A stretch of 64,000 nt of DNA. Origin: Trematomus loennbergii. Its lineage: Eukaryota; Chordata; Actinopteri; Perciformes; Nototheniidae. Where the stretch lies: NCBI GenBank assembly GCA_012861695.1, contig JAAOOA010000145.1, positions 565,001 to 629,000 on the forward strand, written 5' to 3'. The position numbers and the translations under genes were made by a program. Below the pieces are notes generated by a model that was not told where the DNA came from, did no database searches, and was given only the letters and a program-made list of their open reading frames with translations. Below are positions 1 through 64,000 of this stretch, one piece after another. How positions within the stretch are numbered: position 1 is the first letter of the stretch; every line of letters starts with the position of its first letter.

Positions 1-4
1 ATTA

Positions 5-58
<54 letters not shown>

Positions 59-123
59 TGTGTGTGTGTGGTGTTTGTGTGGGTGTGTGTGTGTGTGTGT
101 GTGTGTGTTGTTGTGGTGTGTGT

Positions 124-209
<86 letters not shown>

Positions 210-225
210 GTGTGTGTGTGTGTGT

Positions 226-275
<50 letters not shown>
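1..275. repeat. (GT)n microsatellite
   Basis: Nearly pure GT dinucleotide tract with a few interruptions. It ends about 16 bases before the 3' splice site (AG at 291-292) of the first coding exon of NLR copy A. A matching tract sits at the same place before copy B, so the tract is an ancestral part of the gene and not a random microsatellite. Apparent Cys-Val or Thr-His reading frames across it are artefacts. Confidence 0.97.
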
Positions 276-278
<3 letters not shown>

Positions 279-302
279 GGTTTATCTCTCAGACTGAAGA
301 AG

Positions 303-420
303 ATGAGTGATTTAAAAGATGAGGAGGACAAATCTTCAGTCTCCAGCGGTCTGTCTCTGAAGAGTGACCGGTCTATGGGTTGGCTGTCTTCAGTAATGAA
401 CCTGGACCCTCAGACTCAAA
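303..420 (+). CDS. NLR copy A exon 1 (first coding exon)
   Basis: The 3' splice site is CTCTCAG ending at 292, the ATG is at 303-305, and the donor is AAA/GTAAGAG at 421. It encodes a short acidic peptide starting [15 protein letters not shown], followed by the [11 protein letters not shown] motif shared with the repeat exons. Compared with copy B, about 7 bases are missing near position 391, so the last third is read in the wrong frame and loses the NEPGPSDTK tail. ATG chosen because it matches copy B at 29257. Confidence 0.8.
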
Positions 421-3400
421 GTAAGAGTTTCTTGTTTCTTGTTTCTTGTCAGTTTGTTGGTATCTGATCATCTAAACTGTTTAATGAAACCCAGTAGAGA
501 ACATTAACAAAGTTGAATTGATCTCTGCTTCTTGTCATCATCAGAGACAGTAATAATCTACTAGTGAAATCATCCTCACACTCTACATGTTGGACTTTGT
601 GTTAAATGAAGCAAATAAAATACAAATATGTAAAACGTTTCACACTCGAATGAATTTGAACAACAGAAACCCACAATCACGACTCAACAACTCTAAACAT
701 CTTTAATAAGGTGAACAGTCATAGATCAACAGCTGCTCTTTAAATAAACTAATGATGTTTAAAACAGTGTTGTTTCCACAGACAGAGAGCAGAGTCTACG
801 GTCTCCATGTGGTCTCTGAAGAGTGACTGGTCTATGGGGAACCTCTATGGTTCAGTAATGAACCTGGACCCTCAGACACAAAGTAAGAGTTTCTCCTGTA
901 AACTGACCTGAAGAGGATCCAGTTTTTATGTAATCTAATATATTAAACTGTTCTTTAACCTGTTACGCACGGCCCCCCGGTACCTGGCGGATAAACGCGT
1001 AATTTGCAGGAAACAACGTCTAAGGAATCTTATATTTAATAAACTATGAATGTTTTATATCCATGTACGGGAAGAGTTTCTCCTGTAAACTGACCTGAAG
1101 AGGATCCAGTTTGTTGTATCTGATCATCTAAACTGTTTAATGAAACCCAGTAGAGTACATTAACAAAGTAGAATTGATCTCTTGCTTCTTGTCATCATCA
1201 GAGACAGTAAATAATCTACTAGTGAAATCCCTCACACTCTACATGTTGGACTTTGTGTTAAATGAAGCAAATAAAATACAAATATGTAAAACGTTTCACA
1301 CTCGAATGAATTTGAACAACAGAAACCCACAATCACGACTCACAACTCTAAACATCTTTCATAAGGTGAACAGTCATAGATCAAAAGCTGCTCTTTAAAT
1401 AAACTAATGATGTTTAAAACATGTGTTGTTTCCACAGACAGAGAGCAGAGTCTACGGTCTCCATGTGGTCTCTGAAGAGTGACTGGTCTATGGGGGAACC
1501 TCTATGGTTCAGTAATGAACCTGGACCCTCAGACACAAAGTAAGAGTTCTCCTGTAAACTGACCTGAAGAGGATCCAGTTTTTATGTAATCTAATATTTT
1601 AAACTGTTCTTTAACCTGTTACGCACGGCCCCCCCGGTACCGGGCGGATAAACGCGTAATTTGCAGGAAACAACGTCTAAGGAATCTTAATATTTAATAA
1701 ACTATGAATGTTTTATATCCATGTAACGGGAAGAAACTCAGCTAACTGATCTTTTTAATTTTTTTTCTCCAAAAAACCCCCACAATGCTAACACTCAAGC
1801 CTCTGAATTACCCACGAGCGAAAAAATGTAACCTAAAACGGCACTTAAACTCACAATAACTCCCTTATTACTTATCCTAGATGCACAGCCAACCACTCGT
1901 TTTGCATCAGCTGGAGACACAGAATCGTTTGGTGCCCACCTCAACACTCAGTGATAAACATTTGCGACGCTATAAACGAAAGCGTACATCATAACATGTT
2001 ACGCACGGCCCCCCCGGTACCTGGCGGATAAACGCGTAATTTGCAGGAAACAACGTCTAAGGAATCTTAATATTTAAAAAACTATGAATGTTTTATATCC
2101 ATGTAACGGGAAGAGTTTCTCCTGTAAACTGACCTGAAGAGGATCCAGTTTGTGGTATCTGATCATCTAAACTGTTTAATGAAACCCAGTAGAGTACATT
2201 AACAAAGTTGAATTGATCTCTTGCTTCTTGTCATCATCAGAGACAGTAAATAATCTACTAGTGAAATCATCCTCACACTCTACATGTTGGACTTTGTGTT
2301 AAATGAAGCAAATAAAATACAAATATGTAAAACGTTTCACACTCGAATGAATTTGAACAACAGAAACCCACAATCACGACTCAACAACTCTAAACATCTT
2401 TCATAAGGTGAACAGTCATAGATCAAAAGCTGCTCTTTAAATAAACTAATGATGTTTAAAACATGTGTTGTTTCCACAGACAGAGAGCAGAGTCTACGGT
2501 CTCCATGTGGTCTCTGAAGAGTGACTGGTCTATGGGGGAACCTCTATGGTTCAGTAATGAACCTGGACCCTCAGACACAAAGTAAGAGTTTCTCCTGTAA
2601 CTGACCTGAAGAGGATCCAGTTTTTATGTAATCTAATATATTAAACTGTTCTTTAACCTGTTACGCACGGCCCCCCCGGTACCTGGCGGATAAACGCGTA
2701 ATTTGCAGGAAACAACGTCTAAGGAATCTTAATATTTAATAAACTATGAATGTTTTATATCCATGTAACGGGAAGAGTTTCTCCTGTAAACTGACCTGAA
2801 GAGGATCCAGTTTGTTGGTATCTGATCATCTAAACTGTTTAATGAAACCCAGTAGAGTACATTAACAAAGTAGAATTGATCTCTTGCTTCTTGTCATCAT
2901 CAGAGACAGTAAATAATCTACTAGTGAAATCATCCTCACACTCTACATGTTGGACTTTGTGTTAAATGAAGCAAATAAAATACAAATATGTAAAACGTTT
3001 CACACTCGAATGAATTTGAACAACAGAAACCCACAATCACGACTCAACAACTCTAAACATCTTTCATAAGGTGAACAGTCATAGATCAAAAGCTGCTCTT
3101 TAAATAAACTAATGATGTTTAAAACATGTGTTGTTTCCACAGACAGAGAGCAGAGTCTACGGTCTCCATGTGGTCTCTGAAGAGTGACTGGTCTATGGGG
3201 GAACCTCTATGGTTCAGTAATGAACCTGGACCCTCAGACACAAAGTAAGAGTTTCTCCTGTAAACTGACCTGAAGAGGATCCAGTTTTTATGTAATCTAA
3301 TATATTAAACTGTTCTTTAACCTGTTACGCACGGCCCCCCCGGTACCGGGCGGATAAACGCGTAATTTGCAGGAAACAACGTCTAAGGAATCTTAATATT

Positions 3401-6400
3401 TAATAAACTATGAATGTTTTATATCCATGTAACGGGAAGAAACTCAGCTAACTGATCTTTTTAATTTTTTTTCTCCAAAAAACCCCACAATGCTAACACT
3501 CAAGCCTCTGAATTACCCACGAGCGAAAAAATGTAACCTAAAACGGCACTTAAACTCACAATAACTCCTTATTACTTATCCTAGATGCACAGCCAACCAC
3601 TCGTTTTGCATCAGCTGGAGACACAGAATCGTTTGGTGCCCACCTCAACACTCAGTGATAAACATTTGCGACGCTATAAACGAAAGCGTACATCATAACA
3701 TGTGGAGCTAGGTAGCTAGAAACGCTAACATGGCTTACCTTGGTCAGAACTGGTCTTCAATGGCATTAAAACGATAAAAAACGATGCTGAAGTTAATCCA
3801 TAGGTTAATCCAATGTGTCTGTGTCCTCTTTGAAATTATTTCTGATAATCCATAAGCAATAAAACTGCTTTTTCGTTTCCAAATGCCAGAGCGAGAGATC
3901 GCTTCACTCTGCTGCACATTTACATGCGCGCAGCCCCCACCTTTTCTCTTCACAACGTGTCTGTGTGGGGGCCTCCCCCTTCGATTCTATTGGCTCTAAC
4001 GGTCAGAAAGAGGTGTCAACCATCAAAATCGACCAAGGGGGGCCAGAGATATGGAAAAAAAACCCATTTTCACCCAAATCACCTCAGAGGTGGGGTGGTT
4101 TTGGCTAAACCTCTCTAAAAAGGTCAAATGTCACTTGTTTTGCATCAATCTTGATACAGGGTACTTATTATATGTTGTACTTTGGATTCCTAAAGCTTTT
4201 AGTCTACTAACCCATCATCCAAGGGTAGTTTTCACTATCTGTAAAAAATAATTTTTGGACGGACACTATCATTTACAGTTTTTTTACTATGTAAAATCTG
4301 AATTTTCTTTAAAATAAAAAACATCTATATTGATTCTGACACTTCTACATCCAACTCACAGATGTAACCTTGCTTTGATAAAAGAATTATTCATATAATC
4401 CTTTTAGAAGTTAACTTGTAGTCATTTGTTTTGAGCATGTCATTTTCGAGCCTGAAACATGAAAAACAGGCTTGGTGCTTAACAGGTTAAAGATATCATG
4501 TGAGCAGTTTGTAAAGGGAAAACGCAGCAGAGTACAGTAAGCTAACATTATCTAAGGATCAATATGCAATTATATTATCATTGTATCTGTGTATAAAATG
4601 GTTTTAAATAGCAACAATATTGATAAATACTGATTTAAAAACGATATATATTGTCCAAGACATTATTTAACCTGTTAAGCCCTGAGCCTGTTTTTCAGGT
4701 TTCAGGCTCGAAAATGCCACTAACACAACAAAGACTATATCTTCACTTCTAAAAGGGGTAAATTAATAATCTTTTTTCTCAAAGCAAGGTTACATCTGTG
4801 AGTTGGATGTAGAAGTGTCAGAATCAATATAGATGTTTTTATTTTAAAATAAATTCATATGGAACATAGTAAAAACATGTAAATTCAATCTTCGCCTAAA
4901 AAAAACCCATTACTTATAGTGAAAACCACCCTTGAATGATGGGTTAGTAGACTAAAGCTTTAGGAATCCAAACTATCACATATAATAAGTACCCTGTATC
5001 AAGATTGATGCAAAACAAGTGAAATTTGACCTTTTTAGAGAGGTTTAGAAAAATAAAGTCCAGGCGGACTCACCTCTGGGTAATTTGGGAACCATCAGTT
5101 CCATTTGACCTTTTTCACTGTAAAAATCATTTTTTACTTTGAATTATCACTATAGGTATTCATTCCATCCAAATACAACTGTTGTAAAAAAAACAAAAAA
5201 AAACATACTAAATGAAGTTTGACTCCAACTAGAGCAGATTTATTTAAAACTGCAGGGTGAGGCAGGTGTGGCAGGTGTGGCTGGTGTGGGCTGGGTGAAA
5301 GTAGGCAATGGTGAAGCCATTTCATCCTCATCTCCATCACTATGAAAACAAATGTGGAAAAACAAAGAGATTAGATTAATTCCTGTAATTCCTGTTTCCT
5401 TGGCAGTAAACATGCCATTTTGAGTGTGTGAATGCAATACATTTAGTGACTATAGATGAACACTGGCCAACCCTGTCTCCTAAAAATTACGTTCCCACAG
5501 AACTAAACTGCATTCTCAATTACGTTTAGCAAGAAACGTATTTTCTCCCACGTTGCGTTTGTTATGAACATCTTAATACGTTTATTTTCTACATATCTTC
5601 TAGAAACATATTTTCTCCCACGTTACGTTTGTTATGAACATCTTAAATACGTTTATTTTCTACATATCTTTGCCATTTTTTGTCTTGCTTATAATAATGA
5701 TAATAGTCATTTATAAATACCATTTGAGAGCACACATTTGAAATCGATGATCGGGCTCGATATATGGTTAAATTAAAATCAGTAGACGAGGCTGTAATTT
5801 CGCCAGCTGTTACTCTCATGAGCAAGGCAGAAAATAATAGTTTTATTATTTATTATTTACTATATGAATAATCGTACACCAAATAAATAAGTAATAGATA
5901 AAAACAGAGAGATTACATACCTTTCCCGTGGTGGAATTTCATCATCAGAGTCCGAGAATCAGAGTCCGAGAATCAGAGTCATCAACGCTCCGGGTTCCGT
6001 TCTGGCTGCAGGAGATCCTCGTCGTCTGACTCAGAATCAACGGGTAACATATCTGCATCGCTGTCAACATTAGTCACCATTTCCATTGCCTGTAAAGTCG
6101 TAAGCATCTCTTTCCTGCAAGCCATTATTTGACAAAAGTCAAAGTATAGAAAAAGTCCTAAACGCCAATCTTGTAATCTGCTCCGTTATCTGCTGTCCGC
6201 TCTGCGCTCTGGGTCCTGCTGCAATTCCTGTTGTTTACGTAGTAAACACGGCGTAGAGTCTGCTGCGTAATGGGTGTGCCGCTGGCATTCACAATTTATA
6301 CTTTACGCAGGACCATATCTATGGAACCCATTGGTCGATTTGAGTGATTTACACCTTTTTCTTAACCATTAGATCCAATAGAATCCGATGGGCAGTTCCC

Positions 6401-9400
6401 AAATCCACGTAAACATTTCCATTGCGGACGTAATATGGCGCGTTTCCACTACAGCGCGCAGCCCGGTTTAAGAGGGCTGTGACGTCAGCGGCCCGTTTGT
6501 GGTTGCGTTTCCACTTGGCCTAGTACCGGCCGGCGGGTCCTAATTCACAGTTTTTCTGGCCTAATAAAATCGTGGGGCTAGGGCCAGAGACAACCGGGCT
6601 GAGTTTGACGTCAACGCTCTCGGCTGCTGATTGGTCAGAGAATCGTCACAATCGGCGCGCGAGATAATCCCTAGCGTCGCATATATACAGCGATGCTTGC
6701 AGCATTTTTACAAACAGCATTTTTGTTAACAGAGGACTAAGAAGTTAACAATGGCAAAGAAAAGCACACCATGGTCGGTCGAGGAAGTGACGACGTTCCT
6801 CCATTACATTGCTGATGACAAGATCCAGCTGGAGCTCGACGGGACAACTCGAAATATTAAAGTATTTCAGGAGGTGTCTACACTGATGGCCACAAGCGGG
6901 TACTCAAGGACTGTCGTGCAGTGTAGGGAAAAACTGAAAAAGATGAAGGGTGAATATCGCTTGGTAAAGGACAATAACAACACCAGTGGTGCCAGTAGGA
7001 AAAACTGGAAGTGGTTTGACCTAAGGAACAGCATTTACGGCCATAGACCGGCTAGCGGAGGGAGGGAGGGAGGCCTGGACTCAGCAACAGCGTTACTGGA
7101 GTCTATAAATGGTAAGTTTTTGCTAACGCTCTGTTATTTTCTTGAAACCTTTGTGTCCCTATCTGTTCTAAAGCTCACTTCTAACAAATAAGTCTATTGT
7201 ATCCTTACATTTATGTTCGACAACCCATGCTTTTATGGAGCCCCGAAGGCTAGCTAGCTAGCTAAGGCAGATAGCATTAGCTAGAGCTAGTGTTTGCTAA
7301 CACCACATGTGCCATTGTTTACGTTCAGTTTGTCTTTTCTATAGTTGTTGTTGCTTTTTATAGTATTGTGCTGCAGTAGTTTGTGGGATTAACAAGTCAT
7401 GTTTCTGTTCTAGATGATTACGTTTTGAATTATTGCTAATTATTATTTATATAATTATCTTGTCACCCAGGCAAGAGGAGACGAGGAGGAGAGGAACTGG
7501 CCCTGCTGGAACGGCAACTGGCCCAGCAGAAGGAACACCAGGAGCAGAACCTGGCTGAGCAGAGGGAAGACCGGGCCCTGCAGAGGGAAGACCGGGCCCT
7601 GCAGGCTCAGTACATGAACCAGACCATGGTGGAGGCGAGGGAGGCGAGGGTGTTGGAAGCCGCCTTGAGAAGGGAGGAGATGGCTCACGCAGAGAGCTTT
7701 AATGCATCCTTCATGCGCACTATTTGCCAGGTGCTAGTGGGAACGGGCAGCCAACGTGCCCCGTCTCCTCCGCCTCTGTGATCCAATAACCTCTGGCTGA
7801 GATGATATAGTTTACCGTATTTACATTTGTACTTTCTTGTATATTTTTTATCTTTAAATGCAATACAATCATTTTTTTTTTATTGTACAATGCCATGCCT
7901 TTTTTATGCTGCTGCAAGAAACACTTTGTTTGTGTTAAATAAAGTACTTCTTTGACTTATCTTATTGCTTGTTGATAAATAATTGCACCCAACAGCGATC
8001 ACACAGAAAGATGGCATCATCTAGGCGTCCCTCTTCAGTCAGAAATATCATAAACACCATCATCGCCCACAAAGCACTGCACAGTGAAACCTTTATCATC
8101 TGTTGCAATTAAAGCAAATAAGAGAATAAATACTTGGTTAAATAAAACATTTTAAGTCTTTAGCAGGACAACTCTGCATACTGTTTGAAATTGAGTTTGC
8201 TCGCTTGAGGTCCTCTAAAATAACATTACATATTTTGTAATGGTATTAAGAATACATGATAAATAATACATTTAGTAAAAATTACTCAATTGTAATACCC
8301 TCGTTGTGCTAGACTCAAACACATTGCTTATATATTTAAAAGAGAAGAGAACAAAATAAACTATAACTACACTGTAGCTATGTTCGTATGACAAAATACA
8401 AAACCTTGAAGCTGAATATAGTTCTGCTGTGTTTTACACTGTTGTATTTATGTTTATAGTTTGCTTTGATATTTGCTTAGATTATTATTTTTATGGGGCA
8501 GTAAATACTGGTGCTTGAAATTCAAATATTTACTAAATAGTCAATTCTGATAACATTTCTTGGGTTTAAATAATTTGACAAACACATGTATGTGAAACAT
8601 TATTTTTTTATTTATGTTCAATACCATACAATGACTATTTATGTATTCAGGTAGCGCATCAGACCCTCTCGTATGTCCCTGCCCGCACCTTGTGCCACTG
8701 CTACCCCTGGCTCTGCTGCTGCTGGTGCATCCCACCCATCATCATAGGTCTCTCCATGACTCTCGCAGAGGTTATGCAGAGCACAGCATGTCAGCACCAT
8801 TGATTTAACAAGTTTCACATCACAGTCATTTCTTTTCATGAGGCAACGCCACCTTCCCTTCAGTCTACCAAAAGCGTTTTCAACCACTACCCGTACTCTG
8901 CAAATCTTCTTGTTGTATGTCACATGTTCTTCTGTTAGCCGTCCAGTGTCAGCGAAGGGTTTTATGAGCCAGTTTTGCAAGGGATAGGCATTGTCTCCCA
9001 GGATGTAATAGCCAGCATTCACCCCACCAATGTTCCTGGTGCAAGCTGGAAAGTAGTTGCCACGACTGGCCAACTCCCACAATGTGGACAGTCTCAAAAC
9101 CCGAGCGTCATGCAAGCTCCCAGGCATTCCTGCAAACACATTCCAGAAATGTCCCTTACCATCAACAACTCCTTGAAGGATGATGGAGTGCCAGCCTTTA
9201 CGGTTGAAATAGTCACAGTGGTATTCCTGTGGTGCCAAGATGGGTATGTGTGACCCATCAATAGCACCTACACACTGAGGGAGCCCCCACCTGCTCAGTG
9301 TAGGCAGCCATTTCTGCAAATTTCTCCCGGTCTGGTGAACGAATTAGTTCCGGTACTAACAACGTCTCTGCAGCAGCACAGAAGTCTTGCACACACCGGC

Positions 9401-12400
9401 ACACAGTTGTCTTGCTCACTCCGAAAAGATGTCCTATGCTTCTGTACTCAGCCGGTAGCAAGCTTCCACAGTGCGATGGCCACTCTCTTCTTAAAAGGTA
9501 TACACACGCGGAATGGTGTGTCCTGTCTCCATCGCTGGCCGCAGTTTGTTGCACAGGTAGACGTGGTTTCTTCAGACATCCTGAAGTTCTCCACCCACTG
9601 AGTGTGTGTGAAAGATGGAACAATCACATTCCACCACTCGGTAGCTCGGTCGAGCATCCAAACACATGGTCTAGGGCGGCGAAGTAACTTCTGAAATACA
9701 CAAACAAAAGCATACATATTTTAATACGTAAAAGTGGTAGCTACAATTAATTAAATACTTGAAATACTTTGGTCGTATGGGGAGCGTGAGCCTAAACACA
9801 TTGCTAGTTAGCGAACGTTAGCTTACCAAGTAGCATTGTAGTCTCGAAGAAGAAGTATAGTAGTAGTAGTTAGAGTCCTCCTGTAGTCTCTGCGGGCTGC
9901 CAGAACTCTCGCGTCAGCTGCCTCTATACCTCGTCTTGCTACAAGTCGCCTCTTTCGAATCATCTCTTGCCTATTTCTTGTGATAAAGAACCACACAGCA
10001 AGCAACAAGCAAACGATCTTTCAACATCCTCCATTGTTGTGTGTTTTTGTCGCATTGAAGATGACGTCACGGCAGTTTTAAGCAGCGTCGCTCCGCCTAC
10101 ACTGCGTTTCTATAGATCAGGGCTATTCAATTGGCGGCCCGCGGGCCAAATCCGGCCCCGGGGTGATATTTACTGGCCCTTTGAGTATAATGTTAAAAGT
10201 CATCAATTTTTTTTTTTAAAGATTTTTTTTTGTGCCATAGTGCCTTTATTCCAGAGTAGGTGTTACATTGAGAGATAGAGGGGTAGACAATGCCTGAAAA
10301 CTTCGACGGGCTCGGGTTTCGAACCCACCTACTATACTGTAGTGACAACTCATTCATTGATTGCATCTCTGCGTGAATGATTAGATAATTTCACCTAAAT
10401 TAAATCAAATGAAACATGTAGGCCTACTGAGTTCTGAACTTGCCATTTAGATCTATAAAGGCCTTGAGGCTATGTTGTTTGATTGAATTAAACACAATAT
10501 ATGCACTCCACTATGCTGTTGTAGTATTTACTGTATCTGAAGCTCTTAAATATGATTGCTCATATTTCAAGCCATCTTTTTCCCGGCCCCTTGCTTTGGA
10601 TCATTTTCATCAACCGGCCCCCATTCCAAACTAATTGAATAGCCCTGCTATAGATACTAACCCGGTTCCTAAACTTTAATGGAAACACGCCACAAAGTGA
10701 GCTGGTCCTAACGAGGCCGGGCGCGGCCAAAGGAGGCCGAGCGGGGCGGAGCGAGGCCGTGTAGTGGAAACGCGCCATAGAGAAGCAAACGAAGCATATC
10801 TGAAAGTACAAGCCTTGACTGCAAAACTTTATACCCAGTTTATTGCCATAAATATGATGATGGATTATCAGTAAAAAATTCTACGTGACAGAGACACATT
10901 GGATTAACCTTGAGCGGCGTTTTTATCCGTTGAACACAACTTTTGATCACAAATCAAAAAGGTGTAATTATTGTAATCTTTTTGAAACCGGATGTTGTTT
11001 ACTTTTCTTTTCTGGCTGAAAGCTCTGCAAATTCGGGGTCGTACAGTGATGACACTACATGTATGGAATCTGTGGAGTCTCAGCTTTAATCGGATATCTT
11101 GTTTGTGCAGTTACGATAAGTAATAAGGGATTTTGAGAGTGAGTGCTGTGCAAAACTCCGTTAGCATTAGTTAGCATTTTTTTGCAAAATGCTAATTCAA
11201 AGGCTTGGTATTACTCTGTGTTTCTTTTAGCTAAAAATGGTTCATATCTTCAGTTAGCTGAGATTCTTACCGTTAATCTGGTGCTACACATTAATAGTTT
11301 CATAAATGTTAAGAAGCCCTGAGACATTGTCTCAAAAAAAAAGTGGGAGGGGTCCAATGGGGGACCGCCGTGCTTAAGAGGTTAACTACTTGGGCATATC
11401 TATGATATGTCTTTTTAAGATGTTTATTAATAATAGTGATAACCAGGGGCCTCATTATGAAGGGATATACGCTCAAAAATGGCGTACGCCAGTTTCTACG
11501 CAATGTTTGCGATTTATAAAATACTAACTTGACGGGAAAATGTGCTGTCCTCCACGCAAACTCTAACCCATGCGTACGCACTAAGCACACAAACGGGAGA
11601 CAAGAAACTGCGACACCGTTGGCAGAAGGAAGAATGGAGAGAAATAGTGGAAATAATACCATAAATAAATGTTACCTCTCATTTATCAAATATGAAGAAT
11701 TCATTTTCAAACATTGATTAAAGCCAATCTTAAAATGATTAAACAAACGCCTGTTTGAGACTCCTCAGTGCACACAAAAACATAACTTGGAGAAATAAAT
11801 AAATACGGATATGCTATTTAAAACCACCTCGAATATGTTGTGTTAATGTTATGAAATGTTTTCTCATAAATGATGCGGTAAGCAGGAGGACAGAATAACA
11901 TCTAAACTGACGCCGTTTTGCATTTCTATAGGTTGTAGATACGAGCATGGTTTTTATATACTATCACGTTTAATCGTGTTTTATGCCGTTTGCCAAGACT
12001 TGATAAGTCGCTCGTAAACACAGGAGGTATGGAAACTAAGAACACCATATGTGGTCAATTGTAGGGATGCCAGAAACTGACCATGATCAATTCGAAAATC
12101 GACAGCCCTGGCGAATATTAATCGATTATTCGCCAACCCGCGCAGCAGCAGTCTGCACTCTGCGGCTTCCTCCAAGTTTACAAACTGGTGGTGTGACCAA
12201 TGGCCATTTACAATTATTAATACTATTACTATTATTAGCATTAGTCTATATTTTGGTTGAAACTAAGCCAGGAAAAAAAGAAAAACATAAATATAATAAA
12301 AAATATATAAATAAAATCGAATTTAAAAATAATTTTCGATTATGGAGACTGTAACGAATATTCGAAAATCGAATAATCGCTGGCATCCCTAGTAAATTGT

Positions 12401-15400
12401 ACAGCTAATATAACACAACACATTAGTTGTATTTCCTTTAACTGGTGGATTATGGATATATAGTTGCTGATCGACAGCTGGAACACAAACCACCAAATAC
12501 AACAAATAATTCAGATCCAGTCGTCATGACTCCACTCCGGAGGGATTCCCCCATCATTTCTTACAGTTTCTCATCAAGGGGGTCTCCTGTCCCCGGGACA
12601 AACACACTGCCTGAGGAAGGTTATGTGTATTTCTTTTGTCATTAACTTTTTTCGGACCACTTATTTATTTATTTTGGTGACGATCCGACCTCCATGCTGC
12701 TACTCTGGTTCAAACTGCATCCACCAAACAATATGATTTATCTCGACCTCCCACAATAACCAAAATCTGACACGGTGTGAGATGTCTTTTTTAGCTGTTC
12801 TGTCCTCATTTCCTGCGATCTTCTTCATGCAGTCAGTCAGAATGAATGAATGGGCGTTTCTTTGACTATTTATAGGCAAATATGGGCGTTACGAGTCGAT
12901 TGTGATTTATAAAGGGAAACAGGCGTAGGAGTGCCGTACGCACTTCCCTCGCCGGTACGCAATGTTTTGTGAATCGGAATTTCGGAAGATTTCTGTACCT
13001 ATTTTTTTGCTTTGTACTACGTAAGCACCTTCCCACGTCAATCCTACGCAAGGCGTTATAAATGAGGCCCCTGGTGAGCTGGTTGTTTAGCATTAGCAGA
13101 TAAAACAGTGTTTTGTGAAATCACATGTAGAGTCAATGCAAAGACCCAGATCCGTGCCTGGCAACACGAAGGAAGTGAAGATGTTAAATTCATATCACCT
13201 GCGTATTCGTGCAGCGTGACACATTTCAACTTGAGTGTAAAGTTTGTGACGCTCTGTTACAAAAACCTGTCAGTGTTGAGATTGTGCTCCTGGGTCTCTG
13301 ACGGTCTGAGGGGAATCAGAGAGGAGAACAGAGCTCTACAGCAGCTCATATTAATCAGGGTTATTCATGTTCCTGTATAAACCAGAGACTGTCTGTGGTG
13401 CTAACAATATAGTGACTGCTGTACTTATGACTTCATGAAGTTACTCTGAGTGTTGATGGAGCAGCTAATGTTAGCCTAGCTTTAATCAAACCCATCTCTT
13501 CAGAAAAAAACATTTAAAATGTTATGCTCGTTGTGTTGGAGACAGACCTGACAAAGCATTAACTCAGGCTTTTTACAAATCAGTATCATTCTGTTGTTAT
13601 TTAGGCATCCTTTCCATATGTTTATTTCTATGAATTCACAGCAGATTCTATGCAAGTTGGGTTTATAGTGTACCAGGTTAATACAGCTGTGTGTAGATAC
13701 AGGGAACATGTGCTCCTCTGGGTCATGAATCCAGACAGGATGCTCTCTGGTTTTATGATCATGTGAATGTAAGCTATCTACCTGATCACAAGGGTATATA
13801 TTATATAGACCTTTTTTTAAATATCAAACTAGAATGTGCCCCCTTGTTGTACCTTTGGTGAGAATCAGCCCTCTAAGTAAAGTGCTATAAAGGATGTGTT
13901 CATCTCCACAGAGGGAAGAGGAAGAGTGGTGTTCCTGTGGAGGAGCAGTGTCCAGCTGTGCTCTGTGTCAGGACGTCCTGAAGGATCCAGTCTCTACCAG
14001 CTGTGGACACTGGTTCTGCAGACAGTGCATCACCTCATACTGGGAGCAGCGCCTCCATCAGGAGACCCCTCCTGTCCCCAGTGTGGAGAAAGATCCAGAA
14101 CCAGAGCTGGCCTGCAGACAGCCAGTCAGACCAGCTCTGTACGAGGTAAGAGGCCGAACTCATGCAGCGTCTTATTCCTCTTCCTGGTTCATTTGTTTTT
14201 TTATTAGGTATTCTGTTGAAGAACATAGACATTAAATGTTTATAAACATTTAAACTCAGTCTGTTTTTATTAGTTTTATTGTTATATTCTCAAAAGCATT
14301 TCCTGATTCTCTCCTGTTTCCTTCTCTTCAGCAGATAGTGGTCTGCAGGAGGTTTTAGATGAACATAGGCTCAGTCTGAGGAGGAGATGTGAACGTGTGA
14401 CTGAAGGAACTGATCAAAGTGAAACCCTCCTCAACAGGATCTTCACTGAGCTCTACATCACACAAGGCCAGAGTGAAGAGGTTAATACCCAACATGAGGT
14501 GAGGCAGCTGGAGACAGCTTCCAAGAAAGAGACCCTCCATGACACTCCAATCAAGTGCCAGGACATCTTTAAAGCCTTACCTGACCAACAGACTCTCATC
14601 AGAGCGGTCCTGACCAACGGAGTCGCTGGAGTTGGAAAAACCTTCTCAGTGCAGAAGTTCACTCTGGACTGGGCCGAGGGTTTGGAAACCAAGATGTCAG
14701 TCTGGTGATCCCGCTCTCCTTCAGGGAGCTGAACCTGATCAAAGGTGAGCAGTACAGTCTTCTCAGGCTGCTCCATGTTTTCCATCCAACCTTACAGAAG
14801 GTCACAGCAGAGCAGCTGGCTGTCTGCAAAGTGCTGCTCATCTTTGACGGCCTGGATGAAAGCAGACTTTCTCTGGACTTCAGAAACAATGAGGTTGTGT
14901 CTGATGTCTCACAGCAGTCCTCAGTCAACGTGCTGCTGACAAACCTCATCAGGGGGAAGCTGCTTCCCTCGGCTCTCGTCTGGATAACTTCCAGACCTGC
15001 AGCGGCCAATCAGATCCCTCCTGAGTGTGTGGACAGGGTAACAGAAGTACGAGGCTTCACTGACGCCCAGAAGGAGGAGTACTTCAGGAGGAGATCGAGT
15101 GATGAAGACCTGTCCAGCAGAATCATCTCTCACATCAAGAGCTCCAGGAGCCTCCACATCATGTGTCTGATCCCAGTCTTCTGCTGGATCACTGCTGCAG
15201 TTCTGGACCACATGTTGACTACAGACCAGAGAGGAGAGCTGCCCCAGACCCTCACTGACATGTACTCACACTTCCTGCTGGTCCAGACCAAGAGGAAGAA
15301 GCAGAAGTATGAAGAGGGACATGAGACGAGTCCACAGCAGCTGACGGAGGCTGACAGGGAGTTCTTCTGAAGCTGGGGAGGCTGGCGTTTGAACATCTGG

Positions 15401-18400
15401 AGAAAGAACATCATGTTCTACCAAGAAGACCTGCAGCGCTGTGGTCTTGGTGTCACCGAGGCCTTGGTGCACTCAGGAGTTTGTACAGAGATCTTCAAAA
15501 GAGAGAGAGTGATCTTCAGAAAACAGTCTACTGCTTTGTTCATCTGAGCATTCAGGAGTTTCTGGCTGCAGTCTACATGTTCCACTGTTACACCAACAGA
15601 ACACAGAGGTACTGAAGGACTTCCTGAAGAGACTGGCTATGAGAACAGTAAAACAGTGATCAGGATTACCCATCCCTGGATGTCTTCCTAAAGGGAGCCA
15701 TGGCGAAATCCCTCAGAAGTGAAAATGGCCACCTGGACCTGTTTGTCCGCTTTCTCCACGGCCTCTCTCTGGAGTCCAACCAGAGACTGTTAGGAGGCCT
15801 GCTGGGTCGCACAGACAACCGTCAGAAATCATCCAGAGAGCCATCAGAGGCCAGCTGGGTCGCACAGACAACAGACCACATTCATCCAGAGACTCTTAGG
15901 AGGCCTGCTGGGTCGCACAGACAACAGTCCAGAAATCCAGAGAGCCATCAACAACCTGAAGAAGATGAACAGTGATAAATCTCTCCTGACAGGACATCAA
16001 CATCTTCCACTGTCTGACAGAGATGAAGGACCTCTCAGTACATCAGGAGATCACAGAGTTCCTGAAGTCAGAGAACAGATCAGAGAAACTCTCTGTGATC
16101 CACTGCTCTGCTCTGGCCTACATGCTGCAGATGTCAGAGGAGGTTCTGGATGAGTTGGACCTGAGAAGTACAAACATCAGCTGAGGGACGACGAGACTGA
16201 TTCCAGCTGTGAGGAACTGCAGGAAGGCCAAGTAAGTCCAGATGTGATTAACTTTATAAACTAATGTGGATCAGAAGTTTAATTATTCAAATAAACACTA
16301 TAACATTTCTGCTGTTTAAATACTGAGAGCAAAATAAACCAACACTGTTCTTCTATTTATTTATAATAATAGTTAAACTGAAGCGTTTCTCTCTTCATAT
16401 TGAGTGATGGAGGCGACATGTCAAACACATGAAGGACTTAGAGGTTTCTCAGCATGTGATCACACCACACAGCAGGACTTACAGTTATCAGTTATTATTA
16501 CTTTCTAGTAGTTTCTTTATCATTAAACACACACACGTTTTTATCACAATGTTTAGAGTTTAAAATCAGATCTATATCATATCCCACCAATACCAGAGTT
16601 ATGTCTTAACCTGTTAAGCCCCGAGCTTGTTTTTCAGGTTTCAGGCTCGAAAATGACATGCCCAAACAAATGACTACAACTTCACTTCTAAAAGGGTTAT
16701 ATGAATAATTTATTTTATCAAAGCAAGGTTAATCTGTGAGTTGGATGTAGAAGTGTCAGAATCAATATAGATTTTTCCCAGTCAGAGTAAATTCAGATGG
16801 AACATGGTAAAATTCTTACCTGCGCCTAAGAAAAAACATTACTTATAGTGAAAACCACCCTTGAATGATGGGTTAGTAGACTAAAAGCTTAGGAATCCAA
16901 AGTATAACATATAATAAGTACCCTGTATCAAGATTGAGGCAAAACAAGTTAAATTTGACTTTTTAGAGAGGTTTAGCAAAACAAAGTTCCAGGCGGAATA
17001 AGCTTTCGGCACATTTGGGTACATCTGGTTCCATCAGTGCCATTTGACCTTTTTCAGGTACCAGACTATAAAAATGATGTATTACATTGAATTATCACCA
17101 TAGTTTTTCATTCCATCCAAAGAAAAAAAAAAAATAAAAAATTAAAGAATAAAAAAAAAAATGTGGTTTGTTACTGTGTTTGTGTTACATTTCCAGATGC
17201 TCAGAGAAGCCAAAACATCCATCATTCACATATTAATTAACATTTAAATATGTACATCTCTAATATTGTCGTGATTTATTTAATTTCTGTTTCTTTGGTA
17301 ACAGTCAGTGACAGCAGGAGCACAGACATGTGATCAGATCGCACTGACAACACATTACACTCTATTATCATATATTATTATATATAAAATGGACTAACAG
17401 CAAATCTCAATCAGAACATATGTCAAATATTTTTTTCATCAAATGCTTGAGGTCATTATGTTTCCTCTTTTTTAACACATGTTGTAATATATGTGTTATT
17501 ATAGACTTGCCGGCTGTGGACTCTCAGAGACTCAGTGTGAAGTCGTGGCCTCAGCTCTGAGTCTGACCCTCCCATCTGAGAGATCTGGACCTGGGTGAGA
17601 ACCTGAAGGATTCAGGAGTGGAGCTGCTGATCTCTGGACTAAAGAGTCCAAACTGCAGACTGGAGGCTCTCAGGTCAGTTCACTGACTGAACTTCATCTG
17701 TTTGTGTTTATCATTTTCTGAATTTGAAAAAAATACATTAAAATTATTTATCCATTTTTGCTAATGACTGAATATTGATCAGAATAACAAAGAGAAGGTG
17801 AATGTGTGAGGGAGAGTGTTTGAGCTTCCACAGACTCACTCTGTGCTCCATGAGTCAGTGGAGATGCTGTCAGTACTGATGAGCTGTGAGGGAGATGAAG
17901 GAGTTGTTAAACATCTGATCAAAGTTAAGTTCCGATTATCAGTGGATTGTTCTACATCATCTCTGAGATTAAAGGTCTCCTATCATGCAAAAGTCACTTC
18001 CTGATGTCTTCTCTACATCACCATGTGTCCCGGTGTCAGGAGACTCACAAAGTGTCAGGAAACAAACCCCTCTCTCTTTTCCTCCGTACCCACATCTCTA
18101 AAAACGGGGCAACAACGGAGCTGATCCAGATTTGCTGCGTCATGACGGCATTACTAAATTGTGGGCGGGCTTTACACCACGGGCCAATCAGAAACGTTGC
18201 TGTCGGAACAATGGACGTGTTCTGGAAGTAATATGGTCTGTGTTTACATTAGCATGCTAACACTCAGAGCTAACCTGTACTGGAGAGAGCATGTGTGAAG
18301 AAGCAGGAAATAAAAGGAACTCACCTTGTGGTAAACCTGAGAGAGAGAAAGAGTTTGAGCTCCATACTGTTTCAGAGATAATCCTTGATGTGGTTTGGAA

Positions 18401-20679
18401 CATGATATGGAGTTTAATCACGGCAGCATTTAGCTGAGTTTCTGCTGGTAGAATTCTGATCAGGCATTAGCTCCACCTCCTTTTTTTTTTTCAAGCTAAG
18501 GACCCGAACCTGCTCTTCTCTAACAGCTGGAACAGAGGGATATGAGGGATTTCTAAAATGCATGATCTGTTTGGTATTTTGAGCAAAACACATCATAGAC
18601 ATGTTTTTATATATTTGTATATATCTGAGACCCATAATATATGCCTAAAATAGCATGATAGGAGACCTTTAAAACCCTGTTTAACTCTGAACAGATTATT
18701 AAACCTGGAGTTATTTCAAACAGGAACATTGTTTTCTAAAGTTACATCATGTTTTCTTTATTCAGACTGAGGCTGCAGTTTGTCAGAGATCAGCTGTTCT
18801 GCTCTGATCTCAGCTCTGAAGTCCAACATCCATCTGAGAGATCTGGACCTGAGTCCAACGCTCTGAAGGATTCAGGAGTGGAGCTGCTGAGAGATCTTCT
18901 GGAGAGTCCAGACTGCAGACTGGAGACTCTCAGGTCAGTTCACTGACTCTCTGTTACTGCTGGAGATCTCATGTTTCATTAGTTATTCAACCTGATTCTT
19001 CTACATAATTAACTTACATCTATAAAGTTTAAATGTTCTTTTATTCATACTTTCATTTGTAGGTACTAAAGTAAGAACTGCAGAGATAAATGTTGACTGA
19101 TTCTTAAAGGAACTGTAATAGATGTTAGTTGTAAAAGTAAATCTATGTTTTTAATATTTAGTAAACGATAACGTCTGAATAAAGTTCATCTGAAGTAATA
19201 TTAGTTTTACAGGATAAAGTTGACTTTCTGAAGAAGACATGTTTTTGTTCCCATTCATTTCAATGTTGAGTAACACATCTGATTATAAACAGATTTGTAT
19301 CCTCATCATGTTTTCTTTATTCAGACTGAGGCTGCAGTTTGTCAGAGATCAGCTGTTCTGCTCTGGCCTCAGCTCTGAAGTCCAACATCCATCTGAGAGA
19401 TCTGGACCTGAGCAACGATCTGCAGGATTCAGAGAAGCTGCTGAGAGATCTTCTGGAGAGTCCAGACTGCAGACTGGAGACTCTCAGGTCAGTAAGGGGT
19501 CTCTGCTGGTTCAGCAGTATTGTATGAACCACAGGGAGGTGTTTCTCTCACTGGGGAAACAGATCAGTGATGTTACCCACTGACTGCAGGCTCTTTCATT
19601 CTTCCATCAACTATAGAAGGCCAGCTGAACATGCAAAGCCACACTTTAGTAATCAACTCTCTAACAGACATATGGGGTTTTACAGAAGAGTGGGAAAGGT
19701 AGTCTGTTCTTATGGGATGTTTTTAGTTTCTAGCCCAGGGGTGTCCAAACTGCGGCCCGGGGGCCAAATGCGGCCCTCGGAATCGGCCCTCAGCAAATTC
19801 TGAAAGTATAATGAAATATGGCCCACAAGAAACTTCTGCTTGTCTTGTATTGTACTTCTTAAATATATATGTACACATATATTACACAGTAGTATTCATG
19901 TGTTAATAAGCCCACCTTTAAAATAAATTCAGTCAATTAAAGCTGAAAACATTTCTAACAAATCTAACTTGATAAGAAAAAAGCCCAATAACTTATTGTT
20001 ATAACAAGCGTGAAATAAACCCTTCATATTTCCTGTAATTATAATCAATCTGAAGCTCCTGTTTAAAGGAATGAGCTGCTGACAGAATAAAGTAAACCCT
20101 CTGGAGAGCTGGAGCTGTTTTGTTTCTTAAAGCATCTTCAAGTAACAAGCATCCTTTACCTTCATTTGATTGAGTTTCCTGACTTATAACTGAACTTATG
20201 AGGCAGTAACCTCTAGAGAGCGGCCCAGACCTTTATATATTTTTCTGTATGTGGCCCTCGGTGAAAAAGTTTGGACCCCCCTGTTCTAGACCAATGACTG
20301 GTTACTTCCTGTCATGCAGCTGAGAGCTGTGGCAGGCAGTCGTAGTGTTTGCAGAGAAGATATGATGGGATGTAAAGCATGAGATCAGGACTCTGAAGCT
20401 GACTCAAAGAACTAACACTTATTTTAAACTGGATCTAAACTGTTGGATTGTGTTCTCTACAGGATCAGAGATAAGAGACGATCAGAGCCACGATCCAGAA
20501 GACCTGTGAGTACTGAAACCATATCCTCCATTCATCAAGATAGTAAACTCTTTAATGGAGCGTGACCTCAGAGGAAAACAACACTCTTCTTTCTCTCTTC
20601 ATCATTTCTGTTTCTCTTTGTTTTATCATCATCATTATTCTCTCTCTCTCTCCTTCTCCTCTCAGGTGACAGGAAGTGA
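303..20679 (+). CDS. NLR copy A: RING-FISNA-NACHT-LRR receptor, whole gene, frame broken
   Basis: Gene-level entry for the first of two tandem fish NLR-C (NLRC3-like) genes. The order seen is: first coding exon, four N-terminal repeat exons, RING exon, large FISNA-NACHT-helical exon, three LRR exons, and two tiny C-terminal exons ending in a TGA at 20677-20679. All boundaries have GT-AG splice signals that match those of copy B. Family knowledge says such proteins are cytosolic innate sensors that oligomerise through NACHT. Introns are swollen by transposons, mainly 3321-13073. The main exon and the LRR exons carry several indels that break the frame, so no full protein can be read. It is either a pseudogene or a real gene in an unpolished assembly. 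No terminal B30.2 domain, common in this family, was seen. Confidence 0.9.
782..882 (+). CDS. NLR copy A N-terminal repeat exon 1
   Basis: First of four nearly identical repeat exons. AG acceptor at 780-781, GTAAGAG donor at 883. It should encode a unit with [18 protein letters not shown] and then NEPGPSDTK. It is 101 bases, one G short in the run near 836-839 relative to the other three, so this unit shifts frame. Fish NLR-C genes are known to have about 30-residue N-terminal repeats, each on one exon. Confidence 0.8.
959..1075 (+). mobile_element. piggyBac-type 5' end fragment in array unit
   Basis: About 117 bases beginning CCTGTTACGCACGG directly after TTAA, matching the 5' end of the full element at 3321. 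It stops at GGGAAGAG, where the array-unit sequence starts. It is a by-product of tandem duplication, since it lacks its own 3' end. Confidence 0.8.
1438..1539 (+). CDS. NLR copy A N-terminal repeat exon 2
   Basis: 102-base exon (34 codons) with TTTCCACAG acceptor and AAA/GTAAGAG donor. Open in the expected phase, with [19 protein letters not shown]. The length is a multiple of three, so adding or losing one such exon keeps the reading frame. Confidence 0.85.
1615..2115 (+). mobile_element. Composite of two piggyBac-type 5' end fragments
   Basis: The first 383 bases match 3321-3700 of the full element. They are joined within a shared TGT at about 1997-1999 to a second copy of the first 117 bases. 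The joint records a second internal duplication event in the array. Confidence 0.8.
2480..2581 (+). CDS. NLR copy A N-terminal repeat exon 3
   Basis: 102-base exon identical in structure to the 1438-1539 unit, with the same splice signals and open in the same phase. The distance from the previous unit is 1042 bases against about 660 for the others. The extra is a copied piece of piggyBac-type sequence (1615-1997). Confidence 0.85.
2657..2777 (+). mobile_element. piggyBac-type 5' end fragment in array unit
   Basis: Same truncated 5' end as at 959-1075, preceded by TTAA and ending at the same AAGAG joint. It marks the boundary of the next array unit. Confidence 0.8.
3143..3244 (+). CDS. NLR copy A N-terminal repeat exon 4
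   Basis: 102-base exon with the same acceptor, donor and coding phase as the previous units. It lies 76 bases upstream of the full-length piggyBac-type element at 3321 and is the last of the array. It corresponds by position to the single repeat exon 29756-29855 in copy B. Confidence 0.85.
3321..4486 (+). mobile_element. piggyBac-type non-autonomous element, full length
   Basis: TTAA target duplications lie at 3317-3320 and 4487-4490. Termini are CCTGTTACGCAC and the inverted GTGCTTAACAGG (12 bases, one mismatch). The length is 1166 bases and no transposase was seen. The empty site is visible in copy B at 29928-29931. TTAA duplication with CCYGTTA ends fits the piggyBac superfamily. Interior is AT-rich and mostly unrecognisable. 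Confidence 0.85.
5240..6125 (-). CDS. Two-exon acidic ORF in piggyBac-type element, transposase N-terminus-like remnant
   Basis: On the minus strand, an ATG at 6125 opens [14 protein letters not shown] and then an acidic stretch with [10 protein letters not shown]. Exon 1 ends at 5921 with an AAAG/GTATGT donor. Exon 2 begins at 5339 after TTTTCATAG, reads [18 protein letters not shown] and [10 protein letters not shown], and stops at 5240-5242, where the TAA overlaps an AATAAA signal. Acidic S-D-E-rich N-termini are typical of piggyBac-derived proteins. Exon 1 has an internal frame break near 5985 (a duplicated TCGGACTCTGATTC segment). No DDD catalytic core is present, so this could be a deletion remnant of the transposase or a small element-specific protein. 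Confidence 0.4.
6751..7781 (+). CDS. Harbinger Myb/SANT-like DNA-binding partner protein
   Basis: Two exons, 6751-7111 and 7471-7781, joined G/GTAAGT to CACCCAG, giving an uninterrupted frame of 223 residues that ends in TGA at 7779-7781. An AATAAA lies at 7938. Residues about 5-95 form a trihelix Myb/SANT-like domain: [17 protein letters not shown], then the [13 protein letters not shown] helix and [14 protein letters not shown]. The rest is a Gln/Glu/Arg-rich coiled coil with a repeated QREDRALQ. In Harbinger transposons this protein binds the element ends and carries the transposase to the nucleus. The ATG follows a TATATA motif at about 6680. It is the only long intact coding frame in the nest, and so could still act in trans. 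Confidence 0.88.
7950..8606. other. Spacer between convergent Harbinger genes
   Basis: About 650 bases of AT-rich sequence between the poly(A) signal of the Myb gene (7938-7943) and the minus-strand AATAAA of the transposase at about 8607-8612. No coding or repeat structure recognised. Confidence 0.6.
8639..10034 (-). pseudogene. Harbinger transposase (HARBI1-like, DDE_Tnp_4), frame broken
   Basis: Minus-strand exon 1 is 10034-9827 (MEDVERSF start, donor CTTG/GTAAGC) and exon 2 is 9690-8639 (acceptor TATTTCAG, stop TAA at 8641-8639). Recognisable motifs are [15 protein letters not shown] (helix-turn-helix), [10 protein letters not shown] (first catalytic Asp), GDNAYPL (second Asp) and [15 protein letters not shown] (catalytic Glu). 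Frame shifts occur near 9452 (before the Glu-Tyr-Arg-Ser of the HTH), near 9310 (before RWGLPQC), and probably in exon 1 near 10005. All three catalytic acidic residues remain. The breaks may be decay or read error. Confidence 0.87.
10118..10647. mobile_element. hAT-type MITE nested in Harbinger
   Basis: The ends are CAGGGCTATTCAATTGG and the inverted form ending in TAATTGAATAGCCCTG. They are flanked by a perfect 8-base duplication CTATAGAT at 10110-10117 and 10648-10655. 530 bases, no coding capacity seen. The eight-base duplication and CAG...CTG ends fit the hAT superfamily. It contains a GCGGCCCGCGGGCC stretch next to the left end. Confidence 0.88.
11444..13073. mobile_element. CAGGGGCCTC-ended TIR element, family unresolved
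   Basis: The ends are CAGGGGCCTCATTAT and the inverted TTATAAATGAGGCCCCTG. The empty site in copy B reads GATAAC-CTG-GTGAGC (about 30163-30177). The ends contain repeated GCGTACGC motifs. It encloses a 330-base hAT MITE (12062-12391). A second copy lies in reverse orientation at 36794-38094 without the nested hAT. Confidence 0.75.
12062..12391. mobile_element. hAT-type MITE (TAGGGATGCC ends)
   Basis: Ends TAGGGATGCC and GGCATCCCTA with flanking 8-mers GTCAATTG and GTAAATTG (one mismatch). The homologous element at 36794-38094 shows the empty site. The interior is AT-rich with inverted TTCGAAAATCGA motifs. 330 bases. Confidence 0.87.
13074..13911 (+). other. Shared intron before RING exon, copy A
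   Basis: Sequence colinear with copy B (about 30171-30815) apart from small indels, containing a conserved stretch around 13100-13400 with no preserved frame. Between about 13711 and 13832 copy A has sequence absent from B, at the point where B carries the 12 kb insertion. No gene seen. Confidence 0.6.
13912..14145 (+). CDS. NLR copy A RING exon
   Basis: Acceptor CTCCACAG ends at 13911 and the donor is CGAG/GTAAGA at 14146. It encodes a C3HC4-type [24 protein letters not shown], then [11 protein letters not shown], then after a one-base loss near 14050 the expected second Cys pair (C-P-Q-C) in another frame. RINGs of this type precede FISNA in fish NLR-C proteins and may act as ubiquitin ligase modules. 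Unlike copy B, the exon has no LINE insertion. It is phase 1 at its end and joins the next exon in frame. Confidence 0.85.
14332..16231 (+). CDS. NLR copy A FISNA-NACHT-helical domain exon, several frame shifts
   Basis: Acceptor CTTCAG/CAGATAG and donor CAA/GTAAGTCC. In order: FISNA ([20 protein letters not shown]), Walker A GVAGVGKT at about 14619-14642, Walker [11 protein letters not shown] at about 14834-14863, a sensor-like [11 protein letters not shown] at about 14976-15005, winged-helix region ending in [12 protein letters not shown] (about 15537-15570), then a helical region with three 18-residue repeats. NACHT binds and hydrolyses ATP or GTP to drive oligomerisation. Frame shifts relative to copy B or the family occur near 14686, 15362, 15406, 15521 and after 15600, nearly all losses in short homopolymers. 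Confidence 0.88.
15786..15950 (+). repeat. 54-base in-frame repeat in NLR copy A (3 units)
   Basis: Three 18-residue units with core LLGRTDN or QLGRTDN followed by an IQR-type motif, alternating two subtypes. Two units are slightly damaged by indels. The same region in copy B has five units. It lies in the helical domain between the NACHT winged helix and the LRRs. Confidence 0.85.
16232..16609 (+). other. Intron between NACHT and LRR exons, copy A
   Basis: Colinear with copy B (from 46007) for its first 200 bases, then divergent. AT-rich, no gene or structured element recognised up to the piggyBac-type fragment at 16610. Confidence 0.55.
16610..17155 (-). mobile_element. piggyBac-type element fragment
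   Basis: Begins CCTGTTAAGCCCCGAGC after TTAA (16606-16609) and runs parallel to 4671-5165, so it is the same family in the same reverse orientation. It fades into an A-rich run at about 17120-17160 and no second terminus is seen. Absent from copy B at the matching intron position. Confidence 0.75.
17505..17673 (+). CDS. NLR copy A LRR exon 1, frame broken
   Basis: Ribonuclease-inhibitor-type LRR exon. Acceptor TTATAG and donor CAG/GTCAGTTC. It starts [19 protein letters not shown], then shifts frame. It is 169 bases, against 174 in copy B, with losses near 17555, 17565 and 17595. LRRs of this type form the ligand-sensing solenoid. Confidence 0.82.
17973..18668. mobile_element. TTAA-flanked TIR element (AGGTCTCCTATCATGC ends), copy A
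   Basis: Ends AGGTCTCCTATCATGC and GCATGATAGGAGACCT between TTAA at 17969-17972 and 18669-18672; 696 bases. The same element occupies the same place in copy B (49395-50057), so it predates the duplication. TTAA target and AGG ends suggest Kolobok or piggyBac type, without a transposase. Truncated relatives are at about 24024-24135 and 62743-62850. Confidence 0.82.
18766..18933 (+). CDS. NLR copy A LRR exon 2, frame broken
   Basis: Acceptor TTATTCAG and donor CAG/GTCAGTTC. The expected frame reads [20 protein letters not shown], but bases lost at the start of the exon (CTGAGGCTGCAG) shift it. 168 bases instead of 174 or 171. Matches copy B 50155-50321. Confidence 0.8.
19325..19487 (+). CDS. 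NLR copy A LRR exon 3
   Basis: Same LRR exon type, acceptor TTATTCAG and donor CAG/GTCAGTAAGG. The frame [20 protein letters not shown] is readable from 19345, then [18 protein letters not shown] and [10 protein letters not shown]. The usual central LRR loop is a few residues short. Matches copy B 50716-50880. Confidence 0.8.
19736..20283. mobile_element. hAT-type MITE (CAGGGGTGTCCAAA ends), copy A
   Basis: Ends CAGGGGTGTCCAAACTGCGG and the inverted TTTGGACCCCCCTG. Flanking 8-mers TTCTAGCC and TTCTAGAC differ at one base. 548 bases. Same insertion in copy B (51129-51446), where about 230 internal bases are missing. Confidence 0.87.
20463..20679 (+). CDS. NLR copy A C-terminal exon pair
   Basis: Exon 20463-20505 (CTCTACAG acceptor, CCT/GTGAGT donor) and exon from 20666 (CTCTCAG acceptor), joining to a short basic tail ending in Cys-Asp-Arg-Lys and TGA at 20677-20679. 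The second exon continues as UTR to a possible GTGAGAGG donor at 20694. The frame of the first exon is one base short compared with copy B. Confidence 0.65.
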
Positions 20680-21361
20680 AGACACACAGAAAGGTGAGAG
20701 GTCGTACCGTGTGAAGTTTATTTATTGAGGTTTCAACACGTTTTTCTGGTGTTCCAGACAAATCTGTAAGCTCAGGTTTTATTTGTTCTCAGTTTATTCA
20801 TCACGGGGAGTTTGAGACGTGAAGAGGAGCGTGGAGGCATTTTGGAAAATAAAGAAGAAGGCTGCAGCTGATGAGAGACTTCCTGTTGCTCTCCTCAATA
20901 TGAAATGAACAAAAACAATCAATTGTACTTAAAACTTTTCTTCAGAAGAAAGATGTGTTTCACATACACCTGCTGCTACCTACCACCACCTCCCACCCAT
21001 CCCGGCACCAAAGAGGAGACTCCATCGACCCCAGATACCCCAACTCACTCTTCAGGTTAGCTTGGAGCCCCGCCTTTACCTGCCCCAACATCTCACTTTG
21101 AACGATGTAGTCATCCGGATATCTGCATACTGAGAGTGGGATGCAGGACCCGGTCAATGAGCTGCTGGAAGGGGGTCCACTGGACTGGAGGGCGCTTGGA
21201 TCTGGTGATGCCTTGCTCTTCCTGAAAGGGGAGGACACCTATCTGCCATAGTTTCTCCACCTGACGACTGAGTTCGGCATCGGGGGTTCCAGTTGGGGTG
21301 AAGAGACTCTGGGGGGCATCCGATGGCTCCTGAATAGGGGGGCCCTTGGAGTGTCCAACCT
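20680..21361 (+). other. 3' flank of NLR copy A
   Basis: 3' UTR-like sequence duplicated at 51836-52228 and continued at 56961-57265 on the far side of the hAT insertion in copy B. At 21061 copy A holds the single CTTGGAGC that forms the empty site of that hAT. Minus-strand frames here read YPDDYIVQSEML but match no family recognised. Confidence 0.6.
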
Positions 21362-21990
21362 AATGATAATAATAAGAATAAGAATAATGCATTTTATTTG
21401 TAAAGCACCTTTCATTGCTAAAAGTAATCTCAAAGTGCTACAAGGGGCATAATATACTTTTTAAAGAAACACAAGTTTAATAAAAGGCTTTAAAAAAAGA
21501 AAGGTTTTTAGGCCCTTCTTAAAGGAGTCAGTGGTCTGTGGAGTCCTCAGTTTGTCTGGGAGGGAATTCCACAGGTGAACAGAAAGCCCCCCCATGGTGC
21601 GGAGTTTGGTCCTGGGGGGAAGCAGATGGTTGGTTGTAGAATGGAGGTTGCGTGTGGAGGTTTGTGAGGAGAGTAGTTCCTTGAGGTATGAAGGAGCGTT
21701 CCGTGGATGCACTGATGGGTGAGGAGTGAGATCTTGTATTTGAACCAAGCTGGAGGGCTATTGGTGCCTCCTGTGGACCCAAAGAGACTCTTTTGGTGGG
21801 TTAATGAGGTGAAAGTTATCTGCACCTATTAGTAGGAGAGGCTGCACTTTGGAAAAGAGGGAAGGGGAAGGCCTTGTAGGCGGAGATAGTGTTCCTTGAG
21901 TTCATCCACAGGATAACTCTAGTCCACAAGTGAAAGTCTGTCAGAGGTGAATGTTTCTTTGAGGAGGAATGTTTTCTTGGGATTGAAAGA
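21362..21990 (-). mobile_element. LINE (L2/Rex1-like) 3' fragment, minus strand
   Basis: The minus strand encodes the C-terminal tail of a fish L2-type reverse transcriptase: APSYLKELLSS-like NAPSYLKELLSSQTSTRNLH, then VHLWNSLPDKLRTPQTTDSF and KKGLKTFLF. A short 3' UTR follows, ending in a GCACTTTGAGATTAC stem motif and a TTATTC/TTATTA microsatellite at 21362-21395. Copied in the duplicate at about 57265-57900. Confidence 0.72.
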
Positions 21991-24575
21991 GGGTGATATC
22001 TCAAAGGTCACTGAGTCTCCATTTCAGAATAATATATATGATATGTTTTATAATGATTGATCATTAAAGTGTTCTCAAAGCTGGTAAAAGTGCAGCTAGT
22101 TTGAATGACTTTGTATACTGCAGGGTAGCTTGTGAATTTACTCAGGTGGAACTAAAGTCTGATTTAACACTTGATTATATTTCACATCATTCATCCACAT
22201 CTGTAAAGTAACTAAAGGGATTAAATACATGTAGTGGAGTCAAAGTACACCCTTTACCTCTGAACTGTAGTGGAGTAAAAGTAGTACACATTTGCATAAA
22301 AAGAAAACTAAGCTTCATCTCCAAGCCCAATGGCCTTGGAAGAGCTGCTACGGAAAAGGAAAGACATCTGGAGACTTTGGAGAGACAGCAACGGACAAAC
22401 TCAAGGAACTGAAAGACACTCCCTAATAGGCCGTATGCTGTGTAGCCTTACCTTGAATGATTCAGTGCAGTGTTCTGTGCAGGTTTTCTGTTTGCTTTTC
22501 AACTCAAGGAGCTCAAAGACTGATTGAAAGTTGATTTGATTTTCATAATTTCTGATTGCTGATTCAATGTGAAGGAAAATTCCCCTTTGAGTTGATACAG
22601 TATATGTGTGCATATAATGCACCCTTTGGCCTAACCTGGGAGAGCCTTATGTTCACTGCCAACCTAAGGACCTCAAACATGTTAATAAAGAATGTATTGA
22701 AAAGCATGGCTGATTGTTGTATATTGGCTCAGCCTGGTTATATGGGATGCAGTCTACTTACAGATGGGTCACTCATTTTGAAATATTACACTTTATTTTA
22801 TTTTTCTTTAATTGATCATCCTCGTGTAGAATGCTATCACGAAACACACATCTGGTTGTTTATAGAATAAAGAACATCTGATTTAATGTGAGGTAGGGAA
22901 ATAATCATTTGAGGATAAGTATGTATAAATAAATATGTAATTTACAACAGCTGTAAGATGCTTGATAAGCTTGAAATGCACCTTGAAAATGCTTGAAAAG
23001 TGCTTGAATTGACCTTGGAAAAGCTGTAAGAACCCTGTAAAAAGTATTAAAAGTTGATAAATCAATTTAGAGAAAATGAAGGCTATTAAAAAGTATTAAA
23101 CGGCATTTTCCAAGGTATTAAATGTTGTAGCTTGTTTTCAATAAGTATATAAATTGTCCAAAGAGGTTGTATTCTACAGTGTGCCTGAATGTAATCATTG
23201 CGTAGGTGTGTAGTGTGATTCTGTGTAGTTTCTTTATGGCATCCCGTTGGATTTGACATCATCTGAACAGGACATCGCACGCTCACTGCTTGACTGCTTG
23301 CCCGTTTACGCCGGTTGTTAAACAACATCGTTATGGGGAAATGCAAGTTTGCGTCCAAATGGTTGGAAGATAAGGAGGAAGGACAATCAATACTGTATAT
23401 GGGCCTTTCTACCGAATTGGACCAAAGTCAGGTTGGAAATGTTTTGAAATTTTGTATGTTTTTTCCCAAAACTTTGTCCATTTATATTTTGTACATATCT
23501 AAATTACACATATCTAGTAAAAGAACCACTACCGAAACATAGTAAAATACACTGTAGTAAACAAGTATTATATTAACCTGTTAAGATTGTTTTACCTTCC
23601 CTTCTCTAAATAGTATTTTAACAAATATTTCTTGAGGGTTTTCACAATTAAATTAATAAAAGTGCATTTTTAATCAAATTTCAAAGTTCATACAATTCCT
23701 AAAAATCATAATGCAAACTTTCTTTGTAAAATGCATAACACTGATCATATAGATTCCAGAGTTGATGATTGTTGAAATTGAACATACATTAAACCAATCA
23801 GTATCATATCATTTTATTTGATAAGTCAATATACTTATTTTTTACTAAACATCCAGTGTTTCGGTAGTGACCACAGTATTTTGTCTCAAGGTTGTATCAT
23901 ATTCCCTCAACCTTATTGCTTAATCTTAACTCACAACATGCCTCATGTTGAAGTGTGAATGTTTGAAGCTACTGACCCAGAATCAGCACGTTAGTAACAG
24001 GCTGAAATAGAGGGGGATGAGGCTAGAATGCATGATCTGTTTGGTATTTTGAGCAAAACACTTCATAGACATGTTTTTTTATATATCTGAGACTTATAAT
24101 ATATGCCTAAAAATAGTATAATAAGAGACCTTTAAAGAGACACACTGAATTTCAGACTTTAAAACACATTTATTTCAAAATGGTGGGATTTACCTGCTTA
24201 CCATTCCATTTTGTCACTACCGAAACGATCATGTCAATTACCATTTTGAAACGTGTATTACAATTAAATCACGGTCAAATATGTTCATGTTGTTGTAGTT
24301 GTAGCCCCCTTGCCAGCGATTCTCTCTGACCAATCAGCAGTCGAGAGTGTTTACGTCACTAGTTTAGCATATTCAGCCCGGTTGTTGGCCCGGTAAGAAC
24401 CTCATTTTGGAGGGCCAGAAAAAAGGTGAAAAAGTAGCCCTGAGCCGGAACTAGCCCTAGTGGAAAAGCAAAAAGCTTAAACCGTGCTACGTGCTGCAGT
24501 GGGAAAAGCGCCATAAATGACTTAAAAATCAGAACGCCAGATTGACCTTGTTTTGATCTGTTTTTCTGCCTACAG
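21991..24575 (+). other. Duplicated intron and flank upstream of terminal exon
   Basis: About 2.6 kb. From about 22845 it is colinear with 61510-63295. It contains tandem CTTGAAAATGCTTGAAAAG-like motifs (22970-23040), recurrent inverted CACTACCGAAAC and GTTTCGGTAGTG motifs (23526, 23858, 24216), a TTAA-element remnant (about 24024-24135) and a Harbinger-like terminal remnant (about 24295-24517, ending GGGAAAAGCGCCATA). No open gene is recognised. Confidence 0.6.
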
Positions 24576-24710
24576 AACGAGACGTTCCTGTGTCACCGGT
24601 TCACGCGCTTCGTCATGAAGTACAACCTGATGTCCAAGGACAACCTGATCGTGCCCATCCTGGAGGAGGAGGTGCAGAACACCTCGTCAGCGGGGGAGAG
24701 CGAGGCCTAA
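24576..24710 (+). CDS. Terminal exon of an unidentified conserved gene, first copy
   Basis: Acceptor TTTTTCTGCCTACAG; 44 codons then TAA. The peptide begins [20 protein letters not shown] and ends acidic, [12 protein letters not shown]-rich third positions (CTG, GTG, GAG) and high information content mark a real conserved protein end, unlike the surrounding repeats. I do not recognise the protein. It is identical base for base with 63296-63430. A 3' UTR runs to AATAAA at 25296-25301. No upstream exon is seen in the 3.9 kb back to NLR copy A, so this copy is probably a detached fragment or a very distant last exon. Confidence 0.7.
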
Positions 24711-25301
24711 ACACACTGCTGCCACAAAGGGAGACACATGTAACACACACATGACATGAGGAGACACATTCACACACCTTGCATACACAGTACACATATA
24801 TATAATATATATATATATACACACTACAGTGTCTACAATAAGGCTCCTGTCTCGTAACACTGTCCATGTCCCTCCACCCTTGTCACCTGTGTCTATCTCA
24901 AAGGAAGTGAGGGGTAGCGGGAGCAGAGTTCAGCCATGCCTGCAGGACAAGTTGACGTTTTCTATCCTCCTCCCTCTCGCTCTGTGTGTTCAGATCCACT
25001 GGGGGTCTGGGTGCAGCCCCTGCTCTCACACTACTCCTCTGGGGAAACCCCTTTTACCTTTAATGTTCTTTAAGCAGCTGGATTTGAAAAATGTAATCAT
25101 GGTGACCTGTATTGTTGACAAAGGCACACGCTGACAGCCCCTCCCTCTGTATATAACCCCCCCCCCCCTCTCTCTTAATTCACTATCATGTTTTCTGATG
25201 GTGCTTCACTTTTTCGTGTCTGCTTCTGTTTCTCTTTTGCTTATTGTGTTGCCTACCAGCCTGTTTTTCGGGGGGGTCGTCCTATGAAATGGATCAATAA
25301 A
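24711..25301 (+). other. 3' UTR of the terminal exon
   Basis: Contains a TA-rich tract (24796-24818), a run of C (25157-25170) and ends at AATAAA (25296-25301). Nearly identical to 63431 onwards. Confidence 0.6.
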
Positions 25302-25312
25302 TTAGCCTGCTG

Positions 25313-25760
25313 ACTTAAAGGGATAGTTCAGATTGTGTGTGGGTTGTATGCATATCCATAGTTCAGGTATGACCGACAGTAACTGCTCTCTAAAAGCCAC
25401 CAAACTCCATTGTCAGAAACCAGTTTTTTAACATCGCTGAACACAGAAGTTTCTCGCTTTCTGCTGCCTCAATTAGTACGTTTTTTTTGGTGGTATTTTG
25501 TGACTTTGGTGTTTAAAATAGTTAGTTTGGATTCACTGACGTCACACGATTTACACAAAATAACTAACTGATAGAGGAAGAAGTAGAACAGCAACGCCTT
25601 TTTGTTCTGCGATTTATAAAATCACTGCTTTTATCAATGGCGTCTGGCTTTGGCGAGAGCATCAAAAAATGCTTTGGATCCTCGTTTGACGGCAAGGTTA
25701 AGCAGAGAAAACATCGTCATCTACTGTAGGTAATACACTTTTATACAACCCTACTTTAAA
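25313..25760 (+). mobile_element. TTAAAGGGATAGTTCA-type MITE, truncated
   Basis: Left end TTAAAGGGATAGTTCAG at about 25316 and family-typical interior with CATCTACTGTAGGTAATACAC near 25720. No inverted right terminus (TGAACTATCCCTTTAA) is found, so it is truncated. Confidence 0.6.
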
Positions 25761-26457
25761 ACACAAACCATCCCTTTTTAATGATGCCAGTGAAACACGA
25801 AACGTAGGTGTGTGTGGCTTGTGTGGTAGTGAACAAAGACAAACGTAACCGTGCAGTCAGATATTCTTTCTCTTCATCTCTGAAGTGTTTTTCAGATCAT
25901 TCAGGAACTCTGTCCTGCTTAGTGGCATGCCCCCATTTTAATACTGTGTGAAATGTGTCGGATATTCCCCTTTCCTCGATAGGGTTGGGTCTGAGGGTCA
26001 CATGGGACTGAGCTGCTGTAAGCCGGTCTTTACTAACGCATTAAGATGAGTAAAATACAAGGAAAGGAAGAAATATCAGATACATTTACGTGTCGGAGCA
26101 CAACCCTCCCCCCCCCCTTTCTTTTACCCTCCCCCTCATTAAGTTATTTTGTGGGAGGAGTCTTGTCAATCCAAACCCACTTTTTTTTTAATAGACAAAA
26201 ACATTTTGTTACTGTCGACATTTCATGATGTCTGTTAATAAATTATTCAGGTGTTAGTGTGGTTGTGTTATCATTCATGGGGCTTTCCAGTGATGGGTGT
26301 GAACCAAATGTGTGATTTCCAATAACTAACTACGGCGTTAAGACCAAAAGTAAAACAAAAAATATTGGAAAAATAGGAATAAGCATTTCCAAAAATTACA
26401 TGTTTTTGATTTGTATTCTGCTTCAATCCATATTTGTTAGGCTTTTTTAATTTGTGG
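25761..26457. other. Non-coding spacer
   Basis: About 700 bases with a C-rich run near 26107-26117 and AT-rich remainder. No gene or element recognised. Confidence 0.5.
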
Positions 26458-26461
26458 TTAA

Positions 26462-26838
26462 AGGTGGGGTAGGTAAGTTTGAGAAACCGGCTCGAGATCG
26501 CTAGAATTTGAAAATACACAACCGGAGAAAATCTGCCACTTCCTTATAGTGCCCCTCCTCCAACACCACGAACGCGCACATGACCAATGAGGGCACGAGA
26601 TAAGTTTGTGCACAGATGGAAGGCTGACAGGCAGGTAGGCCATCCAGTTATTTTAGCCGGGCCGGCTAAAATGATTGGTCGTACCTTTTACAGTATTACG
26701 GCTTCCACAGATGATATTTTTTATGGATTTTTTGTCAAAGCACTTAAGATATTCATTGCTATCGGGATGTTAAGAGCATTCCATGGAATATAACAAAAAG
26801 TGTATCTCGAGCCGATTTCTCAAACTTACCTACCCCCT
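26462..26838. mobile_element. TTAA-flanked MITE (AGGTGGGGTAGG ends)
   Basis: Ends AGGTGGGGTAGGTAAGTTTG and the inverted AAACTTACCTACCCCCT between TTAA at 26458-26461 and 26839-26842; 377 bases. The inverted repeat extends to about 36 bases with CTCGAG. A truncated relative lies at 59088-59364. Contains GGGCCGGCTAAAATGATTGG. Confidence 0.82.
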
Positions 26839-26972
26839 TTAAGACGTGTCTCCTGCACTGAAAGGGAGGCATCCACTGAAGACTTAAATTAAAGTTGTTT
26901 TAACAGGGTTCGTACGGGTGCTGGAAATCCTTGAAAATGCTAGAAATTTCATGTGGTGTTTTTAAGGTTTGA

Positions 26973-27111
26973 AAAGTGCTTGGATTTTGGATAAAGTGCT
27001 TGAATTTTGGTTAAAGTGCTTGGATTTTGGATAAAGTGCTTGGATTTTGGTTAAAGTGCTTGAATTTTGGTTAAAGTGCTTGGATTTTGGATAAAGTGCT
27101 TGAAATTGTAC
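26973..27111 (+). repeat. 20-base minisatellite
   Basis: About seven copies of a 20-base unit of the form AAAGTGCTTGGATTTTGGAT, alternating GGATTTTGGA and GAATTTTGGT versions. Confidence 0.85.
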
Positions 27112-28680
27112 TTGTTTTACTTTTATAATAAATTGCTGTCTGACTGAATAGTTCGCTTTTTTCGATAAAAAAAAAGAGAAAGAAGTCGGAGCGAGCTTAA
27201 TTACTTTTCATAAAATGACAGCTCCACTCCTTTTATACATATTTTGATATTTCAATCCTTCTTTTTTTCAGTTGCAGATTTCCGTTTTCAGATTCAAAAC
27301 AATTATTTTTTCAATTTCAAATCTTGTTTTTTCAGGTTTCACCGTTTTTTTCGCTTTCAAACTTTTGGCCCTGATGTTGCTTGGGGGGGCGGGGCTTACC
27401 AAAGAGTAGTTTTGCATCCTGAGTGACAGCCCTCCCTCTGTCATGTTGCCTTGTAAGGTAGCGCGAGAAATATAACTCAACACTTTCTATACACAATACT
27501 CCCGTGATTGGTGGAAAACCAAACTGATACCAGCGTCCAAGTTCCGTTAAGCGAGCTGTTGAGCATCGTAGTTCAGAATCAGATCAGAATCAGAAAACCT
27601 TTATTAGTCCCACAGAGGGGACATGTACGTTGTTGCAGCGGAAAAGAGCCACTGCAGCTTAATGTTACATATGTTCATGCAAAAAAAAGTATTTAAAGTA
27701 AAAAAAAAGTTATATGATAAAAAAATATTATAAAATAAAAAGTTATACAATTTACAAATACACATCCTGTAACAGTTCTGAGGATTTAGCAGACAGGTAT
27801 ATATTGCAGTTTTTAACGGCATATATATATATATACAGGGTTGGGTGAAGTGTTTTGCCCAAAATACCAAAAATACCTCATCTGCACTTTCCCCATAAAA
27901 ATGAATTTTAATCAATACTTTTAGATGTAAACGGTTTATTGTATCATTGCTATGGGTCTCTGAAACAATCAGACTTTTACCACACAGTTATCAGACTTTT
28001 ATCAGAATTTTAGCACACTTTTCCCCGCAGAAACGACATTAAACCATCAGTGTCACTATTGTGGGGATGTAGGAATGTACCTGTGTCCGGTGCGGAGCCT
28101 CCCTGCACTTTAAATCAATTGATTTTGCCTTTTTATTTATCGTATTTTCTGCTGTTAATGCACTGTGCTCATGTTGGGTGATGCGCTCCCTAGAGCCCTC
28201 CTGTGGGGAAACTTGGAACTGCACTTAAATCACTTGGTGCTTTTTAAGCCATTTAAAATAGTTTTTCTCACTTTTAAAATACTTTCTGCCCTAGAAATGA
28301 TTTTTAATCAGTATTACCATTATTTAGGGGCTGCATGAACACGTATTTGAGCATCCCTGTACACTTTCCTCCTATTTAAAAACTTCAGTGAGGTGCTGCA
28401 GCCTGCTTCTCTCCTGTTTCTCTGCCCCTATTTAAAACACTTTTCCTCCTAAAATACTTGCTAGAGGTGAAATCTCTATTTCAGCCCTGATTTTGGCACA
28501 TCTTGTAAATTAGTTAAGTCGCTGTTCATTGTTTGTTATATAAAGCAGATTTACTTATATCCTATGGACGCTGATGTGTGGATGTTGTGTCCTTTTGATA
28601 ACTTTGTTGAGCTTGTTTTTAGCTGCATGTCTTTTTCTATCTCACTGAACAAAGTGATGTATGTGAACTGGTTCAGCTGA
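27112..28680. other. Spacer before NLR copy B, repeat fragments
   Basis: About 1.6 kb. Includes a common fish repeat fragment (GAATCAGAAAACCTTTATTA at about 27585-27605) and AT-rich sequence. No coding region recognised. Confidence 0.5.
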
Positions 28681-28799
28681 TAAGGCTGGTTATGATCAGA
28701 GGGAGAAGCTGCAGACAGGGAGGGAAGTTGAAAGTAGGTTGTCAGACTTGTCAAACTGCCAGACGCCATTTTACAGCTCGACAGGAGGAGAACAACAGG
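28681..28799 (+). other. Candidate 5' non-coding exon of NLR copy B
   Basis: Sequence ending GGAGGAGAACAACAG before GGTGAGTG, a good 5' splice donor about 450 bases upstream of the first coding exon, whose acceptor precedes the ATG by 10 bases. It has no ATG-led frame. The start is not defined. Inferred only from the donor and position. Confidence 0.4.
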
Positions 28800-29056
28800 G
28801 TGAGTGTTAACACCAGGATCTGCTTTTTAACACATTTATTATTTACTCTGTCAAACTGGATGTCAGAACATAACTTCTTGGTTAACAATCTGCGTCCTAG
28901 AGTCCAATGAGACTTCTGCAAGTGTTGTACACTTTTATTATTTCCTGTTTTCTGATTAGTCAGAGTTACATAACTGTGACAGCCCAGCGCAGACAAAATG
29001 GAGAGCGGCCTGAAGTCTGACTGATTTCATGTGTTTTAATCAAGTTTATTATTAAG

Positions 29057-29109
29057 ATGGTTGTGTGTTGTGTGTGTGTGTGTGTGTGTGTTTGTGTGTT
29101 TGTGTGTGG

Positions 29110-29150
<41 letters not shown>

Positions 29151-29174
29151 TGTGTGTGTGTGTGTGTGTGTGTG

Positions 29175-29228
<54 letters not shown>
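29057..29228. repeat. (GT)n microsatellite before NLR copy B
   Basis: GT tract with TTTGTG and TTGTG interruptions, ending about 17 bases before the AG (29245-29246) of the first coding exon, as in copy A. Confidence 0.96.
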
Positions 29229-29232
<4 letters not shown>

Positions 29233-29256
29233 GGTGTATCTCTCAGACTGGAGAAG

Positions 29257-29384
29257 ATGAGTGATTTTAAAGATGAGGAAGAGGACAAATCTTCAGTCTC
29301 CAGCTGTCTGTCTCTGAAGAGTGACCGGTCTATGGGTTGGCTTCCTCCAGTCTTCAGTAATGAACCTGGACCCTCAGACACAAA
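29257..29384 (+). CDS. NLR copy B exon 1
   Basis: ATG at 29257 ten bases after the CTCTCAG acceptor. Reads [20 protein letters not shown], then [20 protein letters not shown], and ends at AAA/GTAAGAG. Intact, and used as reference to show the 7-base loss in copy A. The acidic start and the [17 protein letters not shown] motif are typical of N-terminal segments of fish NLR-C proteins. Confidence 0.87.
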
Positions 29385-32300
29385 GTAAGAGTTTCTCCTG
29401 TAAACTGACCTGAAGAGGATCCAGTTTGTTGGTATCTGATAATCTAAACTGTTTAATGAAACCCAGTAGAGTACATTAACAAAGTTTAATTGATCTCTTG
29501 CTTCTTGTCATCATCAGAGATAGTAAATAATCTACTAGTGAAATCATCCTCACACTCTACATGTTGGACTTTGTGTTAAATTACGCAAATAAATACAAAT
29601 ATGTAAAACGTTTCTCACTCGAATGAATTTGAACAACAGAAACCCACAATCACGACTCAACAACTCTAAACATTTTTAATAAGGTGAACAGTCATAGATC
29701 AAAAGCTGCTCTTTAAATAAACTAATGATGTTTAAAACATGTGTTGTTTCCACAGACAGAGCAGGGTCTACGGTCTCCATGTGGTCTCTGAAGAGTGACC
29801 GGTCTATGTGGGAACCTCTATGGTTCAGTAATGAACCTGGACCCTCAGACACAAAGTAAGAGTCTCTCCTGTAAACTGACCTGAAGAGGATCCAGTTTTG
29901 ATGTAATCTAATATATTAAACTGTTCTTTAATGATATCATGTGAGCAGTTTGTAAAGGGAAAACGCAGCAGAGTAAGCTAACATTATCTAAGAATATTTC
30001 AATATGCAATTATATTATCATTGTATCTGTGTATAAAATGGTTTTAAATAGCAAGAATATTGATAAATACTGATTTAAAAACTATATATATAGTCCAAAA
30101 CATTATTTAACTACTTGGGCATATCTATGATATGTCTTTTTAAGATGTTTATTAATAATAGTGATAACCTGGTGAGCTGGTTGTGTTTAGCATTAGCAGA
30201 TAAAACAGTGTTTTGTGAAATCACATGTACAGTCAATGCAAAGACCCAGATCCGTGCCTGGCAACACGAAGGAAGTGAAGATGTTAAATTCATATCACCT
30301 GTGTATTCGTGCAGCGTGACACATTTCAACTTGAGTGTAAAGTTTGTGACGCTCTGTTACAAAAACCTGTCAGTGTTGAGATTGTGCTCCTGTGGTCTCT
30401 GACGTCTGAGGGGAATCAGAGAGGAGAACAGAGCTCTACAGCAGCTCATATTAAATCAGGGTTATTAATGTTCCTGTATAAACCAGAGACTGTCTGTGGT
30501 GCTAACAATATAGTGACTGCTGTACTTATGACTTCATGAAGTTACTCTGAGGGCTGATGGAGCAGCTAATGTTAACCTAGCTTTCATCAAACCCATCTCT
30601 TCAGAAAAAAACATTTAAAAAAATGTTATGCCCGTTGTGTTGGAGCAGACCTGACAAAGCATTAACTCAGGCTTTTTACAAATCAGTATCATTCTGTTGT
30701 TTTATTTAGGCATCCTTTCCATATGTTTATTTCTATGAATTCACATCAGATTCTATGCAAGCTGGGTTTATTGTACCAGGTTAATACAGCTGTGTGTGTA
30801 GATACAGGGAACATGTTATGAAGGTAGATATGGTGCAAAATGCGAGAGCGTGTAAAACCTGATGTGAGCACTTGCAGAAAAGAAATCTGAGCTTGTGTGC
30901 ATACATTTACACTTGTATAAAATATCCACGTATCTGTGAACCAAATTTGAAGTCACAGAAGAAAAAAAAGTTTTGTAGCTTGTAGAAAAAAATGAACTTC
31001 GTGATGAAATGTTCACTTGCAGAAAAAATATATTTTTTAAATATATTTTCCATTACAACTGCAACTTGGTTATTACAACCTCTCAAATCAGTCATTACAA
31101 CTTCACGAATCTGCTCTGTGGCAGTATAATCCACGAATCTGCGGCCTTGACTTTGCTACACTTCTTGCGATGAATGTGTCGCAAAAGTAATTTTCACCTG
31201 TAGATGTGGGGGAGGGAGGGGGGTTGGAGCGAAGGGGCGGAGCTATCACAACGACGAGGCTCGGGTCAGTCACACAGTCACAGCCATAGTCAGGTCGAAC
31301 CAGATGACTGCGGGGCTAACGGTCCGTGTCGCTACCAGTCCGCTGACATGGCGCGTCAATCAACGGTAAGTTTTGCCCATTACTTCCCCAGTATTACTTT
31401 GAATATTATTATTGTGATTGAGGATTAAATCCGCTATGAAGACCACCGTTTTATATCGTGCAGTTTAGCGGCAAAATAACGTCAGTTAGCCAGCTAACGC
31501 TAGCTTTGTTGAATTTATGCTAGCTAAACAAGTAGTGGTTGTAGTCTATACAGCAGTAATTAATATATTATAGCCTACTGCTTTGGCACTAACGGTTGAT
31601 AACCGTTTATGAAAATAAAACCAATTGAACTGTACTGAAATAATGACAAGTTTTATAATTGTCTTGGGCTCCTGCTGTGTTTTTAAAGCCTTTGTAAATT
31701 ATCCATGCTATTTTCTATTTAGAACGAAGACTTCAGAATCTTAAAATCCCTTGACGTTTGTATGCAATTGTGCTAAATTCAACACTGGAATCAAGCAAAT
31801 ATGAATATGTTTGCATGACATTAGTTATTTATATTTTGCCATCACTTAATTATACGTTTAATACATTTAAGTCAAACTAAGGTACATGTGATGGTAGCTA
31901 GTTAGTACTCTTACCTGTGAGGCCTCCTCCAAACAGCATTATAACCAGACTGTACATTAAAACTAGAAGTACCAGTTCTAGATCCTTGACTTTAGACAAA
32001 CAATTCAAAAGACAAAATGTATTTAAAGACCAATCTTTATTTGAAGGTGCCTCTTAACCTGAGATATTAGTTATACAGTAATAGTATTGACAATCTAAAA
32101 AAACTGAGCAACTCAACGGTTCACTTTTATATTTCTTATTGTCTAAAGCATTTATTATTTTCATTTTCCCCTCTCATATTCAGTGTGGACGGATTGAGAC
32201 AGCGTGGTGTCCAGAGAGCTGCAGAGACTTCAGGGAGAAACCTCCGTGTGATGGACGTCCTGTCTGTTGGTTTGGAGAGGACTGAGGGTCTTTCCTCAGC

Positions 32301-35300
32301 GATGAGGACCAGCCTGATGGAGGAGCCCATGCACAGGCCTAGTCTGTCACTTTATTTGACTAAATGTGTTTACTTATACATTTAATAGGTTTACACCTTC
32401 TGTCCATATGTGCTTTTATTTAAAACATTTTTGATGAACTTTTGGTTCACATTTCAATAAATTTGTATTTGCACTCCTTTTGTCCATTATTCTTACTGAA
32501 AATGTTAGATTACACATTCACATCTGACTGAAGATTGGCCCCATTTATTTGTGATTGCAAACTCTGCGGTACAAGGTACATGTTGTGAAGCTCATAAAGT
32601 GAGGCAAATAGAAATAATCAGCTGATGGAGTGTAGATGTGGAAATAGGTGCATTCGATCAGCTGACTTTGTTTTCACAATAAAAGTAGTTTCTTAGTGAA
32701 TGTCCTGTACTGGTCTTAAATCTCATAACATCAGCTTTTAATTTTCCTCTTGGATGTTCTTCTTGACCCTCAGAGAAGGAGAAAATGTTGAATCGTGTCT
32801 TTCAGGCATGTCCTTTCCTAACAAAAATTACAGGAAACATAAAACATATTATTGCAGAACAAGTGTGTTATTTATGAAAGAGGTGTGTTTGTGTTTAGGG
32901 GCTGTAGATATAATTATTTTGTAATGGTAATGTTTTATTTTATTTCAACAGTGAGCTACAAAGACAATCAGATTATGAATGAACAGTATGAATTCATCAA
33001 CATTGAAATATTTTTATTATCAAAATAATATTTAACTGTTATCAAAACGTAGTGCAACTGTAGAAGCTTGCTCTGTTGTCTCACTGAAAGAATAACTTTT
33101 ACCACGTTTTTTACAGACAATATTGAGAGATAAATAGTAGCAGTTCTCACTATAGCTTTGCCTTCAATACATTAAATTAGAAAGCTGACAAAGTATATTG
33201 CTTGTTAACATCTAAATGTAACCCTTTGCATGGAAAAACCCCTCAACTTCACTGATGTGTAGGTGATCTAGTATTTAGTATTGTTTAATGGAATGTATAT
33301 CAGTGTATTAAAGTCAATACTTCATTTATTTAAACCAATATCTTTCTTGATTCTTTGTACAGTATGAAAAAAGAGTATTTGTACCTGTGCTGAAGTTCAC
33401 TGCTGTGAGGAGTCCAGTTCTGTCTCTCACTCTCTGGTCCAGCCTGTCTGCATCACCTGGACACTTTAAACAAACAGATATATATGTAAAGAACCATGTG
33501 TACAAACAATATAACTTATTCTCTTCTGTTGAACATGTTGGATTGTGTATTGTCCGAGTCAGGGTCCTTTTTATTTTACTGTAACTTTGGAAGTTGTGTT
33601 ACCAATGCTTACTGTTTATTTGATACCAATTTGGTAATGCAATTAATAAAAACAACAAGGTTTGGGTTCGTTCTTCAGATGACTGTGACGTTAACGTGTA
33701 AGCTCAATAATGAACTCCAGCTCAACCAACCATATTGTAATATCCAAGTAATCATCTTGAAATATGACATTAATAATTGTAATATACACACATCTTATTG
33801 TGAGGTTGATTTCACATACACTACTTCGACGTTAGCTTGTCTACATACTTCAGTATAGCGGATTTAAATTAACCTTAGCGATGCATACAGTTACTACCTA
33901 CATAATAAAATATCTCTCTAAGTTACAAGGATGACCTTATTTTATCAACCTCAAACAGAAGCCGTTTGTTCTACAGTATTATCCCACTTAACGCTTAACA
34001 CTTGTCTATTTCGTTTTAACCTTTATATACAGTCTATGGTTTTAACTTGCAGGCTACGATTAGCATCGTTAGCACAGATGTAGCTACCACTCGCTTACAC
34101 GCTAACCCAAGCCTTAAAGGGCCCATGTCATGCTTTTCCGGTTATTACCCGTCCCCTTGTGTGTTATGAAGGTTTTTATGCATGTAAACGGTGTGCAGAG
34201 TCAAAACCCTCAAAGTACACCCTGTAGCGAGTAAAACTCTAACACAGAAAATACCTCCCGAAAACGCCTCGTTGGAGATACGTACTGCCCCATTTGAGTC
34301 TTCCATTTAGTTCCAGGTACGGCATGATGTCATGCGGTACCCGGAACGAAATGGACCAATCCCGAAGAGCTATGGCCACACCCAGCGGCGCTGGCCGCAC
34401 CCTCTGCCAGCCTAACATTACTGTTGGAAGCTCTGGTTCAGTTCACAATCGATCCAGTCATGCCAATGCCAAGGATCTGTTTCCTGAAATGTGAGGAGAA
34501 ATCTGAGCTGTTTGTCCGACCGACGGAAGAACCACGACGAAGTCAGTGGTTGACATTCCTTTTTAACACTGTTCTTCAGAGGTTCGAAGAACGTTACTGT
34601 GTGTGCGTCATTTCACAGACGAAAGCTTCCAAAACATTGCCCAGTTTGAGGCCGGATATGCACAGCATTTGAAACTGAAGGACGATGCTATTCCTAGTTT
34701 GTTTGGACCGTTTGGAGCAGGGGAAGATTCGGGTACACAACCTGTAAGTTTGCATTGTTATTTGTGTATTTATCAAACAAGGTATCTACCACGACTGTTT
34801 AAATGTGTAAGCGTGTTTCGGACTGCTAAGCCAGTGCTAACTGTGCTAACTAAGTTGCTAGCGTTTCCATATCAACTCTAATATCAGCAGATGGCCTTAC
34901 ATACATGTATCTCATAGCAGGAGAATGTCTGCATTCACACACAAATACTCATAGACAGTATACTCCAGGTGATTTACCGTACGGTCAGTCGCGAAACGTA
35001 ATTACATTATAGCTGGCGTTCCGAGCGTGTATGCTACCGAGCTAAACAACAAGGCTACTAAGTATAGCATATTGCCCTGCTGAAAAAAACAGCATAGACC
35101 AGCTTAAGATGGTTGCTGGTTTTAGCTGGTTTTAGCTGGTTTTAGCTGGTTTTAGCTGGTTTTAGCTGGTTTTAGGCTGGTGTTAGGCTGGTTTAGTTGG
35201 TTTACCAGGCTGCACAAGCTGGCCAGGCTGTTCTTGCTGGTTCAAGACCAGCCTGGTCAGCTAAACCAGCCTGGTCAGCTAAACAGCATAGCCCAGCATG

Positions 35301-38300
35301 GATTCATGCTGGTCTATGCTGGTTTTAGCTGGTCTATGCTGGTGAAGCTGGTCTATCAGCAGTCTTGCTAGCGAAACTGAAATAGACACAGACAGACAGA
35401 GAGGGCGGGACACGGGGGAACGGCGAGACGGCAGTGGTTGAAACAAAGCGGTATGTTTTGACTGGCACTAACGGTAGAGGAGTGAAGATCAGTTGAACGT
35501 TTCTGTGACTCCGCCCAGCGCTGCTCTTCTGAGAGGCACCGCTCTGACAGCTCTGTCTACTGGGAAACGCGCTAAAGTCCTTCTGGAGGTAAGCAACACA
35601 ATTTCACCAAGTCTGAGAGTAAAAGCTTTCTCGAAGGTTCGTTTTGCTTTCTTACAACGTTACGTTAATGTTAACTGAACCTTACGTTTGCTAGGAGGCT
35701 AGCTGTCTTAGCTAACAACAGTTAGCAGCTAACGTTTTCTGCAGTTTGTGTTTCCCCTGAAAAACGTGATGCAGCTATAAGTTGTAAGTTAACTTAACGT
35801 TATCTTACAAGTTGAGAGAGTTACGTTTTGTTTAAAATCGTCATGTAATGCCATTAGAGGTGTTGTGTTGAACATGAAGTTAGCTAACTGTAGCTCTCCA
35901 TCAAAGGTTAGCATGTTAAGCTGTACTTTCTGTGGCAGCTAGCTTAATACAAAGGGGTTTTTGTGCTTCATTGTAAACTTTTCTTACAAATTGTGTTAAT
36001 CTACCTGAAATTGTGGGGACAGTTTTTTCTACTCAATGATACAGACCATTGTTGAGGAGATGCAAAACATACATATACTTTGAGTAATGTTACTTTGCTG
36101 CTAAAAAATGAAACATTATCAGAAGAGGATATCACCAAAGTGTGTGATTCTGTCAGGGATTTGATCTGTTCTCTGCATGTCGTACAGGGCCTATGTACAC
36201 ACTGCTCTGGTATGAATTAAAAATATAATTGTAAAATGTAAATCTCGCTCTTGTCATCGTTCAGGCTTTGCATTTGAACCCCTATGACTGGTTGCGGACT
36301 TGAAGGGAACGCCTTCCTGACATCCAGGAAAAAGGTGAGATTCTAATCTAATCTAATCTATTTCAATGCCAAAAGCAAGTTATTGTTTTTACTTTTTTAA
36401 TATGATTTTTTTGGGGAATTTTAGTTTTATTGGACAGTAGAGATCTACTGGAAACAGTGGAGAGGGAGGAGATGATATGCAGCAAAAGGCCGAGCCGGAT
36501 GGTTGCTGCTCCGTGTGGAACGTGTTCTATCAGGTAAAGTATTTTGGTACCCAGTTATTTATGGTATTGAGTTTGAATGTAGCCTTTGGAAGGTATTTTC
36601 CAACAGTGCATTGTAAAGACTGAAAAAACAGGCTCAGGTTAAAGCTTGACATGATTTGGTCTTTTACTTAAGAGGATGTTTGTCCTCCTGTCTTCTCTTA
36701 TTTCCTTATCTTTTCTTTCAGGTGTACAGTAACATCTACCAATGGTTTACATGACACCACCTCTTTGCTGTCCTACTAGTCAACCCTCCTGATCAGGGGC
36801 CTCATTTATAACGCCTTGCGTAGGATTGACGTGGGAAGGTTGCTTACGTAGTACAAAGCACAAAAATAGGTACATACATTTTCGCCATTTTCCGATTCAC
36901 AAAACATTGCGTACCGGCGAGAGAAGTGCGTACGGCACTTCCTACGCCTGTTTCCCTTTATAAATCACAATCGACTCGTAACGCCCATATTTGCCTATAA
37001 ATAGTCAAAGAAACGCCCATTCATTCATTCATTTTGACTGACTGCATGAAGAAGATCGCAGGAAATGACGATAGAACAGCTAAAAAAGACATCTCACACC
37101 GTGTCAGATTTTGGTTATTTTGGGGAGGTCGAGATAAATCATATTGTTTGGTGGATGCAGTTTGAACCAGAGTAGCAGCATGAAGGTCGGATCGTCACTA
37201 AAATAAATAAATAAGTGGTCCGAAAAAAGTTAATGGCAAAAAAATACACATAACCTTCCTCAGGCAGTGTGTTTGTCCCGGGGACAGGAGACCCCCTTGA
37301 TGAGAAACTGTAAGAAATGATCGGGGAATCCCTCCGGAGTGGAGTCATGACGACTGGATCTGAATTATTTTGTTGTATTTGGTGGTTTGTGTTCCAGCTG
37401 TCGATCAGCAACTATATATCCATAATCCACCAGTTAAAGGAAATACAACTAATGGGTTGTGTTATACAGTATTAGCTGTACAATTTACACATATGGTGTT
37501 CTTAGTTTCCATACCTCCTGTGTTTTACGAGCGACTTATCAAGTCTTGGCAAACGGCATAAAACACGATTAAACGTGATAGTATATAAAACCATGCTCGT
37601 ATCTACAACCTATAGAAAAGCAAAACGGCGTTAGTTTAGACGTTATTCTGTCCTCCTGCTTACCGCATCATTTATGAGAAAACATTTCATAACATTAACA
37701 CAACATATTCGAGGTGGTTTTAAATAACATATCCGTATTTATTTATTTCTCCAAGTTATGTTTTTGTGTGCACTGAGGAGTCTCAAACAGGCGTTTGTTT
37801 AATCATTTTAAGATTGGCTTTAATCAATGTTTGAAAATGAATTCTTCATATTTGATAAATGAGAGGTAACATTTTATTTATTTCCACATATTTCTCTCCA
37901 TTCTTCCTTCTGCCAACGGTGTCTCAGTTTCTCGTCTCTCCCGTTGTTGTGCTTAGTGCGTACGCATGGGTTAGAGTTTGCGTGGAGGACCGCACATTTT
38001 CCCGTCAACTTAGTATTTTATAAATCGCAAACATTGCGTAGAACTGGCGTATGCCATTTTTTTATCGTATACCCCTTTATAAATGAGGCCCCTGAGCCTT
38101 TCCTAAATAGTGGTAAGTTGTTTTACAGTTCAGTGTACGTTAATTTAGCAACTTAATGCTTTACTGCTGTTGAATAAACCCTATATATATACATCCATCA
38201 GCAATCAATAAAACAAATCATCCAACACAAAATAGAAGAATCTGGACCTATTCTATTTCTTTTTATACAACAGCATCTATTGGGACTGCTCATTGATGTC

Positions 38301-41300
38301 ATCAAGAGCCATTGAGTCTACCTTTTGTAGTCGCCTCTCAGAATGTTTATCATTTCTTTGTCTCTTAACATTCCTATAATCATTTGTTTTTTTATGTTGA
38401 TATTGTTTTGTTCTTTATTTTTGTTGTGAGAATCACTTCGCAATTGTGTAAGTGCTATATAAATAGTTATATTCATATTATTGTTGTTACCATCATTACT
38501 ATTATTAATAATGTCTTCTTTGTTTTATTTATTTATCGATGCAGAAAGGTTCAAAAGGTTCCCTGTACATGGAACCATGCCTGTCCTCTGTTCCACATGT
38601 CTTCAGTCCGTTCTGGACCCCATGACTCGGACACTAGTTCTACCAAGGCTCATTAGAGGTAAGCAGTGGTAGGAGAGTGGAGTTATCTTTGTATTTAGGC
38701 TGCAAGTCGACAAGAATAGATTACAAATCGCTTAAAAAATGGTTCAGATAAGAGGCACCATGTGTTACGCAGGTGTGGCGCTAATATAGTTTATATAATA
38801 TGCGGTTGAACTTTAAAATTAAATTATTTCCGGTGCAGAGACAACACTCGAGGTGGATGTATAAAGTACATACTGGTGTTAATAAAATATAGTGTATATC
38901 CCTCAATTTATCGACAATAAGAATGACAATACATACTTCCGGGTGTAAAGTAATATATCTATCATACTGTAGATGCTACACATCCACTGGAGGAAGATTC
39001 TGAAAGTAAAATATACACTTCTCACTAGAAATGTAATCATAAAGCATTATTATGGCCAAACTATCCTACAATTCAGGATTTTCCACTGAAAAAGTGTTCA
39101 AGATTCAAAGGTTTTATTCTCATATGCTCAGCAGCTACAGTGTAGAAATGTCATGAAATTCTTCTGACCTGAGCTCCTCCAACAATGTATATATAATAAA
39201 ATACAAAAATACAAAATAAAAAGTAGTGCAAAAAGTTTATATACATGTAATATAATAGAATATGATATTTACAAGAACAGAATATTAAATAAAAAATGAA
39301 ATGAACGGTGTATTGCGTGGACAATAGACCCAATCACAGTGAATGTTCAAAACTAAACTTGATACATTTTTCTTTTTCATCTCACAGTGCACATATTTAA
39401 GTAATCATAACACAAAGCTAAAATGTAATCTGTTTTTCCTTTCTCTTTTCAAGAGTGCTTCAGAGGATGGCTGAATTCACAAAACGTGGAGAAGACGAGA
39501 GGGAGAAGTTGGCCGGTTACCACATTTCGCAAAAATACAGGACCTTGTGAAAAGCGGAAAGAAACAGTTGAAGGAAATTGCTTAAAAATATGAAGTAATG
39601 GGTGTTTTGAAAATGTTTTCAAATGTGTGTTAATGTTCATTGTGTGTTATAAATTATTTTCCTGCTTCTAATCATTTGATGTATGAGTATTTATTTACAG
39701 ACATTCTATACATTCTGGTACCTTTCTGTAAGGTAGGTGCTCTGATCTGAAATGATAGATGTTCATTGAGCTACTGCAATTGGGTGAGAGTGTTTTCATC
39801 ATCATATATGACCAGCTTAACCATCAAGTAATCCCAGTTAAAGTTCTACTCAAGATCATACCAGTCGGACCAGCTAATGGTGACCAGCTAGACCACTGTG
39901 ACCACCAGCTTTTACCAGCTAAACCAGCTATCCCGACCAGCTAATGGTAACCAGCTAGACCACTGTGACCAAACCAGCTATCCTGACCAGCTAGACCACT
40001 GTGACCACCAGCTTTTACCAGCTAAACCACTATCCCGACCAGCTAATGGTAACCGGCTAGACCACTGTGACCAAACCAGCTATCCTGACCAGCTAGACCA
40101 CTGTGACCACCAGCTTTTACCAGCTAAACAGCTATCCCGACCAGCTAATGGTAACCAGCTAGACCACTGTGACCAACCAGCTATCCTGACCAGCTAGACC
40201 ACTGTGACCACCAGCTTTTACCAGCTAAATCAGCTATCCCGACCAGCTAATGGTAACCAGCTAGACCACTGTGACCAAACCAGCTATCCTGACCAGCTAG
40301 ACCACTGTGACCACCAGCTTTTACCAGCTAAACCAGCTATCCCGACCAGCTAATGGTGACCAGCTAGACCACTGTGACCAAACCAGCTATCCTGACCAGC
40401 TAAAGTGTCCAAAACCCCTTTATTTATGTTCATTTTGTACATTTCTAAAATAAAGTTTGATGGAAATACTTAGTAGGCCTATCCTTTCTTCCCTGAATTA
40501 TTTGCTCCTATAACATATCATTCATATATAGCAAACCATGATTTGATTTCTCATCAAACAGTAGTAGTGTATTACAGGTAAAAATAACTTACTCTTCTAT
40601 AACAACAGTTGTAGGTACAGTTCGTTAGTTAGCGTATAAAATATACGGCTGTACCGACGCCATTATAAGACTGATGTTCCGAGAGCGAGCCGAAAAAAGC
40701 ACTGTTAGACATGGGCGGAGCCTCTCTGGTGGTTGACTAATCAGAACAGAGTGGCCGAGCTGACCAATCGGAGCACACTAGGCTCACAGGGAGGGGGGGG
40801 CAAGAGCTCCAACGAGTCGTTTAGTGGAGAGAGTGAATACTGCTGAATACACATACTTTACAGAGATGCTGTATGCAAAACCAATGTGAGTTTGGAAAAT
40901 TGCACAGTATAAATCTATTTTAGTATACCTCAACAATGGAAATATGATCAGTGGAAATGGCCATGACATGGGCCCTTTAACATTCATTACGTAGCTGATT
41001 AAATCATAAACACATAAATAAGTACTCGAATTTCACTTACCGCAAAACCGCATTCATGCACCGTCTGTTTTAACCGCAGAGCGAGTCACAATAGTCCGAT
41101 ATAAGCATGAAGTAGAGGTGGGTAAGTCTACATGTGCAAGTCATGAGCAAGTCTCAAGTCTTGACCTACAAGTATCAAGCAAGTCCAAGTCACTGTGGTG
41201 AGAGTCAAGCAAGTCAAGTCAAGTCATTGCTCAGGGCAAGCAAGTCAAGTCAAGTCATAAGAAATTCTGATGAATAAGCCCAGTTTCCGCATTTAAATCA

Positions 41301-44300
41301 GTTAAAAGACATGGTTATGAAAATGGATTCAACCCACACTATGATCTTCATTACATACACAGTTAATCATTTGAAATCTAATTTAGACCGATGACAATCA
41401 TATTAGATTCATATTAACCCTAGAACTACAGACAATATAGCTAGGACCCAGTCAAACAGTCTGTTCAAAAAGGCAGAATTCCAGGTAAGAAAATCATATA
41501 TGGCATTTGCCATTACACATATTTAATTTAAATGTCTGTTAACACTAGAACCGCCAACAGCATCAGCACCTACATAGATATCATTTTCAAATCATTTAAT
41601 TTGTTCCTCTTCATAATTTCCTTATAAACTAAAAGTAGGACGATTTAAAACTCACTTAATTGGGTTAATTTAGAAATTGCTTCAGTTTATCATCATAACA
41701 GATCAAAAAGTTCAGATTCATTTTTACAATAAATCAAGGAATGATGCACTTCTACAAACAAAAACAACATAATTAAAACATTTAAACAAACTACTAAAAG
41801 TAGATGAACTACATTATTCAACAGTTTACAGTAACTTCTGATAATAACACAGGGAAAATAAACGAGGCATCTATTTTCCTCCTCTCTCTCTCTCTCTCTC
41901 TCTCCCTCTCCTGACAGCCCGTCAGTATCGGGGTTAGTCAAAATGAATCCCTTGGAGGTTCTAGTGTTCATTTACCGTTTTGTCTTCTCTTTGCAATGCT
42001 TAATCGATTTGAAACCAAGTCTAACGTAGCTTAAACTTAACGTTAGCTTTCTAGCTAACACAACACATTCACGCACCTTTCTCTGTGGGGTTTTTTGTAG
42101 TGACGAATGAAGTTGGATGTTTTGGTGGTCGTGTCACTGATCTTTATGATGCAGACCCTGCATACCGCTGTTCTCTTCTTATTAGCGTCATCGACAACAT
42201 AATCCTTGAATCCAAACTTCACTATTTGTGGAGTAACGCTAGCCGCTCCATGTTAACTGACACTCCTGCCGTCTAGTGGGTTGCCAGGTTTGCGCGCACG
42301 GCGCTATAATCACCCAATCACGTTTTTCGAAAAAACTAAACGTAATATCTCACTACAAAAACAAACGCAAATATTTAATTTTAAAGTCAAGTCCTTTCAA
42401 GTCATCTGTCTCAAGCTTAAGTCAAGTCTCAAGTCATGAATACCAAGTCAAAGTCAAGTCAAGTCTTTTATCAATGTTAGTCAAGCAAGTCTCAAGTCAA
42501 AAAATATGGGACTCGAGTCTGACTCGAGTCAAGTCATGTGACTCGAGTCCCCACCTCTGGCATGAAGACACGGACCGTTAGCCCCACAGTCATCCGGTTG
42601 GACCTGACTATGGCTGTGACTGTGTGACTGACCCGAGCCTCGTCGTTCTGATAGCTCCGCCCCTTTGCTCCAACCCCCTCCCTCCCCCCACATCTACAGG
42701 TGAAAATTATTTTTGCGACACATTCATCGCAAGAAGTGTAGCAAAAGTCAAGGCCGCAGATTTGTCGATTTATACTGCCACAGAGCAGATTTGTGACGTT
42801 GTAATGACTGATTTGAGAGGTTGTAATAACCAAGTTGCAGTTGTAATGGAAAATATATTTAAAAAATAAGTTCATTTTTTTTCTACAAGCTACAAAACTT
42901 TTTTTTTTCTTCTGTGACTTCAAATGTGGTTCAGAGATACGTGGATATTTTATGAATGTGCCCCCTTGTTGTACCTTTGGTGAGAATCAGCCCCTCTGAA
43001 GTAAAGTGCTGTAAAGGATGTGTTTCATCTCCACAGAGGGAGGAGGAAGAGTCGTGTTCTTGTGGAGGAGCTCCTGTTCTGAAGTCTTTACACTGGCTTC
43101 CTGTGTGTCAAATAATAGATTTCAAAAATATTGTTGCTGGTTTATAAAGCACTGAATGGTTTAGGCCCTAAATACATTTCTGATCTACTGCTAAATTATT
43201 AACCATCCAGATCTCTCAGGTCTTCAGGGACTGGTCAGCTTTCTGTCCCCAGAGTCAGAACCAAACATGGTAAAGCAGCGTTCAGTTATTATGCTCCAAA
43301 TATCTGGAACAAACTCCCAGAAACCTGCAGGTCCACTGCAACTCTGACTACTTTTAAATCAGGCTGAAGACTTATCTTTTTGCCGCTGCTTTTAATTGAA
43401 CTATTCATATCTTAAACTTAACTTTTTACTGTTTACTTTTTATTCATGTATTTTTTCTTTTAATGTTTATTTTATTATCTTTTCTTTTTAATGACTGTTT
43501 TTAATGCCTTTGTCTGAATGTCTTTCATTTTTGTAAAGCACCTTGAATTGCCTTGTGTTGAAAGGTGCTATATAAATACACTTGCCTTGCCTTGCCTTCC
43601 AGCTGTGCTCTGTGTCAGGACGTCCTGAAGGATCCAGTCTCTACCAGCTGTGGACACTGGTTCTGCAGACAGTGCATCACCTCATACTGGGAGCAGAGAC
43701 CTCCATCAGGAGACCCCTCCTGTCCCCAGTGTGGAGAAAGATCCAGAACCAGAGCTGGCCTGCAGACAGCCAGTCAGAACAGAACTGTACGAGGTAAGAG
43801 GCCGAACTCATGCAGCGTCTTATTCCTCTTCCTGGTTCATTTGTTTTTTTTATTAGGTATTCTGTTGAAGAACATAGACATTAAAATGTTTAAAAACATT
43901 TAAACTCAGTCTGTTTTTATTAGTTTTATTGTTATATTCTCAAAAGCATTTTCTTATTCTCTCCTGTTTCCTTCTCTTCCAGCAGATAGTGGTCTGCAGG
44001 AGGTTTTAGATGAACATAGGCTCAGTCTGAGGAGGAGATGTGAACGTGTGATTGAAGGAACTGATGAAAGTGAAACCCTCCTCAACAGGATCTTCACTGA
44101 GCTCTACATCACACAAGGCCAGAGTGAAGAGGTTAATACCCAACATGAGGTGAGGCAGCTGGAGACAACTTCCAAGAAAGAGAGCCTCCATGACACTCCA
44201 ATCAAGTGCCAGGACATCTTTAAAGCCTTACCTGACCAACAGACTCTCATCAGAGCGGTCCTGACCAACGGAGTCGCTGGAGTTGGAAAAACCTTCTCAG

Positions 44301-47300
44301 TGCAGAAGTTCACTCTGGACTGGGCCGAGGGTTTGGGAAACCAAGATGTCAGTCTGGTGATCCCGCTCTCCTTCAGGGAGCTGAACCTGATCAAAGGTGA
44401 GCAGTACAGTCTTCTCAGGCTGCTCCATGTTTTCCATCCAACCTTACAGAAGGTCACAGCAGAGCAGCTGGCTGTCTGCAAAGTGCTGCTCATCTTTGAC
44501 GGCCTGGATGAAAGCAGACTTTCTCTGGACTTCAGAAACAATGAGGTTGTGTCTGATGTCTCACAGAAGTGCTCAGTCAACGTGCTGCTGACAAACCTCA
44601 TCAGGGGGAAGCTGCTTCCCTCGGCTCTCGTCTGGATAACTTCCAGACCTGCAGCGGCCAATCAATCCCTCCTGAGTGTGTGGACAGGGTGACAGAAGTA
44701 CGAGGCTTCACTGACGCCCAGAAGGAGGAGTACTTCAGGAGGAGATCGAGTGATGAAGACCTGTCCAGCAGAATCATCTCTCACATCAAGAGCTCCAGGA
44801 GCCTCCACATCATGTGTCTGATCCCAGTCTTCTGCTGGATCACTGCTGCAGTTCTGGACCACATGTTGACTACAGACCAGAGAGGAGAGCTGCCCCAGAC
44901 CCTCACTGACATGTACTCACACTTCCTGCTGGTCCAGACCAAGAGGAAGAAGCAGAAGTATGAAGAGGGACATGAGACGAGTCACAGCAGCTGACGGAGG
45001 CTGACAGGGAGGTTCTTCTGAAGCTGGGGAGGCTGGCGTTTGAACATCTGGAGAAAGGAACATCATGTTCTACCAAGAAGACCTGCAGCGCTGTGGTCTT
45101 GGTGTCACCGAGGCCTTGGTGCACTCAGGAGTTTGTACAGAGATCTTCAAAAGAGAGAGAGTGATCTTCAGGAAACAGTCTACTGCTTTGTTCATCTGAG
45201 CATTCAGGAGTTTCTGGCTGCAGTCTACTTGTTCCACTGTTACACCAACAGAGACACAGAGGTACTGAAGGACTTCCTGCAGGGAGACTGGGACTATGAG
45301 ACAGTAACAACAGATCAGGATTACCCATCCCTGGATGTCTTCCTAAAGGGAGCCATGGTGAAATCCCTCAGAAGTGAAAATGGCCACCTGGACCTGTTTG
45401 TCCGCTTTCTCCACGGCCTCTCTCTGGAGTCCAACCAGAGACTCTTAGGAGGCCTGCTGGGTCGCACAGACAACAGTCCAGAAATCATCCAGAGAGCCAT
45501 CAGAGGCCAGCTGGGTCGCACAGACAACAGACCAACATTGATCCAGAGACTCTTAGGAGGCCTGCTGGGTCGCACAGACAACAGTCCAGAAACCATCCAG
45601 AGAGCCATCAGAGGCCAGCTGGGTCGCACAGACAACAGACCGACATTGATCCAGAGACTCTTAGGAGGCCTGCTGGGTCGCACAGACAACAGACCAGAAA
45701 TCATCCAGAGAGCCATCAACAACCTGAAGGAGATGAACAGTGATAATATCTCTCCTGACAGGAGCATCAACATCTTCCACTGTCTGACAGAGATGAACGA
45801 CCTCTCAGTTAATCAGGAGATCACAGAGTTCCTGAAGTCAGAGAACAGATCAGATAAGGAACTCTCTGTGATCCACTGCTCTGCTCTGGCCTACATGCTG
45901 CAGATGTCAGAGGAGGTTCTGGATGAGTTGGACCTGAACAGTACAACACATCAGCTGAGGGACGACAGAGACTGATTCCAGCTGTGAGGAACTGCAGGAA
46001 GGCTGTGTAAGTCCAGATGTGATTAACTTTATAAACTAATGTGGATCAGAAGTTTAATTATTCAAATAAACACTATAACATTTCTGCTGTTTAAATACTG
46101 AGAGCAAAATAAACCAACACTGGTCTTCTATTTATTTATAATAATAGTTAAACTGAACCGTTTCTCTCTTCATATTGAGTGATGGAGGCGACATGTCAAA
46201 CACACAAAGGACTTGAGAGAACATCTGATGGTATTCAGTTTAAAATATTGAAACTTTATTGGTTTGTTAACTGTGTTTGTGTGCACGATACATTTCCAGA
46301 TGCTCAGAGAAGCCAAAACATCCATCATTCACATCCAAATATTAATTAACATTTAAATATGTACATCTGTAATATTGTGATTTATTTAATTTCTGTTTCT
46401 TTGGTAACAGTCAGTGACAGCAGGAGCACAGACATGTGATCAGATCACACTGACAACACATTACACTCTATTCATATATTAGCCGCGTTCACACCAAGTA
46501 CTTTCCTGTACTTAGTTCCGGCACTAAGAGCCCTGGCGCTTTTAACCCCAGGGCACTTAGTACAGATCGCGTTCACACCGGAGTACTTTTCCCTGAGGGA
46601 AGATTACAAGTACAGTAGGTGGCGGTAAGCACCTTAAAGTTGTTTGCAATCCGCTACAAAACAAGAGAAGAAGACATGCACTCTCAAGACATAACATTAA
46701 ATTGAAATATTTTAAATGTAACTAAAGTGTCAGTTGTACATGTCAGTAAACATTGTCAATATAAAATAAAGTGTCAGTTGTACTATATAATAACAGTAAT
46801 AACAATATAAAATAAACTCCCAGGTGTAGGGAGTCTCAGCAGCAAACCCACCTTTATTATATATCTTCCTGAGACCCACTGCATCCGTCTGCCATAAACA
46901 CTATGCAAACATACATGTTAGTTTTGGCCCATAGTGGACTCCATGTTGTGTTGTGTGAAATGGGGGGGAATTAAAAGTTTAGGTCAAATAATATTTATAA
47001 TGATATAAATTGTCATATTTGTGTATGTGCCCCTGCCATTCCCCCACAAGGTTGCAACATTGATGATAAATAAATGACAAATAAAGCTTTGCCAGTTTAT
47101 AACCGATGAAACATGATGGTATCAGAATAATCACTTACATGTGATGTATAGGATGCTACACAGGTCACAAAAGATAAAGTGTCAGGAGAAATAAGCTTAA
47201 TCGCCATGTCGGTTTTATTTATTGCACTCTCAAGACATAACATTAAATAGAACAATTTTAAATGTAAATAAAGTGTCAGTTGTACATGTCAGTAAACATT

Positions 47301-50300
47301 ATATATAAAATAAAGTCATAACAGTAATAACAATATAAAATAAACTGTCCCAGGTGTAGGGATATTCTCAGCAGCATACACACCTTAGTGCAACGTTGTG
47401 TGTCGTGTGTCAGTATTTACAAAAACTATACCAAATAAACAGTTATTAAATGCAGTTTGTCGCTCATCCTGCCGCTGCGCCGACGCTTCCTCATGGCGCA
47501 GCGCCCACACTTCATCCTGGTGCTGCTGGCGCTCCATCTGCTGCTTGAACACTTCTGCCTGGCGCTCCATCGAGGTGAGCATCTTGTCCGTTTCCTGGGC
47601 CTTGGTGAACAGCACCATCTGATCTCCACGCAGCGACTCATTCACCACGGCACGCCGGTCCTCCAACGCCTGGGCGGTGTCAAAGAAATTTGCATCCCGT
47701 GTCCGCTTTCCTAAGAGGGGAAAATAAGCAATATACAAGATCTGTTTAGTCGCCATGTAGTTTTACAACATACTAGGAATGTGTTTTTTGTATTTTCACA
47801 AATAGAATTAAGGTTTCACAAATCCGAAACTGTGTTATAAAGAATCTTTTGACTCTCTGGGATAATCCAGTCCAGATTTGATGAGTCTAGGTATAGTGGT
47901 TTTAGATCAGGACCTGGTCTAATGTGGTCTACATGTAAAAAAAAGCACTGAAATCTCCCTTTTTTGTATTTTCACAAATAGAATTAAGGTTTCACAAATC
48001 TGAAACTGTGTTATAAAGAATGTTTGGCCTCTCTGGGATAATCCAGTCCAAATAAATCGGCTATGCAGCGATTTAAGAGGTTCAAACACGGAGGATTGTT
48101 CCTTTTTGAAGAGTGCTTCATGTATGCTTGAACTTTGTTTAATGTTGTTGAGGCAAGTTAAACAGGCCGGTGTTAGCCTATTATGGCTAGCATGGCTAGC
48201 TTGATCTACTGAGCAAATAAAAGTACATCTGAGACCATTATTGTGCAGATTAAAACCCCAGTGCATGTAGTTGATTTTACCTTCGTCGTGGTAGTCATCG
48301 TTGGCCACTGAATCCGCCGTTTGTAGTCCTGAGTTTCTTTATATTTAGCCGGCTGTGCACAATTCCCAGGTCGAGTGAAAGCTACCGAACTGGCTTCAGT
48401 AGCATTCCCTGGGTCGCGTCCTCTGCGTAGATCTCCAGAAGCGCCGACATCTCCTCATCATTTCTTGATGCTTGCCATAACTGCTTTGAAAAACAAACAC
48501 AACTCACGGAGCGTTGTGTTTTTGTAGCAAGGAAAAACAATGGCGTCTCCACACAACATTTTCAGAGTTGTACGGGCGTGGTTTGCAATTCGCCCAGCCA
48601 ATCAGCACTGGGGCACTTTTGGAGCACTTTTCACCCACAGAAAAGTACGCTCTCTGAGCTGGCTCTAAAAATGGGGGTAAAAGTACCCGAGATTAAGTAC
48701 GATTTTTGGTGTGAACGCGACATAAGGGGTACTCACGGAACTAAAACGCGAAAAGTACGGTGAAAGTACTCCGGTGTGAACGCGGCTATTGTTATATATA
48801 AAATGGACTAACAGCAAATCTCAATCAGAACATATGTCAAATATTTTTTTCATCAAATGCTTGAGGTCATTATGTTTCCTCTTTTTTAACACATGTTGTA
48901 ATATATGTGTTATTATAGACTTGCTCGCTGTGGACTCTCAGAGACTCACTGTGAAGTCGTGGCCTCAGCTCTGAAGTCTGACCCCTCCCATCTGAGAGAT
49001 CTGGACCTGAGTTACAACGAGCTGAAGGATTCAGGAGTGGAGCTGCTGAGCTCTGGACTAAAGAGTCCAAACTGCAGACTGGAGGCTCTCAGGTCAGTTC
49101 ACTGACTGAACTTCATCTGTTTGTATTTATCATTTTCTGAATTTGAAAAAAATACATTACAATTATTTTTCCATTTTTGCTAATGACTGAATATTGATCA
49201 GAATAACAAAGAGAAGGTGAATGTGTGAGGGAGAGAGTTTGAGCTTCCACAGACTCACTCTGTGCTCCATGAGTCAGTGGAGATGCTTTCAGTACTGATG
49301 AGCTGTGAGGGAGATGAAGGAGTTGTTAAACATCTGATCAAAGTTAAAGTTCCAGATTATCAATGGATTGTTTCTACATCATCTCTGACATTAAAGGTCT
49401 CCTATCATGCAAAAGTCACTTTCTGATGTCTTTTCTACATCACCATGTGTCCCCGGTGTCAGGAGACTCACAAAGTGTCAGGAAACAAAACCCTGGGGAA
49501 CAACGGAGCTGATCCAGATTTGCTGCGTCATGACGGCATTACTAAATGGGTGGGCTTTACACCAATGGGCCAATCAGAAACGTTGCTGTCAGAAACAATG
49601 AGACGTGTTCTGGAAGTAATATGGTCTGTGTTTACATTAGCATGGCTAACACTCAGAGCTAACCTGTACTGGAGAGAGCATGTGTGAAGAAGCAGGAAAT
49701 AAAAGGAACTCACCTTGTGGTAAACCTGAGAGAGAGAAAGAGTTTGAGCTCCATACTGTTTCAGAGAGAATCCTTGATGTGGTTTGGAACATGATATGGA
49801 GTTTAATCACGGCAGCATTTAGCTGAGTTTCTGCTGGTAGAATTCTGATCAGGCATTAGCTCCACCTCCTTTTTTTTTTTTCAAGCTAAGGACCCGAACC
49901 TGCTCTTCTCTAACAGCTGGAACAGAGGGATATGAGGGATTTCTAAAATGCATGATCTGTTTGGTATTTTGAGCAAAACACATCATAGACATGTTTTTAT
50001 ATATTTGTATAATCTGAGACCCATAATATATGCCTAAAATAGCATGATAGGAGACCTTTAAAACCCTGTTTAACTCTGAACAGATTATTAAACCTGGAGT
50101 TATTTCAAACAGGAACTTTGTTTTCTAAAGTTACATCATGTTTTCTTTATTCAGACTGGAGCTGCAGTTTGTCAGAGATCAGCTGTTCTGCTCTGATCTC
50201 AGCTCTGAAGTCCAACATCCATCTGAGAGATCTGGACCTGAGTCAACGCTCTGAAGGATTCAGGAGTGGAGCTGCTGAGAGATCTTCTGGAGAGTCCAGA

Positions 50301-51835
50301 CTGCAGACTGGAGACTCTCAGGTCAGTTCACTGACTCTCTGTTACTGCTGGAGATCTCATGTTTCATTAGTTATTCAACCTGATTCTTCTACATAATTAA
50401 CTTACATCTATAAAGTTGTAAATGTTCTTTTATTCATACTTTCATTTGTAGGTACTAAAGTAAGAACTGCAGAGATAAATGTTGACTGATTCTTAAAGGA
50501 ACTGTAATAGATGTTAGTTGTAAAAGTAAATCTATGTTTTTAATATTTAGTAAACGATAACGTCTGAATAAAGTTCATCTGAAGTAATATTAGTTTTACA
50601 GGATAAAGTTGACTTTCTGAAGAAGACATATGTTTTTGTTCCCATTCATTTCAATGTTGAGTAACACATCTGATTATAAACTGATTTGTATCCTCATCAT
50701 GTTTTCTTTATTCAGACTGAAGCTGCAGTTTGTCAGAGATCAGCTGTTCTGCTCTGGCCTCAGCTCTGAAGTCCAACATCCATCTGAGAGATCTGGACCT
50801 GTGGCAACGATCTGCAGGATTCAGAGGAAGCTGCTGAGAGATCTTCTGGAGAGTCCAGACTGCAGACTGGAGACTCTCAGGTCAGTAAGGGGTCTCTGCT
50901 GGTTCAGCAGTATTGTATGAACCACAGGGAGGTGTTTCTCTCACTGGGGAAACAGATCAGTGATGTTACCCACTGACTGCAGGCTCTTTCATTCTTCCAT
51001 CAACTATAGAAGGCCAGCTGAACATGCAAAGCCACACTTTAGTAATCAACTCTCTAACAGACATATGGGGTTTTACAGAAGAGTGGGAAAGGTAGTCTGT
51101 TCTTATGGGATGTTTTTAGTTTCTAGCCCAGGGGTGTCCAAACTGCGGCCCGGGGGCCAAATGCGGGCCTCGGAATAAACCCTTCATATTTCCTGTAATT
51201 ATAATCAATCTGAAGCTCCTGTTTAAAGGAATGAGCTGCTGACAGAATAAAGTAAACCCTCTGGAGAGCTGAGAGCTGTTTTGTTTCTTAAAGCATCTTC
51301 AAGTAACAAGCATCCTTTACCTTCATTTGATTGAGTTTCCTGACTTATAACTGAACTTATGAGGCAGTAAACCTCTAGAGAGCGGCCCAGACCTTTATAT
51401 ATTTTTCTGTATGTGGCCCTCGGTGAAAAAGGTTTGGACCCCCCTGTTCTAGACCAATGACTGGTTACTTCCTGTCATGCAGCTGAGAGCTGTGGCAGGC
51501 AGTCGTAGTGTTTGCAGAGAAGATATGATGGGATGTAAAGCATGAGATCAGGACTCTGAAGCTGACACTTATTTTAAACTGGATCTCAAGCTGTTGGATT
51601 GTGTTCATCTCTACAGGATCAGAGATGGTGAGCCGATGAGAGCCACGATCCAGAAGACCTGTGAGTACTGAAACCATATCCTCCATTCATCAAGATATGA
51701 AACTCTTTAATGGAGCATGACCTCAGAGGAAAACAACACTCTTCTTTCTCTCTTCATCATTTTAGCTGTTTCTCTTTTATTATCATCATTATTCTCTCTC
51801 TCTCTCTCCTTCTCCTCTCAGGTGACAGGAAGTGA
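29257..51835 (+). CDS. NLR copy B: RING-FISNA-NACHT-LRR receptor, whole gene, frame broken
   Basis: Gene-level entry for the second tandem NLR-C gene. The exon order is the same as in copy A: first exon 29257-29384, one repeat exon 29756-29855, RING exon split by a LINE (43037-43068 and 43601-43793), main exon 43983-46006, LRR exons 48919-49092, 50155-50321 and 50716-50880, then 51617-51660 and 51822-51835 with TGA at 51833-51835. The intron before the RING exon has grown by a 12 kb insertion. Copy B is less damaged than A, since its first LRR exon and most of the NACHT frame are open. Five single-base losses in the main exon and the LINE still prevent a continuous reading. Role as for copy A. 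Confidence 0.9.
29756..29855 (+). CDS. NLR copy B single N-terminal repeat exon
   Basis: Acceptor TTTCCACAG and donor AAA/GTAAGAG. Contains [20 protein letters not shown]. It is 100 bases, two short at its start compared with copy A units (ACAGAGCAGG against ACAGAGAGCAGAG), which would shift the frame at the exon joint. Confidence 0.82.
29856..30916 (+). other. Intron shared with copy A, holding three empty sites
   Basis: Contains the unoccupied targets of three copy A insertions: TTAA at 29928-29931 (3321-4486 element), TTAA at 30107-30110 (4671-11381 element) and GATAACCTGGTGAGC at about 30163-30177 (11444-13073 element). No gene seen. Homology to copy A ends at about 30815, where about 100 bases of B-specific sequence lead into the long inverted repeat. 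Confidence 0.75.
30917..31330 (+). repeat. Left long terminal inverted repeat
   Basis: Paired with 42567-42953. Contains TTGCTACACTTCTTGCGATG, a G-rich GGGGGAGGGAGGGGGG stretch and a GC box (GGGGCGGAGC) at about 31235-31244, and ends just upstream of an ATG with a splice donor (31348-31366). It may therefore work as a promoter facing inward. Confidence 0.85.
31348..32285 (+). CDS. Short two-exon cysteine-rich ORF inside the 12 kb block
   Basis: ATG at 31348 (exon 31348-31365, donor ACG/GTAAGT), joined to exon 32184 onwards (acceptor CATATTCAG). The joined frame is 39 residues, MARQST then [20 protein letters not shown] and a further short part with two Cys, ending in TGA at 32283-32285. An AATAAA lies at 32456-32461. 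Downstream of the TGA the same frame stays open for 20 more codons ([18 protein letters not shown]). Position directly behind a GC-box TIR suggests transcription. No family recognised. It may be a captured host exon pair or chance. Confidence 0.35.
32462..34113. other. Interior of the 12 kb block, nothing recognised
   Basis: About 1.65 kb of AT-rich sequence between the poly(A) signal and the Kolobok-like element. Reading frames are short and not conserved with anything recognised. Confidence 0.5.
34450..34743 (+). pseudogene. THAP-like domain exon, frame broken
   Basis: Reads [13 protein letters not shown], then after a one-base shift near 34606 [18 protein letters not shown] and [17 protein letters not shown], ending at a CCT/GTAAGT donor at 34744. 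The pattern R-x2-W, then H-F-T-D-x2-F, then A-I-P-S-L-F is the conserved back half of a THAP zinc finger. The first Cys pair is unclear. THAP binds element ends in P-type and Kolobok transposons. Confidence 0.5.
35073..35362. repeat. GCTGGTTTTA / TGCTGGTCTA short tandem repeats with inverted ends
   Basis: About 290 bases with runs of a 10-base GCTGGTTTTA unit and TGCTGGTCTA variants. It starts CTGCTGAAAAAAACAGCATA and ends with an inverted TAGACC/CTGCTGA match. A common fish repeat type, probably the end of a non-autonomous element. Opposite-strand (CCAGC) motifs recur at 39806-40400. Confidence 0.7.
35363..36793 (+). other. Element interior with exon-like splice donors
   Basis: Contains two CpG-containing segments followed by good donors: ending CTTCTGGAG/GTAAGC at about 35588, and ACATCCAGGAAAAAG/GTGAG at about 36333. 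No frame could be joined convincingly. Possibly parts of an element transcript. Confidence 0.35.
36794..38094. mobile_element. CAGGGGCCTC-ended TIR element, second copy, inverted
   Basis: Ends CAGGGGCCTCATTTATAACG and AAATGAGGCCCCTG; 1301 bases. It is the reverse complement of 11444-13073 without the nested hAT, whose empty site GTACAATTTACACATATGG is intact near 37476. Confidence 0.78.
38544..38665 (+). other. Exon-like segment in Kolobok-like element
   Basis: Acceptor TCGATGCAG, open frame with [20 protein letters not shown], and donor AGAG/GTAAGC. Not recognised. The pattern of a spliceable open exon inside a transposon suggests an element gene or captured exon. Confidence 0.35.
39088..39300. 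repeat. Dispersed fish repeat fragment
   Basis: TTCAAGATTCAAAGGTTTTATTCTCATATGC is reminiscent of a widespread fish retroelement tail. AT-rich remainder. Low certainty. Confidence 0.4.
39806..40400. repeat. About 103-base minisatellite rich in CCAGCTA
   Basis: Five copies of a unit containing GACCACCAGCTTTTACCAGC at about 39898, 40002, 40105, 40206 and 40309, made of shorter GACCAGCTA-type repeats. It gives a spurious long open frame. It is the complement-strand counterpart of the GCTGG repeats at 35073-35362. Confidence 0.85.
41113..42559. mobile_element. hAT-type element with AAGTC subterminal repeats
   Basis: Ends TAGAGGTGGGTAAGTC and GACTCGAGTCCCCACCTCTG with a perfect 8-base target duplication GCATGAAG at 41105-41112 and 42560-42567; 1447 bases. 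Both ends carry many AAGTC/CAAGTCAAGTC repeats (41130-41265 and 42385-42545), likely transposase-binding clusters. No transposase seen. A (CT)n tract lies at 41881-41905. Confidence 0.87.
42567..42953 (-). repeat. Right long terminal inverted repeat
   Basis: Inverted copy of 30917-31330 with the same GC box (GCTCCGCCCC, about 42653) and C-rich tract. It ends at TTTTAT, next to sequence shared with copy A (GTGCCCCCTTGTTGTACC). Confidence 0.85.
43037..43793 (+). CDS. NLR copy B RING exon, split by a LINE tail
   Basis: The exon starts at 43037 (acceptor TCCACAG) and reads [11 protein letters not shown] until 43068, where it is interrupted by about 530 bases of LINE sequence. It resumes at about 43601 with [20 protein letters not shown], then [20 protein letters not shown], and the donor CGAG/GTAAGA at 43794. 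All RING Cys/His positions are open here, unlike copy A. The LINE tail ends in (CTTGC)n and CTTCCAG, a good new acceptor just before the first RING cysteine, so a shortened RING exon (43603-43793) could be spliced. The bases between AGGAGC and CCAGCTG of copy A are partly lost. Confidence 0.82.
43069..43600 (+). mobile_element. LINE (L2/Rex1-like) 3' tail inserted in RING exon
   Basis: The plus strand carries the C-terminal remnant of a fish LINE reverse transcriptase: [17 protein letters not shown], then in other frames LSGLLLN-like and the [16 protein letters not shown] tail. A 3' UTR follows ending GAAAGGTGCTATATAAATAC and a (CTTGC)n tail. 5' truncated, no clear target duplication. The copy A exon is uninterrupted at the same place. 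Confidence 0.78.
43983..46006 (+). CDS. NLR copy B FISNA-NACHT-helical domain exon
   Basis: Acceptor CTTCCAG and donor CTGT/GTAAGTCC. Open for 215 codons (44048-44692): FISNA with [20 protein letters not shown], Walker A GVAGVGKT (about 44270-44292), Walker [11 protein letters not shown] (about 44486-44515) and [11 protein letters not shown]. Single-base losses shift the frame near 44665, 44983, 45057, 45173 and 45940. Between them come [20 protein letters not shown] (winged helix end), five 18-residue repeats and the conserved [20 protein letters not shown] before the LRRs. Walker A and B are intact, so the nucleotide site is preserved. About 2.0 kb is the usual size of this exon in fish NLR-C genes. 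Confidence 0.9.
45441..45710 (+). repeat. 54-base in-frame repeat in NLR copy B (5 units)
   Basis: The sequence ACTCTTAGGAGGCCTGCTGG starts at exactly 45441, 45549 and 45657, a 108-base period made of two 54-base half units. Each half encodes 18 residues with L-x-GRTDN-x-P-x2-IQR, alternating RAIRGQ and RLLGGL linkers. Identity between units is close to complete, so the expansion is recent. Copy A has three half units. Confidence 0.93.
46007..46480 (+). other. Intron after NACHT exon, copy B
   Basis: Colinear with copy A 16232-17395, but without the piggyBac-type fragment of A. No gene seen. Confidence 0.6.
46481..48787. mobile_element. Deleted Harbinger-type element with Myb-partner exons
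   Basis: Ends AGCCGCGTTCACACC and GGTGTGAACGCGGCT, flanked by ATT on both sides (46478-46480, 48788-48790); 2307 bases. The TIR continues imperfectly through AGTACTTT. The interior carries minus-strand exons of the Harbinger partner protein but no transposase. Two similar segments near 47760-48060 (TTTTTTGTATTTTCACAAAT) are an internal duplication. Absent from copy A. Confidence 0.75.
47385..48308 (-). CDS. Harbinger Myb-partner protein, C-terminal exons
   Basis: The minus-strand 3' exon begins at 47710 (acceptor CCCCTCTTAG) and reads [20 protein letters not shown], then a charged coiled coil with [20 protein letters not shown]. The stop is at 47385. It can be joined in phase to an upstream segment ending DDYHDEG before GTAAAA (48284). 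Coiled-coil C-termini of this kind are found in fish Harbinger Myb/SANT partner proteins, but the Myb domain itself was not found, so this is a remnant. Confidence 0.5.
48919..49092 (+). CDS. NLR copy B LRR exon 1
   Basis: 174 bases, acceptor TTATAG and donor CAG/GTCAGTTC. Fully open: [20 protein letters not shown], then [20 protein letters not shown] and [10 protein letters not shown]. Two ribonuclease-inhibitor-type LRR half turns per exon, the standard unit of vertebrate NLR LRRs. It serves as reference for the damaged copy A exon. Confidence 0.9.
49395..50057. mobile_element. TTAA-flanked TIR element (AGGTCTCCTATCATGC ends), copy B
   Basis: Same element and position as 17973-18668 in copy A, between TTAA at 49391-49394 and 50058-50061. 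Lacks about 30 bases present in A near the CTCTTTTCCTCC stretch. Confidence 0.82.
50155..50321 (+). CDS. NLR copy B LRR exon 2
   Basis: Acceptor TTATTCAG and donor [31 protein letters not shown] and DLDLS are readable, then a frame shift at about 50243. 167 bases. The first codons also lack bases compared with the family. Confidence 0.82.
50716..50880 (+). CDS. NLR copy B LRR exon 3
   Basis: Acceptor TTATTCAG and donor CAG/GTCAGTAAGG, 165 bases. Same LRR type, with [10 protein letters not shown] at the end. The middle is shifted near 50800 (GTGGCAACG against GAGCAACG in A). Confidence 0.82.
51129..51446. mobile_element. hAT-type MITE, copy B, internally deleted
   Basis: Same ends and same flanking TTCTAG as 19736-20283. 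It is 318 bases, missing about 230 bases between CCTCGGAAT and AAACCCTTCATA. The shared site shows insertion before the gene duplication. Confidence 0.85.
51617..51835 (+). CDS. NLR copy B C-terminal exon pair
   Basis: Exon 51617-51660 (CTCTACAG, CCT/GTGAGT) encodes [14 protein letters not shown]. It joins to 51822 onward, giving Cys-Asp-Arg-Lys and TGA at 51833-51835. Open in phase, unlike copy A. Confidence 0.7.
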
Positions 51836-52399
51836 AGACACACAGAAAGGTGAGAGGTCGTACCGTGTGAAGTTTATTTATTGAGGTTCCAACACGTTTT
51901 TTCTGGCGTTCCAGACAAATCTGCAAGCTCAGGTTTGATTTGTTCTCAGTTTATTCATCACGGGGCGAGTTTGAGACGTGAAGAGGAGCGTGGAGGCATT
52001 TTGGAAAATAAAGAAGAAGGCTGCAGCTGATGAGAGACTTCCTGTTAGCTCTCCTCAATATCAAATGAACAAAAATAATCAATTGTACTTAAAGCTTTTC
52101 TTAAGAAAAGATGTGTTGCACAACACCTGCTGCTACCTACCACCACCTCCCACCCATCCCGGCACCAAAGAGGAGACTCCATCGACCCCAGATACCCCAA
52201 CTCACTCTTCTTCAGGTTAGCTTGGAGCTAGGGATGCATATCGTTGACTTTTTTACGATACCGATACCGATACCGATACCACTGAACGATACCGATACTC
52301 AACCGATACATATCGTGATACTTTGAAAATGTATCATCCCACAATTACTCCCATGAAGCGCTTTACGATATAGTTAACATGTCAAATGAATATTAAATT

Positions 52400-52975
52400 C
52401 AATTGTGGGACTTCTTGGACCTTTTAGTACTGAACAAACAATGAAAAATACATACAAAATATGATTATGGAATATCTTTTATAACACCCACCATCAGGTG
52501 TGCCGCGTGAATAGCACATCTTGTCAATGCAAACAGACCGTTATAGCACCGTTATAATTAATGTTAAACCTGAGATTCGACCAGAGAACAAATAAATAAT
52601 AGAATAAAGGTCATGAGATCTCGGCATTGCACAAACAAACAAATCTCATCTTTAAAATCAACATTTGCCTTCACTGGTGAGAGAAAACAAATCCCATCAC
52701 AGTTCATTTGTGGGACTTTTACCTTTCTAGTATTGAACAAACAATGAAAAATAAATCAAATATGAAGAAAAACGATTATGCAATCAAATTTATAACACCC
52801 GCCATCAGGTGTGCCACGTCAATAGCACGTCTTCTTGTCAATGCAAACAGAATATAATAGCACCGTTATAATTAATGTTAAACCTGAGATTCGACCAGAG
52901 AACAAATAAATAATAGAATAAAGGTTGTGAGATCTCGGCATTGCACAAACAAACAAATCTCATCACAGTTCAGTA
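52400..52975. repeat. About 300-base tandem duplication at hAT 3' end
   Basis: 52400-52650 and 52700-52975 share long stretches, such as AACAAACAATGAAAAATA, CCATCAGGTGTGCC and GCACCGTTATAATTAATG. Lies between the transposase stop and the left terminus. Confidence 0.75.
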
Positions 52976-52978
52976 ACT

Positions 52979-53025
52979 GAAGATGAATGCAGAAAACTGA
53001 ACTTCAGTTTTCTGCATTCATCTTC
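52979..53025. repeat. Perfect 23-base palindrome at the hAT transposase stop
   Basis: The arms are 52979-53001 (GAAGATGAATGCAGAAAACT plus GAA) and 53003-53025, with a single-base loop at 53002. The right arm is the last codons of the transposase and its stop, and the left arm is an inverted copy. It would form a strong hairpin at the stop codon of the mRNA. Confidence 0.9.
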
Positions 53026-56000
53026 AAGAAGATGAGCATATCTGCTCTCTCTGGATCCAAACGGGCCCTTTCACTGCGCAGGATATCACCTGCTGAGCTA
53101 AACACTCTCTCGCTTGGCACGCTGCTTCCCTGTACATAAAGGTACTTGGTTGCCAAAACACAGCATTGGGAAACGAAACTGATTGGTTTGCCAAAAAATC
53201 AGTGGGGCCATATCACTGGTGATTCCCCTTGTGGCACGGTAATCCTCCACTTCCTTGAAGGCACGTATATGGTCCGATTCTGGAGCTTCAACGTGGGTAA
53301 TCAAGACCTCATCTTCTTCTTCGAAAAGTTCTGCCAGTCCAGATTTTCTTATTTTGCTTGGTTTCTGCAACAAATAAAAAGAAGGAACATCTTAAGACTT
53401 GGCTTGTAGCCTACAGTATAGTAAAAGCCTTACAAAATACGTTTGTTATCTGTAAAAGTACATAATTACCAATCCTGTTCATTAATAAATTCATCATGTT
53501 TTAATTATGATAATTTTCTCTGACTTGGGTCTGACCTTTTTATGTGCCTTAGAAACCATGTAAGGCCTGTATGCTAAGCCTTTCATGTGCACATCAAAGG
53601 GATCAAGTTGGTTCAGCAATTTGATCACTAATGACTACAATGTAACATCATTTAGTATTTCATTTCACACGTATGATTTTCAAGAAGGAGTGGCACATAA
53701 TGGTAATTAATACTGTTACAAATGTCCATGGTGAGAAATGAGAAACCAGCTTTTCCCCTTCACTGGCTAGGTCAAATTCTACAAATATTGCAATTTCACT
53801 GAACTTGGTTATAAATGGAGAATACTCAGACCCCCAATGCTTCTGTCAACCCTTTCATATACTGTACCTCTAGTTCTTCACTGTTGCCTGCTGCACAATC
53901 ACTTTCACAACCAGCCGGTTCTTGCTGGATGGCAGTGGCACATGTTCCAATGTTATCCCTATTGACCAAGGCAGCCAGCTGCTCCCAGACGGCATCATCA
54001 TGAGTCACAGTACCCTTGAATCGAGGATCCAGAGCAGCAGCCTCCTCCAAAAAGTGGCGGACAGACTCAGACTGAAAACACATAAGGGGATAACAAATTA
54101 AATATTCAAAGTTACTTATCTAGATATTTTTTATAAATGATATTTGTTATTGTTTTTCATGCCCAACTGATATCAGAATTTGTTAGAACGATTTGACATG
54201 CCAACGGGAATTCTATAATCAATAATAATGTGTTTTATTTTGGAAGTCGGATACAAATATTTCTAGTTGCATCAATGTGCTTGAAAATCCATATTAATTT
54301 TTTTTTTCTTTTTAAGATTTGAACCCATCAGGGAAAAGACACCCAATCGCCAGCTGCTGGCCTGCAGTATGTTACTAATCCCCGGGCCCTTACCAACTAA
54401 GCCAGCAGAAGATCTCACTAAAAAGATGACAATATTGTTAAATTGAAAATACCTGATAGCGCTTGGCCAAGCTGCTTGATACAGATGATTTGATCTCCTT
54501 GGTGAATCTTGAGTCATTAGGCTTGATGGTCATCCACTTCTCCAACTTCTTGAGTATAGGAATGATCAGGCCGGCAGTGGGTTGTTTCTCCTTACTCATG
54601 GCAACAGTGCAGGAAAGAAGAATTTTCATGACCGCACAGAATTCTTCTGCCTTACCAATGTCCTCATCACTAATCTTGGCCAAACGTTCACTCTCTGGCT
54701 TTTTCTTATCCTCTCATCCCGACATGCCGAGAGCAGTGCTGGATACTGTTCAAGAAATCGCACCATCATGTCATGGGTAGAGTTCCATCTCGTTTTAACA
54801 TCGAGGATTAGCAGGTGATCTGGTAGGCCTAGAAGTTTTTGCTTTTCTCGGAGCACTACTTTCCCCATGTTTATTGACCTGAACCAAGAAATTATAGTAC
54901 GTATTCTTCCTTTCCACCTGGCCACCTCTGGGTTGTCCACTGCTTTCTGGGCCGCCAAGTTTAGAGTGTGAGCAAAGCACCCAAGTTTCATTATACCAGC
55001 CTTCTCAGCAGCAACTTCCATGTTGGCAGCATTGTCGACAGTGATCATGGACACTTTATCCTTCAATCCAAAGTCAGCCAAGCAGTCCTCAATTTCTACA
55101 GCCACATTCTCTCCAGTCTGTGGTACAAATACAGCTTTTGTGCGAAGCACTCGACTCAACAATTTCCAGTCAACAATGAAATGTGCGGTGAACGTCAGAA
55201 AATGATCTGTGGCCACACTGGTCCAACCATCACTGGTTATGGCAACAAACTGGCTTCTGGCAATGTCACGTATGAGTTTTGACTTTTCTTCATCATACCA
55301 TGAAGGAATCAAGGTATTAGCCAAAGTATCCCGGTTGGGTGGCTTCCACCTGTTGTCAAACTCGTCAAGCATCTCTCTGAAGTGTGGGCTTGATATTGTA
55401 CAAAGGGGCGCCATGTCTTTAACTATATACTTGGTAACCTTTCTCGTCATGCTGTGTAACTTCTCTGGTTGAAGTTTGGTCCTTCTGGCAATGCTCCAGG
55501 GTGACGTCTCAGGCAACGTAGGTGTTACTACTGCTGGTGCTGCAAACAAAATGGAAAGATAATAGCCAACATTAATTTTAATAATAATAAATACATTTAA
55601 TTTCAAAGCGCTTTTTCAGGTGCTCAAAGATGCTTTACAGTGGTGATAAAATGAGATAAAATAGAATAAAAAAATATTGAAACAGCAACACATATTATAA
55701 TAGAATTAAAACATATTAAAGCAGCAACACAACACAATTCACAAATTAAAAGCCAGTCTGAAGAGGTGTTTTTGGTCAGTGTTGTGAAGGTGGGTGGGGG
55801 GGGGGGGGGGGGTGCAGCAGGCTCTGATGTGTTGTGGAAGGGAGTTCCAGAGGGTGGGGGCAGCGATGGAGAAGGTGTTTTTGTCTATATCCATCAGATC
55901 TAGCTAGTTCTAGCTAATGATATGACTGCCTGCTTATCAAAGTACACCTAAACAAACAATAAGCGTTACTTGGCAACGGGTTGTGGCGGCAAAGTATAGC

Positions 56001-56608
56001 GCGGCTGCCGCGGCATTATTATGTGTTTACATGAGGGAAGATTTAAACTTTAACGGACATGTTGACCGGCAAACAAAAATTATAACGGAAACTCTGGTTG
56101 TTGTGCTCCAAGTAGACAGGATGAACATGAATGAGTCTGTCCATGTGTAGTTATTATTCTCTTCCTGTCTGCCGCTAGGTCTCCGTCCGTAGCTAATCTC
56201 TCCACCTATGCTGTCCACTCAATTGTCTCTTCTGTTGCGTTTCTCCCCTGTATCGCTCACTCCCCCCCCTGTCTGCGCCGGTTAAAATAGAAGCGCCCCG
56301 TCAGTTAGCTTGGTTCTAAACATTGTCGATCACTCATAAATAAACTCACCTGGTTGTAGCGTAGCCGTAGGTAACATGAGTAGGGATGTTGAAGGCGTCG
56401 GAATCTGGGAGGCTGCAGACAGTGGTTGTCCTTGGGGCTTGAAGACTGAACATTCTCCTACTCTGATTTTATGCGATAGCAGTAAATGTTTTGACAGGTT
56501 TGATGTGTTACCGCCTTTCCCTGAAATAAATGTATTGCAGTGGTTACACACCCCACCATTCAAACTGGCAGTCATGTGCAACCACACTTTCGATTTCCGT
56601 GCAGACAT
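53004..56608 (-). CDS. hAT transposase (ZBED/Ac-like), two frame shifts
   Basis: Minus-strand exons: 56608-56350 (BED zinc finger: SKVWLHMTAS, CNHC, then HLLLSHKI), 55539-54453, 54071-53868 and 53364-53004, all with GT-AG junctions in matching phase, stop TGA at 53006-53004. The catalytic part has FVAITSDGWTS, MITVDNAANM, KLGCFAHTLNLAAQKAV and LDVKTRWNST. The C-terminal hATC dimerisation domain has EVEDYRATRGI, APLIFWQ and SSVPSERVFSSAGDI. The total is 1911 bases, about 637 codons, normal for the family. One A is missing in a run near 54712 and the frame shifts in a T run near 53162. With those two fixed by read error it would be intact. Confidence 0.9.
55560..55890 (-). mobile_element. LINE (L2-like) 3' tail in first intron of hAT transposase
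   Basis: Minus-strand remnant with KNTFSIAAPTLWNSLPQH, followed by a 3' UTR with GCTTTACAG/AAGCGCTTTGAA motifs and a TTATTATTA tail at 55574-55590. Contains a run of about 16 G at 55796-55811. Confidence 0.68.
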
Positions 56609-56968
56609 CGAGCTAATAGTAGTTAGTAAGAATGACAGCTAACCGAAAGGCTCAGACGTTCGGGACGATGGTGACGAGCGTTGCTAGGCAATCAAGCCTA
56701 TCACCGAAGCCGGTGCAAGGCGCGCGATCTGATTGGCTGGCGGATGTCAACAATATGGTCGCAGCCCACACTCCACAGTGACTCGTTTGTGGAGTTTCAC
56801 GTCGAAATTGACATCGTAATTTGACGGTTTGGGCCCGAGTTTAAGGATCTTACGGCTTTTTTTTTTTAAAGTATCGATACCGGATCTGATTTCGGTACGG
56901 TATACCGTAGCCACCAGTAGCCGGTATTTCGGTAATACCGGATACCGGTATGCATCCCTACTTGGAGC

Positions 56969-57264
56969 CCCGCCTTTACCTGCCCCAACATCTCACTTTG
57001 AACGATGTAGTCATCCGGATATCTGCATACTGAGAGTGGGACGCAGGACGCGGTCAATGAGCTGCTGGAAGGGGGTCCACTGGACTGGAGGGGCTCTTGG
57101 ATCTGGTGATGCCTTGCTCTTCCTGAAAGGGGAGGACACCTATCTGCCATAGTTTCTCCACCTGACGACTGAGTTCGGCATCGGGGGTTCCAGTTGGGGT
57201 GAAGAGACTCTGGGGGGCAACCGATGGCTCCTGAATAGGGGGGGCCCTTGGAGTGTCCAACCTA
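56969..57264 (+). other. 3' flank of NLR copy B, continued
   Basis: Continues the sequence of 21069-21360 after the hAT insertion. No gene seen. Confidence 0.6.
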
Positions 57265-57900
57265 ATGATAATAATAATAATAATAATAATGCATTTTATT
57301 TGTAAAGCACCTTTCATTGCTAAAAGTAATCTCAAAGTGCTACAAGGGTGCTAATATAATATACTTTTTAAAGAAACACAAGTTTAATAAAAGCTTTAAA
57401 AAAGAAGAAAGGTTTTTAGGTCCTTCTTAAAGGAGTCAGTGGTCTGTGGAGTCCTCAGTTTGTCTGGGAGGGAATTCCACAGGTGAACAGAAAGCCCCCC
57501 ATGGTGCAGAGTTTGGTCCTGGGGGGGAAGCAGATGGTTGGTTGTAAAATGGAGGTTGCGTGTGGAGGTTTGTGAGGAGAGTAGTTCCTTGAGGTATGAA
57601 GGAGCGTTCCGTGGATGCACTGATGGGTGAGGAGTGAGATCTTGTATTTGAACCTAGCTGGAGGGCTATCGGTGCCCCCTGTGGACCCAAAGAGACTCTT
57701 TTGGTTGGGGTAATGAGGTGAAAGTTATCTGCACCTATTAGTAGGAGAGGCTGCACTTTGGAAAAGAGGGAAGGGGAAGGCCTTGTAGGCGGAGATAGTG
57801 TTTCTTGAGTTCATCCACAGGATAACTCTAGTCCACAAGTGAAAGTCTGTCAGAGGTGAATGTGTCTTTGAGGAGGAATGTTTTCTTGGGATTGAAAGAG
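57265..57900 (-). mobile_element. LINE (L2/Rex1-like) 3' fragment, second copy
   Basis: Duplicate of 21362-21990: minus-strand VHLWNSLPDKLRTPQTTDSF, 3' UTR, and an (ATT)n tail at 57265-57290. The 3' tail portion occurs again at about 58960-59040. Confidence 0.72.
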
Positions 57901-58039
57901 GGTGATATCTCAAAGGTCACTGAGGCTCCATTTCAGAATAAATATATGATATGTTTTATAATGATTGATCATTAAAGTGTTCTCAAAGCTGGTAAATGTG
58001 CAGCTAGTTTTAATGACTTTGTATACTGCTGCAGGGTAG

Positions 58040-58826
58040 TGTTGAGATCTCCATATTAGGTTGAATAATTAAAACGAAAGTTAATTATAATCAAATATAA
58101 TCAATTATATTCTTGTATAACCCACAATGAAAATGCTTCATATTTTATGTTTTCTATATTTAGTGGTTTGTTAAATTGAGTGTGTAAGGCCTATTATGGT
58201 TTATGGGTGTCACTGATAAGAGAGGAGAGACAGTTTCTTCCCTCTTCCCTCACAGCAGTACACAGGGAGGGGGGCTCCTGACTTAAGGAGAAATACACTT
58301 TTAAATGTCACAACTGAATTGGGCAGTTGAAGTTACAATTTAGTGTAATAAATGTCTAAACTATGAATTAAGGTTTCAGATTAGAAAATGACCACCGCAT
58401 GATATGTTTTATATTATTGTCATGTAACGAGAGAAGGTAAAAACCCTGTATACGTGTGGACCAATTTTTCTTCAAATAAACTGACCCACCTTTTGGATTG
58501 GGACAACTTAAAAGACATCTGCGCTCTCCTCTCCTGCTTGAAAGGTAAGATTGCACACTGCCACACTCACACTTGGGTAGGGCCACACCTCACTACTGAT
58601 ACCAAAATCCTTCGGGATCGCTTAAACAGATTTAGCGGGTCGTCTGAATTGAAACAGCAGTTAATTGAACCTGGTTCTTCAGGAGTTAATAGAGGTGAGA
58701 TCTTGCTGACGTTGGTGGATCTGAGCCAAGCAGTAAACGTACATAGACTCAATAACTTCTGTTAGGTCAATTAGTAGGTCTGAGTAATTTGCCGGAATAA
58801 ATTATCAGCTCTCCCGACTCCCAACA
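58040..58826. mobile_element. Solo LTR-like element
   Basis: Starts TGTTGAGATCTCC and ends GACTCCCAACA (TG...CA, with inverted TGTTG/CAACA). It has AAATAAACTG at about 58474 as a likely poly(A) signal and a CT-rich downstream part. 787 bases fits a retroviral-type LTR. No internal gag-pol sequence. No matching 4-6 base duplication, because the right flank is a rearranged copy of 57126 onwards. Confidence 0.55.
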
Positions 58827-59085
58827 AAGGGGAGGACACCTATCTGCCATAGTTTTTCCACCTGACGACTGAGTTCAGCATCGGGGGTTCCAGTTGGGGT
58901 GAAGAGAATCTGGGGGGCATCCGATGACTCCTGAATAGGGGGGGCCCTTGGAGTGTCCAACCTAATGATGATAATAATAATAATGCATTTTATTTGTAAA
59001 GCACCTTTCATTGCTAAAAGTAATCTCAAAGTGCTACAAGGGGCATAATATACTTCTTTTTTTTTTTTTAAAGAAACACAAGTTT
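58827..59085. repeat. Partial repeat of 57126-57385
   Basis: AAGGGGAGGACACCTATCTG through the (ATA)n LINE tail repeats the sequence at 57126-57385 with about 96% identity and a T-run insertion at 59056. It starts exactly at the LTR end and stops at the TTAA-type MITE fragment. Confidence 0.85.
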
Positions 59086-59087
59086 AA

Positions 59088-59364
59088 AGGTGGGGTAGGT
59101 AATTTTGGAGAAACCAGCTCGAGTGCGCTAAAAATTGAAAATACACAGCCGGAAAAATCTGCCACTTCCTTACAGAGCCCCTCCTCCAACACACACGAAC
59201 GCGCACATGACCAATGAGGGCACGATGAGGGCAGATGGAAGGCTGACAGGCAGGTAGGCCATCCAGTTATTTTAGCCGGGCCGGCTAAAATGATTGGTCG
59301 TGCTTTTACAGTATTCTGGCTTCCACATATGACATTTTTTTATGGATTTTTTGTCAAAGCACTT
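59088..59364. mobile_element. TTAA-type MITE fragment (AGGTGGGGTAGG)
   Basis: Left 277 bases of the family at 26462-26838, starting after TTTAA. The right end is replaced by a TTAACCCTTGTGTGG sequence. Confidence 0.72.
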
Positions 59365-59585
59365 AACCCTTGTGTGGTGTTCGGGTCAAATTGACCCGAT
59401 TTCCATTTTCAATTAATACAAAAAAATATAAGGATATTTTCGTTCAACCTGAAACTCAATGGCCGGGGCTTATTTATTGTGAAGGACATGTGGAATTGTT
59501 TTTATTTTTTTCCACTTATGAAAAAATGCCCACCCGCATTTATGTCCTTCATAAGAGGTTCGGGTCAATCTGACCCGGATACAAT
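59365..59585. repeat. Fish repeat with GGGTCAAATTGACCCG palindrome
   Basis: Begins AACCCTTGTGTGGTGTTCGG, then a perfect palindrome CGGGTCAAATTGACCCG at about 59384-59400 and GGGTCAATCTGACCC at about 59563-59577. Likely a short MITE. Confidence 0.55.
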
Positions 59586-59630
59586 ACCAGGACAGACAGA
59601 CAGAGAAAACACACTAACACATAAACTAAA

Positions 59631-59632
<2 letters not shown>

Positions 59633-59705
<73 letters not shown>

Positions 59706-59720
59706 ACACACAACACACAC
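59633..59720. repeat. (CA)n microsatellite
   Basis: CA tract with ACC interruptions. Confidence 0.95.
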
Positions 59721-59937
59721 AATTGTATGCATAGAGAAGCTGTTTGATCCTGTTTTACCTTGATCTTTACCCTTTGTAGTGTGTACACAAAACTATCCTA
59801 GAACATTATAAACATTTTAGATCTTCCAGAAATGTATAAACATTTTACATTTTCTCGCACTGTCCCCCTCGCACCTGCACGCCGGAGGAGGGACTAAACA
59901 GAGACATAACCTCACATTACAGTGTATAGTGCAGAAC

Positions 59938-61338
59938 TATGGAGGACTGAACATGACTTAAGTATAAATAAATAAATAAATAAATGTGTAAATAAATGTA
60001 TGAAGAAATACAGGAATAAATAAATAAATACGTAAATAAATAAATAAATACAGGAATAAATAAATGACGAAATAAATACAGGAATAAATAAATACAGGAA
60101 TAAATAAATGACGAAATAAATACAGGAATAAATAAATACAGGAATAAATAAATGACGAAATAAATACAGAAATAAATAAATGTTGAAATAAATACACAAA
60201 TAAAAGAATAAATAAATGCTAAATAAATATGGAAATAAATACACCAATGTATAAATAAATAAAACAGAACACACGTTATTATATATCTTTCATATATTTC
60301 TACATTTACTCGACATACATTTATTATTTATTTATGTGTCCATATGCTAATGAGGTGGGCGGTCCTAACCTCAGTCTGAAGCAGGATTGGTTACAGGAGT
60401 TGTGATCATTCTGGCAGAGGGCTATACTAACGCCTGGCTAACCGCGCTGATTTGAATGCAGGAGCTTTACTGTTTAGCTCTTATCTTATACATCCATGGT
60501 TTATCCACAGTTGTAAGGATTATTTATGGGTATTGGTTTAAGAGCCATTGGAGATCATTAGCGGACCATTTAGAGAACGGAGAACCAAAAGACTATGTCC
60601 TCTCTATGTCCAGTTTCGTGTGGAACGATGTATAGAGGACTTGGCTCAGCTCGACATGGATGTGGATGTTAACCCAGCTGTGTTTGAGAGTCTTCAAGAG
60701 GTTGCCCGCCAACTTGAAATCCTCTCGGAAACAGAGGAGGCGACCCTTGGGCGTCCATCTTACATATTGCCCCAAACGTTATTGAAGCACATCGTCGTTG
60801 GGGGCACACCGCTGGGGACATCGCGTACGGGTGTGCGAAAGAACAATTATTAAAGAATCGATTATTAGTGAGTTGCCGTGGGTGTACACTGTACACAGAA
60901 TGAACAGATGTGACTTGCCACGAATCTCTTGCTTCTGCCTGGCTCCAACAATTGGCGAATCCTGTCAGACTGAGGTTAGGACCGCCCACCTCATTAGCAT
61001 ACGGGACACATAAATAAATAAATGTTTGTTGCGTAATGTAGAAATATATGAAAGATATATAATAACGTGTGTCCTGTTTTATTTTCGACTTTTATTTATT
61101 TATTTATACATTGGTGTATTATTTCCATATTTATTTATGCATTATTTATTATTTTATTTATTTATTTGTGTATTTATTTCAACATTTATTTATTTCTGTA
61201 TTTATTTCGTCATTTATTTATTCCTGTATTTATTTATTTATTTACGTATTTATTTATTTATTCCTGTATTTCTTCATACATTTATTTACATTTTTATTTA
61301 TTATTTATTTATACTTAAGTCATGTTCCGTCCTCCATA
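59938..61338. mobile_element. Long-TIR element with AAATAAAT-rich arms
   Basis: Ends TATGGAGGACTGAACATGAC and the inverted GTCATGTTCCGTCCTCCATA, with a 6-base target duplication CAGAAC (59932-59937 and 61339-61344); 1401 bases. The inverted arms (about 460 and 385 bases) consist mostly of AAATAAAT repeats and 28-base AGGAATAAATAAATGACG units, and continue to GTCAGACTGAGGTTAGGACC at about 60395 and 60960. The core of about 560 bases holds a broken ORF. Confidence 0.78.
60548..60890 (+). pseudogene. Core ORF of long-TIR element, broken
   Basis: Open from 60548 with VERCIEDLAQLDMDVDVNPA, VFESLQEVARQLEILSE and LGRPSYILPQTLL, then out of frame HTAGDIAYGCAKEQLL. The pattern GRPSY-x-(I/L)PQ-x2-L followed by a G-x-I-A type helix resembles the helix-turn-helix segment seen before integrase cores in some teleost transposon proteins. 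No catalytic domain is present. Identification is weak. Confidence 0.35.
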
Positions 61339-61365
61339 CAGAACTACAATTATTCTACCAGCAAA

Positions 61366-61488
61366 ATGGACAAAAGATATTCTGATCAGAGAGCCTTGGA
61401 GCTAATAATGGATGAGAGTGAGTGGAATGCATTAGAAGAACACGGTGAAGTGGAACAGGAAGACATTTCTGAAGATAAGGATAAGTGA
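61366..61488 (+). CDS. Short acidic ORF, possible piggyBac-type N-terminus
   Basis: ATG-led 40 codons reading MDKRYSDQRALELIMDESEW and then an acidic EDISEDKDK end before TGA. Acidic starts with an S-x-Q-x-A-L-E-L-I motif resemble N-termini of piggyBac-type proteins in fish. Just outside the 6-base duplication of the neighbouring element. No continuation found. Confidence 0.3.
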   Translation: MDKRYSDQRALELIMDESEWNALEEHGEVEQEDISEDKDK

Positions 61489-63295
61489 GGTAAACTCAGA
61501 ATTTGACAGCGAATTCACACATTTGGTTGTTTATAGCATAAAGAACATCTGATTTAATGTGAGTTAGGGAAATAATCATTTTGAGGATAAGTATGTGTAT
61601 ATAAATATGTAATTTACAACAGCTGTACGATGCTTGATAAGCTTGAAATGGACCTTGAAAATGCTTGAAAAGTGCTTGAATTTGACTTTGGAAAAGGTGT
61701 AAGAACCCTGTAAAAAGTATTAAAAGTTGATAAATCAATTTAGAGAAAATGTAGGCTATTAAAAAGTATTAAACTGCATTTTCCAAGGTATTAAATGTTG
61801 TAGCTTGTTTTCAATAAGTATATAAATTGTCCAAAGAGGTTGTATTCTACAGTGTGCCTGAATGTAATCATTGCGTAGTTTATTTATGGCATCCCGTTGG
61901 ATTTGCCGTCATCTGAACAGGACATCGCACGCTCACTGCTTGATAGCGCGCGAAGGTCCGTTTACGCCGGTTGTTAAACAACATCGTTATGGGGAAATGC
62001 AGTCTGCGTCCAAATGGTTGGAAGATAAGGAGGAAGGACAATCAATACTGTATAGGCCATTCTACCGAATTGGACCAAAGTCAGGTTGGAAATGTTTTGA
62101 AATTTTGTAGGTTTTTTTCCCCAAAACTTTGTCCATTTATATTTTGTACCATATCTAAATTACACATATCTAGTAAAAGAACCGTACATTTTTACATCGT
62201 ATTTTCAGACTGTATTGGAATGTTCTTCCTCTACCAAAATGGTCACTACCGAAACATAGTACATACACTGTAGTAAACAAGTATTATATTAACCTGTTAA
62301 GATTGTTTTACCTTCCGTTCTCTAAATAGTATTTTAACAAATATTTCTGAGGGTTTTCACAATTAAATTAATAAAAGTGAATTTTTAATCAAAGGTCATA
62401 CAATTCATAAAAATCATAATGCAAAATTTCTTTGTAAAATGCATAACACTGATCATATTGATTCCAGAGTTGATGATTGTTGAAATTGAACATACATTAA
62501 ACCAATCAGTATCATATCATTTTATTGATAAGTCAATATACTTAATTTTTTACAAAACATCCAGTGTTTCGGTAGTGACCACAGTATTTTGTTCTCAAGG
62601 TTGTATCATGTTCCCTCAACCTTATTGCTTAATCTTAACTCACAAACATGCCTTATGTTGAAGTGTGAATGTTTGAAGCTACTGACCCAGAATCAGCACT
62701 TTAGTAACAGGCTGAAATAGAGGGGGATGAGGCTAGAATGCATGATCTGTTTGGTATTTTGAGCAAAACACTTCATAGACATGTTTTTATATATATCTGA
62801 GACCTATAATATATGCCTACAAATAGTATAATAAGAGACCTTTAAAGAGACACACTGAATTTCAGACTTTAAAACACATTTATTTCAAAATGGTGGGATT
62901 TACCTGCTTACCATTCCATTTTGTCACTACCGAAACGATCATGTCAATTACCATTTTGAAAACGTGTATTACAATTAAATCACGGTCAAATATGTTCATT
63001 TTTTCGTTTGTAGTTGTTGCCCCCTTGCCAGCGATTCTTTCTGACCAATCAGCAGTCGAGAGTGTTTACGTCACTAGTTTAGCATATTCAGCCCGGTTTG
63101 TTGGCCCGGTAAGAACCTCGATTTTGGAAGGCCAGAAAAAGGTGAAAAAGTAGCCCTGAGCCGGAACTAGCCCTAGTGGAAAAGCAAAAAGCTTAAACCG
63201 TGCTACGTGCTGCAGTGGGAAAAGCGCCATAAATGACTTTGTTAACAATCAGAACGCCAGATTGACCTTGTTTTGATCTGTTTTTCTGCCTACAG
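61489..63295 (+). other. Duplicated intron and flank upstream of second terminal exon
   Basis: Colinear with about 22845-24575: CTTGAAAATGCTTGAAAAG motifs, GTTTCGGTAGTGACC and CACTACCGAAAC inverted motifs, a TTAA-element remnant, and a Harbinger-like remnant ending GGGAAAAGCGCCATA (about 63228). No gene recognised. Confidence 0.65.
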
Positions 63296-63430
63296 AACGA
63301 GACGTTCCTGTGTCACCGGTTCACGCGCTTCGTCATGAAGTACAACCTGATGTCCAAGGACAACCTGATCGTGCCCATCCTGGAGGAGGAGGTGCAGAAC
63401 ACCTCGTCAGCGGGGGAGAGCGAGGCCTAA
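63296..63430 (+). CDS. Terminal exon of an unidentified conserved gene, second copy
   Basis: Identical to 24576-24710 in every base: acceptor [35 protein letters not shown] and the acidic end, TAA at 63428-63430. One of the two copies should be the true last exon of the parent gene, whose other exons are outside the window. The other was carried along in the duplication. Perfect identity, while the flanking introns differ by several percent, suggests purifying selection on both or recent gene conversion. Confidence 0.7.
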
Positions 63431-64000
63431 ACACACTGCTGCCACAAAGGGAGACACATGTAACACACACATGACATGAGGAGACACATTCACACACCTT
63501 GCATACACAGTACACACATATATATAATATATTATAATATATATATATATATATATATACACACTACAGTGTCTACAATAAGGCTCGTAACACTGTCCAT
63601 GTCCCTCCACCCTTGTCACCTGTGTCTATCTCAAAGGAAGTGAGGGGTAGCGGGAGCAGAGTTCAGCCATGCCTGCAGGACAAGTTGACGTTTTCTATCC
63701 TCCTCCCTCTCGCTCTGTGTGTTCAGATCCACTCTGGGGGTCTGGGTGCAGCCCCTGCTCTCACACTACTCCTCCTGGGGAAACCCCTTTTACCTTTAAT
63801 GTTCTTTAAGCAGCTGGATTTGCAAAAATGTAATCATGGTGACCTGTATTGTTGACAAAGGCACACGCTGACAGCCCCTCCCTCTGTATATAACCCCCCC
63901 CCCCCCTCTCTTAATTCACTATCATGTTTTCTGATGGTGCTTCACTTTTTCGTGTCTGCTTCTGTTTCTCTATTTGCTTATTGTGTTGCCTACCAGCCTG
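63431..64000 (+). other. 3' UTR of second terminal exon, to window end
   Basis: Matches 24711-25260 with an enlarged TA tract (63520-63560). The poly(A) signal of the first copy would fall just beyond the window. Confidence 0.6.

What the first reader, a model, noticed from the sequence alone, without database searches (positions are those of the whole stretch)
421..4486. N-terminal exon array of an NLR grown by transposon-anchored tandem duplication
Copy A has four repeat exons and copy B one. Each extra unit carries the truncated 5' end of the piggyBac-type element that sits whole at 3321, joined to the post-donor intron through shared AAGAG. A second internal joint uses TGT (about 1997). 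So the element came first, then the exon was multiplied using breakpoints within it. Since the exon is 102 bases, each step changes receptor length in frame. It shows a concrete way for fish NLR N-termini to diversify.
Basis: seen in the sequence. Interest (0 to 1): 0.75.

Follow-up and report, generated by a model that had tools for sequence, protein, structure and literature searches.

The report
Stepwise exon array in fish immune-receptor gene
In a fish immune-receptor gene, one small exon was copied up to four times by DNA errors whose joints lie partly inside a jumping gene in the next intron, and other copies in the same genome still show the earlier stages, so the order of events can be read directly.

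Summary
Window 421-4486 is the 5' part of an NLRC3-like (RING-FISNA-NACHT) gene whose 102-nt, phase-symmetric N-terminal repeat exon is present four times; copy B has one. A 1166-bp TTAA-flanked piggyBac-like element is whole only after exon 4. Units are joined by one repeated joint (element ~120 to intron +3, AAGA) and one unique joint (element ~383 to element 3, TGT). The same genome holds the stages: no element, one exon (copy B; 16 of 16 loci fetched, of 32 listed); element, one exon (C145:438.9 kb); two units, joint 1 only (C670); four units, both joints (window). The exact joint-1 17-mer was found only in the window and on C670. So element first, founder duplication second, further gain third is well supported. 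Corrections: only one of the two founder breakpoints lies in the element; the downstream intron is about 74% inserted DNA, so the element may be a passenger; the window copy's frame is broken as assembled, while the two-unit sister is open over exon 0 and both repeats. Variable repeat number is known in fish NLRs; seven literature searches showed no report of this mechanism in the listings seen.

The parts
303..420 (+). exon 0 (start codon plus first repeat motif); 7-nt deletion against copy B and C670 breaks the frame as assembled
421..781 (+). intron after exon 0 (I0); its +3 onward is the right side of joint 1; its first ~30 nt differ here and in C670 from copy B at 29387, which matches the joint
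782..882 (+). repeat exon copy 1 (101 nt, lacks one G of a G5 run)
959..1075 (+). truncated element 5' end, unit 1, ending in joint 1 (AAGA)
1438..1539 (+). repeat exon copy 2 (102 nt)
1615..1999 (+). element positions 1-383, unit 2
1997..1999 (+). joint 2, shared TGT, element ~383 to element position 3; not found elsewhere as a joint
1997..2114 (+). truncated element 5' end (positions 3-120) ending in joint 1
2480..2581 (+). repeat exon copy 3 (102 nt)
2657..2776 (+). truncated element 5' end, unit 3, ending in joint 1
3143..3244 (+). repeat exon copy 4 (102 nt)
3321..4486 (+). whole 1166-bp piggyBac-like element, TTAA on both sides; no reading frame of 110 aa or more listed in it
4671..11385 (.). 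second, ~6.7-kb TTAA-flanked insertion with similar ends, inverted; carries Harbinger-type DDE and Myb/SANT reading frames; empty in copy B
13891..15370 (+). RING, FISNA and NACHT reading frames of copy A
29257..29935 (+). copy B exon 0, intron, single repeat exon and empty TTAA site

Best explanation
A short piggyBac-like element inserted at a TTAA in the intron after the single N-terminal repeat exon of an NLRC3-like gene (shown). A tandem duplication of about 664 bp then joined element position ~120 to position +3 of the intron after exon 0 through 4 bp of shared sequence, giving two repeat exons, each with its own acceptor and donor (structure shown; microhomology-mediated or replication-based repair inferred). 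In the window lineage homologous unequal exchange added a unit, and a second short-homology exchange (TGT) between the element of a last unit and the element fragment of a first unit added a larger one, giving four (order inferred from linked variants). The exon is 102 nt and phase-symmetric, so each step adds or removes about 34 residues of the receptor N-terminus where the frame is intact. The element is most simply the place where breaks fell and the extra homology between units, not the agent.
For: Units, joints and linked variants. Exact empty site in copy B. Element absent at the site and one repeat exon at 16 of 16 fetched loci, out of 32 other exon-only places listed; all of these matches stop at query base 177, the last base before the element; the exact empty-site string was matched in 8 of the 16. 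Element and second insertion at the same sites with one repeat exon at C145:438.9 kb. Two units with joint 1 only on C670, open through exon 0 and both repeats. Joint-1 17-mer at 4 places in the assembly; joint-2 16-mer at 2, the other being an element 5' end next to TTAA with its second base changed. The element is a dispersed family: 31 of the 40 places scored span all 1166 positions; 10 of 10 fetched full-length copies have TTAA on both sides and read ACCGGG near position 28, while the three truncated window copies read ACCTGG, so these descend from one truncated copy in the window lineage. Chance of at least 4 bp shared at a random joint of type 1 is 0.023, and of at least 3 bp at type 2 is 0.057.
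Against: The microhomologies are short and each alone is only mildly unlikely. The order of the last two gains rests on two substitutions (element site ~28 and one A/T site in I0). One-base indels outnumber substitutions in several pairs of units, so the assembly probably keeps errors and the unit count could be off. No reads, transcripts or other individuals were available.
Confidence: 0.85

Rival explanations
1. The transposase took part: an aborted excision left a cut element end that was joined wrongly, giving joint 2 (3 bp from the element's 5' terminus), and perhaps joint 1.
For: Joint 2 starts at element positions 3-5, very near the cut site. The element belongs to a dispersed family; the 38 scored copies other than the window's and C670's are 90-97% identical to it.
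Against: Joint 1 lies ~120 bp inside the element and at an intron position with no element. No piggyBac transposase domain was found in 12 of the 30 reading frames listed for the related 6.7-kb insertion. Excision of this superfamily is usually precise (recalled).
Confidence: 0.08
2. The four-unit array is an assembly product (mis-joined or falsely expanded reads of a two-unit locus).
For: Residual one-base indels are common; this is a repetitive gene cluster; the 5,000 bases just upstream of the window read as N, which may be a gap or a withheld stretch.
Against: Joint 2 is a specific novel sequence present once; units carry their own substitutions; the whole array is only about 3 kb; joint 1 is independently present on another contig, C670.
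Confidence: 0.06
3. The array is a non-functional relic: copy A is a pseudogene, so exon number has no effect on a receptor.
For: As assembled, exon 0 has a 7-nt deletion and exon 1 lacks one G, giving a stop in exon 1; the NACHT frame of A is also shifted against B.
Against: Copy B's NACHT frame breaks too, and 9 substitutions against 5 internal one-base indels in 1259 aligned bases look like base-calling errors. The C670 two-unit sister is open across exon 0 and both repeats.
Confidence: 0.35

Closest known systems
N-terminal ~30-residue peptide repeats of fish NLR (NLR-B30.2 / NLR-C) proteins: Howe et al. 2016 (PMC4852459, passages seen) and the 2024 zebrafish NLR copy-number paper (PMC11192531, passages seen)
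   Same: Same gene-family features (FISNA, NACHT) and repeats of a ~30-residue motif that vary in number among genes
   Different: The passages I saw report variable number and exon shuffling between genes; they give no joint sequences. [quoted passage not shown] Here the joints and intermediate stages are visible
Tandem exon duplication with breakpoints in intronic repeats, then homologous unequal exchange (general mechanism, recalled)
   Same: Short shared sequence at the first joint; longer homology between copies afterwards; exon number changes in whole units
   Different: First joint is element to unique intron, not element to element; a DNA transposon, not a retroelement such as Alu
piggyBac-superfamily non-autonomous elements (traits recalled)
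   Same: TTAA on both sides, CC... termini, short inverted ends, dispersed copies
   Different: No transposase found for it here; family name in a repeat library not checked

Membership tests
Fish-specific NLR (NLRC3-like / NLR-C) | FISNA domain before NACHT | tested here: met
   PF14484 E 1.1e-27 and PF05729 E 5.8e-21 in copy A; both also in copy B
Fish-specific NLR (NLRC3-like / NLR-C) | N-terminal ~30-35-residue repeat motif | tested here: met
   Residues 1-77 of a composite query matched 929 of 972 candidate proteins at E up to 10 (120 listed). Of 8 read in full, 7 are named NLRC3-like and one is a hypothetical protein with FISNA and NACHT
Fish-specific NLR (NLRC3-like / NLR-C) | C-terminal leucine-rich repeats or B30.2 in this copy | not tested
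   Downstream exons were not assembled
piggyBac superfamily element | TTAA target duplication | tested here: met
   Window copy plus empty site in B; 10 of 10 fetched full-length copies (L043 and L044 share flanks and are not independent)
piggyBac superfamily element | Short terminal inverted repeats starting CC | tested here: met
   CCTGTTACGCAC at one end, CCTGTTAAGCAC inverted at the other
piggyBac superfamily element | Related autonomous copy with a piggyBac transposase | tested here: inconclusive
   No piggyBac Pfam match in 12 of the 30 reading frames listed for the related 6.7-kb insertion; a Harbinger-type DDE is there instead
Microhomology-mediated tandem duplication | A few shared bases at the joint and no inserted bases | tested here: met
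   AAGA and TGT, no extra bases
Array evolving by unequal exchange | Different unit numbers at sister loci with the same joint | tested here: met
   Four units in the window, two on C670, same joint 1

The most novel reading that the evidence does not exclude
C670 and the window are two alleles in one fish, so the number of N-terminal repeat exons (two against four) segregates in the population, and the element-laden intron makes this gene family a standing source of receptor-length variation from no extra repeat exon (C145:462.7 kb) to four.
Probability: 0.3. Interest if true: 0.62.

Novelty: new member of a known kind. Interest (0 to 1): 0.48.

Why it matters
Fish NLRs were known to carry variable numbers of N-terminal peptide repeats, and transposable elements were suspected of helping NLR exons spread. 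Here one genome preserves the empty site, the insertion, the two-unit founder and the four-unit array, with base-level joints. That makes exon-number change in these receptors directly testable in populations: joint 1 and joint 2 are simple PCR or k-mer markers.

Tried and rejected
Searches for other uses of the joints: the exact joint-1 17-mer was found nowhere except the window and C670. The joint-2 16-mer is also at C133:500590, but that is an element 5' end next to TTAA with one changed base (161 bases seen). Rejected: AAGAG as shared sequence (it is AAGA). Rejected: the idea that breakpoints in the element by themselves show a role for it, since 3245-13890 is about 74% inserted DNA (both insertions counted whole, the right end taken at the RING reading frame, not at a mapped splice site). 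A first pairwise comparison of units placed gaps badly and inflated some counts (10 substitutions between units 2 and 3); I used the repeat instead. A first reading of the copy A frame began one base late and a first reading of C670 there missed the start codon; replace them. Allele against paralogue for C670: it follows the window from 115 to 16,609 with some stretches missing (0.33-0.63% substitutions over 115-10,117; 0.5-2.7% from there to 16,609), then about 0.8-3.5% with large insertions, and the C670 upstream sequence gave no match to C145:555,001-560,000 at the thresholds used; unresolved. Pfam on 12 of 30 listed reading frames of the 6.7-kb insertion gave no piggyBac transposase. Literature searches (listings seen) gave no paper on this mechanism in fish NLRs; the library lacks most subscription journals. 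A genome search with the exon alone did not complete, so other multi-unit arrays in the genome may exist.

Full report
What is there. The window (C145:565001-629000 of an unnamed 1.2-Gb genome) holds two NLR gene copies. Copy A has RING, FISNA and NACHT frames at 13891-15370; copy B has RING at 43562 and FISNA-NACHT at 43904 onward. Upstream of these are short exons for an N-terminal repeat motif. In a protein search scored on 77 residues of that motif, 929 of 972 candidates matched at E up to 10. The 120 listed include many NLRC3-like proteins of notothenioids and other fishes, the highest listed identity being 88% to a Trematomus bernacchii protein. A rough motif split gave 0 to 9 repeat units in those 120, and 22 of the 85 with at least two units had neighbouring identical units. 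These are the best-scoring 120 of 929 and include isoforms, so this is only an indication that such arrays exist elsewhere.

The array. The repeat exon is 102 nt, phase 2 on both sides, at 782-882 (101 nt), 1438-1539, 2480-2581 and 3143-3244; copy B has one at 29756-29855. The last copy is followed by a whole 1166-bp element at 3321-4486 between two TTAA. Copy B shows the uninterrupted site CTGTTCTTTAATGATATC. Units 1 and 3 carry element positions 1-120; unit 2 carries 1-383 followed directly by 3-120.

The joints. Joint 1 occurs three times and is the same each time: element up to GGGAAGA, then the intron after exon 0 from its position +3 (AAGAGTTTCTCC). The shared letters are AAGA. The matching source of the right side is seen in copy B at 29387; in copy A and C670 the start of that intron reads as a TTTCTTG repeat instead. 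Joint 2 occurs once, sharing TGT between element position ~383 and element position 3. For random joints of these kinds the chance of at least that much shared sequence was 0.023 and 0.057.

Stages in the same genome. A search with exon, intron start and element gave 46 matches. Besides copy B, 32 of them are exon-and-intron matches that stop at query base 177, the last base before the element. I fetched 16 of those 32 (L013-L028). The stages are: (i) element absent at the site and one repeat exon at copy B and at 16 of 16 fetched loci, the exact empty-site string being matched in 8 of the 16, and no exon 0 being found in the fetched stretch for three of them (L013, L014, L019); (ii) element, and the second insertion (about 2.2 kb there), at the same two sites with one repeat exon at C145:438.9 kb (L011; its repeat exon is a 105-nt variant); (iii) two units with joint 1 and no joint 2 on C670 (L009); (iv) four units with both joints in the window. 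A further copy at C145:462.7 kb (L045) has the element at this site with no extra repeat exon: its first exon runs straight into the post-exon intron, and by eye the 3' half of that exon resembles the repeat exon of L011, as expected for a loss by unequal exchange. The exact joint-1 17-mer is present at four places in the assembly, three in the window and one on C670, with one match for the reversed control. The joint-2 16-mer is present at two, with none for the control: the window, and an element 5' end on C133 with one changed base.

The element. It is a dispersed family: of the 40 places scored, 31 span all 1166 positions. The 10 full-length copies fetched have TTAA on both sides, 10 of 10, and read ACCGGG near position 28, 10 of 10 (two of them share flanks). 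Both C670 copies read ACCGGG too. The window's full element and unit 2's long fragment read ACCGGG, but its three 120-bp fragments read ACCTGG. So those three descend from one truncated copy that changed after the split from C670. An A/T site in the repeated intron (AAGTTG in C670's joined intron and before exon 3, AAGTAG before exons 2 and 4) travels with the long or whole element. The simplest history is: two units; a homologous gain to three; then a short-homology exchange between a two-unit and a three-unit version (or a duplication to five and loss of one). This order is inferred from two sites.

Age. Units 2, 3 and 4 differ by 1 to 3 substitutions in 507-511 aligned bases; each of the four units differs from copy B by 13 or 14 in 502-507. 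C670 and the window differ by 0.33-0.63% substitutions over window 115-10,117, besides many small gaps.

Only one of the two founder breakpoints is in the element. The stretch from 3245 to 13890 is about 74% inserted DNA by my count, so a break inside an insertion is what chance would give. As assembled the window copy is not open: exon 0 lacks 7 nt relative to copy B and C670, exon 1 lacks one G, and a stop follows in exon 1. One-base indels are frequent between near-identical copies, and the NACHT stretch compared between A and B has 9 substitutions and 5 internal one-base indels in 1259 aligned bases, besides gaps at its ends. That suggests residual sequencing error, but the 7-nt deletion is not of that kind. 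The C670 two-unit copy is open across exon 0 and both repeats. Of two acceptors tried for copy B's repeat exon, only the one 4 nt further on keeps the frame.

Known background. Howe et al. 2016 (PMC4852459, passages seen) describe several repeats of a ~30-residue motif in the N-terminal extensions of zebrafish NLR groups 2 to 4 and infer exon shuffling. [quoted passage not shown] My searches (listings seen) showed no description of joints like these in fish NLRs.

Verdict. The order element, founder duplication, further gain is strongly supported by independent loci. That the element causes the process, and that exon number matters to a working receptor from this copy, is not shown.

Noticed in passing
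window 4671-11385: A ~6.7-kb TTAA-flanked insertion with ends like the small element but inverted; carries Harbinger-type DDE (8639-9343, minus) and Myb/SANT (6730-7191, plus) frames. At the same site in C145:438.9 kb (L011 6430-8608) the insertion is only about 2.2 kb, so a Harbinger element may be nested in a piggyBac-like one; empty in copy B.
   Followed up: partly
L011 about 4116-4858: The intron after exon 0 in this sister copy holds its own insertion of about 750 bp that begins and ends next to TTTAA / TTAAA; L020-L023 and L028 also have extra sequence in that intron, so these introns collect insertions.
   Followed up: no
L045 1-265 (C145:462.7 kb): An NLR first exon whose 3' half looks like a repeat exon and runs straight into the post-exon intron and element: an apparent loss of the repeat exon by exchange within exons.
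   Followed up: partly
window 421-450 and C670: The start of the intron after exon 0 reads as three TTTCTTG units right beside the position where joint 1 begins, in both the window and C670 copies.
   Followed up: no
window 14340-15600 against 43990-45260: NACHT stretches of A and B differ by 0.7% in substitutions while the repeat units differ by about 2.6%, as if the NACHT exon were homogenised or constrained.
   Followed up: no
G000:C145:560001-565000: Exactly 5,000 N directly upstream of the window (gap or withheld), so the promoter side of copy A could not be read.
   Followed up: no
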